This document shows positions 1 through 64,000 of a stretch of DNA of 64,000 nucleotides, one piece after another (positions within the stretch are counted from its first letter, which is position 1; each line of letters opens with the position of its first letter). This DNA comes from Bacteroidales bacterium. GTDB lineage: Bacteria; Bacteroidota; Bacteroidia; Bacteroidales; UBA932. The position numbers and the translations under genes were made by a program. The DNA lies in assembly GCA_017549145.1 (NCBI GenBank), contig JAFYVM010000066.1:1-64000 (forward strand), given 5' to 3'. The notes beneath the pieces are model-generated. The model worked only from the letters and a program-made list of their open reading frames with translations, was not told the origin of the DNA and did no database searches.

Positions 1-5
1 ATAAC

Positions 6-212
6 ATGGCAAAGGTAACATATAAATCGTACAATCAGAACGATTCTCTTCTTTTTCCTCACTGTATCGGTGACTTTATTCCTGAAAATCATCCAGTACG
101 CGTACTTGATGCTATAGGAGGGGCCCGCGACGAAGTCGTGGGAGGGATGAAGTCGGAACTTGTTCCGACGGAACCTAGCCAAACTTACCCTATTGCCACT
201 GTCTTCATATAA
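6..212 (+). pseudogene. IS1182-like transposase remnant (N-terminal fragment)
   Basis: The first 37 or so residues (MAKVTYKSYNQND at the start, then a PENHPVRVLDAI motif) look like the N-terminus of IS1182-family transposases, which are normally several hundred residues long. From about position 117 the reading frame no longer resembles a transposase: it runs through two small palindromes and stops at 212. No catalytic DDE region is present, so this is a dead fragment. What lies left of position 1 is unknown, but the start codon at 6 is the usual start for the family, so the loss is of everything downstream. Family assignment is from recognition of the N-terminal motif only. Confidence 0.6.
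124..169. repeat. two adjacent small palindromes after the transposase fragment
   Basis: Positions 124-131 pair with 135-142 (8 bp with one G-T pair, 3-base loop), and 152-159 (GTCGGAAC) pair exactly with 162-169 (GTTCCGAC) around a 2-base loop. They begin just where the transposase similarity ends, so they could be part of a palindromic repeat element that interrupted the transposase gene. No T-tract follows, so they are not an obvious terminator. Confidence 0.5.
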
Positions 213-214
213 CG

Positions 215-246
215 AAAAAGGAGATGACCTTATTAGTCATCTCCTT
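215..246 (-). terminator. intrinsic terminator of the M16 peptidase gene
   Basis: An 11-bp perfect stem (218-228 with 236-246, AAGGAGATGAC and its complement) with a 7-base loop lies 23 bases past the stop codon of the minus-strand peptidase. Read on the minus strand it is followed by five T residues (215-219), which fits a rho-independent terminator. Confidence 0.8.
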
Positions 247-268
247 GTTATAGAATATTTTGTGAAGG

Positions 269-3166
269 TTAGTATCCGAAGATTTCCTCGAGTGTGAGGG
301 TGGTAACAGGACCAAGTGTGTTGAGATACTTGGTGTCAAGATCCTTGATATCTCCGAGGATTCCATAATGGTATGTACGGCCTTCAACCCATTTGTCCTG
401 AGTCGCTTTGACATCCTCAAGGGTAAGAGTTGGGAGTACTTCATAAATCTTCTTTGAACGGTGCTCTGTAAGTCCCATTTCGCGAGTATTACGATAACTG
501 TAGAGAATATTGCGACCAGTGATGCGCTGAGTGCGGATACTTGTCATAAGAGCTTCTTTAGCAATGTTGAATGCAGTCTCTGATTCCGGCATATCGTTGA
601 TGATTTCGTCAAATGCCTGGATTGCAGTCTGCATCTTGTCGTTCTGTGTCGCGATAAATGCGAAGTATTTGTAGCTGTCGTCCTTGTGCTCTGGCTCAAT
701 AAGTCTTCCTGAAGCCGAGTAGGCGAGTCCACGTGCCTCACGCATTTCCTGGAATACGATTGCATTCATTCCACCTCCGAAGTATTCGTTGTATAGTCTG
801 ATATAAGGGTCGGATGCTACATCAAGTCCTTCTCCTTTGTTTGAGTACTGCAGATAGTAGATCTGCTTAGCATCGTACTGTACGAGATACACGTTGCTTG
901 AAGGTGTTGGCACTACTGCTGGAAGTGACTTCTCAAGAGTCTTGAGATTCTCTGCAATCTTATGATTCTCAACAAGAAGAGTGGTTACTTCATTAACTGT
1001 TGCAGGACCATAATAGCTCACCTCATGAGTGCAAGACATAAGGTCACGAATCTTTCCAAGAAGTTCCTCTGATGAGAGCGAAAGAATCTGCTCGTTTGTG
1101 AGAGTCATGTTCTTTACATATTCAGGGCCTAGGAAAATGTAGTTCTGAAGTGCGCTGAAACATCTGCCCTGATTGAGCTTTGCATCAATTCTTTCCTTTA
1201 TGAGGTCAGCCTTGAGATTCTCAAGGATCTTCTCATCTGGAACTGCATTATAGATAAGATCCTCTACAATGCTCATGGCCTTAGGCATGTTCTCAGCAAG
1301 ACCTTCCATATAAATATTAGTGTATATGTTTCCAGGATAAATCTGGAATGAGCATGCAAGCTGATACATCTCCTGGGCAATTTGCTCTGCGCTACGTGTA
1401 GGTGTGCCGAGATACTGAAGATATCTTGCTGCAAGAGTCAAAGCAGGATCGTTCTGGGTACCTAGATTGAATTCATATATGAGGTCAACGAGATCGTTGA
1501 GCTTGTTCTGTACATAAAGAACGTTGAGTCCCTTGACATCGAACTGACTTAGAGCCTCGTCATAGTTTACGAACACAGGCTCGATAGGCTGAACCTCAGT
1601 TGCTGTAACCTCTGCGAGGAATGCGCTCTGGAGGTCTCTGTTCGATTTGATAGGAGTGATCTTAGGTGCAGTTACCTTGATTACGTCCTTATCTTCTCCC
1701 TGACGCTTGTAAACTATAGCGTAGTTGTCGTCTCTAAGATATTTCTCCGCCCATGTGATGACATCTTCCTTAGTTACCTGGCTCATCTTCTCAAGGCTCT
1801 TTACCTCGTCCTTCCACTCTGTTCCATTGATGAATGAGTTAACAAAGAGGTCTGCACGTCTGTCATTGCTCTCCAATGCTCTCATCTGTGAAAGCTTAAG
1901 GTTGTTGATGGTACCTGTGAGCAATGATTCCTCAAAGTTACCCTCGCGGAGTTTTGACACCTCAGCAAGCATGATGTCGCGAACCTCTTCCAAGGTCTGT
2001 CCCTGTTTAGGAGTAGCCATAAGGATGAACTCTCCTGCGTCAGGACGTGTATATGACATTCCGTATGCCTCAAGAACTTTCTGCTGCTGGTTGATGTTGA
2101 GGTCGATAAGACCAGCTGTACCGTTGTACAATACAGATGCTGCAACTTCTGCAACGAGAGCCTCGTCAGAAGCAGCTCCAGGGTATTTCCAACCCATCAT
2201 GATGTTCTCAGCATCAAGTCCGTAAACGGTCTTTTCAACAGGAGCCTCAAGCTGATGTTTTGTCTCAAGTGTGAGATTTGGTAGATCATTATTCGGCTGC
2301 ATGCCACCAAAGTACTTCTCAATGATTTTTACCATCTGGTCTGGATCGAAGTCACCGCTTAGACAGATTGCCATGTTATTTGGAACATAGTAGGTCTTAT
2401 AGTAGTTCTTGATGTTGGTGATTGATGGATTCTTGAGATGCTCCTGAGTTCCAAGGACTGTCTGAGTTCCGTAAGGGTGGTCAGGGAAGAGCTCACCGTC
2501 AAGTGTCTCCAGAGCCTTGCGGAAGTCTTTTGTGAGGGACATATTCTTTTCCTCATAAACAGTCTCAAGCTCTGTGTGGAAACCGCGGATTACTGTGTTT
2601 GCAAATCTGTCTGCCTGAATCTTAGCCCAATTCTCGATCTGGTTTGAAGGGATGTCCTCTACATATACAGTCATGTCTGTTGATGTATAGGCATTTGTTC
2701 CCTGTGAACCGATGAATGACATGAGCTTGTCGTACTCATTAGGGATAAAGTAATTGGAAGCAAGATAGCTGATTGAGTCAATCTTGTGGTAGAGGGCAGT
2801 TCTTTCAACTTCGTCTGTAGTGACTCTGTATACTTCGAAAAGTGCCTCAATCTCATCCAGTAGCGGCTTTTCAGCTGCGTAGTCTGATGTGCCGAACTGC
2901 TCTGTACCTTTGAACATAAGGTGCTCAAAGTAGTGTGCAAGTCCTGTTGTTTCAGAAGGGTCATTCTTGCCTCCCACTTTTACGGCAATGTTCGCCTTGA
3001 TGCGAGGCTTCTCTTTGTTTACACTCATGTACACTTTCAGACCATTGTCCAAAGTGTAGATCTTAGTTTCAAGTGGATCACCTTTTACAGTTTCATACTT
3101 ATAAGGTGAACACGAAATGGTGAGTAGCGCTATCGCTCCCACCATCATTCCTAAAATGCGTTTCAT
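269..3166 (-). CDS. M16 family zinc metallopeptidase, lipoprotein, tandem-domain
   Basis: This 965-residue protein has two M16 (pitrilysin/insulinase-type) halves. The inverted zinc motif HYFEH is at residues 78-82 (HxxEH), and the third ligand is expected in the ETVYEEKN stretch near 201-208. The second half has no HxxEH and would be the usual inactive partner that closes the peptide chamber. The N-terminus is a signal peptide ending in a loose lipobox with Cys19, so it should be a membrane-anchored periplasmic or surface protease. Such proteins degrade peptides in the cell envelope; the substrate cannot be read from the sequence. It lies 15 bases after tdk on the same strand and has its own terminator, so the two probably form a transcription unit. 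Confidence 0.92.
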   Translation of the reverse strand: MKRILGMMVGAIALLTISCSPYKYETVKGDPLETKIYTLDNGLKVYMSVNKEKPRIKANIAVKVGGKNDPSETTGLAHYFEHLMFKGTEQFGTSDYAAEKPLLDEIEALFEVYRVTTDEVERTALYHKIDSISYLASNYFIPNEYDKLMSFIGSQGTNAYTSTDMTVYVEDIPSNQIENWAKIQADRFANTVIRGFHTELETVYEEKNMSLTKDFRKALETLDGELFPDHPYGTQTVLGTQEHLKNPSITNIKNYYKTYYVPNNMAICLSGDFDPDQMVKIIEKYFGGMQPNNDLPNLTLETKHQLEAPVEKTVYGLDAENIMMGWKYPGAASDEALVAEVAASVLYNGTAGLIDLNINQQQKVLEAYGMSYTRPDAGEFILMATPKQGQTLEEVRDIMLAEVSKLREGNFEESLLTGTINNLKLSQMRALESNDRRADLFVNSFINGTEWKDEVKSLEKMSQVTKEDVITWAEKYLRDDNYAIVYKRQGEDKDVIKVTAPKITPIKSNRDLQSAFLAEVTATEVQPIEPVFVNYDEALSQFDVKGLNVLYVQNKLNDLVDLIYEFNLGTQNDPALTLAARYLQYLGTPTRSAEQIAQEMYQLACSFQIYPGNIYTNIYMEGLAENMPKAMSIVEDLIYNAVPDEKILENLKADLIKERIDAKLNQGRCFSALQNYIFLGPEYVKNMTLTNEQILSLSSEELLGKIRDLMSCTHEVSYYGPATVNEVTTLLVENHKIAENLKTLEKSLPAVVPTPSSNVYLVQYDAKQIYYLQYSNKGEGLDVASDPYIRLYNEYFGGGMNAIVFQEMREARGLAYSASGRLIEPEHKDDSYKYFAFIATQNDKMQTAIQAFDEIINDMPESETAFNIAKEALMTSIRTQRITGRNILYSYRNTREMGLTEHRSKKIYEVLPTLTLEDVKATQDKWVEGRTYHYGILGDIKDLDTKYLNTLGPVTTLTLEEIFGY

Positions 3167-3181
3167 GTTATATAAGTTTGG

Positions 3182-3748
3182 TTATTTTTCTACAGCTGCG
3201 TTGTAACAATGGCGGCAGAGTGGCTCGTATTCATCCTTCTCACCGAGGAGCACAAGCTCTTCGCTCTTTGAAAGTCGGTGTGAGTGATTTGCAGGGCTGC
3301 CGCATCTTACGCAGATAGCATGCACTTTCTGAATATCTTCAGCAACTGCCATAAGTGCTGGCATAGGACCGAACGGCTTGCCAAGGAAGTCTGTGTCAAG
3401 ACCTGCAATGATGACTCTGATTCCTCTGTTTGCAAGAGTCTGAACAACTTCTACGATGCTCTCGTCAAAGAACTGAGCCTCATCAACACCTACAACCTCC
3501 ACATCGCTTGAGAGATCAAGCATTTTTGCTGGTGAATCTATCGGAGTAGAAGGAATACTATGTGAGTCATGAGATACCACCTTGTCCTCAGAGTATCTTA
3601 CATCGATGCAAGGCTTATATATGGCCACAGCCTGCTTTGCAAACTGTGCTCTTTTCATTCTTCTAATGAGTTCCTCTGTCTTTCCAGAGAACATAGATCC
3701 GCAGATTACTTCAATTGAGCCTGCTTTTTTTGCGCTTTCTAAAAACAT
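3182..3748 (-). CDS. tdk: thymidine kinase (type II)
   Basis: The 188-residue product phosphorylates thymidine to dTMP in the salvage pathway. It has the Walker A loop GSMFSGKT (residues 17-24), the Walker B-like VDEAQFF (88-94) and two zinc-binding cysteine pairs, C146/C149 and C178/C181, which form the structural zinc site of type II kinases. Length is normal for the family. The start at 3748 gives the expected short N-terminus before the P-loop. A TAnnTTTG box lies at 3783-3776 on the same strand, about 28 bases upstream of the start. The M16 peptidase gene follows after 15 bases. Confidence 0.96.
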
Positions 3749-3753
3749 TTCCT

Positions 3754-3761
3754 TACTTTTG
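3754..3761 (+). promoter_or_regulatory. -7 promoter box for the acidic protein gene
   Basis: TACTTTTG matches the Bacteroidales -7 consensus TAnnTTTG and lies 37 bases before the start codon at 3799. I see no clear TTTG -33 box at the right distance. It overlaps the 5' leader expected for the divergent tdk transcript. Confidence 0.5.
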
Positions 3762-3775
3762 TAGATTCAAGAACG

Positions 3776-3783
3776 CAAATATA
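3776..3783 (-). promoter_or_regulatory. -7 promoter box for tdk
   Basis: On the minus strand these bases read TATATTTG, an exact TAnnTTTG match, about 28 bases before the tdk start. It lies inside the leader expected for the plus-strand transcript from the box at 3754-3761. Confidence 0.5.
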
Positions 3784-3798
3784 ATCAAATATTGCCTT

Positions 3799-4563
3799 AT
3801 GGAAAATAGACAGCAGCAAATTTTAGCAGAGATTCAGTCGATGATGGCTTCTATCAGAAATGAATTGAATATGCTTGATGTGAAGATTTCTGAGTTCCAG
3901 CAGATCGCTGCAGGAGCTGGAAATGAGCCAGAGCCGATTGATCTTGAACCTATTGAATTCACGATGGAGGCTTCAGAGATTGAGGTGGTACAGCCAGAGT
4001 TGGAGGTAGAGGTTGAACCAGAAGTGGAGATTGAACCAGAGGTAGAGGCTGAACCGGAAATGGAAGTTGAGACTGAAGTGAAACCAGAGATGGAACCTGT
4101 GGTTGAAGAGGTTGAGTCTGCACCTGAGGTTGTGGTAGAAGAAGTGGTTGAAGATCTTCCAGTAGAGGAGGATGATGACCTTCCATTCTTTGAAGATGAG
4201 TCTGTGTTTGCTGAGCCGGAGCCAGTGAAGGTGGAGCCTGTAAAGGAAGAACCAGTTGCTGTAAAGGAAGAACCAGCTGCTTTGATTGATGCTATGCTTG
4301 ATAAGTTAGCATGGAGGAGAGATATGCCAGGTAGCGCTGTAAAGGACGTTAGAAGTGCAATTTCATTGAATGACCGTATCCTTTTCATTAACAAACTTTT
4401 TGCTGAGGATCCGATGGCATTCCAGGCTGCTGTAGGTAAGCTTAATGCGATGGAGTCACTTGATGAAGTTGTGGCTTATGTTAAAGCAGAGCACTCTAAT
4501 TGGAATCTTGAGTCTGATGTCGTCTATCGATTCATGATGGCAGTACGCCGTAAGGTAAGATAA
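3799..4563 (+). CDS. conserved acidic Glu/Val/Pro-rich protein, function unknown
   Basis: This is a 254-residue cytoplasmic-looking protein with three parts. Residues 1-35 (starting MENRQQQILAEIQ) look helical. About 35-165 is a low-complexity acidic stretch of EVEPEVEIEPE-type repeats. The C-terminal part of about 85 residues is globular, with a helical segment AISLNDRILFINKLF. I recall similar C-terminal domains in Bacteroidales proteins that share an operon with rsmI, but I know no established function. The start at 3799 was chosen because the upstream in-frame ATG at 3715 lies inside tdk and before the promoter box. The stop at 4563 is one base before the rsmI start, so the two genes are likely coupled. 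Confidence 0.8.
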   Translation: MENRQQQILAEIQSMMASIRNELNMLDVKISEFQQIAAGAGNEPEPIDLEPIEFTMEASEIEVVQPELEVEVEPEVEIEPEVEAEPEMEVETEVKPEMEPVVEEVESAPEVVVEEVVEDLPVEEDDDLPFFEDESVFAEPEPVKVEPVKEEPVAVKEEPAALIDAMLDKLAWRRDMPGSAVKDVRSAISLNDRILFINKLFAEDPMAFQAAVGKLNAMESLDEVVAYVKAEHSNWNLESDVVYRFMMAVRRKVR

Positions 4564-4564
4564 T

Positions 4565-5284
4565 ATGGCTGGTATTCTCTACATAGTACCTACACCTGTC
4601 GGTAATCTTGAGGACATGACCTTCAGAGCAATTCGTGTGCTGAAGGAGGCTGACTTGATTTTAGCTGAGGATACTCGCACTAGTTCAGTCCTTCTCAAGC
4701 ATTATGAAATTCAAGGAAGGCTGGAGTCGCATCATAAATTTAATGAGCATAAGACTTCTGCAATGATTCGAGAGCGAATTCTTGCAGGTCTGAATGTGGC
4801 TCTTATCAGTGACGCAGGCACACCTGGAATTTCAGACCCGGGCTTCCTTCTTGTAAGGACATGCGTTCAGGAGGGTATCGAGGTTCAGACGCTTCCGGGT
4901 GCAACTGCATTTGTTCCTGCATTGGTGTCGTCAGGATATCCATGCGATAGGTTCTGTTTCGAGGGGTTCCTTCCTCAGAAGAAGGGACGTCAGACGAAGC
5001 TTACAGAGCTTGCAGAAGAGACCAGAACGATGGTTTTCTATGAGTCTCCTTATCGTTTGGTAAAGACTCTGGAGCAATTTGCTGAGTTCTTTGGAGCAGA
5101 TAGGGAGTGTTCAGTAGCAAGAGAGATTTCAAAGAAGTTCGAAGAACACAAGCGTGGAACTGTATCTGAGGTTGCTGCTTGGTATAAGGAACATGAACCG
5201 AAAGGGGAGATCGTCATTATCGTAGCTGGAGCTCCGGAACGCAAAAAGGAGAAGAAACGCTACGATAAAAAAGATGAAGATTGA
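4565..5284 (+). CDS. rsmI: 16S rRNA (cytidine1402-2'-O)-methyltransferase
   Basis: The 239-residue protein is an RsmI-type SAM-dependent methyltransferase of the tetrapyrrole-methylase fold, which 2'-O-methylates C1402 in the ribosomal P site. Diagnostic segments are VPTPVGNLEDMTFRAIRVL near the start, LAEDTRTSSVLLKHY, and the SAM-binding loop ISDAGTPGISDPG. The C-terminus ends in a lysine-rich tail (KKEKKRYDKKDED), a little longer in charge than usual but not truncated. It follows the acidic protein by one base and is closed by a terminator at 5315-5346. Confidence 0.95.
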   Translation: MAGILYIVPTPVGNLEDMTFRAIRVLKEADLILAEDTRTSSVLLKHYEIQGRLESHHKFNEHKTSAMIRERILAGLNVALISDAGTPGISDPGFLLVRTCVQEGIEVQTLPGATAFVPALVSSGYPCDRFCFEGFLPQKKGRQTKLTELAEETRTMVFYESPYRLVKTLEQFAEFFGADRECSVAREISKKFEEHKRGTVSEVAAWYKEHEPKGEIVIIVAGAPERKKEKKRYDKKDED

Positions 5285-5314
5285 TAAGAAAAGTTAAATC
5301 TTGATAAGAAAAAG

Positions 5315-5346
5315 AAAAATCTGCTTCGTAAGGAGCGGATTTTTTT
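5315..5346 (+). terminator. intrinsic terminator after rsmI
   Basis: A stem of about 9 bp (AATCTGCT pairing with AGCGGATT, one G-T pair) is followed by seven T residues at 5340-5346. Just before it the 12-mer TTGATAAGAAAA occurs twice, at 5281 and 5301, a minor direct repeat. Confidence 0.75.
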
Positions 5347-5403
5347 GTTGATATAACTCTCCATTATCAATTTTGCGTAAGTTTGAATTAGAGGAGGATG
5401 CTT

Positions 5404-6345
5404 ATGAGTGCGAAAAAAGAGAAGGGAATCAGTCGTTCTGCAGTGGTCGGAATTGTGGCGTTGGTGTTTTTGATAATTGGCTATCAGACAGCTTTATTTG
5501 TACATGGCGCTGCAGTAGCTAAGATTGCTGCTAATCGAGATGAGCCTGATACAGTGTACGTGTATGGCGATGTGCAGAAGGAGGTAGTTTTTACAATGGA
5601 GGATAGGGTAAGTGATGTAGAGCATGATGGAACTTTTGAAGGTGCGTCTGCGAACCCTAATGTTATGAGGTATTCTGTTCGAAAGTCAGGCGCGCACACA
5701 CCTAAGGCAGAAACGGTGCGTTCTAAATTACCTAGGAAAGTAGAATCTTTCAGGTTCAATCCAAACACAGTGTCAAAAGATGATTTACAACGTTTGGGCT
5801 TTTCTGAAAAACAAGCTCAGTCAATCATTAATTACCGAGAAAAGGGTGGTAAATTCCGTCGTAAGTCTGATTTTGCCAAGTCGTTCGTTGTTTCTGATTC
5901 AGTCTACAAAAGACTGGAACCTTATATTATGATTCCTAAGACAGACCTTAATCAGGGCGATTCCGCAGCGTTCGATGCACTCCCAGGAATCGGAGGTTGG
6001 TTTGCATCCCAAATGGTGGCTTATCGAAAATCCTTAGGTGGTTATTCCTACAAGGAACAGCTGATGGATATCAAGAACTTTGATCAGGAAAAATTTGATG
6101 CGCTAAAGGATTTAATCATTGTTTCCAAAAGCTCAGTCAAATCTTTTTCTCTCTGGACTTTACCTGCTGACTCTTTGAGAAAGCATCCTTATATCAAGAA
6201 TTATGAAACGGCCCGCTCAATAGTTTTGTTTAGGGAAAATAATCCTAAAGAAAACTGGACCGTGGAGAATCTGGGAGCTGCTGGAATCCTCCCTCCTGAC
6301 CAGGTTAGCAAACTCTCTCGCTGCATAATCACAGAACCTTCATAA
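5404..6345 (+). CDS. ComEA-like helix-hairpin-helix protein, membrane-anchored
   Basis: This 313-residue protein has one N-terminal transmembrane segment (about residues 13-34), a linker, then three helix-hairpin-helix units: one around FNPNTVSKDDLQRLGF, one around LPGIGGWFASQMVAYR, and a less regular C-terminal one. ComEA-type domains bind DNA without sequence specificity, and in competent bacteria the protein pulls DNA across the envelope. Whether this organism is naturally competent cannot be told. A strong Shine-Dalgarno-like GAGGAGG at 5391-5397 is directly followed by an ATG at 5398 and by another at 5404; the spacing of 6 bases favours 5404. Bacteroidota rarely use such sites, so this one is notable. 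Confidence 0.85.
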   Translation: MSAKKEKGISRSAVVGIVALVFLIIGYQTALFVHGAAVAKIAANRDEPDTVYVYGDVQKEVVFTMEDRVSDVEHDGTFEGASANPNVMRYSVRKSGAHTPKAETVRSKLPRKVESFRFNPNTVSKDDLQRLGFSEKQAQSIINYREKGGKFRRKSDFAKSFVVSDSVYKRLEPYIMIPKTDLNQGDSAAFDALPGIGGWFASQMVAYRKSLGGYSYKEQLMDIKNFDQEKFDALKDLIIVSKSSVKSFSLWTLPADSLRKHPYIKNYETARSIVLFRENNPKENWTVENLGAAGILPPDQVSKLSRCIITEPS

Positions 6346-6381
6346 TGTAGGATTTTCGCTGTTCGCACTGACAGAACGGAA

Positions 6382-6407
6382 CATCCGATCACCATGAACG
6401 TCGGATG
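6382..6407. repeat. short inverted repeat in the intergenic gap
   Basis: CATCCGA (6382-6388) pairs with TCGGATG (6401-6407), a 7-bp stem with a 12-base loop, 37 bases after the helix-hairpin-helix gene. No T-tract follows. It may be a weak terminator or an operator; I cannot decide. Confidence 0.35.
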
Positions 6408-6468
6408 CTTGCCACTTTGGAAAACACGATATCAATAGGCCACTGAGTGAATAAATGAGTTCAGTTTC

Positions 6469-6599
6469 TCCACCAAATCGTCATTTTTGTGGAGAACTAT
6501 AGTTCCCAAGTATACTTTGTCCACCAAATTGTCATTTTTGTGGAGAAACATAGTTCCCAAGTATACTTTGTCCACCAAATCGTCATTTTTGTGGAGAAC
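6469..6599. repeat. 51-bp tandem repeat, 2.6 copies, each with a hairpin
   Basis: Units begin at 6469, 6520 and 6571 with an exact period of 51 bp; the third is cut after about 29 bp. Each unit opens with TCCACCAAAT and holds the inverted pair CTCCAC and GTGGAG, so each can form a hairpin with the GTCATTTTT segment in its loop. Units differ at only a few bases. The gap 6346-6777 (432 bp) holds no convincing gene. The minus-strand frame is open through the repeat because 51 is a multiple of 3, but the short open frame (6432-6626) has no other support. Confidence 0.85.
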
Positions 6600-6723
6600 T
6601 CTGGAACAATTGATATTATTCACCACAATATACGATTACGGTGTATGATACAGGTCTGAGGAATGAAATACATCTGTTTTGATTGGAGATTATTAGCAGG
6701 GAAGTGATTCCAAGTTCTGTAAC

Positions 6724-6754
6724 AAAAAGAGAGTGACTATGAAAGCCACTCTCT
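6724..6754 (-). terminator. intrinsic terminator of recA
   Basis: AGAGAGTG (6728-6735) pairs with CACTCTCT (6747-6754). Read on the minus strand, it is followed by a run of T residues (complement of 6724-6728). It lies 24 bases after the recA stop. Confidence 0.75.
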
Positions 6755-6777
6755 GATAATCTAGTAGAATCAATCTG

Positions 6778-7806
6778 TTAGTCCTGAACGTTCTTAAGCG
6801 CCTCGCGGATCTTAGCCTCGATCTCCTCGCAAAGCTCAATGTTGTCAGTAAGGAGATTCTTCACAGCCTCACGACCCTGAGCAAGCTTGCTGTCTCCATA
6901 GCTGAACCATGAACCGCTCTTCTTGATGATGTCATACTCAACAGCAAGGTCAATAACCTCACCGACGCGAGAAATACCCTCACCATAAACGATATCAAAC
7001 TCTGCCTTCTTGAATGGTGGAGCCATCTTGTTCTTAACGATCTTTACCTTAGTGCGGTTACCGAGAGCCTCGTCACCATCCTTGATCTGAGTTGTGCGAC
7101 GCACGTCAACGCGAACAGAAGCGTAGAACTTAAGAGCGTTACCTCCAGTAGTAGTCTCTGGGTTTCCGAACATTACACCGATCTTATCACGCAACTGGTT
7201 GATGAAGATGCAGCATGTATTGGTCTTGCTGATGTTTGCAGTAAGCTTTCTGAGAGCCTGGCTCATCAATCTTGCCTGAAGACCCATCTTGGAATCTCCC
7301 ATCTCACCCTCGATCTCTGCCTTTGGAGTGAGGGCTGCAACAGAGTCAATTACGATGATGTCAATTGCACCAGAACGGATAAGATTGTCTGCAATCTCAA
7401 GTGCCTGCTCACCGTTGTCAGGCTGTGAGATAAGCAGTGTATCGAGGTCTACTCCAAGATTCTTTGCATATGTGCGGTCAAATGCATGCTCTGCATCGAT
7501 GATAGCAGCAATTCCACCCTGCTTCTGTGCCTGTGCGATAGCATGGATGGCAAGTGTTGTCTTACCGCTGGACTCTGGTCCATAGATCTCGATGACTCTT
7601 CCGCGTGGATAACCGCCGATTCCAAGAGCTGCATCAAGCGCAATAGAACCGCTCGGGATGACTGAAACCTCCCATTTTGGCTGATCTCCCAGCTTCATGA
7701 TCGTACCTTTACCGTAATCTTTCTCAATCTTGTCAATCGTCGCCTGTAATGCCTTGAGTTTCGCAGCATTAATCTCGGTACCTCCCTTTACTTCTTCTTT
7801 AGCCAT
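6778..7806 (-). CDS. recA: recombinase RecA
   Basis: RecA forms ATP-dependent filaments on single-stranded DNA, performs strand exchange and triggers the SOS response where present. The 342-residue protein has the Walker A loop GPESSGKT (76-83), the DNA-binding and L1/L2 loops in the expected order (for example [15 protein letters not shown] and [20 protein letters not shown]), and a typical short C-terminus. The start at 7806 gives MAKEEVKGG; a longer in-frame start at 7863 would add 19 unlikely residues and is not needed. A good promoter lies upstream on the minus strand (7968-7938), giving a leader of about 125 bases. recX is not adjacent; it is 11.5 kb away in a different unit. Confidence 0.98.
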
Positions 7807-7937
7807 AAATGTAAAATGTTTAAGTGTTAAACCTCGGCAGAACTTTTCTGCACGAGCAAGCAAATTTAATCAAAAAACCGGAACTTTTCCAACTTTTCGA
7901 ATGCAAAATTATAATGCCTATGTGCCAAACTAAAGCA

Positions 7938-7968
7938 CAAATGTAAAAACACTTAGTAAAACTCCAAA
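7938..7968 (-). promoter_or_regulatory. recA promoter (-33 and -7 boxes)
   Basis: On the minus strand, TTTG at 7968-7965 is followed after 19 bases by TACATTTG at 7945-7938. Both boxes and the spacing match the Bacteroidales sigma-ABfr consensus (TTTG, 19-21 bases, TAnnTTTG). It is the best promoter match in the window. A second -7-like TAATTTTG is at 7911-7904. Confidence 0.7.
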
Positions 7969-7995
7969 AATCACGAGAATTTCAAAGAAATTCAT

Positions 7996-8003
7996 TACAT
8001 TTG
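7996..8003 (+). promoter_or_regulatory. -7 promoter box for the first susC
   Basis: TACATTTG, 31 bases before the ATG at 8035. No TTTG -33 box is visible at the expected position, which would fit a regulator-dependent promoter. Confidence 0.45.
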
Positions 8004-8034
8004 AATGATAAAATAATAACCTATCACTAATATC

Positions 8035-11000
8035 ATGAACCCACAGAAAATTTTGCTCAGAATTTCTGCTGTGCTATGTCTCTTGGGTTGCTTCGCAGTT
8101 GCGAATGCCCAATCGAATGGTGTAGGGAACAATGCAAGTTCGCGTGTTCCGATCAGCGGAATCGTCGTAGATCAGGCTTCACAGCCGATTGCTGGCGCAT
8201 TTGTGCTTCAGAAAGGCACTTCTAACGGTACAATGACTGATGTAGACGGAAAGTTCTCAATGAACATTCCTTCGGATGCATCCTTTGAGGTATCTTCAAT
8301 CGGATACGTTACTCAGGAAGTTGTTGTAGGAGGTAAATCTTACTTTGTTGTTGCACTTGCTGATGATAATCAGCTCCTTGACGAGGTTGTAGTCGTCGGA
8401 TATGGTACAACAAAGAAAGTAAACCTTACAGGCGCTGTATCTGTAATCAAGGCTGATGCCCTTCAGGATCGTACTGCACTTTCAGCAGCTAAGATGCTTC
8501 AGGGATCCGTTCCTGGTCTTAATATTACTAACCGTTCAGGTCGTCCTGGACAGTCTTCTACAATCAATATCCGAGGTCTGAACTCAATCAATGGTGGTGA
8601 GCCTCTAGTTCTTATCGACGGTGTGGAAGGTGATCTTGAAAGAATCAACCCTGCTGATATTGAGTCAATTTCAGTACTTAAGGATGCGTCGTCTGCAGCA
8701 ATTTATGGTGCGAGAGCATCATTTGGTGTAATCCTCGTTACAACAAAAGAGGGTGCAGATAAGGATGGAAAGCCAGTTGTACGCTATAGTGGTCGTGCCG
8801 GTTTCACAGCCCCTACAACATCAACTCAGTATGAGACTCGTGGATATTATTCTGTGTATCTGACTGACTACTTCATGAAGACATACTCAGGAACTCCTTA
8901 TACCAACGGTATGTATACCGATGCGGATATGATGGAACTCTGGGCACGTCGTTATGATAAGACAGAAAATCCTGCACGTCCTTGGGTAGTCGTTGATAAC
9001 AGAAACGGTGTCGATGTGTATAACTATTATGCGAACACTGACTGGTACCACCACTTGTTCAATGACATAAAGCCAACTACTTCTCATAGTGTATCTTTCA
9101 CAGGCGGTACTGATAAAGTGAAGTACATGCTCTCAGGATCTTACAACATGGAGAAGGGAGTCTTCCGTGTAAGCAGCGATACTTTCAATAAGTTCAACTT
9201 CCGCTCGAAAGTTTCGTTTGACGTGACCAAGTGGCTTAACATTGCCAATAACACCAGCTTCTACAGCAGTACATATGATTACCCAGGTAGAAGTGGTGTC
9301 AATAACTCATTCCGTATGACAGAGGTGCATGCTCTTGCATCTTATCCAACAGTCAACCCAGACGGAACATCGCTTTACAATACTCAGTATCGTAGTGAGC
9401 CTTTGATGGATGGTTTGGTAACAATCCTTACTAACGATCTTCACAGAAATGTCGATAAGACAAATCATCTCTCAACTATGTCTGAGATTACCCTTACTCC
9501 AGTTAAGGGTCTCGAGATTAAAGGAAACTTTACATATAACTATACTTCCACAAACAACTGGAACCGCACCGCTAACGGAGAGTATTCTGTAACTCCAGGT
9601 GTAATCCAGACTATCACAACCGGAAACTTTGTAAACAAGCTTTCGGAGAGTGTCTCTTTCACTAAATATCTTCAGGCTAACGCATTTGCGACATATAACA
9701 CTTCTATTGCTGAAAGTCACAACTTGAAGGTAATGGCAGGTTATACTTATGAGACCAAGCACATCAAGAATCTCTCGCTTTCAGGAGAGAACATCTTGTC
9801 AAATACTCTTAATGACCTTGATCTCGTAGGAACAAATGCTGATGGTGAGAAGATTACAGATGTAGGTGGCGGACAGAGCGAGTACTCAATCATGAGTGCT
9901 TTCATGCGTTTCAATTATGACTACAAGGAGAAATATCTTGTTGAGTTCAATGGCCGTTTCGACGGAACATCTCGTTTTGCTCCGGGATCAAGATGGGGCT
10001 TCTTCCCTTCATTGTCTGCAGGTTGGAGAATCTCAGAGGAAGAGTTCTTCGCTCCAGCTAAGTCTGTTGTAGACAATCTTAAACTTCGTGCTTCCTTCGG
10101 ACGTCTTGGTAATCAGCAGGTTGGTTACTATGACTATATCCGCGGCATCAATCTCGGAACATTGTCATATGTATTCGGATCTACAAAGCCAGTATATGCG
10201 ACAATCGATGCTCCAGTAGCTTCTGACCTTACATGGGAAGTTGTTGAGCAGTACAATGTCGGAGTGGACGCAGCGATGTTGTCTAACAGATTGAACTTCT
10301 CTGCAGAGGCCTATATCCGTGACACTAAGGGCATGCTTACAAAGGGTGTTACCCTCCCAGGAGTATATGGAGCTTCTTCACCTAAGATGAATGCGGCAGA
10401 CATGCGTACAAAGGGTTATGAGCTCTCATTGGCATGGAAAGACCAGTTCATGGTTGCAGGTAAGCCTTTCGCATATAGCGCATCAGTAGTATTCAGTGAT
10501 TACATTACTAAGATTACTAGATTTGATAACCCTCAGAGACTTCTCAGTGACTACTATGAAGGTATGACATACGGAGAAATTTGGGGATATGTTACAGACG
10601 GATTCTTCAAGTCTGATGAAGAAGCAAAGGGTTATATTGTAGACCAGAGTTCAGTCAATGGTATTATCATCGCTTCTGCAGGTGATGAGCAGGGACTAAG
10701 AGCCGGTGACCTTAAATATGTTGACCTTGATGGTGACAACAAGATTTCAAAGGGACAGAATACAGTAGACAGCCCTGGTGATCGTAAGATTATCGGTAAT
10801 AGCGAGCCTCGCTATCAGTACGGTATCAACCTCGGTGCTAACTGGATGGGATTTGACTTCTCAATATTCCTCCAAGGTGTAGGTAAGGTTGATTGGTATC
10901 CAGCTCCTGATGCAAGAGCATTCTGGGGTCTATATGCCAGACCATTCTCATCTTTGATTCCTGCTGACTTTGTAAGCAAGATCTGGTCTGAGGAAAATCC

Positions 11001-11325
11001 TGATTCATTCTTCCCTCGTCCTCGTGGATATATTGCGATGAAGGATGGACGTGCTTTGGGTACAGTCAACGACAAATATCTCCAGAATGTTGGTTATTGC
11101 CGTTTGAAGAACCTTACATTCGGTTATACAATTCCAGAGAAGGTGCTTAAGAAGGCAAAGCTTTCTCAGCTTAGAGTTTACTTCTCAGGAGAGAACCTTG
11201 CTTATGCTTCACAGTTGAAGAAGGGTTCAAGATATGTTGACCCAGAGCAGGCTATGACCGATGGTAACCTTAGTGTTTACCCTTGGCAGAAGACATTCAT
11301 GTTCGGTATTGACCTCACTTTCTAA
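8035..11325 (+). CDS. SusC/RagA-type TonB-dependent outer-membrane receptor
   Basis: The 1096-residue protein starts with a signal peptide ending near ANAQ (residue 26). A carboxypeptidase-regulatory-like beta-sandwich follows (about 38-115), then the SusC hallmark DEVVVVGYGTTKKVNLTGAV, a plug domain, and a 22-stranded barrel ending in the terminal Phe of DLTF. It has no STN domain, so it should not signal directly to a FecR. SusC proteins import oligosaccharides or other ligands together with the SusD lid. Its partner susD starts 11 bases downstream. It resembles the partial receptor at 62591 more than the one at 26579: both share VNLTGAV, PLVLIDGVEG and the TDWYH segment. The ligand is unknown. 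Confidence 0.95.
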   Translation: MNPQKILLRISAVLCLLGCFAVANAQSNGVGNNASSRVPISGIVVDQASQPIAGAFVLQKGTSNGTMTDVDGKFSMNIPSDASFEVSSIGYVTQEVVVGGKSYFVVALADDNQLLDEVVVVGYGTTKKVNLTGAVSVIKADALQDRTALSAAKMLQGSVPGLNITNRSGRPGQSSTINIRGLNSINGGEPLVLIDGVEGDLERINPADIESISVLKDASSAAIYGARASFGVILVTTKEGADKDGKPVVRYSGRAGFTAPTTSTQYETRGYYSVYLTDYFMKTYSGTPYTNGMYTDADMMELWARRYDKTENPARPWVVVDNRNGVDVYNYYANTDWYHHLFNDIKPTTSHSVSFTGGTDKVKYMLSGSYNMEKGVFRVSSDTFNKFNFRSKVSFDVTKWLNIANNTSFYSSTYDYPGRSGVNNSFRMTEVHALASYPTVNPDGTSLYNTQYRSEPLMDGLVTILTNDLHRNVDKTNHLSTMSEITLTPVKGLEIKGNFTYNYTSTNNWNRTANGEYSVTPGVIQTITTGNFVNKLSESVSFTKYLQANAFATYNTSIAESHNLKVMAGYTYETKHIKNLSLSGENILSNTLNDLDLVGTNADGEKITDVGGGQSEYSIMSAFMRFNYDYKEKYLVEFNGRFDGTSRFAPGSRWGFFPSLSAGWRISEEEFFAPAKSVVDNLKLRASFGRLGNQQVGYYDYIRGINLGTLSYVFGSTKPVYATIDAPVASDLTWEVVEQYNVGVDAAMLSNRLNFSAEAYIRDTKGMLTKGVTLPGVYGASSPKMNAADMRTKGYELSLAWKDQFMVAGKPFAYSASVVFSDYITKITRFDNPQRLLSDYYEGMTYGEIWGYVTDGFFKSDEEAKGYIVDQSSVNGIIIASAGDEQGLRAGDLKYVDLDGDNKISKGQNTVDSPGDRKIIGNSEPRYQYGINLGANWMGFDFSIFLQGVGKVDWYPAPDARAFWGLYARPFSSLIPADFVSKIWSEENPDSFFPRPRGYIAMKDGRALGTVNDKYLQNVGYCRLKNLTFGYTIPEKVLKKAKLSQLRVYFSGENLAYASQLKKGSRYVDPEQAMTDGNLSVYPWQKTFMFGIDLTF

Positions 11326-11336
11326 ACGCTCGGAAT

Positions 11337-13130
11337 ATGAATAAGATTATAAGAATATTATCATTAACCGCGATTGTTGCCGCGTTGGTAGGTTGCGAAA
11401 AGGATCCTCTTGACAAGCAGCCTCAATCTTCATTGTCGCCAGAAGCTTTCTTCTCTCAGGTAAGTGGACTGGAGGCATTCAGCAACAACTTCTATACAAC
11501 CTTCCCTACAGTCTTTGCTGAGAATGCAGATGTATATGCAATGGCAACTATGCCAGAGGAAATCAGCGGACGTGTTCAGGTTCCTTCAACAGGTGGTGGA
11601 TGGAGCTGGGGTACTCTCAGAAATATCAATACACTTCTAGGATATCTCCATTATTGTAAGGATCAGGATGCTGTCAAGTATTATGACGCATTGTGCCGAT
11701 TCTTCAGAGCATACTTCTACTTTGATAAGGTAAAGCAGTTTGGAGATGTTCCTTGGTATGATAGAGAACTTGGCTCTGCAGATCCAGAGCTTTATAAGCC
11801 ACGCGACTCTCGTGAGTATGTAATGCAGAAGATGCTTGAGGATATTGATATCGCTATAGCTAATCTCCCATCAGAGAGAAATGTCTACAGAATTACAAAG
11901 TGGACGGCTATGGCTCTTAAATCAAGATTCTGTCTGTTCGAGGGAACTTTCCGTAAGTATCATGATATTACTGCTTATGAGAATGGTGCTGATTATTATC
12001 TCGAACTTGCTGCCGAGATTTCGCATAAGTTTATCACTACAAGTGGTTACTCTATTGCAAAGGATGCCAGTGATCCTGAAATGAATTATCGTAAGCTCTT
12101 CTCTACAATGAATGCAACCAACACTGAGGTTATTCTGGCAAAGGACTTTAATGCTGCTTTGGACCTTGTACATAATGTTGGAGGTGCGTTCAATACTGCA
12201 ACAAACGGACGTTACGGTATGACCAAGAAGGCGGTTGCAGCTTATCTTATGAAAGATGGAAGCCGCTTCACTGACAAGGCTGGATGGGAGACTATGTCTT
12301 TCATGGATGAAGTAAAGGATAGAGACCCTCGTCTTGAGCAGTCAATCATTACTCCTGCTTATATCCGTGATGAGGAGACTGTCACTTCTCCACAGAATAT
12401 GGCCAACACAACAACAGGTTATGCTCCTATCAAGTATCTGACTACAGCTGCTTATAATGCATATAACAAAGCGGAGATCGATCTTATCCTTTTCCGTTCT
12501 GCAGAGGTATATCTCAATTATGCAGAGGCAAAGGCAGAGCTTGGAACTCTTACTCAGGATGACCTTGATATGTCAGTGAACAAACTTCGTGAGCGTGTTG
12601 GTATGCCGGCTATGAATATGGCGGAAGCTAATGCTAAGCCAGATCCATTCTTGAAGGCTCCAGCAAGTGGTGAGAATACATGGGGTGGATTCAGCAAGGT
12701 TGCTACTGGAGGAAACGAAGGTGTTATCCTTGAAATTCGTCGTGAAAGAATGGTTGAACTTATTCAGGAAGGCCATCGTTATTATGATATCATCAGATGG
12801 GCTGAGGGTAAGATCTTTGAATCTCCACTCTATGGAATTTATGTTCCACAGCCAGAAAATGGCAAGGTAATCTTTGACTTCAATGGCGATGGTACAAACG
12901 ACTATTGCGTATATCAGACAGATAAACCTTCAGATAAGGTAACAGTATACCAGAAGGCTCAGGCTGATGTTATCCTCAGCAAGGAATCTTATGGATATAT
13001 CCAGATGCATAAAGGTATGGGTAAATGGGATGAGGAACGTGATTATCTCAAGCCTATTCCTTCAGAGGAGCGTAGTCTCAATCGTAATCTTACCCAGAAT
13101 CCAGGTTGGAAAGATGGTCTTGATTTCTAA
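11337..13130 (+). CDS. SusD/RagB-type nutrient-binding lipoprotein
   Basis: The 597-residue lipoprotein has its anchoring Cys20 in the context ALVGCEKD. SusD-type tetratricopeptide-like helices follow, with typical motifs: an early CRFFRAYFYFDKVKQFGDVP, a middle KWTAMALKSRFCLFEGTF, and a late RRERMVELIQEGHRYYDIIRWAEGK. It would sit on the outer face of the outer membrane as the lid of the SusC barrel encoded just upstream. There is little sign of a sugar type in the sequence. Confidence 0.94.
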   Translation: MNKIIRILSLTAIVAALVGCEKDPLDKQPQSSLSPEAFFSQVSGLEAFSNNFYTTFPTVFAENADVYAMATMPEEISGRVQVPSTGGGWSWGTLRNINTLLGYLHYCKDQDAVKYYDALCRFFRAYFYFDKVKQFGDVPWYDRELGSADPELYKPRDSREYVMQKMLEDIDIAIANLPSERNVYRITKWTAMALKSRFCLFEGTFRKYHDITAYENGADYYLELAAEISHKFITTSGYSIAKDASDPEMNYRKLFSTMNATNTEVILAKDFNAALDLVHNVGGAFNTATNGRYGMTKKAVAAYLMKDGSRFTDKAGWETMSFMDEVKDRDPRLEQSIITPAYIRDEETVTSPQNMANTTTGYAPIKYLTTAAYNAYNKAEIDLILFRSAEVYLNYAEAKAELGTLTQDDLDMSVNKLRERVGMPAMNMAEANAKPDPFLKAPASGENTWGGFSKVATGGNEGVILEIRRERMVELIQEGHRYYDIIRWAEGKIFESPLYGIYVPQPENGKVIFDFNGDGTNDYCVYQTDKPSDKVTVYQKAQADVILSKESYGYIQMHKGMGKWDEERDYLKPIPSEERSLNRNLTQNPGWKDGLDF

Positions 13131-13152
13131 AAACGTAAAATAACACTATATT

Positions 13153-14898
13153 ATGAAAAGAATATTTTTTGCACTTTCGGCTCTACTTGCTGCCGTTGTG
13201 TCATGTACAGAAAAAGTGCCTACTGTTCAGGATGAGGCTACTGTTGCAACTTATTATCTTGTTTCAAATCAGACAGAGGTAGCTTCTTTGGCTGAAAACA
13301 GAAGTAAGGATGTCAATCTTAATGTTAAGGCTCGTGAGTCTGTCGGAGGATCATCTAACCTTACATTCAACCTTAAGACTGATCTGGCACAGGTTGATGC
13401 ATACAATACTGCAAATGGCACAGATTATCTTCCTATGCCAGCTGATGCATTCTCATTTGAGAAACCATCTGTAACTATTGCACGTTATGGAGTGAACTCG
13501 ACTACAACAAAGGTAACTTTGGTAGCTAAAGGTCTTGAGGCAGGTAAGACTTATGTGCTCCCTGTTTCAATTGATGAGGTTACAGGAGGCGAATATAAGT
13601 TGGATGAGTCTGCCCAGACTGTATACCTACTTTTGGCCCTTTATTCAGAAAATACAGGCGGAAGTGATGCTGAAGTAGATATTACAGCAGGTCTATATGA
13701 TGATCCATGTGCTGGAGCTGATGCATCAAAGACTCCAGACCTTGTGATCAAGACTGTCGAGGATATGATGAAACTTCAGACCCTCCTCGAGGATGGTAAG
13801 ATGAAGTATGCTGTACTTGAGGCAGATATTGATATGTCATCAGTTAAGGATTGGATGCCACTTAATACAGAATCTCCATATACTAAGGGTCTTGAACTCA
13901 ATGGTAATGGACATACAATCAAGAACTTCTCTTGCAGCCAGGGAGCCTATAGAAGCTTCTTCGGTATCATGCATGGTAAGTGTTATGATGTGAAGTTTGA
14001 GAATGCAACAATCGATGGAACAGCATCTGATGGTAATCAGCCATGCGGAATCGTTGCTGGTTACGCTGGTAACAAGGCAGCTGATACATGGGCTGTAATC
14101 CATGATGTAGAGGCTACAGGTACAATCACAGCTAAGGCGGGTGGAGTCGGTGGTCTTGTCGGCGTTGCTGTGAACCTCGTTATGAAGAGATGCTCATTCA
14201 GCGGAGATATTGTTAATTCTGGTCGTCGTATGGGAGGCCTTGTAGGTTATCACAATTGCCAGAAGATTGGTAACTACCTACGTATTGAGGATTGCTGGTC
14301 AGCTGGTACAATGTCAGGTCAGCAGAATATGGGAGGTATCCTCGGTCAGACTCAGTACGACAATGGTAAGAATGGATTCAGTGTCCAAGCATCACTTATC
14401 AAACACTGCTACTCAACAATGTCAGTTACTGCTAACCAGAATGCCGGAGGTATTATTGGTGGTGCGTCATATGGAGGAACATATGCAAAAGTTGAATTCG
14501 ACATCACTAAGGATATGGTGATCGGAAATATTGCATGGAATGATAAGGTTGAGTCTAAGACTACAACAACTGGAAACTACTCTTCTGGAGCAGTTGTAGG
14601 ATTCTGTAACATCTATCAATACTTTGTAGATTGCTATAGAAAACCAAACTACCCATTGTCTTGTCCAGTTACTGATTCTAATCCTATCGTTGTTCTCGAT
14701 CAGGATAACACATCTCCAACATTTACTCTTTTCACAGGAACTGCAGATGATACAGCATGTCCATATGCTTATCAGCACGCTTATCCTTATCACGGAAAGG
14801 AGGCTGCTGCAGGTTCAACTGTTTCATCTGTAGCAAAACAGCTTAAGTGGGATGAGACTGTATGGAATCTTTCAGGTGATTTCCCTGTTCTTAAATAA
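13153..14898 (+). CDS. lipoprotein with DUF1735-like N-domain and GLUG-like repeats
   Basis: The 581-residue lipoprotein has an anchoring cysteine in AAVVSCTEK. Residues of about 30-160 resemble the DUF1735 (BT_3987-like N-terminal) domain found in surface glycan-binding proteins of Sus-like loci. The segment NVNLNVKARE-type beta strands and a DAYNTANGTDYLPMP motif are characteristic. The rest is a beta-rich region with repeated glycine motifs such as GGLVGVAVN, GGLVGYHN, GGILGQTQ and GGIIGGASY, which look like GLUG or beta-helix turns. It takes the SusE/F position, so a surface ligand-binding role is the likely reading. The stop overlaps the next start by one base. Confidence 0.8.
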   Translation: MKRIFFALSALLAAVVSCTEKVPTVQDEATVATYYLVSNQTEVASLAENRSKDVNLNVKARESVGGSSNLTFNLKTDLAQVDAYNTANGTDYLPMPADAFSFEKPSVTIARYGVNSTTTKVTLVAKGLEAGKTYVLPVSIDEVTGGEYKLDESAQTVYLLLALYSENTGGSDAEVDITAGLYDDPCAGADASKTPDLVIKTVEDMMKLQTLLEDGKMKYAVLEADIDMSSVKDWMPLNTESPYTKGLELNGNGHTIKNFSCSQGAYRSFFGIMHGKCYDVKFENATIDGTASDGNQPCGIVAGYAGNKAADTWAVIHDVEATGTITAKAGGVGGLVGVAVNLVMKRCSFSGDIVNSGRRMGGLVGYHNCQKIGNYLRIEDCWSAGTMSGQQNMGGILGQTQYDNGKNGFSVQASLIKHCYSTMSVTANQNAGGIIGGASYGGTYAKVEFDITKDMVIGNIAWNDKVESKTTTTGNYSSGAVVGFCNIYQYFVDCYRKPNYPLSCPVTDSNPIVVLDQDNTSPTFTLFTGTADDTACPYAYQHAYPYHGKEAAAGSTVSSVAKQLKWDETVWNLSGDFPVLK

Positions 14899-15845
14899 TG
14901 AATTATATGAAGAAAAATATACTTTTATCTCTTATCCTTGTCTGCGCAGTTGCCTGCGTAGGCAAGGTTGATCTTCCAGAATACGATACGCCTCCACATT
15001 TGCAAGGAACTGAGCAGGAAGGTGGTAAGGATGAGGGAGAGGATGATGGAAAAGACGATGGCAAGGATGATGGTAAAGAGGAAACTCCATCTACACCAGA
15101 GGCTAGCGGTGCTCCTATGACTGTGCGTTTTATCAGTTATAATGTGGGTAAGTTCGCGAAGTATGAAAAAGATCTTGGTCATAAGTCTTATCCAGAGGTT
15201 GCTGCAGTAATTAATGAAATAGGAGGTACTGTTGTAGGACTTAATGAGACAAACTCAGGTCAGGCTAATGAGTTGGCTAAGGCTTTGGGTACAGGATGGA
15301 CAGGCTACTTTGCTTACGCAGCAAACGCTACTTATGGAAATAGTATCGTTGCTGCTCCTCAGTATAAGGTTGTTAAGGAATATTCACGTATTGCGATTCC
15401 AAAGGTGGATGCAAATACCAGTGAGGTGCGTTCTCTTGGAGTAGTTGAGTATGAGGATTTTGTCTTCTGTGTTACTCACTTGGACCATATGTCTATTGAG
15501 GCTCGTAAGAGTGGAGTAGACATCATTACCAAATGGGCACTTGAGAACTATGGTCCAGGCAAGACAAGTAAGCCAGTAATCCTCCTTGGTGATATGAACT
15601 GTATCCCTGCTGAGGTGACAATTACTAAGTTCAAGGAGAATTGGGATTGGGTTTCAGCTAATGAAAACACCTTCCCTTGTCCTAATCCGACAAAGTGCAT
15701 TGACTTTGTGTTTGTCTTGAAAAATGGCGTGGAGTACACTAAAGGAGATTCTCATGCTGTACACAGCACTACCACAACAGACATTACAAAGGCGTCTGAC
15801 CACTATCCAATTTATGCTGATATAACATTCAAAGCTCAGAAATAA
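14898..15845 (+). CDS. endonuclease/exonuclease/phosphatase-family lipoprotein
   Basis: The 315-residue protein has a lipoprotein signal (Cys near residue 20 in CAVACVGK), an acidic linker with four KDDG-type repeats, and a metal-dependent EEP (DNase I-like) domain. Family motifs visible are ISYNVG, GLNETN (catalytic Glu), THLDH, LGDMN and the C-terminal ASDHYPI with the catalytic Asp-His. EEP proteins cut phosphoesters in nucleic acids, phospholipids or inositol phosphates. As a surface lipoprotein in a Sus-like locus it may act on the imported ligand. The start at 14898 overlaps the preceding stop; an ATG at 14907 (MKKNILL) would also work. Confidence 0.85.
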   Translation: MNYMKKNILLSLILVCAVACVGKVDLPEYDTPPHLQGTEQEGGKDEGEDDGKDDGKDDGKEETPSTPEASGAPMTVRFISYNVGKFAKYEKDLGHKSYPEVAAVINEIGGTVVGLNETNSGQANELAKALGTGWTGYFAYAANATYGNSIVAAPQYKVVKEYSRIAIPKVDANTSEVRSLGVVEYEDFVFCVTHLDHMSIEARKSGVDIITKWALENYGPGKTSKPVILLGDMNCIPAEVTITKFKENWDWVSANENTFPCPNPTKCIDFVFVLKNGVEYTKGDSHAVHSTTTTDITKASDHYPIYADITFKAQK

Positions 15846-16921
15846 TGAAGATACGCTTGCTAGGAAAAAACCTGGAAGAACTTAAGAAGATCGTTACTGA
15901 CGAGGGGTTGCCTGGATTTACTGCCAAGCAGATTGCCCAGTGGCTTTACCAGAAGAAGGTGCGATCTATAGATGATATGACTAATCTGTCCAAGGCTGCC
16001 AGAGCAGCCTTGGCAGAGAAGTATGAGGTGGGAATGATTGAGTATTCTGGTTTACAACTTTCTTCTGATGGCACCAAGAAATACCTGTTCCCTGTCAAGT
16101 GTACCCATAGAAGGGGATTGAACCTTGCAAGCAGTGGGCAGATTCCGGAAGAAGAGTTAGAGGCAAGCGCGGTTGAGGCTGTGATGATTCCTGATGCAGA
16201 CAGAGCGACTCTATGTGTGTCGTCGCAGGCTGGATGCAGAATGGGATGTAAGTTCTGTATGACAGGTCGTCAGGGTTTCCATGGTCATCTCTCCGCTGCT
16301 GACATCATCTCGCAGTTCCTTGCTGTGGATGAGTCAGACAAGCTTACAAATACTGTCTTCATGGGTATGGGAGAACCGCTTGACAACTACGACAATGTTA
16401 TGCGAACTATCGAGATCCTGACTGCCGACTGGGGATTCGGATGGAGCCCGAAGAGAATCACTTTGTCGACCATCGGAGTCATGCCGAATCTTAAGAGATA
16501 TCTGGATGAATGCAAGTGTCATCTGGCAGTTTCTTTGCATAATCCTTTTGGCCCTGAAAGACTTAGCGTGATGCCTGTTCAGGGTGCATGGCCTATCCAA
16601 GATGTAATAGATCTTATCAAACAATATGACTTTACTGGCCAGCGTCGTGTGAGTTTCGAGTACACAATGTTTGCCGGATTCAACGACACAAAGGCACACG
16701 CCGATGCCTTGTTCCGAATGCTCAAGGGACTGGAGTGCAGAATGAACCTGATCCGTTTCCATAAGATTCCGGATTTCCAGTATGAGACTTCTCCAGACCT
16801 GATAATCGAGAACTTCAAGACAAGGCTCAATAATTTAGGAGTAATGACTACCGTGCGTGCATCCCGTGGCGAAGATATTCTTGCAGCTTGCGGTATGTTG
16901 GCCGGAGAACATCAGGAATAA
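15845..16921 (+). CDS. rlmN: dual-specificity rRNA/tRNA adenine-C2 methyltransferase
   Basis: RlmN is a radical-SAM enzyme that methylates A2503 of 23S rRNA and A37 of some tRNAs. The 358-residue protein has the CxxxCxxC cluster ligands C131, C135 and C138, the TGRQGFHG and MGMGEPL motifs, and the C-terminal methyl-carrier cysteine in ILAACGMLAGE. It starts with a one-base overlap (TAATG) on the stop of the surface EEP-family gene, and its own stop overlaps the patatin start the same way. A housekeeping gene thus appears to be read from the glycan-locus transcript unless there is an internal promoter. Confidence 0.97.
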   Translation: MKIRLLGKNLEELKKIVTDEGLPGFTAKQIAQWLYQKKVRSIDDMTNLSKAARAALAEKYEVGMIEYSGLQLSSDGTKKYLFPVKCTHRRGLNLASSGQIPEEELEASAVEAVMIPDADRATLCVSSQAGCRMGCKFCMTGRQGFHGHLSAADIISQFLAVDESDKLTNTVFMGMGEPLDNYDNVMRTIEILTADWGFGWSPKRITLSTIGVMPNLKRYLDECKCHLAVSLHNPFGPERLSVMPVQGAWPIQDVIDLIKQYDFTGQRRVSFEYTMFAGFNDTKAHADALFRMLKGLECRMNLIRFHKIPDFQYETSPDLIIENFKTRLNNLGVMTTVRASRGEDILAACGMLAGEHQE

Positions 16922-19311
16922 TGAAAAGATTGATTTCAACCATACTTTTAGCTGTTGTTGCATTTTCAATGATGCAGCCACTCTCAGCGCGCAGTGTTGA
17001 TCCTGTAAAGGACTCAATCGCCATAGCGCAGATGAGACAACGTATGGATGAGATCAGAAAGACTCGTCCCACTGTCGCTCTTGTTCTCAGTGGCGGCGGA
17101 GCAAAAGGCGCAGCTCACGTAGGAGTCATAAAGCGTATCGAGGAATTGGGCATCCCTGTAGATATGGTTCTGGGAACCAGTATGGGAGGTCTTATCGGAG
17201 CTCTGTATTCATTGGGATATACATCGGAGCAGATGGATACCATCGTAAGCAGCATTGATTGGGGCTGGGCGCTAAGTGACAAGCTTTCCAGAGAGTTCAT
17301 CTCGTATGAAGACATGAAATATAAGGAGAAGTACATGCTCTCCATTCCGTTCTATTATGAGAAGGACTATTTTGAAGCTAAGGTCCAGAATGACTCTAGA
17401 TACGAGATGCACCGTAAGCATCATGACGACTTCCATATCGGTGCAGACCAAGAGTCTGGTCTGGCAATGATGAAGAGAAATCTCTTGGGAAGCCTTCCAT
17501 CGGGATATATCTATGGCCAGAATGTGAACAACCTTATCAGCTCGCTGACCGTAGGATACCAGGATTCGATTGACTTCAAGGATCTTCCAAAACCTTATGT
17601 CTGTATTGCTGCAGATATGGTGACGGGAAAGGCTAAGATCTGGCATAGCGGTAAGATCAACCAGGCAATGCGTTCGACCATGTCAATTCCGGGAATGTTT
17701 GCTCCTGTAAGAGTAGATGGTATGGTACTCGTTGATGGTGGAATCCGAGATAATTACCCTACAGCTCTTGCACGAGAAATGGGCGCAGACATTATAATCG
17801 GTGTTGATCTGTCTCAGGGAAGGAAGTCTTTCAGAGATGTAAACAACCTTGCAGATATCTTCTCTCAGGCGATAGACATGCTCGGTCAGGACGCGTTTGA
17901 AGCTAATGTAGGTATTCCTGATGTAAAGATCAAACCGGAACTTAGGGGGTATCATATGCTTAGCTTTAATCATGAAGCAATTGATACTATCATGACAAGA
18001 GGATATAATGCTGCAATGGCCCAGGATAGCCTTCTGAGGGATGTTGCTCTACGCACAGCAGGGATTGATTCCACTGCTCAGAAGAAGAGTGCTGCAGGTT
18101 TTAAGCTGGATTCTCTGTTCATTTCAGAAGTTGATATTCTAGGAGTACTTCCGAAAGAGAAGGAAATGCTCATGAAGAAGTTCCATCTTGAGTTTGAGGA
18201 CAAGATAAGTCGTAATGATATAGACCTTATCGTGGATAATATCTATGGCACTCAGTCGTATGATTATGTGACTTATGAACTGCTCGGTTCTTGTGACCCA
18301 TATAAACTGGTGCTTAACTGCAAGAAAGGACCTATTCATCAGTTCGGACTTGGAGTAAGGGCGGATACTGAGGAAATTGTGTCGGTATTGCTTAATGTGG
18401 GTATAAATGCTCACAAGATGTACGGCCATGCCTTCGATATTACTGGCCGAATAAGCGCAAATCCGTCTTTGAATGTCCGCTGGTCATACGATGCGCCAAA
18501 GGTGCCTACAGTAAATGTGGCGGCTTCGGTAAGATGGACAGATTTGGGCCTTCTCAATATGTGGGAGAATAGACTTAGTCTGGGATATTTCAAGGCAAAG
18601 CAGGAATTGTATTTCTCAAATATCAAGTGGAAACTCTTTGATATGAGAGGCGGTGTAAGAAATGAAACTATCATAATAAAAAACATCAAGTCATCTCAGT
18701 TCATTGGAGACTATGACTTCGGTCAGCTGAATAATGACTTCATAACAGGATTCATTGAGGGACGCGCAGATACATTTGACGATGGCTATTTCCCAAAGAA
18801 GGGATATACAGCAGGTCTGTCATATGGTTGGACATTTGGCGGATTCCCAGAGGCCTTTAATAATTTCCACACAGTTACAGCTGACGCAAAGGTTGTGATT
18901 CCTGCAGGAAAGATATTCGCGTTCATTCCTTCGGTTAATGCCAGATTCCTGTTTGGTGCTGAGGTACCTGTAGCGTATTTTAATGCAATGGGTGGATCAT
19001 TGGCAGGCAGATATGTGGATCAGCAGATGCCGTTTATTGGAGTTACCAACCTTTCTGCTATGAAGAATATCCTTACCATATTCAGAACTGACTATAGGTT
19101 CCGCTTGGCTAAGAACCACTATCTGACAGGTATCGTGAACTATGCTCGAGACTGTGATAGATTTGCTGAGTATGGACAGGGGGTAGGATATTTTGGCGCA
19201 GGAGCAGAATATTCTTATGACACTATTTTCGGTCCTCTTTCATTCAATGTGCATTGGTCGAATCTTACCAATAAGGTCGGCGTATATCTAAGCGCAGGTT
19301 ATAATTTTTAG
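16921..19311 (+). CDS. patatin-like phospholipase with C-terminal outer-membrane barrel
   Basis: The 796-residue protein has a signal peptide (MKRLISTILL, cut near residue 25) and a patatin domain: the oxyanion loop GGGAKG at 58-63, nucleophile Ser87 in GTSMG, and the catalytic Asp in VDGGIRDNYP. A POTRA-like segment follows, then a barrel like the bacterial surface antigen family, ending in a C-terminal Phe. This is the PlpD-type (type Vd) architecture, common in Bacteroidota. It probably hydrolyses lipids at the cell surface or is processed to release the lipase. The start at 16921 was chosen over the in-frame ATG at 16888, because it gives a clean signal peptide and the TAATG junction. Confidence 0.93.
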   Translation: MKRLISTILLAVVAFSMMQPLSARSVDPVKDSIAIAQMRQRMDEIRKTRPTVALVLSGGGAKGAAHVGVIKRIEELGIPVDMVLGTSMGGLIGALYSLGYTSEQMDTIVSSIDWGWALSDKLSREFISYEDMKYKEKYMLSIPFYYEKDYFEAKVQNDSRYEMHRKHHDDFHIGADQESGLAMMKRNLLGSLPSGYIYGQNVNNLISSLTVGYQDSIDFKDLPKPYVCIAADMVTGKAKIWHSGKINQAMRSTMSIPGMFAPVRVDGMVLVDGGIRDNYPTALAREMGADIIIGVDLSQGRKSFRDVNNLADIFSQAIDMLGQDAFEANVGIPDVKIKPELRGYHMLSFNHEAIDTIMTRGYNAAMAQDSLLRDVALRTAGIDSTAQKKSAAGFKLDSLFISEVDILGVLPKEKEMLMKKFHLEFEDKISRNDIDLIVDNIYGTQSYDYVTYELLGSCDPYKLVLNCKKGPIHQFGLGVRADTEEIVSVLLNVGINAHKMYGHAFDITGRISANPSLNVRWSYDAPKVPTVNVAASVRWTDLGLLNMWENRLSLGYFKAKQELYFSNIKWKLFDMRGGVRNETIIIKNIKSSQFIGDYDFGQLNNDFITGFIEGRADTFDDGYFPKKGYTAGLSYGWTFGGFPEAFNNFHTVTADAKVVIPAGKIFAFIPSVNARFLFGAEVPVAYFNAMGGSLAGRYVDQQMPFIGVTNLSAMKNILTIFRTDYRFRLAKNHYLTGIVNYARDCDRFAEYGQGVGYFGAGAEYSYDTIFGPLSFNVHWSNLTNKVGVYLSAGYNF

Positions 19312-19317
19312 TGAGAT

Positions 19318-19764
19318 ATGGAGAAAGCTTTGGATAAGATGCGCAGACTATGTTCGCGCAGGGAGTATTGTGTTTCTGACATTCGTGCCAAGCTTATGAA
19401 GGAGCTTGAAGGAGATGCACAGAAGGTGGAGACTGCGATAAATAAGCTGAAGGATGAGAAATATGTGGATGACCTGAGATATGCTACGGCCTATGCTCGT
19501 GATAAAGCCTCCATTTCCGGCTGGGGAGCGACTAAAATCAGATATATGCTCTCTGCTAAGGGTGTGGCAAAAGATGTGATTTCTGAAGCCTTAAATGAGG
19601 TAGATGAGGTCAAGGCTAGCACCAGATTGGAGAAACTCCTTGAAAATAAATATAAGAGTCTGAAGGATGATCCTCAGTGGAAGATCAAGCTTCTACGTTT
19701 TGCGCTAGGAAGGGGATATTCTTATGATGAAGTTAATGATCAGATTCATCGTTTTGCACAATAA
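19318..19764 (+). CDS. recX: regulatory protein RecX
   Basis: RecX binds within the RecA filament and inhibits its activity. The 148-residue protein shows the three-helix RecX repeats, with CSRREYCVSDIRAKL and KYVDDLRYATAYARDKA in the expected order and spacing. It starts 6 bases after the patatin gene, so it is co-transcribed with it and not with recA. A hairpin follows at 19763-19791. Confidence 0.92.
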   Translation: MEKALDKMRRLCSRREYCVSDIRAKLMKELEGDAQKVETAINKLKDEKYVDDLRYATAYARDKASISGWGATKIRYMLSAKGVAKDVISEALNEVDEVKASTRLEKLLENKYKSLKDDPQWKIKLLRFALGRGYSYDEVNDQIHRFAQ

Positions 19765-19791
19765 TTGATTCGGCCAAAGCCGTGATTAATT
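19763..19791 (+). terminator. hairpin after recX, weak terminator candidate
   Basis: AATTGAT (19763-19769) pairs with ATTAATT (19785-19791) and CGGC with GCCG inside, around a CAAA loop. No proper T-tract follows, so termination would be partial at most. Confidence 0.4.
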
Positions 19792-19800
19792 ATTTGCGTT

Positions 19801-20400
19801 ATGAAACATCGTTATCAAAACATCGCGAAGCAGATTGCCCGTGCGATACGCCATTGGTGGCTCATGCTTATTGTCGGACTCCTTTCGTTGATTGCAGGAA
19901 TCCTTGTTTTTGTATTTCCACTGGAAACTTATGTCACTCTAAGCATCTTTTTCGGAATAATCATGATGCTTGCAGGTGCTGCACAACTCATCCTTTCGTC
20001 TTCTAGTAATAATTATTTGATGACGAGGGGATATTTTATTGTAGGTGGTGTTCTGGATGTTCTGCTAGGCCTTTTCCTATGCTTGTATCCTAGCATTACA
20101 ATATTCTTGTTGCCGATACTACTTGGTGTATGGATGCTCTACCACAGCTTTATGATCATTGCGTTTGCCGGTGATCTCAGCACCTTTGATCTGGGTGGAC
20201 AGGGTGAGACAATAGCAGGTGGAATAATCCTCCTACTATTATCTATTCTCATCCTTATGAATCCTTTCAGTGCAGGAATTGCAGCCGTAGTCATTCTAAC
20301 AGGAGTTGGCTTTGTAATCTTTGGCCTGATCCTGATTATGTTGGCTGTGAAATTAAAGAGGTTGCATCTTGATGTTACTTCCCAAGATACAATAGGGTAG
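19801..20400 (+). CDS. HdeD/DUF308-family membrane protein
   Basis: The 199-residue protein has six hydrophobic segments of about 20 residues arranged in pairs and few polar loops. This matches the HdeD family of small six-helix membrane proteins, known from acid-stress regulons of enterobacteria. The biochemical role is unknown. Its last 26 bases overlap the 3' end of the convergent amidase gene, so both proteins' C-termini are coded by the same DNA. Confidence 0.85.
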   Translation: MKHRYQNIAKQIARAIRHWWLMLIVGLLSLIAGILVFVFPLETYVTLSIFFGIIMMLAGAAQLILSSSSNNYLMTRGYFIVGGVLDVLLGLFLCLYPSITIFLLPILLGVWMLYHSFMIIAFAGDLSTFDLGGQGETIAGGIILLLLSILILMNPFSAGIAAVVILTGVGFVIFGLILIMLAVKLKRLHLDVTSQDTIG

Positions 20401-23400
20401 CGTCCAGGATGGATACTAAGTTGTCTGAATTTTTAAGGGTTTCAAGAGGGAAACCGTAGCTGACACATTTGTATCCATTTCCTTGGTAAGCGACACCAGC
20501 AGGGGCTCCACTGTCAGAATATCTGGCAATTACACGTGCAGACTTAGAGGCTGAAGTGATTGCATCTGGATTTTCTACACAGTAGAAGTTCCTGTTTGGT
20601 GTATTATATATTTGGATTTCTGAATTATCAGGAACCCATTTGAGTGGACCTCCTGCTGTCATCTTGATTTCTCCGGACTTGCTGCCGTAGTTACCGTTGG
20701 ACTTGTATCCAAGGACCTTCTGAGCGAACTCAATGGAACTCTTGCTGAATTCCTGGTCTGAAGAAGTAGGGTAAAGGTGACTCCATATGTCTGTACCGAT
20801 ATAAGCTCCGCTTACAATCATGTGTCCACCATTTGATGTATACTCTCTGATTGCTTTCTGAAGTTCCTGTGGGAATACCTTGAATCTCTCACTGCCATCC
20901 GGCATTACCGTAGTTACCTGACGGCCACAGATGAGGTCTACGCACCATATGCCGCTACGAATGGTTGTGTCGCTGCAGAATACCTCTTTGTTGCACGACT
21001 GGAAGGCATATCCGAGTTCGAGCAGTGTCTTGCCGTGGATGTGCGAGTATTCAAAGGTATTACCTGCAATAACCTTTGCTGCCTCATTGTAGAATGAGGC
21101 TCCAAAGCCAGGATCAGCATCTGTTACATATTCTGCCTTCTTTGAATATACGTAGGTTTCTCCTACAAATGAGATATCCTTCATATATGATATGCCGCTT
21201 TCCTGCCTGTTGACGAATCCACCATAATCAGCATTGTCATAGAATGCCGGACCGCTGACTCTATCAAAGTTGTTGACCACCATCACTACCTTGTTGAGTT
21301 TGGTGCTGTCCAGCTGAGCTGGAACTCCTATGCTTACATTCTCAATGGCGAAACTCTTTCCTCCATTGTTATATGCTGCCACCTTGAAACTATAAATATG
21401 CCCTGGCTCGATGTCAATTGTTGAGGTGATTGCGTCCCCGTTTTCAGTCACGTTGGTCAAGACTCTACCGTCGTCGAATCCTCCATTATCCATTTTTGTG
21501 TATAGGATATAGCCTGTAGGATCTGCTGTTGGCTCGATCGGGTCAAGTACCTTCTTCCAGCTGATGATAGCCTTGTTTAGGATAGCTGATGAATCTCTAC
21601 AGAAACGTACAGACAGATCCTTGATTGGAAGAGGCTGAACTGTATAAGGCTGCTGGTATCTGTTGCTCAGATATTTCAGGATACCTTTGTAGACTGCGCG
21701 GCTGGCATCGAACTGGAATTGTGGATCCAGTCCGTAACGCATGTCTCTGAAGTTCTGGTGTGAGAGGAGCTCAAGCAGGATTGCAGGGCATGGAGGTACT
21801 CGAGACTCATAATATGATCTGTCCCAGATCCATCTTCTGCTCCAGATTGAGTCCTGTAGCTGTCTGAGGTCATGCACAATCTGGCTCTGGATTGCATCTG
21901 CAAGATGACGGTTTGTCATTCTGCTGCCACCGGAAGGGTGGTTTGTATTGCCTTTTGATTTGTAAGTATAGATCGAAAGAGTTCCAATTGCTGAGTTACC
22001 ATCTGTAATACCTGCATCTGAATGGAATGCAAGTGAAATGTCGAATGGCACTCCTTTGCCGGCCTGTTTCGGGTTGACTACAGAGCCTCCGCTCATCCAT
22101 GACACCCACTCAGGACGGCACATATAGTCATCCTTGTAGTCATGAGTACCGTCGTTGCGGCTATATACACTCTCAGGTGCTCCAGCCCACTGTAGCCAGT
22201 ATCTGGCTCCCTCTGCAGACCTTGGAAGCTCTGAGATGCATGGATCATATACAGGAATGGTATCAGTCAGAGGATCGAACTTTTTACCTCTTGCAACATT
22301 ACCCATACCGCCGCCGAATTTAACTGCATCTGCTGTGACATATTTGCCGCTGGTGAATTTGTATCCAGCTGGGGTGGCATTGTCAAGGGTTACATATCCG
22401 TTGTTTCCTTTATCGAACTCGAAGGTGCCGAGGTATATCCATGTGCTTCCGCCCATTTTCTGGTTTACAATGAACTCAGTGCTTCCTCCAAGGTGGTGAA
22501 CAGTATAGCGGGCAGCAGTGGTACTTTCTTTAATCGTCTTATATGAAACATATACGGCATATTCACCACGTTCGGGAATATGTGCACGCCAAACGATTTC
22601 AGAGTATGATTTAGAGGTGTTATCAGCAACACATGCCGCCTGTCGTGCTGTACCCATTGCGAATGGATTCTCCAGTGTAAGATATGTTGCCTGCTTGTCT
22701 GCGAAACCGGCTCCAGAGCTTGCCCAGTTGCCTTTTTCTGTATATGTTCCTACATATCTGCCCCCTGGCCCTGTATAGGTGGAGTCATTGTCGACAATAC
22801 ATTCGTGAATCTGTACATCCCTTTCTCTTGGAAGCATTACATATGCTCCTGCATTCTCAAGCATAGGGACAAGATATTTCAAGACATAGCTCTGTGTGTA
22901 TAGATCTTCGCAGATCTGGAACAAGCATGGACGCTGCCATCTCCACTGCTCTGTATTTACATCGAAATACCTTCCGTGGCTCTGCCAGATGGCGATATGC
23001 CTTCCGTCAAGACCCTTGCTGTAATTAAGCCTTTCTGCTCTTCTTACAATATATTTTCCAGTTGGTTTCTTGCTGGTGTGAGATACCTTGGCGGGTTTTC
23101 CGTCAAAACCGAGGTCTGGGGTTATAAGACTGTCCAGATGTATACCATTGCTATAGATGTTGCCTAGTTTATAGGACTTATATTTTGCAGGTATGGTAGC
23201 CTGCAGAGTGTCTTTGAACCATGCGGAGTTCTCCTTGTACCAAGGGTAGTCTCCGAGACTTTCAGTGAAATAGAAATCAATGATGCTATCCCTTTGCATC
23301 ACATTTTTTAACTTCAGCACCCACCTGATGGCAGTGTTCCTCTTGATGGCTGCAGCTATTGAGTCACATGCAGGCTGGAATTCAGCAGTAGAGATCTTTT

Positions 23401-23470
23401 TCTGCGCGCTTGCAGGGAGAATCAGTATTAGAGATGCAAAAAGAGTTATTATATATTTCTTATTTATCAT
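20375..23470 (-). CDS. amidase_3-type hydrolase with inserted golvesin-like domain
   Basis: The 1031-residue secreted protein (signal peptide ending near SAQ, residue 23) carries an N-acetylmuramoyl-L-alanine-amidase-type zinc domain in two pieces. Candidate zinc ligands are H165 (WQSHGRYF), E188 (ICEDLY), H483 (LAFHSDAG) and the catalytic/ligand E567 (ILLELLSHQ). Between them, about 246-388, sits a beta-rich golvesin C-terminal-like domain. A fibronectin-III-like segment (about 615-720) and a glutamine-amidotransferase-like C-terminal region (GGHMIVSGAYIGTD) follow. Homologues are often loosely called xanthan lyase, which I think is misleading. The likely substrate is peptidoglycan or muropeptides. 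The 3' end overlaps the HdeD-like gene by 26 bases. Confidence 0.8.
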   Translation of the reverse strand: MINKKYIITLFASLILILPASAQKKISTAEFQPACDSIAAAIKRNTAIRWVLKLKNVMQRDSIIDFYFTESLGDYPWYKENSAWFKDTLQATIPAKYKSYKLGNIYSNGIHLDSLITPDLGFDGKPAKVSHTSKKPTGKYIVRRAERLNYSKGLDGRHIAIWQSHGRYFDVNTEQWRWQRPCLFQICEDLYTQSYVLKYLVPMLENAGAYVMLPRERDVQIHECIVDNDSTYTGPGGRYVGTYTEKGNWASSGAGFADKQATYLTLENPFAMGTARQAACVADNTSKSYSEIVWRAHIPERGEYAVYVSYKTIKESTTAARYTVHHLGGSTEFIVNQKMGGSTWIYLGTFEFDKGNNGYVTLDNATPAGYKFTSGKYVTADAVKFGGGMGNVARGKKFDPLTDTIPVYDPCISELPRSAEGARYWLQWAGAPESVYSRNDGTHDYKDDYMCRPEWVSWMSGGSVVNPKQAGKGVPFDISLAFHSDAGITDGNSAIGTLSIYTYKSKGNTNHPSGGSRMTNRHLADAIQSQIVHDLRQLQDSIWSRRWIWDRSYYESRVPPCPAILLELLSHQNFRDMRYGLDPQFQFDASRAVYKGILKYLSNRYQQPYTVQPLPIKDLSVRFCRDSSAILNKAIISWKKVLDPIEPTADPTGYILYTKMDNGGFDDGRVLTNVTENGDAITSTIDIEPGHIYSFKVAAYNNGGKSFAIENVSIGVPAQLDSTKLNKVVMVVNNFDRVSGPAFYDNADYGGFVNRQESGISYMKDISFVGETYVYSKKAEYVTDADPGFGASFYNEAAKVIAGNTFEYSHIHGKTLLELGYAFQSCNKEVFCSDTTIRSGIWCVDLICGRQVTTVMPDGSERFKVFPQELQKAIREYTSNGGHMIVSGAYIGTDIWSHLYPTSSDQEFSKSSIEFAQKVLGYKSNGNYGSKSGEIKMTAGGPLKWVPDNSEIQIYNTPNRNFYCVENPDAITSASKSARVIARYSDSGAPAGVAYQGNGYKCVSYGFPLETLKNSDNLVSILDATLLYLGK

Positions 23471-23497
23471 TGTCGTTTCTGTTTATCGCGAATTACA

Positions 23498-23505
23498 CAA
23501 AGATA
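23498..23505 (-). promoter_or_regulatory. -7 promoter box for the amidase gene
   Basis: On the minus strand it reads TATCTTTG, a full TAnnTTTG match, 28 bases before the start codon at 23470. No -33 box was found. Confidence 0.5.
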
Positions 23506-23530
23506 ATATTAATCATTGAAATATTGTTAC

Positions 23531-23538
23531 TATTTTTG
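23531..23538 (+). promoter_or_regulatory. -7 promoter box for dut
   Basis: TATTTTTG, 32 bases before the dut start at 23570 and back-to-back with the amidase promoter box. Its position rules out the upstream in-frame ATG at 23516 as the dut start. Confidence 0.5.
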
Positions 23539-23569
23539 TGGATGCATAAATTATAATGACGCAAGAAAT

Positions 23570-24001
23570 ATGAAGGTACAGATTGTAAACAAGTCAGCTT
23601 ATCCGACGCCTGCTTATGCCACTGAAAAGTCTGCTGGAATGGATCTCAAGGCTAATATCACAGAGCCAATTACTCTTGGACCGCTCGAGAGAGCGATGGT
23701 TCCTACAGGACTTTTTATTGCATTGCCTGATGGTACAGAGGCACAGGTTAGACCTCGCAGTGGACTTGCTGCAAAATTTGGTATTTCTGTCCTTAATTCT
23801 CCAGGTACAATTGACGCAGACTATCGTGGTGAAGTCAAGGTTATTCTTGTAAACCTTTCAAACGAGCCTTTCGTTGTAAATCCAGGTGAGCGAATTGCTC
23901 AGATGGTTGTGGCTCGTTATGAAAAAGTTGAGTGGGATGAAGTAGAGGTACTTGATGAGACAGAGCGTGGAACTGGTGGTTTTGGTTCCACAGGACGATA
24001 A
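23570..24001 (+). CDS. dut: dUTP diphosphatase
   Basis: The enzyme hydrolyses dUTP to dUMP, keeping uracil out of DNA and supplying thymidylate synthesis. The 143-residue protein has all five trimeric-dUTPase motifs: [19 protein letters not shown], the motif-3 [11 protein letters not shown] with the catalytic Asp, ERIAQMV and the glycine-rich C-terminal [10 protein letters not shown]. The start at 23570 (MKVQIVNKS) fits the family; a start at 23516 would precede the promoter box. A palindromic repeat element begins just after the stop, followed by murF. Confidence 0.97.
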
Positions 24002-24002
24002 A

Positions 24003-24030
24003 TGTCATCCTGAGCGGAGCGAAGGATCTT
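24003..24030 (+). repeat. dispersed palindromic element, copy 1
   Basis: An imperfect palindrome that starts TGTCATCCTGAGCGGAGC and ends GAAGGATCTTA, beginning one base after the dut stop. The ends ATCCT and AGGAT pair. Nearly the same sequence recurs at 50265-50292 (inverted) and 51846-51872. Confidence 0.8.
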
Positions 24031-24048
24031 ATAAAATAAAATTAGATT

Positions 24049-25395
24049 ATGACAATTCCCCAAATCTATAAACTATTCACTTCCTGCAATGGAGTGACTA
24101 CAGACACCCGTACCCTAAAAGGCGGTGAAATGTTCTTTGCTCTAAAGGGTGAAAACTTTGATGGCAATGAGTATGCAATGAAGGCTCTTGAAGCTGGAGC
24201 TGCTTACGCTGTTGTAAATGAGGACTCTGCTGTGGCGGCATCTGATGATGCTCGTCTTTTGAGAGTCAAGGACACTCTGATCGCTCTTCAAGAACTTGCC
24301 CGTTGGCATCGTTCAATGACTTTTGTAGATGGTAAGCCTTTGAGAGTTATTGGTTTGACTGGAACTAATGGAAAGACCACGACAAAGGAATTGCTTCGTG
24401 AGGTGCTTTCTGTCAAGTATAATGTCACAGCAACAGAAGGTAATCTTAACAACTCTATCGGAGTTCCTTTGACTCTGCTAAAAATTAATTCACAGACTCA
24501 GCTTGCAATCGTAGAGATGGGTGCAAGCCACCCGGGAGACATCAAGGAACTTGTAGATATCGCTCTTCCTAACTTCGGACTTGTTACCAATGTAGGTAAG
24601 GCGCACCTGCTCGGATTCGGCAGCTTTGAAGGTGTGAAAGCAACAAAGGGTGAGCTATATGATTATCTCCGTAGAACATCCGATAAAGTGTTCCTCAATG
24701 TAGATAATCCGCATCTCTGCCAGATGGCAAACGAGCGTAATCTTCACTCAGATCCAGAGCGTCCTGACTCACTCGTTCTTCCTTATGGACTTGAATATCA
24801 GGGAGCTGAAGTCCTTCCTTCATCTGCTGAGCATCCATATCTTAGAGTTAAACTTTCTAATGGTAGGGTAGTGGAGACAAATCTTGTTGGCTCATACAAT
24901 GCTGATAATGTGATGGCAGCTCTTGCTGTAGGACAGCATTTCGGAGTTTCTCTCGAGGAAGGTGTTGCTGCGATCGAGGCATACGTTCCATCGAACAACC
25001 GTTCCCAGATGACAAAGACTGAACGCAATACTTTGATTGTGGATGCATACAATGCGAACCCGACAAGTATGGCGGCAGCTCTTGAGAACTTCTCCAATGT
25101 AGATGCCGAGGTTAAGGTTGCTTTGCTTGGTGATATGCTCGAGCTTGGTGATGAGTCGCTTGGTGAGCACGTAACAATTATTCGTTCTGCAGCATCCCGT
25201 GGATTTGCCAAGGTTTGCTTCGTAGGTAAGGAGTTCTTGAAAGCTTCATCTGAGGCAACATTTGACTCTGCTCTTTTCTTTGAGACTTCTGATGCCCTCG
25301 CGCAGTGGCTACACGAAAATCCGCTTGCAGGGGCCACAGTCCTCATTAAGGGTTCCCGCGGAACTCGCATGGAGAAGACTATCGCCGCATTGTAA
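24049..25395 (+). CDS. murF: UDP-MurNAc-tripeptide--D-Ala-D-Ala ligase
   Basis: MurF adds D-Ala-D-Ala to the peptidoglycan precursor in the cytoplasm. The 448-residue protein has the three Mur-ligase domains: an N-terminal UDP-binding part with VTTDTRTLKGGEMFFALKG, the ATP loop GTNGKTT (105-111) with the following EGNLNNSIGVPLTLL signature, and a C-terminal ligase domain with VDAYNANPTSM and LLGDMLELG. Some Bacteroidales carry murF fused to alr; here the racemase is a separate gene at 46557. A terminator follows at 25440-25478. Confidence 0.96.
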   Translation: MTIPQIYKLFTSCNGVTTDTRTLKGGEMFFALKGENFDGNEYAMKALEAGAAYAVVNEDSAVAASDDARLLRVKDTLIALQELARWHRSMTFVDGKPLRVIGLTGTNGKTTTKELLREVLSVKYNVTATEGNLNNSIGVPLTLLKINSQTQLAIVEMGASHPGDIKELVDIALPNFGLVTNVGKAHLLGFGSFEGVKATKGELYDYLRRTSDKVFLNVDNPHLCQMANERNLHSDPERPDSLVLPYGLEYQGAEVLPSSAEHPYLRVKLSNGRVVETNLVGSYNADNVMAALAVGQHFGVSLEEGVAAIEAYVPSNNRSQMTKTERNTLIVDAYNANPTSMAAALENFSNVDAEVKVALLGDMLELGDESLGEHVTIIRSAASRGFAKVCFVGKEFLKASSEATFDSALFFETSDALAQWLHENPLAGATVLIKGSRGTRMEKTIAAL

Positions 25396-25439
25396 GTCGG
25401 TGTGGATAATAAGACTTTTAATGTCTGTTGAATATACAG

Positions 25440-25478
25440 GGAGGTGGCTAATTTTTAGTCACCTCCTTCTTTGTTTTA
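25440..25478 (+). terminator. intrinsic terminator after murF
   Basis: An 11-bp stem (25440-25450 with 25456-25466, one G-T pair) with a 5-base loop, followed by the T-rich TTCTTTGTTTT. It separates murF from the FecR-led locus. Confidence 0.8.
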
Positions 25479-25568
25479 TTCTAAAAAAATATATTTTGAT
25501 TGAGTAAAAATACCTTCTTTTACGTATAATGATATATTGTGGCAATGACGCCATCAAATTAAGATGCT

Positions 25569-26567
25569 ATGAAATTTATTGATTTCGAAATAATGGAGAA
25601 ATACCTTGCAGGAAAGGCAAGTCCTGAGGAGGAGCATAAGGTCCTTATGTGGCTTATGCTCAACCTTAAATCTCCATCAGCAAATGATGATTTCACTGCT
25701 TTGCTTGATAAGGTTCCGCTCACCGAGGATCAGGCAAGAAAGCAGCGTGTGAAAGGTCGTCTTGACCGTATCATATCTGAGACAGGTGTGAGAAAAACGC
25801 GACGTAGAAGCACTGGAATTATTCTGGGTAGCTTGCTTGCTGTGGCGTGCTGTGTAATCGCATTTCTTTGTCTAGACATCTCAAGACTAAATAAGGAAAT
25901 TAATCAGACCGTTACTTGGACCGAGGTTTCTACTTCATATGGTGAGAAGCAGTCGGTCACATTGGCGGACGGATCAGTTATCTGGCTGAATAATGATTCT
26001 AAACTCATCTATCCCGATTCATTCAGAGGAGGACAACGCCAGGTTTTTGTTTCAGGAGAGGTGTTTGCTGAAATTGCCAAGGATGAGAAACGCCCTTTCA
26101 TTGTCTCTAGTGACAGCGTAAATGTAGTTGTAAAAGGTACGACATTCAATTTTCGTTCATATCCTGACATGCGTAATGTGGAACTTACTCTCGTGGAAGG
26201 TTCTGTAGACCTTGACTGCATCACCAGGGAGGGACGACGCACTATGGCTGTGATTCCGGGAGAGACCATAACCGTAGACATGGTCAGTGGAAAGGTTGGT
26301 AAATATATGTGCAAGACTGAAGGATATGTGAGTTGGAAGGCAAGACGTGCTTTGTATTTCAATGACCTTACCCTTGAGGAAATCGCACGTGAACTTCAGA
26401 GGGAGTACGGTAAGAAGATAGTCATAATGAAAAGCCATTTGGCAAGGACAAGGCATTTCGCTTCATTTGTAAATGATGAAAGTTTGGAAGAGATCCTGAA
26501 TGCTTTGTGTACCCATTCCGGAATGAAAGTACATGAAAAAGACTCGATTATTTATATTAACAACTAA
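25569..26567 (+). CDS. FecR-family anti-sigma factor
   Basis: The 332-residue protein has a cytoplasmic N-terminal helical part (MEKYLAGKASPEEEHKVL), one transmembrane helix at about 83-103, a periplasmic FecR domain (WTEVSTSYGEKQSVTLADGS, then FRGGQRQVFVSGEVFAEI) and a C-terminal DUF4974/STN-like domain (LTLEEIARELQREYGKKI). It holds an ECF sigma factor inactive until the partner TonB receptor with an STN domain signals ligand binding. The next gene is just such a receptor. No sigma gene precedes it; the only ECF sigma gene in the window is at 36322, in the same direction. I found no clear promoter; a TATAAT at 25525 has no matching upstream box. Confidence 0.93.
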   Translation: MKFIDFEIMEKYLAGKASPEEEHKVLMWLMLNLKSPSANDDFTALLDKVPLTEDQARKQRVKGRLDRIISETGVRKTRRRSTGIILGSLLAVACCVIAFLCLDISRLNKEINQTVTWTEVSTSYGEKQSVTLADGSVIWLNNDSKLIYPDSFRGGQRQVFVSGEVFAEIAKDEKRPFIVSSDSVNVVVKGTTFNFRSYPDMRNVELTLVEGSVDLDCITREGRRTMAVIPGETITVDMVSGKVGKYMCKTEGYVSWKARRALYFNDLTLEEIARELQREYGKKIVIMKSHLARTRHFASFVNDESLEEILNALCTHSGMKVHEKDSIIYINN

Positions 26568-26578
26568 TTAATAATTTT

Positions 26579-29500
26579 ATGCTAAAAGACCTATTAACAA
26601 CAGCATTCAGACGCTTTGCGGTTGTTGTGCTTACGTGTTTTGTGTCTTTTTCTGCATTCGCCCAACAAATGTCCATATCGTTGGACAAGGTGACTGTCAG
26701 GAAGGCATTGGAGCATCTCCAGCGTGAGTACAATTATTCGGTGAGCGTCCGATCCGATGAAATCGACATTGAACGTGTCGTTTCGGTTAAAGCTACGGAT
26801 CTTTCGTCCGTACTCAATCAGATCTTTGCAGGACAGAATGTGGAGTACTCTATCAACGGTACTTCAGTGTCTGTAAAGGCAAAGAAGGTGGTTGTCAAGG
26901 AAACTCCTGTTTCCAGACAGATTACTGGTAAAGTTCTCGACGAGGAGGCAATGCCGCTTGTAGGTGCTGCTGTCGTGGAAAAGGGAACAACTAATGGTGC
27001 AGTTGCGGATATTGATGGTAATTTCGCTATTACGCCTTCTTCACCTTCTGCAGTTCTCGTATTCTCTTTCTTCGGTTACGCCGATGAGGAAATCCAGGTT
27101 GGAAAATCGTCTGTAATCGAGGTTAAGATGACTCCACAGTCACTATCTCTTGATGATGTGGTTGTAGTCGGATATGGTTCGATGACAAGACGAGACATTA
27201 CATCGGCTGTAGGTTCATTCAAACCAAAGCCATCGGAAAGACGTGAGGTGCTTTCTGTTGATCAGATGCTTCAGGGTCGTGTTGCCGGTGTGAACATTAC
27301 AACTGCTTCAGGTATCCCAGGTGCATCAAGTCGCGTGAGCATCCGAGGCATTGGTTCGCTTAATGCAGGTAATGAACCTCTTTATGTGATTGACGGTGTA
27401 ATCCTTTCAACAACTTCAGGTGACACAGGAGCATATAGCGCAGGTGAATCAATGAGTGGCCTTGCAACTGTAAATCCATCTGATATTGAGTCAATTGAGG
27501 TGCTTAAGGATGCGGCTTCTGCTGCTATCTACGGTTCACGTGCGACCAATGGTGTCATTATCATCACCACCAAGTCAGGTAAGAAAGGTGCAGCAAAGGT
27601 TGCGGTTGATGCAAGTATCACAATGGGACAGCAGCCAAGAACTGAAACTCTCGAACTTGCTTCTGGTGACCTTCTTATTGAGGTGTTCAACGAGGGTATC
27701 GACAACTACAACAGACAATTCGGACAGAATATTGAGAGATTCATCAATCCTATGCCAGGCAAACCTGCATACGACTGGCTCGGTTCTGTGCTCCGTACCT
27801 CATGGTCTCATAATGTGACAACATCAATCTCGGGAGGAACAGATAATACAAAGTATTATGTTTCAGGTACATATAAGCATGTTGAGGGTACTGCTATAGA
27901 TAATGATATGAATCAGTACAGCATGAAGTCGAATGTTTCAGGCAAGGTTAAGCCTTGGCTTTCATTCGGAGTCAATATGATGCTTAGCTACAGCAAGAAT
28001 GACCGTGTCGCCAGTGGTTATTCAGGCCATAATGTGATCAAAGCTGCAGTAGAACAGTATCCTTGGCATGAGCCATTCCTTCCCAATGGCGACTGGGCTA
28101 CTTCAAAGAATATCCTAGTCAACAATAATGCACTTCAGGCTATCAAGGAGTCTGATGTATGGATTAAGACATATCGTGCTCTCAGCTCCGCATTCCTAGA
28201 GTTTCATATTATACCTGGTCTTGATTTCAAGACTAACGTAGGTGAGGATTTCCAGAGCCTTGAGGAGCATTGCTATTTCTCTTCAAAGCACAATTCAGGA
28301 TATCCTTCAGAAGATAACCCTATGGGAGGTCGCCTCATTGATTCAAGAGTCAATAGAGCATCTCTTATGTGGGATAACACATTGAGCTACAATAAGTCCT
28401 TTGAGAAAGGATTCAATATCGGTGCTGTACTCGGTCACTCATTGCAGATCTACGAGTCTTCATCTTCAAGCCAGACAGGTTTGGGATTCCCTTCAGCATC
28501 TTTTGATGTGAACTCTGTAGCAGCAACAGTAGAGGATGTTACTTCTGGAAAGAGTGCATACGCACTTCAGTCATTCTTCGCACGTGCTAACCTTAACTAT
28601 AAGAACCGTTATGTGGGAACATTTACAGTTCGTACCGACGGTTCGTCAAAATTTGCACCGGAGCATCGTTGGGGATGGTTCCCATCTGCTTCGCTCGGAT
28701 GGAATGTAAATGAGGAACAGTGGTGGAAGGCTGATGATATTTCATTGAAGGTTCGTGCTAGTGTAGGTGCTACAGGTAACCAGGGCGGTATCGGAAACTA
28801 TGCATATCAGGCACTTGCATCAGGTGGTATCAACTATGGTGGACAGAATGGTCTCGGTCTTAGTTCAGCAGGAAATCGCGACTTGAAGTGGGAGACAGCA
28901 ATTCAGGAAAACTTTGGTGTTGACCTTAGCCTTTGGAAGGGAGCCTTCTCAGTGACAGTGGATATCTTTAATAAGGATACCCAGAATCTCCTTTATAACA
29001 AGCCTACAATGATTTCGACCGGTTACACAACTCAGCTTTGCAACATCGGTGCGATGAACAATAAGGGTCTTGAGATTGCTCTTGCTGCAAATGCCGGAAA
29101 GAATTATTTCCGTTGGCATGCAGACTTCAATATCTCATTCGTGCGTAACAAACTCACCAAGCTCCTTGATGATAATGAAATCATTACTCCGTCAAGCTTC
29201 CACGGACTTAAGGTCGGAGAAGAGGTTGGTTCATTCTATATGGTAAAGATGCTCGGTATCTATCAGCATGATGAGGATGTTCCACAGTATCTCTATGAGA
29301 ATGAGGGAGTTCGTGCCGGTGATGTTATTTTTGAGGATATCAGCGGACCAGAGGGCATTCCTGATGGCAAGATTGACGCAAATGACCGTCAATTCGTCGG
29401 CTCTGCTAATCCAAAGTTCTCAGGTGGTTTCAACAATACATTCTCTTATAAGGGATTGGAACTCGGAGTATTCCTTACATATTCATACGGACAGAAACTC

Positions 29501-29914
29501 TATGAGTACTGGACTGGTGGTCTCCGTCTCGGAAATGGTCAGTGGCCACAGCTCAGATCAGTATGTGAGAATAGATGGACTGGTCCTGGTACAACCAATA
29601 CAACTCCTAGAGCTATCTATGGACAGACATGGAACAGTACTAAGTTTGTGAATACACGTTTCCTCCATGATGCTTCATACCTTCGTATCAGAAGCGTATC
29701 ATTGGGTTACAACTTGCCTAGCAGACTTCTTCAGAAAGCTAAGATCGATGCGCTCCGCGTTTATCTCCAGGCAGATAACCTATACGTGTTCACTCCATGG
29801 CCTTACCTCGATCCTGAAGTTTCAGTCAGCAGCAATGCAGCCACATATGGCTATGACTGGCTCAATCCTGGTCAGCCAAGAACATTCTCACTCGGTTTCA
29901 ACATTAAATTCTAG
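26579..29914 (+). CDS. SusC-type TonB-dependent transducer with STN domain
   Basis: The 1111-residue outer-membrane receptor has a signal peptide ending near AFAQ (residue 29), an STN domain at about 31-102 (ISLDKVTVRKALEHLQREY) and a carboxypeptidase-regulatory-like domain at about 115-190. The TonB-box/plug start DDVVVVGYGSMTRRDIT follows, then a barrel ending in FNIKF. The STN domain contacts the FecR periplasmic domain, so this receptor both imports a ligand and reports it. It lies 11 bases after fecR and 6 bases before susD, which supports a single regulatory and uptake unit. Confidence 0.95.
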   Translation: MLKDLLTTAFRRFAVVVLTCFVSFSAFAQQMSISLDKVTVRKALEHLQREYNYSVSVRSDEIDIERVVSVKATDLSSVLNQIFAGQNVEYSINGTSVSVKAKKVVVKETPVSRQITGKVLDEEAMPLVGAAVVEKGTTNGAVADIDGNFAITPSSPSAVLVFSFFGYADEEIQVGKSSVIEVKMTPQSLSLDDVVVVGYGSMTRRDITSAVGSFKPKPSERREVLSVDQMLQGRVAGVNITTASGIPGASSRVSIRGIGSLNAGNEPLYVIDGVILSTTSGDTGAYSAGESMSGLATVNPSDIESIEVLKDAASAAIYGSRATNGVIIITTKSGKKGAAKVAVDASITMGQQPRTETLELASGDLLIEVFNEGIDNYNRQFGQNIERFINPMPGKPAYDWLGSVLRTSWSHNVTTSISGGTDNTKYYVSGTYKHVEGTAIDNDMNQYSMKSNVSGKVKPWLSFGVNMMLSYSKNDRVASGYSGHNVIKAAVEQYPWHEPFLPNGDWATSKNILVNNNALQAIKESDVWIKTYRALSSAFLEFHIIPGLDFKTNVGEDFQSLEEHCYFSSKHNSGYPSEDNPMGGRLIDSRVNRASLMWDNTLSYNKSFEKGFNIGAVLGHSLQIYESSSSSQTGLGFPSASFDVNSVAATVEDVTSGKSAYALQSFFARANLNYKNRYVGTFTVRTDGSSKFAPEHRWGWFPSASLGWNVNEEQWWKADDISLKVRASVGATGNQGGIGNYAYQALASGGINYGGQNGLGLSSAGNRDLKWETAIQENFGVDLSLWKGAFSVTVDIFNKDTQNLLYNKPTMISTGYTTQLCNIGAMNNKGLEIALAANAGKNYFRWHADFNISFVRNKLTKLLDDNEIITPSSFHGLKVGEEVGSFYMVKMLGIYQHDEDVPQYLYENEGVRAGDVIFEDISGPEGIPDGKIDANDRQFVGSANPKFSGGFNNTFSYKGLELGVFLTYSYGQKLYEYWTGGLRLGNGQWPQLRSVCENRWTGPGTTNTTPRAIYGQTWNSTKFVNTRFLHDASYLRIRSVSLGYNLPSRLLQKAKIDALRVYLQADNLYVFTPWPYLDPEVSVSSNAATYGYDWLNPGQPRTFSLGFNIKF

Positions 29915-29920
29915 TACGTT

Positions 29921-31186
29921 ATGAAAAGAATCATTTATATATTGCTTGCTGCCGCAACATTCGGCGCAGTGTCTTGCAACGTGCTGGATCAGTATCCTCA
30001 TAATGCCGTTTCAAGGGATAATCTTTCCGAGGACGATTTGGCGTTGCTTTATACAGGACTTTATTGTTATTCACAGTACAAGCCTACCTTCGAGGGCTAT
30101 TTCCAGAATGATATGGCAGGAGGTGACTTTACACGTGGAGGTGGATCGAAATTCGCCACTCCAGAACTCTGGATCCGTGATGCTATCCTTCCTACATCTG
30201 GTTGGTCATCAACACCTTGGACTGGATATTATGCGTGGTTGTATCAGGTGAATGAGTTCATTACTGCTGCAGTAAAGAAGGAAGCTGATCCAAAGGTACG
30301 AGAGATGCTAGGTGGAGCATATCTGTTCCGTGGACTTATCTATTATAACCTTGTATCTAAGTACAGAAATGTACAGATTCTCCGTCAAGCAACCAATGAG
30401 CCTGTTCCAAATACTAATGAGGCTGAAGGATGGGCTTTCGTAGAGGAGAACCTCTCGAACGCAATTGAGATGTTGCCTAACTTCACCAATAAGAATTATG
30501 TTTCGGTTCAGGCTGCAAAGGCTATTATGGCCCGTGCGAAGATTGCTCAGGGTAAGCATGCCGAGGCAGCTGCACTTGCATTGGAACTCATAGAAGATCC
30601 TTCATTGGCATTAGCTGACTTCGACCTGATTTTCCGTGGTCAGGACAACAAGGAGGAGATCTTCACATTCATCAATGACAGCGAGGAGAGCGGACTTAAT
30701 TTCGCCAGTCAGTTCTATCAGCCAGCAACTACTTATGTTCCTACACGCGAAGTTATCGAATTGTTCACTACTGCTGATAAGCGTACAAACATTTCAGTAA
30801 TGGTTGATGGTGATGAGACTGTGCTTAACAAGTACAATAATATCAACACTACCAACCCTATCATTATTACTCGTTTGGCAGAGATGTACCTTATCGCTGC
30901 CGAGGGCCTTGGAATTGCTGGTGGAGGAGTGAAGTACCTGAATGCTCTTCGTGAGAAACGCGGACTTCCTGCAGTTTCCCCAAAGAACGATACAGAGCTT
31001 CTTACAGCTGTACTTGCAGAACGCAGACTCGAGTTCCTTGGTGAAGGTTTCAGATGGTTTGACCTTGTGAGAACCGGACGATTTACATCGGAGGTTGATC
31101 TCTCGGAGAAATACACAGTATTCCCGATTCCGCAGAGAGAACGAGATCTCAATCCTAACCTTGAGCAGAATGAATTGTGGAAATAA
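29921..31186 (+). CDS. SusD/RagB-type lipoprotein (short form)
   Basis: The 421-residue lipoprotein (anchoring cysteine in GAVSCNVLD) has the SusD fold signatures GGAYLFRGLIYYNLVSKY and ERRLEFLGEGFRWFDLVRTGR, then the usual ending ERDLNPNLEQN. It is about 100-180 residues shorter than most SusD proteins, including the one at 11337, so the ligand-binding loops are likely reduced. It is the partner of the STN-type SusC. Confidence 0.93.
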   Translation: MKRIIYILLAAATFGAVSCNVLDQYPHNAVSRDNLSEDDLALLYTGLYCYSQYKPTFEGYFQNDMAGGDFTRGGGSKFATPELWIRDAILPTSGWSSTPWTGYYAWLYQVNEFITAAVKKEADPKVREMLGGAYLFRGLIYYNLVSKYRNVQILRQATNEPVPNTNEAEGWAFVEENLSNAIEMLPNFTNKNYVSVQAAKAIMARAKIAQGKHAEAAALALELIEDPSLALADFDLIFRGQDNKEEIFTFINDSEESGLNFASQFYQPATTYVPTREVIELFTTADKRTNISVMVDGDETVLNKYNNINTTNPIIITRLAEMYLIAAEGLGIAGGGVKYLNALREKRGLPAVSPKNDTELLTAVLAERRLEFLGEGFRWFDLVRTGRFTSEVDLSEKYTVFPIPQRERDLNPNLEQNELWK

Positions 31187-31194
31187 TTGAGGCT

Positions 31195-32133
31195 ATGAAA
31201 AGATATTTATATATGACAATACTTGCCACAGTTGCTCTCGTACTGTGGTCATGTTCAAAAGAGCAGGAGGATGTCCACTATGTTCCTCGCACTCCGGTGG
31301 GAAAGACATTGTTGGCAGACTGTCCTGAAGTAGCCAGAATCTTCGCTGACACAACCTTTGTGATTACTGTCGGAGTAGAGGAGACTGACCTTCATATACA
31401 GACAATCGAGGGATATGTGCAGCAGCTACATCTTATCAGCGTGGATACTAAGGTTCCAGGTGTGAGAATGTCAGTTTCAATGCCGAACAACAGCACATAT
31501 ATCGGTGGCGGTTGGAATCGCCAGACTCTTACCGATATGGCAACAAAGATGGATGCACCTAGAGCTAGAGTTGCTGCTATGATAAATGGCGACTTCTGGC
31601 AGATGACAGCTCCAATCAATCCTCGTGGACCTGTTCACAAAGGAGGTACAATCCTTTCTTCTGCGTGGGATTATAATCCTGCAGTACCTCAGCAGGCGCT
31701 TAGTTTTGTTGGAGTGCTTGATGACGGCTCTATGGTTATTGCTCCTCGCTCTGACTATGATGAATACAAAAACCGTCTTAGAGAGTGTACAGGAGCAGGC
31801 TACATGATGCTTTCTGAGGGCCTTTTCCCAGGAACAGACTGGACTGCAAGAGATCCTCGTACTGCAATCGGATATACCGAGGATGGAGTTGTATGGCTTC
31901 TTACATGCGACGGTAGAAAGACTTTTGGTGCTGATGGTATGACTTATAAGGAAATGGGTTATATCTTCAAGAGTCTTGGTTGCGTGGGAGCAACAAACCT
32001 TGACGGTGGTGGATCTGCACAGATGCTTATCCGTCATCCTATTGCACATGTATGGCAGATTCGTAATAGCCCGGCAGATGGTACTGAGAGACCGGTAATT
32101 AATGGTTGGGCAGCAATTGTTGATGAACCATAG
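31195..32133 (+). CDS. NAGPA-type phosphodiester glycosidase lipoprotein
   Basis: The 312-residue lipoprotein (lipobox LVLWSC) belongs to the phosphodiester glycosidase family, named for the mammalian uncovering enzyme that removes GlcNAc from GlcNAc-1-phospho-mannose. Family motifs visible are INGDFWQM, RGPVHKGG, ARDPRTAIGYTED and the glycine-rich NLDGGGSAQM. Bacterial members remove sugar residues attached through a phosphate, so the ligand of this locus may carry sugar-phosphodiesters. The start at 31195 gives a clean signal peptide; an in-frame ATG at 31177 lies inside the susD coding end. A paralogue follows 4 bases downstream. Confidence 0.85.
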   Translation: MKRYLYMTILATVALVLWSCSKEQEDVHYVPRTPVGKTLLADCPEVARIFADTTFVITVGVEETDLHIQTIEGYVQQLHLISVDTKVPGVRMSVSMPNNSTYIGGGWNRQTLTDMATKMDAPRARVAAMINGDFWQMTAPINPRGPVHKGGTILSSAWDYNPAVPQQALSFVGVLDDGSMVIAPRSDYDEYKNRLRECTGAGYMMLSEGLFPGTDWTARDPRTAIGYTEDGVVWLLTCDGRKTFGADGMTYKEMGYIFKSLGCVGATNLDGGGSAQMLIRHPIAHVWQIRNSPADGTERPVINGWAAIVDEP

Positions 32134-32137
32134 TAAC

Positions 32138-33346
32138 ATGAAATCGATAGCATTATATTTATTATTATCATTATTGACAGTAGCTTGCGCTCAGAATAAC
32201 CCACAGCCGGAGCATCCAGTCAATGTGTTTACCGTTGATGCGCTTGTTCCTGACTATGGAGCTCCTGGCACAGAGGTAACTATCAAGGGTAACAACTTTC
32301 CTCAGGTTCTTTCTGAAATCGAGGTTTATTTCGGTGACCAGAAACTGGATATCGTATCCGGAAGCAAGATTGAATTGAAGGTGATTGCTCCCGAGCATAA
32401 GCCTGGAGATGTTCCTGTCATCATCAAGGTTGGTGACCGTACTGTAAAGAAGGATTTCTACTTCCTGGCGGGTAAACCTGAGCAGTATCCTACCTATCCC
32501 AAAACGGAGGCGGGCAAGATTCTGAAAGGGGAGACTTGTATCAAGGTTCTGGATATCCTTTGGGACACAACTTGTGTGGTTACTACAGGGCTGGACTACT
32601 ACCAGATGCAGATAAAGACTGATGCTAACGAACAACAGAATATATATCTTTTGAGAGCTGACTTATCTCAGAATATTGAAATGAAGGTTGTTCTTCCTAG
32701 TACAACCACATCGTCATCATGGAAGAAGCAGACCCTGACGGTAATGACCAAGAACAATTCTACTACATCAAAGCCAGTCTATGCAATGATTAACGCTGAT
32801 TTCTGGAATATGACATCTCCGATTAATCCTCGCGGACCTGTGCATTGTGGTGGAAGTGTCGTGTCGTCTGAGTGGGACTACGATCCGAAGCTTTCGCAGC
32901 AGGCACTCAGCTATGTCGGCATCACAACAGAGGGAATGATGACTATCGGATACAGACAAGATTATCCGTCTGCAATGATGAAGATGAAGGAGTGTACCGG
33001 AGCAGGTGTGGTAATGGTATATGACGGAAAGATTCAGTCGATTTCTACTGCAGCCAGAGATCCTCGTACAGCTATAGGCTATACAGCAGATAATGTAGTA
33101 TGGATGCTTACTGTAGATGGACGTCATGGAACTACAGGTATGACCTACCAGGAAATGGGTTCTATCTTCTTCTCGCTTGGATGTGTGGCGGCAGCCAATC
33201 TTGACGGTGGCGGATCAGCGCAGATGCTGATAAAGAACCCGCTGGGAGGTGCTCATAAGATATGTAACTGGCCTTCTGACCCGACAGACGGCAAAGGAGG
33301 AACAGAAAGGGCGGTCATCAACGCCTGGGCAGTATTCAAAAAATAA
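32138..33346 (+). CDS. TIG-domain NAGPA-type phosphodiester glycosidase lipoprotein
   Basis: The 402-residue lipoprotein (Cys near residue 17 in LLTVACAQN) has an IPT/TIG immunoglobulin-like domain at about 27-115 (VPDYGAPGTEVTIKGNNFPQ), then a catalytic domain closely like that of the preceding gene. It shares INADFWNMTSPINPRGPVH, ARDPRTAIGYTADNVVWML and NLDGGGSAQML. The TIG domain may act as a spacer or bind glycan. The pair looks like a tandem duplication with later gain or loss of the TIG domain. The start at 32138 was chosen for its signal peptide; the ATG at 32102 lies inside the preceding gene. Confidence 0.85.
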   Translation: MKSIALYLLLSLLTVACAQNNPQPEHPVNVFTVDALVPDYGAPGTEVTIKGNNFPQVLSEIEVYFGDQKLDIVSGSKIELKVIAPEHKPGDVPVIIKVGDRTVKKDFYFLAGKPEQYPTYPKTEAGKILKGETCIKVLDILWDTTCVVTTGLDYYQMQIKTDANEQQNIYLLRADLSQNIEMKVVLPSTTTSSSWKKQTLTVMTKNNSTTSKPVYAMINADFWNMTSPINPRGPVHCGGSVVSSEWDYDPKLSQQALSYVGITTEGMMTIGYRQDYPSAMMKMKECTGAGVVMVYDGKIQSISTAARDPRTAIGYTADNVVWMLTVDGRHGTTGMTYQEMGSIFFSLGCVAAANLDGGGSAQMLIKNPLGGAHKICNWPSDPTDGKGGTERAVINAWAVFKK

Positions 33347-33358
33347 AAACAACATAAA

Positions 33359-35119
33359 ATGAAAAGACTACTAAGACTATTAATGTGCATCGCGTTTGCT
33401 GCGACTGGTTTGTCTGCATGTCAGGCTCCAGAGCAGATAGATGTGACTAAACAGGCACCACGACTGATTTCAGTTGTGCCGTCTAATGTCTGGAACGGAT
33501 GTACGGCAATTATTTCCGGAATCGGATTTTCGGAGGTTGCAGATGAGAATGTAGTTACTGTTGACGGACAGCAGGTTGCAGTCAGCATGGCTACATCCAA
33601 CAGGCTTACCTTAACAATGCCTGAACATGCAGATGGAAAGGCAGTTATCGCAGTAAGTGTAAACGGACTTGAGGCAGATACTGTACTTGAGACCAATTAT
33701 ACTCAGCTTCCTGAACTTGTTGTAAAGGTTACTGGTATTACTCCTGCCAAGGGTTTTGCAGGTGATTTGGTGACAATTTCAGGAGAGAATTTCAGCACTG
33801 TTCCATCAGAAAACCTCGTAACTTTCGGAGATGTCCCTGCAACGGTTGAAAGCGTTACATCTACTACTCTCAAGGTTATCGCTCCAGAGCATCCTAAAGG
33901 TGCTGTAAATGTGAAGATTGTAACAGGTGGCAAGACTCTTACAGCTCCTTCTCAGTTTACTTATATGGTATTTGCCATCGATTCAAACTATCCTGAGAGA
34001 GGTGCAGAGGGTGACAAGGTAACTATCAAAGGAGATGGCTTCAGCCTTGTTCCGTCTGAGAATATTGTAATGGTTGGAGAGCAGGTGGCATCTGTTGAAG
34101 CATCAACAGAGACATCTCTTACAGTCATTATGCCTGATAATGCCGAGGGTGAGTATACATTCTCTGTCACTGTAGGAAATAAGACTGTCACTGGAGGTAA
34201 GTTTGTGTATGGCGGATCATGGAGAGTTCAGACCCTGGTTACCGGATATAGTAAAGTTCAGGATCTTGCACTAGCATCGGATGGTACATTCTGGATTACT
34301 CGACGTGAGACAGGAGCACATGGCATATATAAGTTTAATCCTCAGACCAATGTCTTGAGCCCTGTTAAGGTCTCTTCAGGAAGCACAGCATCGGATTCTG
34401 ACCTTTTGGCTAATAGTCATCCATGGGGAGCAGATGTCGGACCTGACGGAAAACTGTATTTTGCTGCTAAGAATACCGCTAAGATTCTTACATGTGACGC
34501 ACAGGGTAATATTGCGCAGTATGTTATTAATAACCAGACAATTGCTAACCCTATGAAGGTTCTATGCGCATCAGACGGTACTATCTATGTGCTTGTCAGA
34601 GGAGCAGGAGCTGGTCTTGGATATGTCCTTCAGGTTAATAACGGTGATGTTCAAAACACATGGCCGCTCACTACAGCTCTATATGAAATGATGTGCTTCA
34701 ATGCTGATAAGACAAAGATTTTCGTCTTTGCAAACACTTCTGGTGATATTCAGATGATTGATCTTGTCAGCAAGAATATGACGAGAGTTGCTGGTATTGG
34801 AACAAATCATAGTAATGCTGCTTCATATACCGATGGAGAACCTGGAAATCCATTGACAGCTACTGTCCGCCAGGCAGAGGGAGCTGTATGTGCAGCAGAT
34901 GGAACTATATATTTTACTGATTCTATCGGTAAGACTATAAGAATGTTCAAGCCAGGTCCAAATGGTGATTATTCAAAAGGTACAATCGAAACTATTCTTG
35001 GTACTCCTTATGACAATACTGTTCTTCCATACCCTAATGGAATAGCATTGGGTCCTGATGGAAAGACACTCTATTATCTTGAGAATAGTGGTATGGTCCT
35101 TAAAATCTTCTACAAGTAA
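33359..35119 (+). CDS. lipoprotein with three IPT/TIG domains and an NHL-type propeller
   Basis: The 586-residue lipoprotein (Cys21 in GLSACQAPE) has three IPT/TIG domains at about 32-115, 122-200 and 205-285, each with the PxxVWNGCTAIISGIGF-like or GDLVTISGENFS pattern. A C-terminal beta-propeller follows, with NHL-like repeats (DLALASDGTFWITRR, GADVGPDGKLYFAAKN, GAVCAADGTIYFTDS, NGIALGPDGKTLYYL). No catalytic motif is visible. In Sus-like loci TIG-NHL proteins take the position of surface glycan-binding proteins, and I infer that role. The C-terminal third is very like that of the gene at 40573. Its stop overlaps the next start by one base. Confidence 0.85.
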   Translation: MKRLLRLLMCIAFAATGLSACQAPEQIDVTKQAPRLISVVPSNVWNGCTAIISGIGFSEVADENVVTVDGQQVAVSMATSNRLTLTMPEHADGKAVIAVSVNGLEADTVLETNYTQLPELVVKVTGITPAKGFAGDLVTISGENFSTVPSENLVTFGDVPATVESVTSTTLKVIAPEHPKGAVNVKIVTGGKTLTAPSQFTYMVFAIDSNYPERGAEGDKVTIKGDGFSLVPSENIVMVGEQVASVEASTETSLTVIMPDNAEGEYTFSVTVGNKTVTGGKFVYGGSWRVQTLVTGYSKVQDLALASDGTFWITRRETGAHGIYKFNPQTNVLSPVKVSSGSTASDSDLLANSHPWGADVGPDGKLYFAAKNTAKILTCDAQGNIAQYVINNQTIANPMKVLCASDGTIYVLVRGAGAGLGYVLQVNNGDVQNTWPLTTALYEMMCFNADKTKIFVFANTSGDIQMIDLVSKNMTRVAGIGTNHSNAASYTDGEPGNPLTATVRQAEGAVCAADGTIYFTDSIGKTIRMFKPGPNGDYSKGTIETILGTPYDNTVLPYPNGIALGPDGKTLYYLENSGMVLKIFYK

Positions 35120-36312
35120 TGAAAAGGTTTTTATCAGTATTTATAATCCTTGCAGGACTCATGTCTGTGTCCTGTAAGGAAAACTATGTAGCTTCGGTTA
35201 CCGAGCTACAGCTTGCAAGTGTATCTCCTGCAACCGGTTATCCTGGAGCTATCATCACTGTGTATGGCCGCAATTTTAGTAATGAATTCGGTGAGAATAA
35301 GGTGTTTATCGGCGAAAAGGAAGCGAAGGTTCTTGAGTACAATTCATGGGATCTAACCGTGGTTGCTCCAGAGCAAGAGGTGGGTACTTATTCTATTACA
35401 GTTGTGACTCCAAAGGGCTCTATTACAGGCCTTTCCTTTGACTATGTAGAGAAGCCTGAGCACGAGTATATCGTATCTACAATTGCCGGTAACGGCAAGA
35501 ATGCACATGCTGATGGCGCAGGTACAGCAGCGCAGTTCTCATTCCCTGAGGGAATCGTTCTCGACAAGGAAGGTAACCTTTGGGTGTCACAGCGTGGTAC
35601 AACTACAGCGATCCGTAAGATCGACCCTAACTTCAATGTGACAACAGTGACTACAACAGAGCTTCCATGGCATGGCTCATTTGCTCCGGATGGAAGCTAC
35701 TGGTTTGCAGGTAAACCAAAGGCAAAGATCTATAAAGTCGGTTCGGACAATGCTGTAAGCGAGGTAAATGTCACCGGTACAACTCTCAACAACCCTATGG
35801 ATGTGAGATTTGATAAGGATGGCAATGCATGGATCTGTAACCGTGGAGCAAATGAGGTCTGCAAAGTAGCCGGAACAACAGTTGTAAAGACATACGAAGT
35901 TCCAGTGAATGCCTGCATCACTTTCGATGCTAAGGGTAGAGCGATCGTAGGTTCTGAAACATCAGGATACCTCTACATGATCGACGGTGACAATGTAGTA
36001 CAGATCGCCGGTACAGGCGCAATGTCAACTTCAGGAAATCTTGACGGAACAAAGGGCGATCCTTCAACAGCTACTATCGGCTGTACATGCGGTATTTTCG
36101 CAGCGAAGGACGGCTCGGTATATTTCTGCGACCGTACTAACCTTGCAGTCCGAAAGATCACTCCTGATGAGAACGGAGACTATACAAAGGGTACTGTCAA
36201 GACACTTGTGACAGGCTCATACCCTTCAGACCTCTATGTTTCTGACGATTGCACTAGAATTTACCTCACTTGTGCTACTGCTCATGTAGTAAAATTGATA
36301 GAAATATTCTAA
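35119..36312 (+). CDS. lipoprotein with one IPT/TIG domain and an NHL-type propeller
   Basis: The 397-residue lipoprotein (Cys20 in LMSVSCKEN) has one IPT/TIG domain (about 30-110, ATGYPGAIITVYGRNFS) and a propeller with the repeats PEGIVLDKEGNLWVSQRG, MDVRFDKDGNAWICNRG and GIFAAKDGSVYFCDR. It is a shorter relative of the preceding protein with two fewer TIG domains. A surface-binding role is inferred from its position; no enzyme motif is seen. The sigma factor gene follows after 9 bases. Confidence 0.85.
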   Translation: MKRFLSVFIILAGLMSVSCKENYVASVTELQLASVSPATGYPGAIITVYGRNFSNEFGENKVFIGEKEAKVLEYNSWDLTVVAPEQEVGTYSITVVTPKGSITGLSFDYVEKPEHEYIVSTIAGNGKNAHADGAGTAAQFSFPEGIVLDKEGNLWVSQRGTTTAIRKIDPNFNVTTVTTTELPWHGSFAPDGSYWFAGKPKAKIYKVGSDNAVSEVNVTGTTLNNPMDVRFDKDGNAWICNRGANEVCKVAGTTVVKTYEVPVNACITFDAKGRAIVGSETSGYLYMIDGDNVVQIAGTGAMSTSGNLDGTKGDPSTATIGCTCGIFAAKDGSVYFCDRTNLAVRKITPDENGDYTKGTVKTLVTGSYPSDLYVSDDCTRIYLTCATAHVVKLIEIF

Positions 36313-36321
36313 TTTTGGCGT

Positions 36322-36849
36322 ATGTCTTCGGATAAGCATCTTATACGTGCCGTTAAATGCGGTGACAAGAAGAGTTTTGACGAGCTCTTTGAGAAGTACT
36401 ATGACAGGTACTTCTCCTTCGCCTGTGCATTGCTGCATGATGCGGATGCTGCCGAGGACATACTGCAGAATGTCTTTCTTAAAATCTGGATAGGTCGTGA
36501 CAGACTTGATGAGTCTCGCAATTTCGAGAGTTATCTGCTAGTATCTGTCCGAAATGAAATCTTCGACCACTTGAGACTGAAATACAATCAGACTTCTGTA
36601 CGTGACGATGTCAGCGAGAAGGAGGACGCTACCGCAGATATTGAGGCAGGTATTGCTCTTACTGAAACTTCTGCAATAATGAATCAGAAGATCAGTCAGA
36701 TGCCTCCTCAAAGGCAGCGCATCTTCATGATGTCTCGCTATGAGAATATGTCTTCAAAGGAGATTGCCGACAAACTCGGGCTTTCTGTTCGTACGGTCGA
36801 TAATCATATCTATCTGGCTTTAAGGGAATTAAAGCAAATAATATCATAA
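36322..36849 (+). CDS. ECF-type RNA polymerase sigma-70 factor
   Basis: The 175-residue protein has sigma region 2 (FEKYYDRYFSFACALL, AEDILQNVFLKIW) and region 4 with its helix-turn-helix (SSKEIADKLGLSVRTVDNHI), and no other domains. It belongs to the Bacteroidales sigma class that pairs with FecR. The usual order is sigma then fecR then susC; here fecR is 9.8 kb upstream at the head of the same gene string and sigma sits before the GH20 gene. If they pair, the sigma gene is inside its own target operon, giving positive feedback. The stop overlaps the GH20 start by one base. Confidence 0.93.
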   Translation: MSSDKHLIRAVKCGDKKSFDELFEKYYDRYFSFACALLHDADAAEDILQNVFLKIWIGRDRLDESRNFESYLLVSVRNEIFDHLRLKYNQTSVRDDVSEKEDATADIEAGIALTETSAIMNQKISQMPPQRQRIFMMSRYENMSSKEIADKLGLSVRTVDNHIYLALRELKQIIS

Positions 36850-38492
36850 TGAGAAAAATCTTTTTGTCTTGTGTGCTGGCTGTTATGGCAGTTTCGGCAT
36901 ACGCAAAGGTTACTATCGTTCCATATCCACAGCAGGTGGTTGAGAATGAAGGTAGTTACAAACTCGCAGGTGTATCGCTCCGCAGTGTAGGTGCAATCGA
37001 TGAGAGAACACAGGCTCTTGTCGAGCGTTTCGCTGCAGAACTTTCACAGGCAACCGGAAAATCAAGCAAGGTTATTAAAGGCAAGGCCGGCAAGGGAATC
37101 AACTTTATCTATGACCAGACAATGGCTGAGGAGGCCTATGTTCTCAATGTAGGTACTAAGTCTATTGATATCAAGGCCTCCTCCCTTCGCGGATTCAACT
37201 GGGCTGTTCAGTCTCTCAAGCAGATGATGCCTGTTGAAATCTATGCAGGGAAGGCTGTCGAGGATGTTGAGTGGACTGTTGGCTGCTGCCAGATTACCGA
37301 TGCGCCTCGCTTCGGATACCGCGGACTTCTTATTGATGAGGCACGTCATTTCTTCGGAATGGAGACAATCAAGGACGTGCTTGATGTAATGGAGATCCAC
37401 AAGCTCAACAAACTTCACTGGCATATCACTGACGATCAGGGATGGCGTATCGAGATCAAGAAGTATCCTCTTCTTACTCAGGTAGGTTCTATCCGTAAGG
37501 AAACTCTAGTTGGACACCTCCGTCGCAGCACAGTATATGACGGTACACCATATGGTGAGGGAATGTGGTATACTCAGGATCAGATTAGAGAGATTGTAGA
37601 GTATGCTGCTACTAAGGGTATTGATATCATTCCTGAAATTGACCTACCAGGCCATATGCAGGCTGCGCTTACAGCATATCCTTATCTTGGATGTACTGGA
37701 GGGCCGTATGAAGTATGGACAAAGTGGGGAGTGTCAAAGGACGTTCTCTGTATCGGTAAGGAGACAACAATGGAGTTTATCCTTGACGTACTTTCTGAGG
37801 TTTGCGACCTCTTCCCGTCAAAGTTTATCCACATCGGCGGTGATGAGTGTCCTAAGGTTAAGTGGGCGGAATGTCCTCATTGCCAGCAGAAGATTCTGGA
37901 ACTTGGAATCAAGGCTGACGAAAAGCACTCGGCAGAGCATTTCCTCCAGAGCTATGTCACAGCACGCGCAGAGCAGTATCTTGCAACACGCGGACGTAGA
38001 CTCATCGGTTGGGATGAGATTCTTGAAGGCGAACTTGCACCGGATGCAACAGTTATGTCATGGAGAGGAACAAAGGGTGGCGAGGCAGCTGTAAAGCTTG
38101 GTCATGATGTCATTATGACTCCATACCAGTACCTTTACCTTGATTACTATCAGTCAAAGGAGCAGGATAAGGAGCCTCTTGCAATCGGAGGTTATGTGCC
38201 AGTTGAGAAATGCTACTCGTTCGAGCCGTTCACAGATGAGATGACTCCTGAGCAGAAGGAACATATTCTCGGCGTGCAGGCTAACCTTTGGACTGAGTAT
38301 ATCGGTGATCAGGACTACCTTGAATACATGCTTCTTCCAAGACTTTCAGCCCTCAGCGAGGTGCAGTGGTGCGCACCGGAGAACAAGATTTGGGAACGCT
38401 ACCTTGACAGCGTTGACGAGGTTATAAATATATATGAGACAGCTGGATACAATCCTGCAAAGCATGTTCTTGCCGTTCAGAAAGCAAAATAA
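36849..38492 (+). CDS. GH20 beta-N-acetylhexosaminidase
   Basis: The 547-residue protein has a signal peptide (cut near residue 19), a GH20b N-terminal domain and a GH20 TIM barrel. The catalytic pair is D332-E333 in IHIGGDECPK; supporting motifs are LNKLHWHITDDQGWRIEIK and IIPEIDLPGHMQAA. Family members release terminal GlcNAc or GalNAc from glycans by substrate-assisted catalysis. No lipobox is visible, so it is probably periplasmic. With the NAGPA-type enzymes upstream it suggests a GlcNAc-containing ligand. Its translation is coupled to the sigma gene. Confidence 0.95.
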   Translation: MRKIFLSCVLAVMAVSAYAKVTIVPYPQQVVENEGSYKLAGVSLRSVGAIDERTQALVERFAAELSQATGKSSKVIKGKAGKGINFIYDQTMAEEAYVLNVGTKSIDIKASSLRGFNWAVQSLKQMMPVEIYAGKAVEDVEWTVGCCQITDAPRFGYRGLLIDEARHFFGMETIKDVLDVMEIHKLNKLHWHITDDQGWRIEIKKYPLLTQVGSIRKETLVGHLRRSTVYDGTPYGEGMWYTQDQIREIVEYAATKGIDIIPEIDLPGHMQAALTAYPYLGCTGGPYEVWTKWGVSKDVLCIGKETTMEFILDVLSEVCDLFPSKFIHIGGDECPKVKWAECPHCQQKILELGIKADEKHSAEHFLQSYVTARAEQYLATRGRRLIGWDEILEGELAPDATVMSWRGTKGGEAAVKLGHDVIMTPYQYLYLDYYQSKEQDKEPLAIGGYVPVEKCYSFEPFTDEMTPEQKEHILGVQANLWTEYIGDQDYLEYMLLPRLSALSEVQWCAPENKIWERYLDSVDEVINIYETAGYNPAKHVLAVQKAK

Positions 38493-38512
38493 CGACTAAT
38501 AACTGAATACTT

Positions 38513-38671
38513 ATGAAATTTAAAACAGCAACCACGGGTGATCTTCCTGTTTACGGAGGAAATCTCGTCTACAAGAGCCCAGACATAACTCTTGTGGAAA
38601 TCAATTCTGAAGGCATGCTTTGCCTCAGCGGACAGAATCAGGAGTTTAATGAAGAGGTTTTCCCTTGGTAA
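38513..38671 (+). CDS. small 52-residue protein, function unknown
   Basis: An ATG at 38513 opens 52 codons ending in TAA at 38669-38671. The product starts MKFKTATTGDLPVYGG, continues LVYKSPDITLVEINSEG, then MLCLSGQNQEFNEEVFPW. It has no signal peptide or membrane segment, is acidic at the C-terminus and ends in Trp. Three points favour a real gene: it lies 20 bases after GH20 in the same direction, fills the gap to the next gene, and its stop codon overlaps the strong ribosome-binding site of that gene. I recall small Bacteroidales proteins with a YxxP...EI..EG.LC.SG pattern, but I know no function for them. Confidence 0.65.
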   Translation: MKFKTATTGDLPVYGGNLVYKSPDITLVEINSEGMLCLSGQNQEFNEEVFPW

Positions 38672-38683
38672 GGAGGTATGATT

Positions 38684-40561
38684 ATGAAGACAAACAGAAT
38701 CGTTTTGATGGCGCTCGCATGCGTAGCTGCCATTTCCTGTGCCAAGGAAATCGAGACTCCTTCCACAGTATCGGCAACATCATTCGTTGCAGAAAAAGAA
38801 GATTTTACAACAACTAAGGCTGTTCTCAACGGCAAGAAGGTTGAGTGGACAGCAGGTGATCAGGTTGCAGTATACGGTGACGCTGGCGCAGTGAAGTTTA
38901 CAACAGCTGCTGCAGGCGCTTCTGCAACATTTACATCAGAGGCGGCAGTAACAGGTTCATCATTCCTTATGGTGTCTCCATTTAGCGCAGCTAAGGGTGT
39001 TCAGAATGGTAAGCTCCTTGTGACTGTACCTGAAAATCAGGCCCCGGTTGCTGGTTCATTTGATCCTGCTGCGGGTATTTCTGTAGCATCTGCTGCGGAT
39101 TTCAATCAGGGCGTATCATTTAAGAATGCAATGGCGCTCCTTAAGATCAATATACCTAGTGTTCTTGGCGGAAAGGTAGTTAAAATTACTGTTGAGGCTA
39201 AGAATGGTGAGGCTCTTGCGGGTGATATTCTTGTTGATCCATCTACAAAAGCTAACTCGGTAAGTGCAAATGGCAAGTCTGCAGTGAACCTCCTTACAGC
39301 GCCTTCAATGGCTGCTGCAAACTATTATGTTGCAGTTCGTCCTTGCGCAGTTGCTACGGGTGTGAAGGTGACAGTCCTCCTCGGTGATAAGACTGTTTAC
39401 ACTCGCGAATCTGCATCTGCATTCGAGTTTGAGGCAAATACAATCTATGACATGGGTGTTGTAGGAGTTACAGGATGGTCAATGACTACAACTGAATACT
39501 CTGTAGCTACAGTTCTCGGTTCGGTATCAGCGACATCAAACAACGAGATCAAGACAGGAACAGGTTCTGCAGCTCGTCTTAGAAGTGCACAGGACATTGA
39601 TAAGGCTCCGGATGGAAACTTCTGGATCACAACACGTTTTGATAAACCAAATCACGGTATATGGAAGATGACTCCGGACTACACACTTTCAAAGATTGCT
39701 GTTGTAGCGGATGATGCGGATCTAACGGGAGCTCACCCATGGGGCGCTTCGTTTGACGCAAATGGCAAATATATCTTTGCTGCCAAGGCTGTTGCGAAGG
39801 TTATGACATGTTCTGCTGATGGTGCTGTAGATGTTATTGCCCTTAAGAATGGTGATGCAAACTACTCGGTGTCCAACCCTATGGAGGTGAAATTTGACGC
39901 ACAGGGTAATATGTTCGTTCTCTACAGAAAGAAACTTGTTAAGTTCAACGGATATACTGTGGCAAAGGAATGGACTCTTCCAGAGGAATACACTGATGCC
40001 TTCTGTTTCACTGCAGACTATAGCAAGGCCCTTGTATTCGGTTATATGAAGGTTTATCAGATCGATCTTAATGACCCAGCTGCAGAGGTTAAGGTTATTG
40101 CCGGCGGTGCATCTAAGCATACAAATGCTTCAACTTACAAAGATGGTGAAATGGGCAAACCGTTGACAGCTACATTCAACACTTGTTATGATGCAATGTG
40201 CCTCGCAGACGGTACAATTCTCTTTGGTGATGCTGCAGCAAAGACTATGCGTCTTATGATACCAGATGTATACGGAAACTTTGAGAATGCTACTATCAAG
40301 ACTATCCTTGGCGGCGCATGGAGCGGTGGCGCGGCAGCAAACGCTCAGGCAACTAATGCAAAGGACGGAAAGGGTACTGCCGGTCTCCTTTCATCACCTG
40401 GCGGATTGACATTCGACGCACAGGGTAATGTCCTCTTCGTAGATGGTCTCCAGAATGGTATGATCCGCAAGATGACATGGACAAGCGTTACCGAAAATTG
40501 TAGTATGAATGGAAGTCATCAGGATTATGCAGGTACTGACGGTATGGTTTCAATCTTTTAA
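38684..40561 (+). CDS. lipoprotein, fimbrillin-like N-domain fused to NHL-type propeller
   Basis: The 625-residue lipoprotein (Cys near residue 19 in VAAISCAKE) has an N-terminal part of about 250 residues resembling Bacteroidales fimbrillin/Mfa-type proteins (VEWTAGDQVAVYG, then FLMVSPFSAAKG and a beta-rich domain). The C-terminal part is an NHL-like propeller (DIDKAPDGNFWITTRF, GASFDANGKYIFAAK, GGLTFDAQGNVLFVDG). An AAGGAGG site at 38670-38676 is followed by ATGs at 38678 and 38684; the 7-base spacing favours 38684. No catalytic residues are visible; a surface-binding or structural role is inferred. Confidence 0.8.
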   Translation: MKTNRIVLMALACVAAISCAKEIETPSTVSATSFVAEKEDFTTTKAVLNGKKVEWTAGDQVAVYGDAGAVKFTTAAAGASATFTSEAAVTGSSFLMVSPFSAAKGVQNGKLLVTVPENQAPVAGSFDPAAGISVASAADFNQGVSFKNAMALLKINIPSVLGGKVVKITVEAKNGEALAGDILVDPSTKANSVSANGKSAVNLLTAPSMAAANYYVAVRPCAVATGVKVTVLLGDKTVYTRESASAFEFEANTIYDMGVVGVTGWSMTTTEYSVATVLGSVSATSNNEIKTGTGSAARLRSAQDIDKAPDGNFWITTRFDKPNHGIWKMTPDYTLSKIAVVADDADLTGAHPWGASFDANGKYIFAAKAVAKVMTCSADGAVDVIALKNGDANYSVSNPMEVKFDAQGNMFVLYRKKLVKFNGYTVAKEWTLPEEYTDAFCFTADYSKALVFGYMKVYQIDLNDPAAEVKVIAGGASKHTNASTYKDGEMGKPLTATFNTCYDAMCLADGTILFGDAAAKTMRLMIPDVYGNFENATIKTILGGAWSGGAAANAQATNAKDGKGTAGLLSSPGGLTFDAQGNVLFVDGLQNGMIRKMTWTSVTENCSMNGSHQDYAGTDGMVSIF

Positions 40562-40572
40562 TTAGAACGGAC

Positions 40573-42303
40573 ATGAAAAAAATTACATTATATACTCTGT
40601 CACTTGCAGCAATAATGTCTATAAGCTGCGCAAAAGAAGAAGCTCCAGAGGTGGTCTGTGGCAATCCTGTAGTGTTTGAGGCTGCTCTTGGTGATGCGGA
40701 TTCAAAGGCTATCTTGACTGAGGGTGCAAGTTCATCTAAGGTGTCGTGGGAGGCTGGTGATCAGGTGTCTCTCTGGGCTGAATCAAAGATGTATCAGTAT
40801 AAAGCAGATAAAAGTGCTGCAGTGTCAACCCTTAGTCCTATGGCGGGATCATCACTCGCAGACGAGTATTTTGCTCTCTATCCATATGATGCAACAGCTA
40901 CACTTGCATCAGGAGTGATTACTACTACACTTCCATCTGTACAGACAGCAAAATTAGGGTCATTCTCTCATCATCTTGCTGTATCTTATTCGACATCACT
41001 TTCACTCGGATTCATGAATGTATGCGGACTTTTCAGAATTGATATTACTGAGCCTGCTGTTACAAAGATTGAGTTCAAAGGTAATGCAAATGAGACTGTT
41101 GCAGGTGAGATTGCAATTACTGTGGGCGATAAACCGACATGGAGTGCTGTTTCTGGAGCGAAGACAGTTACCCTTTCTGCAGGTGAGGGTAAGTTCCTTC
41201 AGACAGGTGCATACTATCTTGCAATTCTTCCACAGGACTTTAATTCGGGTGTAACAGTTACCACATATTATAATGATAATACTACTTATGTGAAGACTGT
41301 GACTGAGAAAGTGTCGCTTGTTCCATCTGGAGCTATTGCCGCAACTATTGCATCAGGACAGTGGAAATACGAAGAGCTTCTATCATTAGGCGGATATGCC
41401 CCAGAGGATCTTGTAAGAGATGCAGACGGCAATTTCATATATACGACTCGTGCGACAGTTCATGGAATCTGGAAGTATGAGGTTGCCTCAAATACTAAAA
41501 CTCCGATTGCAGTATATTCTAACTCATCTACAACTGACTATCCAAATGAGCACAACGCTGCTTTGAACGGTCAGGCTCCATGGGGAATTGCTTTGGATTC
41601 TAAAGGGACAATTTATTATGCGGCAAAGGCAAAAGGCAAACTCATGACCTGTACAGGTAAGGCTGCTGTTAGCGAGTATATCGTAAAGGAAACAGCGGAT
41701 GCTACATCCGGCATGTCACTGCCTAATATCATGAAAATTGCATTTGATGCTGCTGATAATATGTATGTTCTTGTTAGAGGTTCAGGTGCAGGTCTTGGAT
41801 TCGTTTTGAAGGTGAAGAACAATGTCGTTCTCAAGAGATGGGATCTTACGCAATATCTATATGAGTTTATGTGTATCAGTTATGACAAGACTAAACTGTT
41901 CCTTTTCCCAAACAGTTCAGGACTTATTCAGATGATTGACCTTACTACAGGCACAATGACAAAGGTGGCCGGAAGCGGTACGCAGCACACCGCCGCAGCT
42001 TCATACAGTGATGGCGTACCTGGCAATCCATTTACTGCATCTCTTGGACAGTGTGAAGGTGCCGTATGTGATGCTAACGGAACAATATATTTCACAGATG
42101 CAGCAAAGGGTAAGACCATCAGAATGTTTACTCCTGACGCAAATGGAGACTATAGCAAGGGTACTATTAGAACAATTCTAGGAACACCTTATAGTAATGC
42201 AGTCCTTCCATATCCTAACGGTATTGAGTTGGCCGCTGATGGTAAGACGTTCTATTATCTCGAAAATGGCGGTAAGATACGTAAGGTATCTTATGTGAGA
42301 TAA
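40573..42303 (+). CDS. lipoprotein, fimbrillin-like N-domain fused to NHL-type propeller
   Basis: The 576-residue lipoprotein (Cys near residue 20 in MSISCAKEE) has the same plan as its neighbour: a fimbrillin-like N-domain (KVSWEAGDQVSLWAE, then EYFALYPYDATATLA) and a propeller. The propeller is closer to that of the TIG protein at 33359 than to the adjacent one: both carry YVLVRGSGAG-type, AASYSDGVPGNPFTA-type and ILGTPYSNAVLPYPNG-type segments. This is the last gene of the locus and is closed by a strong terminator. Confidence 0.8.
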   Translation: MKKITLYTLSLAAIMSISCAKEEAPEVVCGNPVVFEAALGDADSKAILTEGASSSKVSWEAGDQVSLWAESKMYQYKADKSAAVSTLSPMAGSSLADEYFALYPYDATATLASGVITTTLPSVQTAKLGSFSHHLAVSYSTSLSLGFMNVCGLFRIDITEPAVTKIEFKGNANETVAGEIAITVGDKPTWSAVSGAKTVTLSAGEGKFLQTGAYYLAILPQDFNSGVTVTTYYNDNTTYVKTVTEKVSLVPSGAIAATIASGQWKYEELLSLGGYAPEDLVRDADGNFIYTTRATVHGIWKYEVASNTKTPIAVYSNSSTTDYPNEHNAALNGQAPWGIALDSKGTIYYAAKAKGKLMTCTGKAAVSEYIVKETADATSGMSLPNIMKIAFDAADNMYVLVRGSGAGLGFVLKVKNNVVLKRWDLTQYLYEFMCISYDKTKLFLFPNSSGLIQMIDLTTGTMTKVAGSGTQHTAAASYSDGVPGNPFTASLGQCEGAVCDANGTIYFTDAAKGKTIRMFTPDANGDYSKGTIRTILGTPYSNAVLPYPNGIELAADGKTFYYLENGGKIRKVSYVR

Positions 42304-42320
42304 GCCTTGAATAAAACAAA

Positions 42321-42367
42321 TGCTGGTGACTAATCAGTCGTAAGACTTTTTAGTCACCAGCACTGTT
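42321..42367. terminator. strong hairpin terminator between convergent genes
   Basis: A 13-bp perfect stem (TGCTGGTGACTAA at 42321-42333 with its complement at 42350-42362) lies 17 bases after the propeller gene and 14 bases after the convergent PAP2 gene. T-rich tracts follow on both strands, so it probably ends both transcripts. Confidence 0.8.
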
Positions 42368-42376
42368 TTATAGTAT

Positions 42377-42976
42377 TTAATATTTTTTGTTAGCAATGCT
42401 GACTGCGAGGCCAAGTGTGAGGCCGATGATCAGGCCTGCGATTGTGCCTACGATGACGTCTCCGAGGTAGTGCTTGCCGACGAAGATGCGGCTGATTCCT
42501 ACCAATGCTGCCCATGTGAACATAAACCAGCCGTACCACTTGATGATCTTTACATCTGCTGGGTTAGATGAGTCAGCAAGACCTTTCTTCAGACCAAGCC
42601 AGGTACATCCTGCCAGCCCGAAGGAGTTGGCTGCATGTGCCGAGAAGAAACTATAACCACCTCCTAGTTCAAGGATGTTCAGACCGTTTCCGACCATGAA
42701 CTCATCGTGTAAAGGTCGGATACGTGCTACGGTGTGCTTGATAAGATTTGCGAACTGATCGCAGAATACGATAGTCAGAATCGTTCCAAGAATCAGCATG
42801 CCGCCTTTCTTCCAGCCTAGCTTCCAGATGATCAGCGCAAGTATCGCCGCATAGAGCGGTACCCACACAAGCTTCATAGAAAGGAAGGCCCAGATGGGAT
42901 CGCTGAATGCTGAATTCCAACTGTTGATTGTTAGGGTAATCTGCTGGTCAAGATGATGAACGTTTTGCCAGAACAT
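42377..42976 (-). CDS. PAP2-family membrane phosphatase
   Basis: The 199-residue protein has about five transmembrane segments and the three PAP2 motifs: KHTVARIRP, YSFFSAHAAN (a PSGH variant with the first catalytic His) and SRIFVGKHYLGDV with the second His and Asp. Members dephosphorylate lipid phosphates such as undecaprenyl pyrophosphate or phosphatidic acid. Its ATG overlaps the obg stop by one base, so it is the second gene of an obg unit. Confidence 0.92.
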   Translation of the reverse strand: MFWQNVHHLDQQITLTINSWNSAFSDPIWAFLSMKLVWVPLYAAILALIIWKLGWKKGGMLILGTILTIVFCDQFANLIKHTVARIRPLHDEFMVGNGLNILELGGGYSFFSAHAANSFGLAGCTWLGLKKGLADSSNPADVKIIKWYGWFMFTWAALVGISRIFVGKHYLGDVIVGTIAGLIIGLTLGLAVSIANKKY

Positions 42977-44073
42977 TATTCTTCGTCCTCTTCGTTATTG
43001 TTGAACTGCTGGTAATATGGATGATCCGATACATCCGGAAGAGTAGGGAGTTCTACCTCATTCTCCACCTCTACCTCATTTCCTGACTGTAGAGCATCCC
43101 AAAGCATATTCTTCAAATCGCTGATTCCTTCCTGTGTGAATGATGAGATGAATACATGAGGAATATCCTCAGGAAGCTGAGCTGCAATTTCCTCCTTGAG
43201 CTGCTCATCAAGCATATCAGACTTAGTGATTGCAAGTACGCGGTCCTTAACAAGAAGCTCAGGATTGTATTCTCGCAACTCATTAAGAAGTACCTCATAA
43301 CCCTCGCGGATGTCGTCCTGGTCAGCTGCAACCATGAAAAGGAGGATAGAGTTACGCTCGATATGTCTGAGGAATCGCATACCGATACCCTTGCCCTCGT
43401 GTGCTCCCTCGATGATACCTGGGATGTCTGCCATTACGAATGACTTGTCATCATAGTAGCTTACGATACCGAGGTTTGGCTCGAGAGTGGTGAATGGATA
43501 GTCTGCAATCTTAGGTTTGGCAGCAGATACCGTAGAAAGAAGGGTAGACTTACCTGCGTTAGGGAAACCTACGAGACCAACGTCAGCAAGGAGCTTGAGT
43601 TCAAGGATGAACCATCCCTCTTCGCATGGCTCTCCCGGCTGTGAGTATCTAGGAGTCTGGTTGGTCGCAGTCTTGAAGTTATTGTTTCCAAGTCCGCCAC
43701 GACCACCTTTCACAAGTATTCTCTCCTCAAATGGCTCTACCATCTCGAACAGAATCTCACCGGTCTCTGCATTCTTTGCTACAGTTCCGAGTGGAACGTC
43801 AAGGATGATGTCCTCTCCGTTCTTACCTGTCTGCAACTGTCCACTTCCTGATGCACCATGCTCAGCCATGATGTGCTTGCGGTACTTCAAGTGGATAAGT
43901 GTCCAGAACTGCGGATTCGCTCTAAGGATGATGTGACCTCCACGTCCACCATCTCCTCCATCGGGACCGCCCTTTGGAACATACTTCTCTCTTCTCATAT
44001 GAGTAGAGCCAGGGCCACCATTACCTGAACGGCAATAGATCTTTACATAATCAATAAAATTTGAATCCGCCAT
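42976..44073 (-). CDS. obg: Obg/CgtA-family GTPase
   Basis: Obg is an essential GTPase linked to large-subunit ribosome assembly and stress control. The 365-residue protein has the glycine-rich Obg fold (1 to about 160, for example [12 protein letters not shown]). The G domain follows, with G1 GFPNAGKST (169-177), G3 DIPG (216-219), G4 TKSD and a G5-like SSFTQEG, then a short acidic C-terminus without the OCT domain. The start at 44073 gives the conserved [12 protein letters not shown]; an in-frame ATG at 44136 would include the promoter box. Confidence 0.97.
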
Positions 44074-44112
44074 AATATATTGTAAGTCAATTAAATAATC
44101 TAAAAACGTATC

Positions 44113-44155
44113 GAGCCTACCAGGCTCAATCTGCAAAGATAGTTATTCTTTGCAG
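44113..44155. repeat. two hairpins in the obg leader and divergent promoter region
   Basis: GAGCCT and AGGCTC (44113-44127) form a 6-bp stem with a 3-base loop. CTGCAAAG and CTTTGCAG (44131-44155) form an 8-bp palindrome that includes the minus-strand -7 box. The second could be an operator or a chance effect of two mirror-image promoter boxes. Confidence 0.4.
44134..44141 (-). promoter_or_regulatory. -7 promoter box for obg
   Basis: On the minus strand it reads TATCTTTG, an exact TAnnTTTG match, 61 bases before the obg start at 44073. Confidence 0.5.
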
Positions 44156-44162
44156 ATTTTTC

Positions 44163-44170
44163 TAAATTTG
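44163..44170 (+). promoter_or_regulatory. -7 promoter box for the sialidase gene
   Basis: TAAATTTG, 20 bases before the start codon at 44191, back-to-back with the obg box. Confidence 0.5.
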
Positions 44171-44190
44171 CAGTTGCCAAACAGCAAATC

Positions 44191-45426
44191 ATGAAGAAAC
44201 TATTATTACTTGCTATTCTCATTCCATTCTTTGCTTCTGCTCAGGATGGACTCAAAAATAAAACCACACTCTTTCAGAGTAATCTGCACGACAGCATTCC
44301 TTATCGTATCCCTGCCATAGTTGAACTCAGGAATGGCTCCATGTATGCTTTGACTGACTATAGACATTGTAAGAACGATATCGGATTCGGACGTGTTGAT
44401 ATTCATGGAAGACGTCTGAAAGGTAAGAAGTGGGGCAAGGAATTCGCCTTGATTGAAGGTACCGGAGTAGAAGGTGCTGTGCATTGTGGCTATGGAGATG
44501 CTGCAATCGTGGCGGATCGTGAGAGCAACGAGATTCTGGTTACGCTGGTTTGTGGCAATACCGTATATTTCCATCAGACAACCAATCGTCATAATCCCAA
44601 CAGAATCACTGCGATGCGTAGCCATGATGGCGGAAAAACATGGGAACGCCAGCAGATAACAGAACAGATCTATACTTTGTTTGATGATGCTCCCGGAGGA
44701 TGTGTTCAAAGCTGTTTTGTCTCATCGGGACAGATCTTCCAAAGCCGTATCATTAAGGTGGGTACTCATTATAGGATATATGCAGCTCTTGCTGCCCGTC
44801 CGAATGGCAACAGGGTAATCTACAGTGATGATTTTGGACGAAATTGGAAGGTGCTTGGAGACTTGGGACAGTTGCCGGTGCCTAATGGCGACGAAGCTAA
44901 ATGCGAAGAGCTTCCGGATGGTAGCGTAGTCATTACAAGCCGTGCTTATGGTGGACGCTATTTCAATATATATAAATATTCTGACGTTGAGTCCGGAGCA
45001 GGTAGTTGGGGTGAGGCTGCGCCTTCTGGAAAACGTGTCAATGGTTGCGTCACAGTTGAAAATGCCTGCAATGGTGGCATCCTTATAATTCCGGCTTTGC
45101 GTTGTGCAGATGGAAAACCGGTTTATGTTGCCCTTCAGTCAGTTCCGTTTGGCCCCAAAAGAGCTAACGTTGGAATATATGCGAAGGAACTTCCAGAAAA
45201 CATAGCGTCAATAACTCCGGAAATTTTAGCAGCAGACTGGAATATAAAATATCAGGTATCTCACGACTGGTCTGCATACTCGACAATGCTCCAGAACAAG
45301 AATAAGGACATCGTCTTTTACTATGAGGAGAATCAGACTGGCTCTACCTTTGTCTATGACATGATCTACTGTGAAATATCCCTTGAAGAGATAACTTCAG
45401 GCCTGTATCGTGCTATAAAACGCTGA
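44191..45426 (+). CDS. GH33 exo-alpha-sialidase
   Basis: The 411-residue protein has a signal peptide (MKKLLLLAIL, cut after ASAQ) and a six-bladed sialidase propeller. Visible are the arginine-triad motif YRIPA (R39), the catalytic-Asp region CGYGDAAIVAD, two Asp boxes (SHDGGKTW at 144-151 and SDDFGRNW near 211-218), a CEELPDGSVVITSRA strand and the nucleophilic-Tyr region HDWSAYSTM. It releases terminal sialic acid from glycans. It lacks the extra N-terminal domain of many gut Bacteroides sialidases. It has its own promoter and no sialic-acid catabolic genes nearby, so it serves either cross-feeding or unlinked pathways. Confidence 0.93.
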   Translation: MKKLLLLAILIPFFASAQDGLKNKTTLFQSNLHDSIPYRIPAIVELRNGSMYALTDYRHCKNDIGFGRVDIHGRRLKGKKWGKEFALIEGTGVEGAVHCGYGDAAIVADRESNEILVTLVCGNTVYFHQTTNRHNPNRITAMRSHDGGKTWERQQITEQIYTLFDDAPGGCVQSCFVSSGQIFQSRIIKVGTHYRIYAALAARPNGNRVIYSDDFGRNWKVLGDLGQLPVPNGDEAKCEELPDGSVVITSRAYGGRYFNIYKYSDVESGAGSWGEAAPSGKRVNGCVTVENACNGGILIIPALRCADGKPVYVALQSVPFGPKRANVGIYAKELPENIASITPEILAADWNIKYQVSHDWSAYSTMLQNKNKDIVFYYEENQTGSTFVYDMIYCEISLEEITSGLYRAIKR

Positions 45427-45443
45427 GCATAAGATAATTTTTG

Positions 45444-45451
45444 TATCTTTG
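45444..45451 (+). promoter_or_regulatory. -7 promoter box for the small RHH-like gene
   Basis: TATCTTTG followed by CAG, a strong TAnnTTTG match. It lies 31 bases before the ATG at 45483 and so excludes the in-frame ATG at 45441 as the start. Confidence 0.6.
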
Positions 45452-45482
45452 CAGCCGTTTTTCTAGAAAATCAATTTACACA

Positions 45483-45719
45483 ATGGCAAAAAGGAAGATA
45501 AAAGCTACTGGCGGAGTGGATCCGGAATACCTTAAGAAGCAGCGCGCTTCATTGGTAAGGAAGCACCGTCAAGTAATATACCTCAATGACAGCGAGATGG
45601 CTGCCATCAAGGTATATTGCGAGAAGTTTCGTGTTGGAACTAAGGCCGTACTGTTCCGTGAGGCCATTATGGAAAAAGTCTTGACAGAGTTAGAGGATAA
45701 TCATCCAACTCTTTTCTAA
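45483..45719 (+). CDS. small ribbon-helix-helix-like protein
   Basis: The 78-residue basic protein has a lysine-rich N-terminus (MAKRKIKATGG), a single strand-like segment (KHRQVIYLNDSE) and two helices (EMAAIKVYCEKF and AVLFREAIMEKVLTEL), ending in HPTLF. The layout fits a ribbon-helix-helix DNA-binding fold. I recall similar short proteins ending in PTLF in other Bacteroidales, without a known target. No toxin gene is next to it, so there is no evidence for an antitoxin role. Confidence 0.65.
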   Translation: MAKRKIKATGGVDPEYLKKQRASLVRKHRQVIYLNDSEMAAIKVYCEKFRVGTKAVLFREAIMEKVLTELEDNHPTLF

Positions 45720-45731
45720 TCAATTCTAAAA

Positions 45732-46400
45732 TTAATCTCTTCTTGCGATTCCTATGTAGTATAGGAGGGTTGCAAGTGATCCTAGTGCTGCGATTACGTA
45801 AGTGTATGCGGCCCATTTTAGAGCATCAACTGCCTGCGGACGAGTGCTGTAATCTGTTATGCCGGCATTGCTGAGCCATGAGATAGCTCTGGTACTTGCA
45901 TTAACCTCGACAGGAAGTGTTACGAAGCTGAAAAGGGTAGTTGTCGCAAATAGAGCTATACCGATCCAGATCAGAAGTGGGAATGTTTCAATTAATATCA
46001 CACCCGCTAAAATCACCCATGAGACAAGGCTGGAAGCTATGTTTACAACCGGTACAAGCGCAGAGCGCATCTTGAGAGGACCGTAGCCATACGCATGCTG
46101 GACTGCGTGACCACATTCATGTGCTGCCACTGCTGCAGCTGCTACGCTGTTGCTTGCATAAACACCTTCACTGAGGTTGACAGTCTTTGTCATAGGATTA
46201 TAGTGGTCAGTCAGAGTTCCTCTTGTAGAAGTGACCTTAACGTCATATATGCCGTGCTCGTGAAGCATCTTCTGTGCTACCTGTGCACCGGTCATTCCGT
46301 TAGAAATCATTACTTTGGAATACTTGTTGAATTTGCTTTGGAGAACCTGCTGAACGATCATGCTGGCCACCATTGTGATAATCATTATTATCCAACCCAT
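45732..46400 (-). CDS. YugP-type membrane zinc metallopeptidase
   Basis: The 222-residue protein has an N-terminal transmembrane helix, the zinc motif HECGH (H94, E95, H98, an HExxH) and a pair of hydrophobic segments at about 118-160. It matches the family annotated as putative neutral zinc metallopeptidase (YugP), whose substrate is unknown. It converges with the RHH-like gene with only 12 bases between stops. Confidence 0.88.
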   Translation of the reverse strand: MGWIIMIITMVASMIVQQVLQSKFNKYSKVMISNGMTGAQVAQKMLHEHGIYDVKVTSTRGTLTDHYNPMTKTVNLSEGVYASNSVAAAAVAAHECGHAVQHAYGYGPLKMRSALVPVVNIASSLVSWVILAGVILIETFPLLIWIGIALFATTTLFSFVTLPVEVNASTRAISWLSNAGITDYSTRPQAVDALKWAAYTYVIAALGSLATLLYYIGIARRD

Positions 46401-46541
46401 ATTGTCTTGTTTTTAGTTTATAAATTCGATTACTGACATTTTGTCCGTGATTGAGACAAAATCCATTTGTTTTTTGCGGTCGCATATTAGTGCAAAATCT
46501 ATGCTGAGGACAAAAATAGACTAATTTGTCAGAATATTTAG

Positions 46542-46549
46542 TACTTTTG
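46542..46549 (+). promoter_or_regulatory. -7 promoter box for alr
   Basis: TACTTTTG followed by CAG. It ends only 7 bases before the ATG at 46557, so transcription would begin at or next to the start codon. Confidence 0.5.
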
Positions 46550-46556
46550 CAGAATT

Positions 46557-47675
46557 ATGGACATGGCATATAATAACGAAGACTTTTCGAGACTTGAGAT
46601 AAATCTCAATGGATGTCTTGAAAACTATAAATATTTCAGATCGAAGCTTGAAGATACAACCAAGCTTCTAGTTCTTGTAAAGGCAAATGCTTACGGTCAT
46701 GGTGCAGTGGAATTTGCATCTATGATGGAGAGCGCGGGAGCTGACTATCTTGCTGTTGCATATCCTGTGGAAGGCCTTGAACTCCGTCAGGCTGGTATCA
46801 AGTCTCCTATTATGGTTCTCACTGCGGGAACAGACTTTTTCGAAGAGATTATTGACTATGCTCTTGAGCCAGGAATCCCTAATCTATCGGCTCTGAAGGC
46901 TCTTTGTGAGGTACTTCGTGAAAGGAAATTGACAGATTTTCCTGTACACATCAAGCTTGATACAGGTATGCACCGCCTTGGATTCATGACAGAGGAGATG
47001 GAAGAGCTTGCAGCCTTCTTGAAAGAGTGCAAAGAGGTTAAGGTAAAATCAATATATTCCCACCTTGCTGCTGCCGATGATTCTTCTCACGATGAATTCA
47101 CTTTAGGACAGATCGGACTCTTTAAGGCAAACGCTGACAAATTGTCAGAAACTCTTGGATATAAACCGCTTTATCATATTCTGAATTCAGCTGGAATTGA
47201 GCGTTTCCCTCAGTACCAGTTTGATATGGTACGACTCGGTATCGGAATCTATGGTGTGAGTGCCCTTGCAGATGTGAAACTTAGCCCAGTGGCTTCATTC
47301 AAGTGCAAGATATTGCAGATTAAGACATTGCAGCCTGGCGACGGTACCATCGGATATGGACGTCATGGTAAGATTTCACCTCAGGGAACAGTAATAGCTA
47401 CTATCCCTGTGGGATATGCAGACGGATTAGACCGTCACCTCAGCCGTGGAGCAGCGTCGTTCTCGTTGAATGGACATCGAGTGCCTACAATAGGTAATAT
47501 CTGTATGGATATGACCATGCTTGATATTACAGGAGTCGATGCAAATGTTGGTGACACTGTGACTATTTTCGGTGCAGATCCTACAGTTACTGAGCTTGCG
47601 TCAATTCTCGGTACTATTCCATACGAGATTCTTACTTCAGTTCCACGTCGTATCGAGCGCGTGATTATCAAATAG
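46557..47675 (+). CDS. alr: alanine racemase
   Basis: Alanine racemase makes D-alanine for peptidoglycan. The 372-residue PLP enzyme has the cofactor lysine K42 in VKANAYGHG, the barrel motif HIKLDTGMHRLGF, and the C-terminal catalytic Tyr region around TIPVGYADGLDRHLSRG with GNICMDMTMLD. It is free-standing, not fused to murF. ATGs at 46557 and 46563 are both possible; no later Met would keep the conserved N-terminus, and the promoter box is so close that the mRNA may be leaderless or have a leader of a few bases. Confidence 0.96.
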   Translation: MDMAYNNEDFSRLEINLNGCLENYKYFRSKLEDTTKLLVLVKANAYGHGAVEFASMMESAGADYLAVAYPVEGLELRQAGIKSPIMVLTAGTDFFEEIIDYALEPGIPNLSALKALCEVLRERKLTDFPVHIKLDTGMHRLGFMTEEMEELAAFLKECKEVKVKSIYSHLAAADDSSHDEFTLGQIGLFKANADKLSETLGYKPLYHILNSAGIERFPQYQFDMVRLGIGIYGVSALADVKLSPVASFKCKILQIKTLQPGDGTIGYGRHGKISPQGTVIATIPVGYADGLDRHLSRGAASFSLNGHRVPTIGNICMDMTMLDITGVDANVGDTVTIFGADPTVTELASILGTIPYEILTSVPRRIERVIIK

Positions 47676-47689
47676 TAAACTGTCTGCTG

Positions 47690-48196
47690 ATGAACACTCC
47701 TAATCAATTGAATTCCAATAAGAAATATAAAGTACTATTTGTCTGCCTGGGAAACATCTGCAGGTCTCCGGCAGCTCATGGAATCTTTGAGCATATTGTC
47801 AGGGAGAATGGAATGCAGGATGTGATTGAGGTGGATTCAGCAGGTACATACGGTGGACATAGGGGTGAGCTTCCTGATAAAAGAATGCGTCATGCTGCTT
47901 TGTATCGCGGCTTTGCTCTGACACATCGTTCTCGTCCTGTCTCGTCGTTGGATTTCCTTGATTTTGACCTTGTGGTTGCAATGGATGACCAGAACTATGA
48001 GGACCTTATGCATCTGGCGCCTTCTGTAGAGGCGACTCATAAGATCCGTAGAATGGCAGACTTCCTGCAGCGTCGAAAGATGCCATACATCCCAGACCCA
48101 TACTACATGGGTACAGAGGGATTCACTCTGGTTCTCGACCTTCTTGAAGATGGTTGTCAGAACCTTTACAATGAAATTGTTCAGAACGAACTATAA
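47690..48196 (+). CDS. low-molecular-weight protein-tyrosine phosphatase
   Basis: The 168-residue cytoplasmic protein has the CX5R active site C19-LGNIC-R25 followed by Ser, and the general-acid DP motif in IPDPYYMG. It removes phosphate from tyrosine residues; in bacteria some members control capsule or exopolysaccharide kinases, but no such genes are near. It begins 14 bases after alr and likely shares its transcript. The cobalamin riboswitch starts just after its stop. Confidence 0.93.
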   Translation: MNTPNQLNSNKKYKVLFVCLGNICRSPAAHGIFEHIVRENGMQDVIEVDSAGTYGGHRGELPDKRMRHAALYRGFALTHRSRPVSSLDFLDFDLVVAMDDQNYEDLMHLAPSVEATHKIRRMADFLQRRKMPYIPDPYYMGTEGFTLVLDLLEDGCQNLYNEIVQNEL

Positions 48197-48206
48197 AATA
48201 TTTAGG

Positions 48207-48430
48207 GTTGTGGAGTAAGGGAATCCGGTGAGAATCCGGAACTGTGCCCGCAGCGGTAAATCCTGAAATGTTTCTGCATTATGTCATTGCAGTGTAGCCA
48301 GAAGATCTGGCGAATCTGTGAGAAGGCGTAGAAACTTCCTGAGAAGGGAGATCAGCTCTCGACTGTGGATAGGGATGAGTCCGAAGACCTGCCATAATCA
48401 AGTCAAACTGTTGGAGCCCGGGGGCAGGCT
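48207..48430 (+). ncRNA. cobalamin riboswitch
   Basis: The conserved core is at 48219-48259: GGGAATCCGGTGAGAATCC, then GGAACTGTGCCCGCAGC and GGTAA. The B12 box is at about 48377-48393 (GAGTCCGAAGACCTGCC). These are the signature parts of the adenosylcobalamin/cobalamin aptamer, with a long variable arm between them. It lies directly upstream of a BtuB-like receptor, as expected for repression by vitamin B12. CCTGCC (48388-48393) in the B12 box can pair with GGCAGG (48423-48428), a possible switch in the expression platform. I see no T-tract, so control of translation is more likely than termination. Confidence 0.92.
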
Positions 48431-48450
48431 TCTGTTAAGGCGCTTAACTA

Positions 48451-50262
48451 ATGTTATTTTCTTTGTTTCATGCAGGCATGATCTCTATTGGCCTGCTCAC
48501 TGCCGCGGATGTGACGGCAGTTGATACCCTTGGTGCTGCTACAGTTACCGCAGATAAGGGTGTAATCATCTCGAGAGTGGATAAGATATCCACAAAACAA
48601 TCATTAACGGTTTCAGATGCTCTTAGTCTGAGTTCAGGACTACATGTTGTTGACAATGGTGGTCTAGCTGGCTTGAAGACTGTCAATCTCCGAGGTCTTG
48701 GTAGTGCGCATACTGCAATTTACCTTGATGGAGTGCGTGTCGGTAATGTTCAATCTGGTCAGAATGACCTTGGAATGTTGCCTCTTGAGGACCTCTCTAC
48801 AATTACAGTGGACTATGCTCAAAACGCAGTTTCTTTCAAGACGGCCCGTCCCGAGTTCGGCGAACTTCCAGTGGCCGGAAAGGTGAAATTTTATGTGGGA
48901 TCATTTGGGACATATCTTCCGTCTGCTCGTCTGGATTTCAGACTGTCTGATAAGGTAAGTCTTTCAGCAAATGCCGCTGGTGTTATTTCCAAAGGCGATT
49001 TCAGCTATGGAGATGGCTTGTTCAGAACCAATAATGATCTGGAGCAATATAGAGGAGGGTTGGACCTTTGGGGATTGATGGATGACTGTGACTATCATGT
49101 GAAAGCATATTATAGCCAGGCAGAACGTGGTACACCTGGTGCTATCTCGTGGCCATCAGATGATAGGCAAGCCGATAAGAATGCATTTGTCCAGGGATAT
49201 GTGAGGAAATCATTCGGTAAATTATACACTCTTCGAGTAAGTGCAAAGGGCTCTTATGATGATATATACTACTCAAGCTCATGGGGAGACAGTAATTACG
49301 GACAGACAGAATTGCAGTTGAATACAGCCCACGGCTTCCGGGTTGCAGATTGGTGTAATCTTTCGGTAGCTGCAGACCTTCAATGGGATAAACTGACCTC
49401 CTCAATCTATGGTGCATCACGCCTCTCGGCGTTCACAGCTCTTGCTGCATCATTTAAGACCGAACGCTTGCTTGCAAATGTGGCTCTTGAGTTTAATGGA
49501 GCATTTGATAAGGATGCCCTATCGCGCTGTGCTCTCTCTCCATCTGCGGATATTAGATATAGAGTCTTTGACGGGTTTGATGTACTGGCTTTCGGTCGCA
49601 GGGCTTATCGTGTGCCGACTTTCAACGAACTATATTATGTGGGATATGGAAATCCGGAACTACGCCCTGAGGATGCATGGATGACAGACTTGGGAGTGGA
49701 GTATTTACGTGATTTCTCTAGTGCTTGGAATGTGAGTGCAAAACTGAGCGGATTCTTTAACTATCTCACAGATAAGATAACCTCTGCTCCAACTATTGAG
49801 GATCCGAATATATGGGCACCATACAACATCGGTAAGGTGCTTTCTACTGGAATGGATGTGGCCGGAGGATTTGCTTGGCAGAGTGGTGATTGGAAGTGTT
49901 CGTTTGATGCTAAATATACTCTGTTGTCAGCCGTTGATAAGACCCCTGACAGCTATTCTTATGGACAGCAGATTCCATTTATTGCAAAACATACGCTCGT
50001 GTTCAATGCTGCGGCTTCCTGGAAGGGTTGGGCTTTGACTCCGGTTTGGCAGATGCGTGCAGGTCGTACGGATGGCAGTGGCGTTGTTGATGATTGGAAT
50101 ACCCTGAATCTTACTCTAAGCAAGGATATCAAACTACCTAAGACAGGGCCATTGTCATTAAAGTTCAGTGTCCGGAATCTGACTGATTGCAGGTATGAGG
50201 TGTCCAGCGGATATCCTATGCCTGGGCGCAGTTTGATTGGCGGATTGGAATATTTGTTTTAA
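48451..50262 (+). CDS. btuB: BtuB-like TonB-dependent cobalamin receptor
   Basis: The 603-residue outer-membrane protein has a short signal-like N-terminus (MLFSLFHAG, cut perhaps after TAADVTA), a plug domain (SDALSLSSGLHVVDNGG, then VNLRGLGSAHTAIYLDGVRVG) and a barrel ending in the aromatic GGLEYLF. It is much smaller than the SusC receptors and lacks their regulatory domain, as in vitamin or siderophore receptors. The upstream cobalamin riboswitch identifies the ligand as a corrinoid. A short permease follows after a palindromic repeat. Confidence 0.88.
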   Translation: MLFSLFHAGMISIGLLTAADVTAVDTLGAATVTADKGVIISRVDKISTKQSLTVSDALSLSSGLHVVDNGGLAGLKTVNLRGLGSAHTAIYLDGVRVGNVQSGQNDLGMLPLEDLSTITVDYAQNAVSFKTARPEFGELPVAGKVKFYVGSFGTYLPSARLDFRLSDKVSLSANAAGVISKGDFSYGDGLFRTNNDLEQYRGGLDLWGLMDDCDYHVKAYYSQAERGTPGAISWPSDDRQADKNAFVQGYVRKSFGKLYTLRVSAKGSYDDIYYSSSWGDSNYGQTELQLNTAHGFRVADWCNLSVAADLQWDKLTSSIYGASRLSAFTALAASFKTERLLANVALEFNGAFDKDALSRCALSPSADIRYRVFDGFDVLAFGRRAYRVPTFNELYYVGYGNPELRPEDAWMTDLGVEYLRDFSSAWNVSAKLSGFFNYLTDKITSAPTIEDPNIWAPYNIGKVLSTGMDVAGGFAWQSGDWKCSFDAKYTLLSAVDKTPDSYSYGQQIPFIAKHTLVFNAAASWKGWALTPVWQMRAGRTDGSGVVDDWNTLNLTLSKDIKLPKTGPLSLKFSVRNLTDCRYEVSSGYPMPGRSLIGGLEYLF

Positions 50263-50264
50263 CA

Positions 50265-50328
50265 TAGATCCTTCGCTGACGCTCAGGATGACAGTCTATT
50301 GCCATGCTGAACGAAGTGAAGCATCTTA
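50265..50328. repeat. dispersed palindromic element, copy 2, compound
   Basis: 50265-50292 is the inverse of the element at 24003 (AGATCCTTCGCTGACGC then TCAGGATGACA). It is followed at 50301-50326 by a related palindrome, GCCATGCTGAACGAAGTGAA ending GCATCT. The block lies between the receptor stop and the permease start. Confidence 0.8.
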
Positions 50329-50339
50329 AATAAGTGATT

Positions 50340-51134
50340 ATGCTAAGTTTATTGTATGTAATATTGGCTGGTATAGCGCTCCCGGTCGGGGGAGTGCAGA
50401 TGCAGTACCTTTGGAGAAATCAGTTGGGTGATGTCTATAGTCTTGGCCTTGGAAGTGCTGCCTGTCTCGGTGCGGCAGCTGCAACTATGTCGGGATGGTG
50501 CTCGCTCACTGTGGGTAGTTTTGTGTGTACGCTAATCTGTACACTGGTGTGTTTCTTTGTGACTCTGAAGATCAGTACGCGTAACCTTATTACATTTGGT
50601 ATTCTCTTCGGAACCTTTATCGGATCGCTTGGAACAATTGTCGTGACTAATGCCCCTAATGGAGATCTGCTCAAACAGTATTATCTGTGGGGTGCAGCGA
50701 ACTTCAATCTTGAAGGTGTGACCACTTTTGATGTACTTTTCTCACTCGTGCTCTTTGCGATTGGGCTTGCAGTGGCAATCTTCGCTGCAAAGTCCTTGAC
50801 AAGACATAATGATGGTGAAATCGAGCTCTCAAATATGCACAAGGCGCTTCTGCTACTTGCAATCATGTTTCTTGTGACCAGTGCAGTGTCTATCTGTGGT
50901 CCTATCGGTTTTATCTCACTAGGCGTTCCAAACCTTAGTCGCATTGTATGCAAGGATACAGACATCAGGAAACATTATCTGATTTCCAGTGCTATAGGAG
51001 TTGGATTGTTGCTCATTACCTTTTTGGTTGTGAAATATGTGAATTTCGGTATTTATTTACCTATAAGTGCAACAATGGCCATCATAGCGCTTCCGCTGAT
51101 GGCCATCGTGTTTCTAAAGTCTGATAGGTCCTAA
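50340..51134 (+). CDS. FecCD-family ABC permease, short form
   Basis: The 264-residue membrane protein has family motifs GGVQMQYLWRNQLGD (the usual G..Q...RNPLA region) and CGPIGFISLGVPNLSRI, and about seven to eight hydrophobic segments. Normal FecCD/BtuC permeases have about 330 residues and ten helices; here about 60 N-terminal residues, including the first helix, are missing, and no upstream extension exists because the repeat element lies there. No ATPase or binding-protein gene is adjacent. It may be a B12 importer subunit working with unlinked partners, or a decaying gene. The start ATG at 50340 is preferred over GTG at 50334. Confidence 0.75.
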   Translation: MLSLLYVILAGIALPVGGVQMQYLWRNQLGDVYSLGLGSAACLGAAAATMSGWCSLTVGSFVCTLICTLVCFFVTLKISTRNLITFGILFGTFIGSLGTIVVTNAPNGDLLKQYYLWGAANFNLEGVTTFDVLFSLVLFAIGLAVAIFAAKSLTRHNDGEIELSNMHKALLLLAIMFLVTSAVSICGPIGFISLGVPNLSRIVCKDTDIRKHYLISSAIGVGLLLITFLVVKYVNFGIYLPISATMAIIALPLMAIVFLKSDRS

Positions 51135-51160
51135 AATGTAAGTTGCTGAATACTAGAGCC

Positions 51161-51206
51161 TTACGCAAAGTGCGTGCCGCCAATGGGGAGCACGCACTTT
51201 GTGTAA
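51161..51206. terminator. 17-bp hairpin between convergent genes
   Basis: 51161-51177 (TTACGCAAAGTGCGTGC) pairs with 51190-51206 with one mismatch or wobble pair. It lies between the permease and the convergent DJ-1 gene. The stem is strong but the following T-tract is poor, so bidirectional termination is likely but not certain. Confidence 0.65.
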
Positions 51207-51240
51207 ATGGGTGATTTACAGTTACTTGTGTTTCATGGTT

Positions 51241-51816
51241 TTATAGCATCAAGCTGGCTTTAACCTTGTCGGCAGTCTCCTGACCCTTGACGTGTGCGAG
51301 GATTGTGAGACCGAACTCCTGTGCCCAACCTGGACCGCGACCTGTGATGATATTGCCATCGACTACAACGCCTTCCTTGACGTACTCAGCACCCTTGTCA
51401 GCAAGAGCCTGCTCGAATCCGTCGTAGCAAGTCATCTTCTTGCCTTCGATGTTAGGAAGGAGGGTGAGGACAACGCTAGGAGCTGCGCAGATTGCAGCTA
51501 CAGTACCGCCTTCCTCATAGTGCTGAACCATGATATCCATAAGTTTCTTGAATGCAGCAAGGTTTGCTGATCCTGGCATTCCACCTGGGAAGATCATTAC
51601 GTCAGATGGGAGGCACGGACCGAATGATGTCGATGCTCTGAACTCTCCGAAAGCCATATCAGCTACCACTGGAATGCGGTTTGAACTGGTTACGATACGG
51701 TCATCGTAGATTGATACGGTCTTGACGTTGATGCCGCCTCTACGGAGCATGTTTACTGTGGTCAGGGCTTCGGAAATTTCAAATCCGTCCGCCAAAAATA
51801 GGTATGTTCCTTTCAT
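51241..51816 (-). CDS. DJ-1/PfpI-family protein
   Basis: The 191-residue protein has the DJ-1 elbow with Cys110 in AAICAAPS, the conserved acidic residue E13 (ADGFEISEA), and the family motifs VMIFPGGMPGSANL and NIITGRGPGWAQEF. It is closest to the YajL/DJ-1 subgroup, linked to oxidative-stress protection, chaperone-like activity and possible deglycation. It sits alone between convergent and divergent neighbours. Confidence 0.92.
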   Translation of the reverse strand: MKGTYLFLADGFEISEALTTVNMLRRGGINVKTVSIYDDRIVTSSNRIPVVADMAFGEFRASTSFGPCLPSDVMIFPGGMPGSANLAAFKKLMDIMVQHYEEGGTVAAICAAPSVVLTLLPNIEGKKMTCYDGFEQALADKGAEYVKEGVVVDGNIITGRGPGWAQEFGLTILAHVKGQETADKVKASLML

Positions 51817-51845
51817 AGAATAGTGTTTGTATTTACTTCTTTTAT

Positions 51846-51872
51846 AGATCCTTCGCTTTGCTCAGGATGACA
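51846..51872 (-). repeat. dispersed palindromic element, copy 3
   Basis: On the minus strand it reads TGTCATCCTGAGCAAAGC then GAAGGATCT, abutting the stop codon of the endonuclease gene at 51873. Relative to its upstream gene it has the same orientation as copy 1. Confidence 0.8.
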
Positions 51873-53522
51873 TTAAAGTCCCCAGTCAGATGCTGAGTAG
51901 CTGCTCTTTGGTGCCTGAGGCACGTTAGGGAAGTAGGTGAATCCTGTAATCTTCTCGAGATCGCTGACGCTCATCAAATCCTTCTCGCTCACGGATACTC
52001 CCTTTGGAGTCTTATGGCTTCTTACAAATGCTGCGCACTTGATCTCTGAAGCTGTACAATCCTTAAGTGCTTTACCGCTGGAACCCTTCTTAGTTCTCAT
52101 CAAGATGTAGTAGAACATTGTAGGACGTGATACATCGCTTCTGCCACCGTATGAGATTGTTGCAGGTGAATCAGTGTATCCTCTTCTGTCAGTATATTTC
52201 TCGAAATATGCGCCGATAACAACGTAAAGTGTGTCAGAGCAAACCTGTCCGTCAACCCAGTCCTCAAGTGTGTTCCATCCTCCGCCACCGGTGTTGAATG
52301 TATCTGTGTATTGAGGAGCAATATTAGTATAATAGAATACCTGTTTGTTTGTTGCTGAAGAGGAGAGACGCTCTGCTGAACCTAGCATGTGCCCCTTGTT
52401 GCAGCCGCCTCCTGTGCTCTTTGAATTGTACTGAATGTCAGAAGGAATCGACGGGTCTTTTGCATAGGCGTCTGTTCTGCTGGCGCCGCTTTGATACATC
52501 GTATGTCTTGGTGCTGCAACCCATACTGGTACATGATGCTTGGCGCTGAAACAAACGGTATAGTTACGCGCAGTCTTTCCGCCAGGACCTTTCTCTCCAC
52601 CTGCACACATATGGTGTGCATAGTATAGGTTCTGGTCGTTATTGTCAATCATATATGAACCTGACTGGGAATAGCTGATAACCGGAAGCTCATACCAACC
52701 ATACTTTCCGCTCTGTCCAGGAACTGGCGTCGGAATATCACCATCATTCTCACCGTTGTCTCCTCCAGTGTCGCCTCCATTGTCTCCGCTATCGCTGTTG
52801 CCTTCGTCATCGTTGCCTCCGCCGGCGTTTCCACTATTTCCACCGCCCGTAGTGCTACCTGTTGAAATGCCTCTGCGATAGATGGTAAGCTCTTTCTGAC
52901 TTCCTGTATAGCAGCGGAAAATGTTAGCACTTGCATTCCACTGAAGTCTATAGTTGCTGCGGCCAAGATTTGTAATCCATACGCTTCCTCCGTCTTTGTA
53001 AGAGAATGTCCAACGGTATGCATCACTAGATGGAGTTGTAGTGGTCATGTTAACGGAGTTCTTGGCGCTTTCGAGACCGATATATCCAATTCCACTGACA
53101 TTGATTGTATATCCATTTCCGGACTTCTCCACTACAGCCTTGTATTGGTCTCCATCGTTGGAATGGATGCCTTGTGATGTGAGCTTGGAACCAATCTCCA
53201 CCCCATAACCTTTTGTGTCGCTATATGAACTAAGGACGAGTACGGAACTTCCTGATGTGTAGGTGATTATGTAATCACCGCTCCAGTCGCTGAAGCTCTG
53301 AGCTACTTTTACGTAATATGACTCCTGTGGTTCCTCATTGTCACCAGGTTCCTCATTGTCACCAGGTTCCTCATTGTCACCAGGCTCTTCTCCTTCAGGA
53401 TTGTTCTCTCCCGGATCCGTATTCTCTACGTCTGGCTTCTGAGTGTCATTCGGGAGTTGCACAGGTTGGCATCCGAAGAGGATGATTGCCAGTATTATTG
53501 TGAATATTTTAAGTGCTCTCAT
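51873..53522 (-). CDS. DNA/RNA non-specific endonuclease lipoprotein
   Basis: The 549-residue lipoprotein (Cys18 in ILFGCQPV) has an acidic linker with three exact EPGDNE repeats, a beta-rich domain at about 70-215, a Gly/Asp/Asn-rich linker (222-265) and a C-terminal NUC domain. The usual DRGH motif is NKGH at 375-378, keeping the catalytic His378; the metal-binding Asn is likely N410 in TDTFNTGGGGW, followed by NTLEDWV. The enzyme should cut extracellular DNA or RNA at the cell surface. The clostripain-type protease is 3 bases upstream, so the two form a secreted hydrolase pair. Confidence 0.88.
   Translation of the reverse strand: MRALKIFTIILAIILFGCQPVQLPNDTQKPDVENTDPGENNPEGEEPGDNEEPGDNEEPGDNEEPQESYYVKVAQSFSDWSGDYIITYTSGSSVLVLSSYSDTKGYGVEIGSKLTSQGIHSNDGDQYKAVVEKSGNGYTINVSGIGYIGLESAKNSVNMTTTTPSSDAYRWTFSYKDGGSVWITNLGRSNYRLQWNASANIFRCYTGSQKELTIYRRGISTGSTTGGGNSGNAGGGNDDEGNSDSGDNGGDTGGDNGENDGDIPTPVPGQSGKYGWYELPVISYSQSGSYMIDNNDQNLYYAHHMCAGGEKGPGGKTARNYTVCFSAKHHVPVWVAAPRHTMYQSGASRTDAYAKDPSIPSDIQYNSKSTGGGCNKGHMLGSAERLSSSATNKQVFYYTNIAPQYTDTFNTGGGGWNTLEDWVDGQVCSDTLYVVIGAYFEKYTDRRGYTDSPATISYGGRSDVSRPTMFYYILMRTKKGSSGKALKDCTASEIKCAAFVRSHKTPKGVSVSEKDLMSVSDLEKITGFTYFPNVPQAPKSSYSASDWGL
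53329..53382. repeat. 18-bp tandem repeat, three copies, inside the endonuclease gene
   Basis: GGTTCCTCATTGTCACCA occurs three times in a row at 53329, 53347 and 53365, coding for the EPGDNE repeats of the linker. Exact identity suggests recent slippage and possible length variation between strains. Confidence 0.9.
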
Positions 53523-53525
53523 ATC

Positions 53526-54884
53526 TTATTCCACAATGTGAGTCGTGTTATTCCACTCAAGTGTCTTATAGAAGTCATTCAGGATATATCTGTCAGGATC
53601 CTGCAGGTACATGCTAAGTCCGCTATGAGTCCTGATATCAAATGCATTAAGGAATGTTGGTGTTGCATATTTGCATATGATGCAATCAGCCAAGGCCTCT
53701 CGTAGCTTGCCCATGGTTTCTGCGCTTGCTCCGGATTCCTGCAATATGCTTTCAACATCATAGAACAATCCATGATTCTTAGAATATTTTGGCTGGAAAT
53801 AGCCCTGTACGTTCTGCCTGTTTTTTGAGTTAGTGGACAAAGCCTTGATTGCCTCAGAATTGTCAGCTATAATTTGAGCCAGCTTATCGAGTTTACGACA
53901 ATCAACGACAGAGATCGTAGCAGAGCGCATTATCGATGAAGACTGGTCCTTATACATGTTGAAGTAGTCTTCCGCACATCTGGTGAGGTCTATGCTGTCT
54001 TCAGAGAATAAGATGGACAAGAGTGTACTGTAATCCATTCCGTTTGATAGAATCTCTGTCTGTGAGAAGCACATCATGTCGCATTTATTCCTCAATTCAT
54101 ATGCAACTTCAACACATCCCATAAAGCAGGCATCGAACAGAATGTAGTCCAGATGCATAGGAATCGCATCTGCAAGGTCTGCGATCTCTATCTCTATCGA
54201 GCGGGCTGCGCTTCCGTTGTAATGGCTTCCAATGCTTTTAAGAAGAGGCCTCTCTTCATGATATTTCGAAGGCCCATCATATGGGAATGAGTTGTTCAGA
54301 CCGAAAATGCTGCCGCTGGTTTTATCTGGCGGAGAGTAGCAGTATCCCTGCGGCGCCCATCCGGTGCCGTGAGAAGACATGAGCATTCCATAGCTTTGGG
54401 CCGGGAAACGCTCTTTTGCAATGGTGAGGACGTCGTTGACTACAGCCTTGCGTGCGGCTACAGTCGTGTCTGCATATACTTTAAGAGTGTCTCTGATAAT
54501 CTCCTCTCCGTTTGCATAGATGTGAGTCAGAACTGGTGATGAGGGGATAGAATAGTTATATCCATTTGCTGTGTTTTGGCTTAGGACCAAAAGTACATTC
54601 TCATCAGCTCCATATCCCGGCACATTTTCAGTAATCATGTCTTCGATATCTTCCTTCAGGTCGTATGAAAGATTGTTATAACCGAAAGAGAATGCTATAA
54701 AAACTCGACGTCTGTTTGGTGTGTCAGCCAGTGTTGCATTCTCGGGACGAGTTATTTCGGGGTAACCTGAATTGATTCTGAAGTCATCTTCGTATGGGTC
54801 AGAACAGGCTGCAAATGCTATTAGGACTGCAGCCAGAGCTAAAATACGGAGTGATGCATTATGTAGAGTGTTCAATATTGTCAT
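53526..54884 (-). CDS. clostripain-family (C11) cysteine protease lipoprotein
   Basis: The 452-residue lipoprotein (Cys27 in IAFAACSDP) has the C11 dyad: His172 in MSSHGTGWAP and Cys253 in LFDACFMGCVEVAYEL. Clostripain-type enzymes cleave after Arg or Lys and are often activated by self-cleavage; Bacteroidales use them as surface or secreted proteases. The start at 54884 was chosen because the two longer in-frame ATGs, at 54908 and 54899, lie within or at the end of the promoter region. Confidence 0.9.
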   Translation of the reverse strand: MTILNTLHNASLRILALAAVLIAFAACSDPYEDDFRINSGYPEITRPENATLADTPNRRRVFIAFSFGYNNLSYDLKEDIEDMITENVPGYGADENVLLVLSQNTANGYNYSIPSSPVLTHIYANGEEIIRDTLKVYADTTVAARKAVVNDVLTIAKERFPAQSYGMLMSSHGTGWAPQGYCYSPPDKTSGSIFGLNNSFPYDGPSKYHEERPLLKSIGSHYNGSAARSIEIEIADLADAIPMHLDYILFDACFMGCVEVAYELRNKCDMMCFSQTEILSNGMDYSTLLSILFSEDSIDLTRCAEDYFNMYKDQSSSIMRSATISVVDCRKLDKLAQIIADNSEAIKALSTNSKNRQNVQGYFQPKYSKNHGLFYDVESILQESGASAETMGKLREALADCIICKYATPTFLNAFDIRTHSGLSMYLQDPDRYILNDFYKTLEWNNTTHIVE

Positions 54885-54905
54885 TTTAGGTAAAATCATA
54901 GCCGG

Positions 54906-54913
54906 CAAATATA
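54906..54913 (-). promoter_or_regulatory. -7 promoter box for the clostripain-endonuclease pair
   Basis: On the minus strand it reads TATATTTG, 21 bases before the ATG at 54884. No -33 box was found. Confidence 0.5.
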
Positions 54914-55104
54914 ATGAAAATTCTGCATTATGTCACCTCATAGTTTGAGATTTACCCAATAAAAAGTATGTGTCAAAGTATCTGGAGCCCTTGCGGACTT
55001 GAGGTCTGTCATCCTTTATTCTGAATAAAATTTCGGATTGTAAGACTAATTGATCGCCGAACTCTAAAATACTTGAAATTAAATAGGAATTTCCTCGGAA
55101 AAAT

Positions 55105-55144
55105 AGTTTTTTGTTAGTAGATTTGTTTGTTTAATTAAAAAACT
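55105..55144. promoter_or_regulatory. glp operon promoter region with inverted repeat
   Basis: A -7 box TAGATTTG lies at 55118-55125, 24 bases before the glpA start. It is flanked by an 8-bp inverted repeat, AGTTTTTT at 55105-55112 and AAAAAACT at 55137-55144. The repeat could be an operator for a repressor, or chance in an AT-rich leader. The rest of the gap 54914-55104 shows nothing I can name. Confidence 0.4.
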
Positions 55145-55149
55145 CTAAC

Positions 55150-56763
55150 ATGTTCAAAGAGTACGATGTAATTATCATTGGAGGCGGTATCACCGGAGCA
55201 GGTACAGCAAGAGACTGTGCTATGCGAGGTCTCAAGACGCTTCTTATTGAAAGACACGACCTTACAGCTGGTGCAACCGGTCGTAATCATGGTCTTTTGC
55301 ATAGTGGAGCCCGTTATGCTGTGACTGACCAGGAGTCTGCAGAAGAGTGTATCCGTGAAAATATGACGCTACGTAAGATCGCGCGTCATTGCGTGGAGGA
55401 AACTGATGGTCTTTTCATCACGCTTCCTGAGGATGATCTTAAGTTTCAGGATACTTTCATTCAGTCGTGTCTTAAAGCAGGTATCCGTGCTGAGGCTATT
55501 GACCCTGCTGAGGCTATCAGACTTGAGCCTTCTGTAAACAAAGCTTTAACTGGTGCTGTAAGAGTACCTGATGGAGCTGTCGATCCTTTCCGTCTTACTG
55601 TGGCTAACGTGTTTGATGCTCAGCTACATGGTGCGGAGGTTCTTACATACCATGAGGTAGTCTCCATTCTCAAAGAAGGCTATAGGGTAGTGGGAGTTGA
55701 AGTGATCGATAATCAGAGCAAGGAGAAGAAGACATTGCGCAGCCGTCTTGTGATCAATGCCGGTGGTATCTGGGGACATGCAATTGCGGAGATGGCAGGT
55801 GCAACTGTCAATATGTTCCCTGCAAAAGGTGCTCTCCTTATCTTTGGACATAGAGTGAACAATATGGTCATCAATCGTTGCCGTAAGCCAGCTGATGCTG
55901 ATATCCTCGTACCTGGAGATACAATCTGTCTTATCGGAACTACATCAAGTCGTCTGCCTTATGACCAGATTGATGATATGAAGGTTACCCCGGATGAGGT
56001 TGACCTTCTTTTGAGGGAGGGTGCAAAGCTTGCGCCTGAACTCGCTGACACACGTATTCTCAGAGCATATGCTGGTGTCCGTCCTCTTGTTGCGGCAGAT
56101 AACGACCCTTCAGGACGAAGCATCAGCCGCGGTATCGTCTGTCTTGATCATGAAACACGTGACGGAATTCCTGGATTCATCACAATCACGGGAGGTAAGC
56201 TGATGACTTACCGTCTCATGGCAGAGTGGGCAACAGATCTTGCATGCAAGAAACTCGGTGTTGATAAGAAATGTCAGACTGCAGAAATCTGCCTTCCTGG
56301 TTCAGAAGAAACCAAGACTGAAAAGAAATCATCTTCACAGCATGTATGGCTCGGTGAGAAAGCGGCTCAAGGCCGTCATGGTTCAAGAAGTACTAACATT
56401 GTTGTAAACGATGAGAACGATGCCTCGCTCGTTTGTGAGTGTGAGGGTGTATCTGTGGCTGAGGTTAATTACGCGATTGAGACTCTTGGAGCAAAGAATA
56501 TCATCAATCTTCGTCGTCGTACACGTCTTGGAATGGGAACATGTCAGGGTGAGCTTTGTGCGTGCCGTGCATCAGGACTTCTTTCCAAGGCCAACGGTTG
56601 CGCCAAGAAGAGTGCTGAAGATCTTGCTTCGTTCATGAATGAAAGATGGAAGGGAATGTTCCCTGTTGCATGGGGAGAGACTCTCGCTGAGGCTCAGTTT
56701 ACTGCATGGATTTATGAAGGGGTCTGCGGACTTGATGCGTTTGACAAGAAAGAGGAGGCTTAG
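55150..56763 (+). CDS. glpA: anaerobic glycerol-3-phosphate dehydrogenase, subunit A
   Basis: GlpA oxidises sn-glycerol-3-phosphate to dihydroxyacetone phosphate with FAD. The 537-residue protein has the FAD loop GGGITGAG (11-18), the LIERHDLTAGATGRNHGLL segment, and a C-terminal BFD-like iron-sulphur domain with the cysteines of CECEGVS and GTCQGELCAC. It is the first gene of glpABCT, with glpB starting 4 bases later. Electrons pass through GlpB and the iron-sulphur protein GlpC to menaquinone. Confidence 0.96.
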   Translation: MFKEYDVIIIGGGITGAGTARDCAMRGLKTLLIERHDLTAGATGRNHGLLHSGARYAVTDQESAEECIRENMTLRKIARHCVEETDGLFITLPEDDLKFQDTFIQSCLKAGIRAEAIDPAEAIRLEPSVNKALTGAVRVPDGAVDPFRLTVANVFDAQLHGAEVLTYHEVVSILKEGYRVVGVEVIDNQSKEKKTLRSRLVINAGGIWGHAIAEMAGATVNMFPAKGALLIFGHRVNNMVINRCRKPADADILVPGDTICLIGTTSSRLPYDQIDDMKVTPDEVDLLLREGAKLAPELADTRILRAYAGVRPLVAADNDPSGRSISRGIVCLDHETRDGIPGFITITGGKLMTYRLMAEWATDLACKKLGVDKKCQTAEICLPGSEETKTEKKSSSQHVWLGEKAAQGRHGSRSTNIVVNDENDASLVCECEGVSVAEVNYAIETLGAKNIINLRRRTRLGMGTCQGELCACRASGLLSKANGCAKKSAEDLASFMNERWKGMFPVAWGETLAEAQFTAWIYEGVCGLDAFDKKEEA

Positions 56764-56766
56764 AAT

Positions 56767-57996
56767 ATGAAATTTGATACTATTATAATCGGCGGTGGCC
56801 TCAGCGGTCTCGTGGCAGGTATTGATCTTTCACGAAAAGGACAGAAATGTCTTATCGTGTCATCAGGTCAGAGTGCCTTGCATTTTTTCTCGGGTTCGTT
56901 CGAACTCTGTTCACTTGCAGATAATCCGTATGAGGGAATCGCAACTCTTGGAGCAGAACACCCTTATTCAAAGATCGGTGCAGAGAGTATCGCAGACCTC
57001 TCAGCGAAGGTAAAGCCTCTTTTCAAAGAGGTTGGAATTACTCTTAAGGGTGTTAAGGATGCAAATCACTGGAGAATTACTCCTATGGGTGTGCTCAAGA
57101 GAGCTTGGCTTACAATGGATGAGTATGGAACTGTTCCCGCTGACGGCGTGATGCCTTGGAAGAAGGTTGCAGTCCTTAATATTGACGGCTTCCTTGATTT
57201 TCATACAAGTTATATTGCTGCTGGCCTTGAAGCAAAAGGTGTAGAGTGTTCTGTACATGCGATTTCGATGCCTGAGTTGGAAAGACTTCGCATGAATCCT
57301 ACAGAGATGCGTTCTACCAATATTGCTAAGACTCTCACGGGAGACCTTATCGGTGCGCTTGCGGCTCGTATCAACGAATATGCGCATGATGTGGATGCAG
57401 TGCTCATGCCTGCAGTCGTAGGTCTTACAAGCAGTACCGATGTAGTAAAGCTTAAGGAAAAGGTTGATCGTCCGCTTCATTTCATTGCAACACTACCTCC
57501 ATCTGTACCTGGTATCAGAATACAGATGATGCTCAAGAAACACTTCCAGAAACTCGGTGGTGTATACATGCTTGGAGACTCTGTCGTAAGTGGAGAGTTC
57601 GAAGGTGGAAAACTCAAGAGCATCAAGACCAACAATCATGGAGATACGGAGTTCAAGGCTGATAATTTCATCCTTGCTTCCGGAAGTTTCTTCAGCAAGG
57701 GTCTTGCTTCTGACATTGATGGTGTATATGAGCCAATCTTCGGCTTGGATGTGGATAGCCTTGACGTGCGTTCCGAGTGGTATGAGAGAAATCTTTTCGA
57801 TGCTCAGCCATATATGAGCTTTGGTGTTGCAACAGACAACGAGTTCCATGTCAAGAAGAACGGTGAGCGTATAGAGAATGTATATGCAACAGGTTCAGTA
57901 CTCAGCGGTTTCCATCCGATGAAGCAGGGATGTGGCGCAGGTGTGTCCATCCTTTCAGCACTTTATGTTTCTTCTCTTTTGAAAACGATAAGGTAA
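56767..57996 (+). CDS. glpB: anaerobic glycerol-3-phosphate dehydrogenase, subunit B
   Basis: The 409-residue flavoprotein has the dinucleotide motif IIGGGLSGLVAG near the start and the GlpB-typical SSGQSALHFFSGSFELCS region. The C-terminus carries the FAD motif VYATGSVLSGFHPMKQGCGAG. It forms the soluble core with GlpA, and its position between glpA and glpC is the classical order. Confidence 0.95.
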   Translation: MKFDTIIIGGGLSGLVAGIDLSRKGQKCLIVSSGQSALHFFSGSFELCSLADNPYEGIATLGAEHPYSKIGAESIADLSAKVKPLFKEVGITLKGVKDANHWRITPMGVLKRAWLTMDEYGTVPADGVMPWKKVAVLNIDGFLDFHTSYIAAGLEAKGVECSVHAISMPELERLRMNPTEMRSTNIAKTLTGDLIGALAARINEYAHDVDAVLMPAVVGLTSSTDVVKLKEKVDRPLHFIATLPPSVPGIRIQMMLKKHFQKLGGVYMLGDSVVSGEFEGGKLKSIKTNNHGDTEFKADNFILASGSFFSKGLASDIDGVYEPIFGLDVDSLDVRSEWYERNLFDAQPYMSFGVATDNEFHVKKNGERIENVYATGSVLSGFHPMKQGCGAGVSILSALYVSSLLKTIR

Positions 57997-58002
57997 GATA
58001 TT

Positions 58003-59241
58003 ATGTCAAAGAATAAGATAGATACAAGTTTCGAGCAGTGCATGAAATGTACTGTATGTACAGTATATTGTCCTGTCGTTGCAGTAAATCCAGATTATCC
58101 AGGCCCTAAGCAGGCCGGACCTGATGGAGAAAGATACCGTCTTAAGAATCCTCTTTTCTATGACGAGACCCTCGACCTTTGTCTTAACTGTAAGAGATGT
58201 GAGGTGGCGTGTCCTTCAAATGTGAAGATTGGAGACATCATCCAGTCAGCTCGTCTGAAGTATGGTACACATAAGCCTAAACTTCGTGACTATATCCTTG
58301 CAAACACAGATGTCATGGGTTCACTTGCCACTACAATGGCACCTGTTGTGAACTTTACGCTTGGACTTAAGCCTGTGAAGTCTGTAATGGATGCTGTCCT
58401 TGCAGTGGATCACCATCGTACCTTCCCTAAATATGCAGGTCAGAAGTTCGAGACATGGTTCAAGAGACATGCATTGAAGAAGCAGGATACCTATAATAAT
58501 AAGGTAAGTTATTTCCACGGATGTTATGCTAACTACAATCATCCTAAGCTTGCGAAGGATTTTGTGAAGATCATGAACGCCATCGGTTATGGAGTAAACC
58601 TTCTTGAAAAAGAAAAATGCTGCGGTGTTGCCCTTATTTCCAATGGTTTCAAAGATCAGGCACAGAAGCAGGCAGAACTTAATCTTTCAAGCATCCGTAA
58701 GGCTGTTGCCAGGGGAGAGAAGGTTCTTACTACCAGCTCGACATGTACATTTACAATGCGTGATGAGTACGAGCACATCCTCGGTCTTGATAATGCTGAC
58801 GTACGTGATAGCATCAACCTCGCTACCAAGTTCATCTATGAGCTTGTGGATGCAGGCGAGATTGTCCTCAAATTCAAAGAAGATTATGTTAAGCGTATAG
58901 CTTATCACACTCCTTGTCACATGGAGAAACTCGGATGGGCACTTTATTCTACATCATTGGTCAGAATGATTCCAGGAGTAAACTTCATGATGCTTGATTC
59001 CCAGTGCTGCGGTATTGCAGGTACATACGGATTCAAGAAGGAGCATTACCAGGACTCACAGAAGATCGGCGAAGGTCTCTTCAAGCAGATTATAGATAGC
59101 CAGCTTGATATGGTGGCTACTGACTGCGAGACATGTAAGTGGCAGATCGAGATGAGTACAGGTGTACCAGTAGAAAATCCTATATCAATAATTGCCGATG
59201 CACTTGATGTGGAGGCGACAGTTAAAGCTAACCAAAAATAA
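58003..59241 (+). CDS. glpC: anaerobic glycerol-3-phosphate dehydrogenase, subunit C
   Basis: GlpC carries electrons from GlpAB to the quinone pool. The 412-residue protein has two 4Fe-4S ferredoxin clusters (C13, C16, C19, C23 and C60, C63, C66, C70) and two cysteine-rich CCG domains (CCGVALISNG and CCGIAGTYG). Its stop overlaps the glpT start by one base. Confidence 0.96.
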   Translation: MSKNKIDTSFEQCMKCTVCTVYCPVVAVNPDYPGPKQAGPDGERYRLKNPLFYDETLDLCLNCKRCEVACPSNVKIGDIIQSARLKYGTHKPKLRDYILANTDVMGSLATTMAPVVNFTLGLKPVKSVMDAVLAVDHHRTFPKYAGQKFETWFKRHALKKQDTYNNKVSYFHGCYANYNHPKLAKDFVKIMNAIGYGVNLLEKEKCCGVALISNGFKDQAQKQAELNLSSIRKAVARGEKVLTTSSTCTFTMRDEYEHILGLDNADVRDSINLATKFIYELVDAGEIVLKFKEDYVKRIAYHTPCHMEKLGWALYSTSLVRMIPGVNFMMLDSQCCGIAGTYGFKKEHYQDSQKIGEGLFKQIIDSQLDMVATDCETCKWQIEMSTGVPVENPISIIADALDVEATVKANQK

Positions 59242-60617
59242 TGAGTAGATTTTTTGACCCTCCTCAGGCAAAGCCGCTAATTGCCAAGGAGAAAATTGAC
59301 AAGGTGTTTAAGTCTATGAGATTCAAGGTCTTCATGGGCTCGTTCCTTGGATATGCGGCCTATTATCTTGTGCGAAAGAATCTATCTTTGGCATCAGCTG
59401 ATATGATTGCAGAAGGACTTATCGATAAGCAAGGTGTGGGTATTGCCGCATCTGCAGTGTCGATTGCCTATGCATTCAGTAAATTCATCATGGGAACTCT
59501 CTCTGACCGTTCTGATGCAAGAAAGTTCCTCTCGATCGGTCTTGTAATCGCATCGTTGGTGATGATGTCAGTAGGTTTCCTCCCATTTTCGGCGACCAAC
59601 ATGGCTTTCAATGTGGCGATGTTGTTCGTTATCATGCTCTTTGTGGGTGTGTTGTCAGGAATGGGCTGGCCTCCATGCGGACGTATCATGGCATACTGGT
59701 TCTCAAACAATGAGCGAAGCTTCAAGATGTCACTTTGGAACACATCACACACAATTGGCGCAGGTACCCTTGGTATCATTGCCATCTTTGGTGTGACAAT
59801 GTTTGCAGATATGGGCATTTCACAGGCATGGAGAGCAAACTTTATCGTTCCTTCTGTATTCGCCCTTGCGATTGCACTCTTCTGCTGGTGGGCTCTTCGT
59901 GACACTCCGGAGTCTTGCGGACTTCCTTCTGTTGCAGATTGGAGAAATGACCATTCAGGCGTGAAGACAAAGGAGAAGGTAGGCGAGAAGGTGCCTTTCA
60001 AGACACAGCTCTTCGACTATGTACTCAAGAACAAGTGGATCTGGATGATTGCCCTTGCAAACGCTTTTGTATATATGGTACGCTACGGTATCGGTGACTG
60101 GTGTCCTACATATCTCCAGGAGACTGGTATCATGACCGGACAGGAGTGTAAGATGGCATTCTCGATTCACAACTACGTAGGTGCTGTGGGTACTATCGTT
60201 TGCGGATGGATCTCAGCTAAGTTCTTCAAGGGAAAATGTGCTCCTCCAAACATCATCTTCATGGGTCTCGTCCTCATCGGATGTCTTATGTACTGGCAGG
60301 TCCCTGCACTCGCAGCCATGACAGGTATCGATGCAAAGGTTTGGGTTTATGTAGCCCTTATCCTTATCGGATTCTGCATCTATGGTCCTGTAGCCCTTGT
60401 CAGCATCCAGGCTCTTAACCTCGTTCCAAAGAATGCTGCAGGTACAGCAGCTGGTTTCGTAGGTCTTTCAGGATACCTTATCGGTGACTCGCTTCTTTCT
60501 AAGATTATCGTGGGAGGTATTGCTGATAAGAGCTGGGACGTCGCTAACTTTACAATGGTCATCGGTGCTGTGATCGGTATCGTTCTTTGCGCGTTGACAC
60601 TCAAATCAGAGAAATAG
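59241..60617 (+). CDS. glpT: glycerol-3-phosphate:phosphate antiporter
   Basis: The 458-residue protein has twelve hydrophobic segments and organophosphate:phosphate antiporter features: the YLVRKNLSLASADMI N-terminal helix, the MFS motif SDRSDARKF after helix 2, and GMGWPPCGRIMAYWF in helix 5. It imports glycerol-3-phosphate in exchange for phosphate. Together with glpABC it needs no glycerol kinase, and none is present here. Confidence 0.95.
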   Translation: MSRFFDPPQAKPLIAKEKIDKVFKSMRFKVFMGSFLGYAAYYLVRKNLSLASADMIAEGLIDKQGVGIAASAVSIAYAFSKFIMGTLSDRSDARKFLSIGLVIASLVMMSVGFLPFSATNMAFNVAMLFVIMLFVGVLSGMGWPPCGRIMAYWFSNNERSFKMSLWNTSHTIGAGTLGIIAIFGVTMFADMGISQAWRANFIVPSVFALAIALFCWWALRDTPESCGLPSVADWRNDHSGVKTKEKVGEKVPFKTQLFDYVLKNKWIWMIALANAFVYMVRYGIGDWCPTYLQETGIMTGQECKMAFSIHNYVGAVGTIVCGWISAKFFKGKCAPPNIIFMGLVLIGCLMYWQVPALAAMTGIDAKVWVYVALILIGFCIYGPVALVSIQALNLVPKNAAGTAAGFVGLSGYLIGDSLLSKIIVGGIADKSWDVANFTMVIGAVIGIVLCALTLKSEK

Positions 60618-60621
60618 GATT

Positions 60622-62559
60622 ATGAAAAAAGTTTCTAGAATATTATCCCTTCTTCTTTCTTTCGCATTCCTCGCTACTGCATGTACCGAGAAGATTGACG
60701 ATGAGGACGTTACCGGTGGCGGTGAACAGATGAGTTTCCTTATCAGCCTTCCGGAAGCGGTATCAGGTGCAGCTGGTGACATCGTTTCTGTAAAGTTCTA
60801 TTCAGGCAAAGGACCAAAAGAAGGAGATTCTGTAGTTCTCAAGAATAGCTCTTCCGAGTGCGAATGTGAAATCGTTGCTATCACTGCAGATAACTTCAGC
60901 TTTAGGATTTCACCACAGGTAAGCACTGGCAAATACACTTTCAGCATCAAGAGAGGAGCTCAGATCAAGACTATCGGCGAAGTGAACTTCACCATTGAGA
61001 AGCGCGTGGAGATTGTCGAGAAGGAAGGCTACAATGTATATGGATTGATCAGTTGCGATGGTGTCGGTGTTCCCGGAGTTGTCGTTTCTGATGGTGTAGA
61101 AGTTACAACAACCGATGAGAATGGACTTTACTATCTCAAGTCAGATGAGTATTATAAACTCGTGTTTATGTCTGTTCCAAGTGGTTATGAGACTGTAACA
61201 GATACATGTATGCCGAAGTTCCATAAGGTTCTTGACGGTAATTCTAAAACTACAGAAAGAGCTGACTGGCAGCTTACTAAGGTGGATAACAAAGATCATG
61301 TGATGTATATCCTTGGAGATATGCACCTTGCCAACAGAACTAACGACGCAAGCCAGTTCGCTACATTCCTAGCAGATATCAAGGAGCAGATTACAGCCAA
61401 CAAGTCGAAGAGACAGTATGCGCTTACTCTCGGTGACATGACATGGGATCTGTATTGGTATGACAACGCGTATGACCTTACAGTATATGTGGAAATGATT
61501 AAGAAGAAGCTTTCTGGCCTCCAGATCTTCCACACAATCGGTAATCATGACCATGATATGAATGAAGTAGGCGACTTCAACACAGTTACGCTGTACAGGA
61601 AGACAGTTGCTCCTACATATTATTCATTCAATATCGGTGATGTGCATTATGTTGTTCTTGATGATATTCTCTGCAAGAATACAGGTACAGGCGGTAGTGG
61701 TCGCAAATATGAATCAACCCTTACTACAGACCAGCTCTCATGGTTGAAGAAGGATCTGTCATATGTAGACAAGTCAAAGACTCTCGTCATCACAATGCAT
61801 GCGCAGATGTATAATGAGAACAATGCCGCTTCATTGAGCAATGCTTCTGAACTTGCTTCCCTTTGCAGCGGATATAAGACTCATGTAATGTCTGCTCATA
61901 CCCATGTGATCTGGAATAATGATTTCAGTGCAAGCAGCGGCATCGTACATCACAACAGTGGAGCGATCTGCGGTACATGGTGGTGGACAGGATATTACAC
62001 TCCGGAGCTGAATCTTTGTAAGGATGGATCTCCTGCAGGATATTATGTATATCAGATGAACGGTACAGATGTCAAGTGGAGATTTAAGCCTACAGGACGA
62101 GATTTTAACTACGCTTTCCGTACCTATGACAGAAATCAGATCGTGATGACTGCAGCTAATTTTGCTCCTAAAGCAAACTCGACAGGAGTTACAAGTTTTG
62201 AAAGCTCAGCGTCTTCATGGAAATCTTCAAGCAAGGACAATTATGTGTACATCAATGTGTTTGATTACGATAAGTCATGGAAGATTGAGGTTACAGAAAA
62301 CGGAAAGAGCCTCACTCCTGAGCTTGTAAGCATCAAGGATCCTCTCCATCTTGTGACATACGAGGCAAAGAGATATAATGCCGGATCTACACCGACAAGC
62401 GATTTCAAGGCAAGAACAGTTACATCTCATATCTTCAGAGTCAAGGCTTCATCTGCATCGTCGACGCTTGAAATCAAGACTACAGACAGATTCGGAAATG
62501 TCTCGACTGAAAGCATGAAGAGACCTCGAGAGTTCTCGATCAATGAGTACAAGAAATAA
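60622..62559 (+). CDS. calcineurin-like phosphoesterase lipoprotein (MetallophosN/C type)
   Basis: The 645-residue lipoprotein (Cys21 in LATACTEK) has N-terminal beta domains (about 35-220), a metallophosphatase core and a beta-rich C-domain. The metal site is seen as D233 and H235 (LGDMHL), D272 (TLGDMTW), N308-H309-D310 (GNHDHD), TMHAQMY and SAHTHV. It lies 4 bases after glpT. I infer that it releases glycerol-3-phosphate from a phosphodiester, taking the place of GlpQ; a phosphomonoesterase role is also possible. A SusC gene follows 31 bases downstream. Confidence 0.88.
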   Translation: MKKVSRILSLLLSFAFLATACTEKIDDEDVTGGGEQMSFLISLPEAVSGAAGDIVSVKFYSGKGPKEGDSVVLKNSSSECECEIVAITADNFSFRISPQVSTGKYTFSIKRGAQIKTIGEVNFTIEKRVEIVEKEGYNVYGLISCDGVGVPGVVVSDGVEVTTTDENGLYYLKSDEYYKLVFMSVPSGYETVTDTCMPKFHKVLDGNSKTTERADWQLTKVDNKDHVMYILGDMHLANRTNDASQFATFLADIKEQITANKSKRQYALTLGDMTWDLYWYDNAYDLTVYVEMIKKKLSGLQIFHTIGNHDHDMNEVGDFNTVTLYRKTVAPTYYSFNIGDVHYVVLDDILCKNTGTGGSGRKYESTLTTDQLSWLKKDLSYVDKSKTLVITMHAQMYNENNAASLSNASELASLCSGYKTHVMSAHTHVIWNNDFSASSGIVHHNSGAICGTWWWTGYYTPELNLCKDGSPAGYYVYQMNGTDVKWRFKPTGRDFNYAFRTYDRNQIVMTAANFAPKANSTGVTSFESSASSWKSSSKDNYVYINVFDYDKSWKIEVTENGKSLTPELVSIKDPLHLVTYEAKRYNAGSTPTSDFKARTVTSHIFRVKASSASSTLEIKTTDRFGNVSTESMKRPREFSINEYKK

Positions 62560-62590
62560 AACAACTATACTAATAATTAAATTTTAACTT

Positions 62591-64000
62591 ATGCGATTAC
62601 TTAAATCTTTTGCAGTTTCTCTGGCGTTTATGCTAGTGGGCTTCAATGCCTTAGCTCAGAACAGAGAACTGGCAGGAGTCGTACTCGATGCGACTGATTT
62701 CCCTCTGGTCGGAGTGGCAGTTGTCGTTGACGGAACGACTAACGGCGTAATGACAGCAGAGGATGGTACCTTCAAACTCACAGTTCCTGGAGGTGAGGTA
62801 GTTCTCAGCGTGTCTTCTCTTGGTTATACTACCAAGACTGTTACTGTTCCTGCTGGTCAGGATAACATCACAATCCGTCTTGAGGAGGATACGATGCTTC
62901 TCGAAGAGACAGTGGTTGTAGGTTATGGTACACAGAAAAAGGTTAACCTTACAGGTGCTGTTACATCTGTGGATGACAAGGCCCTTGCGGACCGCGTTTC
63001 TCCAAACCTCAGCAGCATGCTTCAGGGTGCTGTACCAGGACTTTCAATCTCTACTTCCAGCGGTAACCCTGGTAGCACAGGTACACTTCAGATCCGCGGT
63101 ACAGGTTCAATCAATGGTGGTAACCCACTCGTGCTCATCGACGGTGTCGAGGGTGAAATGGACCGCGTAAACCCTAATGACGTTGAGTCAATTTCAGTCA
63201 TCAAGGACGCGTCTGCTGCTGCCGTTTACGGTGCACGTGCTGCATTCGGTGTAATCCTCATCACTACCAAGAAGGGATCAGAGGATGATGGAAATGCAGT
63301 CGTACGCTACAGTGGAAGATTCGGATGGGAAACCCCTACCACTTCAACTGATTACGAGACAACAGGTTATTGGTCAGCATATATCCACAACATGTTCTGG
63401 AAGGCTGATGATGGTACTTCTCAGTATATCAAGTACAATGATTATGATATGCGCCAACTCTTGCTCCGTATCAATGATAAGACTGAGCATCCCGATCGAC
63501 CTTGGGTAACTATCCAGAACAGAGGTGGAAAGGATAAGTATGTGTACTATGCCAATACAGACTGGTATCACGTTCTTTTCAATGATGAGCATCCTGTACA
63601 GCAGCATAATATCTCTATCAGCGGAGGTAACAAGAAGGTGAAATATTTCCTTTCTGGTGCTTACAACAGACAGACAGGTATCATCAAGGTTCGTCCTGAC
63701 GTGTTCGAGAAATACAATCTCCGTTCAAAGATTGATTTCAAGATCAATAAATATATGAGAATGAGCAACAATACTACATTCTATAGCTCAGTATATGACT
63801 ATCCAGGTGTAGGTAACGTACAGAACGCGATTGCTTATTCTGCTAACCACGGTCTTGCATGTTTCACTCCAACAAACCCTGATGGAACCTGGGTTTACGG
63901 TACAGACTTCCTCGGTTATAAGGTTGCCAATGGTCGTCATGCTTTCTATGGCAATGATAAGAACGTCAACCTCGACAGGAAGATGGACTTCGCAAATACT
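62591..64000 (+). CDS. SusC/RagA-type TonB-dependent receptor, cut by window end
   Basis: The frame is open for 470 codons and runs off the window. It begins with a signal peptide (MRLLKSFAVSLAFMLVGFNA, cut after LAQ), then a carboxypeptidase-regulatory-like domain, the SusC hallmark ETVVVGYGTQKKVNLTGAV, the plug and the first part of the barrel (up to DLDRKMDFANT-type sequence). There is no STN domain. It resembles the receptor at 8035 in the plug and early barrel. Its place after glpABCT and the phosphoesterase suggests a glycerophosphate-containing ligand. A susD gene would be expected beyond the window. Confidence 0.93.
   Translation, partial: MRLLKSFAVSLAFMLVGFNALAQNRELAGVVLDATDFPLVGVAVVVDGTTNGVMTAEDGTFKLTVPGGEVVLSVSSLGYTTKTVTVPAGQDNITIRLEEDTMLLEETVVVGYGTQKKVNLTGAVTSVDDKALADRVSPNLSSMLQGAVPGLSISTSSGNPGSTGTLQIRGTGSINGGNPLVLIDGVEGEMDRVNPNDVESISVIKDASAAAVYGARAAFGVILITTKKGSEDDGNAVVRYSGRFGWETPTTSTDYETTGYWSAYIHNMFWKADDGTSQYIKYNDYDMRQLLLRINDKTEHPDRPWVTIQNRGGKDKYVYYANTDWYHVLFNDEHPVQQHNISISGGNKKVKYFLSGAYNRQTGIIKVRPDVFEKYNLRSKIDFKINKYMRMSNNTTFYSSVYDYPGVGNVQNAIAYSANHGLACFTPTNPDGTWVYGTDFLGYKVANGRHAFYGNDKNVNLDRKMDFANT

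Follow-up and report, generated by a model that had tools for sequence, protein, structure and literature searches.

What does a bacterium do with an operon whose only clear enzyme to recur across sister species is homologous to the one that uncovers mannose-6-phosphate tags? Such a conserved operon offers a testable entry to phosphoglycan use. The one studied here lies at 25569-42303 of the window (the whole 64,000-nucleotide stretch of Bacteroidales DNA that was analysed), on contig C66; the draft genome has 2.35 Mb and is 83% complete (Table 1). All open reading frames named in the original prediction were found where it had placed them on the + strand, and Pfam and NCBIfam agree on the FecR, SusC, SusD, ECF sigma and GH20 assignments, on the TIG domains and on the two members of the phosphodiester glycosidase family (NAGPA). 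The genes are co-directional and number 12 instead of the thirteen announced. They are separated by gaps of −32 to +20 nt if the first NAGPA gene is taken to start at the ATG (31195; the same frame opens at a GTG, 31177). The upper bound of the transcription unit is an intrinsic terminator behind the upstream Mur-ligase gene, which is on the same strand. The downstream neighbours, PAP2 and GTP1/OBG genes, are on the opposite strand. Two genes upstream of the operon, the minus strand encodes a protein of 1031 aa (20375-23470) that has a Golvesin_C domain and matches Amidase_3 below threshold.

Table 1. Features of the operon and its borders (window coordinates).
Feature	Position	Strand	Evidence
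Intrinsic terminator, 3' of upstream Mur-ligase gene	25438-25468	+	−23.5 kcal/mol, z −6.1
FecR-type anti-sigma factor	25569-26567	+	PF04773 66.2 bits, PF16344 52.4
SusC, N-terminal STN signalling domain	26579-29914	+	TIGR04056 843 bits; Plug 71, STN 27.9 bits
SusD lipoprotein	29921-31186	+	PF07980 (SusD_RagB) 80.4 bits
NAGPA-family lipoprotein, conserved core enzyme	31195-32133 (GTG 31177)	+	Pfam NAGPA 114.5 bits, cut-off 25
Accessory second NAGPA, one TIG domain	32102-33346	+	PF09992 114.0 bits (cut-off 25), PF01833 44.6
Lipoprotein P0003, three TIG domains followed by NHL-type propeller	33359-35119	+	TIG 122 bits
Lipoprotein, one TIG domain followed by NHL-type propeller	35119-36312	+	TIG 48 bits, Vgb_lyase 46 (cut-off 50), NHL 25
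ECF sigma factor, within operon	36322-36849	+	TIGR02985 166 bits (cut-off 126); sigma regions 2 and 4 above cut-off
GH20 (beta-hexosaminidase family), accessory	36849-38492	+	PF00728 389.5 bits; 6q63 572 bits
Small protein, 52 aa	38513-38671	+	homologue in L196 13279-13425
Propeller lipoprotein, non-TIG stalk	38678-40561	+	weak propeller-family matches
Propeller lipoprotein, non-TIG stalk	40573-42303	+	51% identity to 33359-35119 over the propeller part
Terminator-like hairpin, downstream of operon	~42321-42362	.	−29 kcal/mol, z −7.3

The operon has the adjoining SusC and SusD genes of a SusCD polysaccharide utilisation locus, and its genes for glycan-active enzymes and surface lipoproteins run in one direction and are tightly packed, as gene content and gaps show. 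A crude pattern recognises lipoprotein-like N-termini in SusD, both NAGPA and the propeller proteins, and also flags the sigma factor and GH20. The proposal of a self-regulated uptake locus is supported to the extent that the operon encodes its own sigma and anti-sigma factors (Pfam, NCBIfam). All parts of a trans-envelope ECF sigma/FecR circuit are present: FecR, the sigma factor and an STN domain on the receptor, the latter slightly below the Pfam cut-off in the window (27.9 bits vs 28.4) and above it in the SusC orthologue of genome G010 (41.6 bits). The Bacteroidetes housekeeping promoter pattern had no match within 25300-42400.

We searched 400 genomes of the genus with SusD (E ≤ 1e-30) and obtained matches in 56 of them, own genome included; outside the window, relatives that share 50-83% identity occupy 29 places. 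In 29 of the 30 best SusD places, counting the window, NAGPA is encoded directly downstream of SusD (the exception is L192). Apart from the window, 21 long stretches were read: that of G010 (L195) and 20 further SusD places (L196-L215). SusC and SusD stand as a pair in the window and in all 21 (in L201 SusC is interrupted by the contig end), and NAGPA follows directly 3' of SusD in 20 (it is absent from L215 and shortened in L212). The first TIG/NHL gene comes next in 19 of the 21 and the second in 17, with L201 and L211 reaching the contig end. The gene order that was to be sought in other Bacteroidales genomes is thus kept in many sister species, and because it repeats there, the operon is beyond chance. 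The G010 locus, first found through its NAGPA, encodes in order FecR (42% identity to the window protein), SusC (63%), SusD (53%), a single NAGPA (58%), two TIG/NHL proteins (36% and 39%), the sigma factor (45%) and a final pair of propeller proteins. Across 14 loci the identities of the five core proteins (SusC, SusD, NAGPA, two TIG/NHL) correlate strongly (r 0.94-0.98), which would fit joint inheritance and is no independent proof of function. In the window and in L195-L200 (split over two frames in L197) the sigma gene lies 3' of the second TIG/NHL gene; nine loci (L202-L206, L209, L210, L213, L215) have it ahead of FecR.

Outside the genus, with at most four or five candidates scored per genome, the same threshold gave SusD matches in 6 of 393 genomes of the order (28-31% identity) and, among 325 genomes of the class, in the own genome only. 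Other families have other SusCD-NAGPA arrangements (L106, L107, L113, L116, L119, L124). In L107 a single 914-aa protein (L107:4088-6832) carries GDPD, GxDLY/GDSL and DUF4855 domains.

The core enzyme matches the NAGPA family profile and has a complete fold. It shares RT and NLDGGGS with vertebrate NAGPA, and PRT, DGR and NLDGGGS with 3OHG; these family motifs have a catalytic role. Fold and motifs uphold the assignment of the NAGPA-type enzymes to a sugar-phosphodiester family. In an alignment of 20 operon NAGPA (A3, with L199, L205, L206 and L212 left out), DGGGS is kept in 19 rows and PR[TNS] in all 20. The protein of L214 (L214:12294-13247) lacks DGGGS and retains its Pfam match (60 bits); it is perhaps a binding-only relic. 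The shortened gene of L212 is merged in one frame with the first TIG/NHL gene. In the tree, the second NAGPA of the window clusters with a NAGPA pair of contig C19. The C19 NAGPA locus (L030:15266-17485, L063) is followed by a GH92 gene, and 5' of it is a cluster with GH20, MFS, amidohydrolase, glucosamine-6-P isomerase-type and UxuA genes.

The own genome has 16 NAGPA domains, the highest number among the genomes counted, along with 22 SusD genes (23 matches, two sharing one frame) and 11 GH20 matches. NAGPA was found in 27 of the 36 genus mates examined, at 0 to 6 per genome, and the genome nearest by SusD (G578) has 10. At E ≤ 1e-10, 71 of 393 genomes of the order have the family, and the next highest count is that of G392 (8 scored of 11 candidates). 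A SusD gene on the same strand is no more than 5 kb away from 10 of the 16 NAGPA of the own genome and from 24 of the 64 on the stretches fetched from genus mates, where some of the remaining ones are near contig ends.

The operon encodes four propeller lipoproteins, on two kinds of stalk. Their propellers score weakly in Pfam (TEN_NHL, SGL, NHL, Vgb_lyase). The structure model of P0003 is almost entirely made of strands (mean pLDDT 89.3, pTM 0.63). The last two had been called fimbrillin-NHL lipoproteins; their propellers match known families weakly, and the fimbrillin label goes back to the first reading of the sequence alone because neither Pfam nor NCBIfam matched a fimbrillin-type family in the 38678 or 40573 proteins. 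A second core enzyme may be present among the propellers because of their weak likeness to lyase/lactonase families (Vgb_lyase 46 against a cut-off of 50). Immediately 5' of the third propeller gene, the small proteins of the window (52 aa) and of L196 (48 aa, 13279-13425) have a common EGxLCxSG core, and a 44-aa open reading frame occupies the equivalent place in L075/L195.

The enzymes around this core vary. GH20 resembles 6q63, labelled beta-hexosaminidase, and has a GH20 catalytic domain with a visible GGDE pair, which we take to be catalytic. It is the only glycoside hydrolase that Pfam detects in the operon. We observe it in four of the seven loci with the window-type sigma placement (window, L196, L198, L199) and in none of the other stretches, of which L201, L204 and L211 end before that place. 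Hexosamine release as part of the system, as originally proposed, is therefore not supported, GH20 lying outside the conserved core. The second NAGPA occurs in the same four loci. L198 and L199 score nearly identically and may stand for a single event. Seven other loci (L202, L203, L205, L206, L209, L212, L213) have an EEP-family lipoprotein 3' of the second TIG/NHL gene, L203 and L205 being more than 99% identical to L206. Among the four of this first type that were tested, L202 is above the Pfam cut-off and L206, L212 and L213 are below; a second EEP domain exceeds it on an NHL protein in both loci tested (L206, L213) and as a free-standing protein in L202. The occurrence of this second phospho-enzyme family in part of a sister branch agrees with the original reading; the three scores below the cut-off and the nucleases within the EEP superfamily count against it. 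Another Sus locus of the window (8035-15845) consists of SusC, SusD, a BT_3987-N/GLUG lipoprotein and an EEP-family lipoprotein; NAGPA loci on contigs C65 and C77 and in genome G016 contain related GLUG proteins.

Our preferred explanation, to which we give a probability of about 55%, is that of a SusCD nutrient-uptake operon that would be induced by its own substrate and whose NAGPA would cut the sugar-1-phosphodiester of a phosphate-bridged glycan. A phosphodiester is the likeliest common denominator because NAGPA is the sole clear enzyme of the conserved core, and the gene content suggests that bacteria with this operon feed on phosphate-linked glycan. Most likely, the substrate comes from another microbe or a eukaryote in the gut and is a glycan or glycoconjugate with phosphate bridges; such glycans occur on bacteria, fungi and protists. 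By analogy with the known families, SusD and the TIG/NHL propellers, whose predicted surface display follows from the N-termini described above, would dock the substrate at the cell surface for import through SusC. Contact between STN and FecR would free the sigma factor, which would transcribe its own operon in a positive feedback. The NAGPA lipoprotein would hydrolyse the sugar-1-phosphodiester of the captured glycan, as in the uncovering-enzyme reaction, leaving the phosphate on the acceptor. In the window, the second NAGPA and GH20 would extend the attack, GH20 trimming beta-linked hexosamine; in part of a sister branch the EEP-family lipoproteins probably act on the remaining phosphate ester or diester. 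Against this explanation count the L214 enzyme without DGGGS, the shortened one of L212, and the lack of NAGPA at L192 and L215, as well as the missing enrichment of phosphoesterases and of GH20 in NAGPA-Sus loci (below). More tentatively, the operon could belong to a class of uptake loci for phosphate-bridged glycans. Their defining activity would be a NAGPA-fold surface enzyme in place of glycoside hydrolases, with propellers for docking; the product would be finished in some branches by GH20 together with another NAGPA and in others by EEP phosphodiesterases.

Sus loci with NAGPA (37) were compared with 46 other Sus loci for the families that accompany them. Four phosphoesterase families together show no enrichment (10/37 vs 11/46, p 0.80, uncorrected), and S1/P1 nuclease alone is found in 4/37 vs 0/46 (p 0.036, uncorrected). 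No accessory family settles the substrate because the p values carry no correction, the compared loci are related to one another, the EEP profile was of the window's other type, and the operon's own family is represented by the window and G010 only.

One specific substrate inside the preferred explanation is a Gram-positive-type wall, in which NAGPA would cut the alpha-GlcNAc-1-phosphate–MurNAc C6 bond of wall teichoic acid, leaving the polymer and its beta-GlcNAc branches to other enzymes. The bond is chemically like GlcNAc-1-P-6-Man, and some members of the GHL10 family are cell-wall-active (compare Cwp19). GHL10 is commoner in NAGPA-Sus loci (10/37 vs 3/46, p 0.015, uncorrected), yet eight of the ten cases are in genus mates (L060, L070, L074, L078, L086, L092, L094, L099) and look like one cassette, whose L060 copy has DUF5018 and GHL10-DUF4985 (Pfam). 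Similarly, the GDPD domain of L107 would suit a wall target, but GDPD occurs in 1/37 vs 2/46 loci, and Pfam finds neither family in the window operon. We consider this substrate unlikely. It is quite improbable that the operon is an ordinary locus for host- or protist-type N-glycans or hexosamines, with NAGPA as a secondary activity against occasional phosphate caps. The likeness of GH20 to a beta-hexosaminidase, the 7 of 16 own NAGPA that lie within 12 kb of a GH20 and the GH92 gene after the C19 locus would agree with it; however, GH20 is outside the conserved core, shows no enrichment in NAGPA-Sus loci (5/37 vs 2/46, p 0.23) and is accompanied by no other glycoside hydrolase (Pfam). Least probable of all is a non-nutritional, sigma-controlled apparatus for surface adhesion or sensing, with propellers that bind and a NAGPA that binds or remodels: the four propellers on two stalk kinds and the motif-less NAGPA of L214 speak for it, and the ubiquitous SusC-SusD pair and the near-constant DGGGS speak against it.

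The named records with related NAGPA genes include two MAGs of Bacteroidales, one from the rumen of a yak and one from the omasum of a goat, which suggests a ruminant-gut habitat. The operon could yield enzymes for phosphoglycan analysis and for mannose-6-phosphate engineering. Among the matches listed in the open-access literature there was no paper on NAGPA in SusCD loci, nothing on how gut bacteria consume phosphate-bridged glycans and no characterised locus with this gene set, the last being no proof of absence.

How does the operon compare with known systems? Like the Bacteroidetes SusCD loci under ECF sigma/FecR control, it has an STN-SusC, SusD, FecR, an ECF sigma factor and co-directional lipoproteins. 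It differs from them in the conserved core of its family, which is without a clear glycoside hydrolase, and in the sigma gene, which is inside the operon in the window group and ahead of FecR in the nine sister loci. The SusC-SusD-DUF5018-NAGPA-GHL10 cassette of L060, from the same genus, also has NAGPA downstream of SusCD; unlike the window operon, it includes GHL10 and has no detected TIG/NHL propeller, and its NAGPA forms a long and distant branch whose position in the tree is uncertain. The operon NAGPA is 23% identical to each reference protein of the NAGPA fold, and that of the window is a SusCD-operon lipoprotein with a predicted activity, not a Golgi enzyme. Finally, the TIG/NHL profile matches the solved structures 3hrp, 3tc9, 4hw6 and 3kya in their TIG or propeller parts; compared with these, the operon encodes proteins with as many as three TIG domains, and its four propeller copies are mounted on two stalk types.
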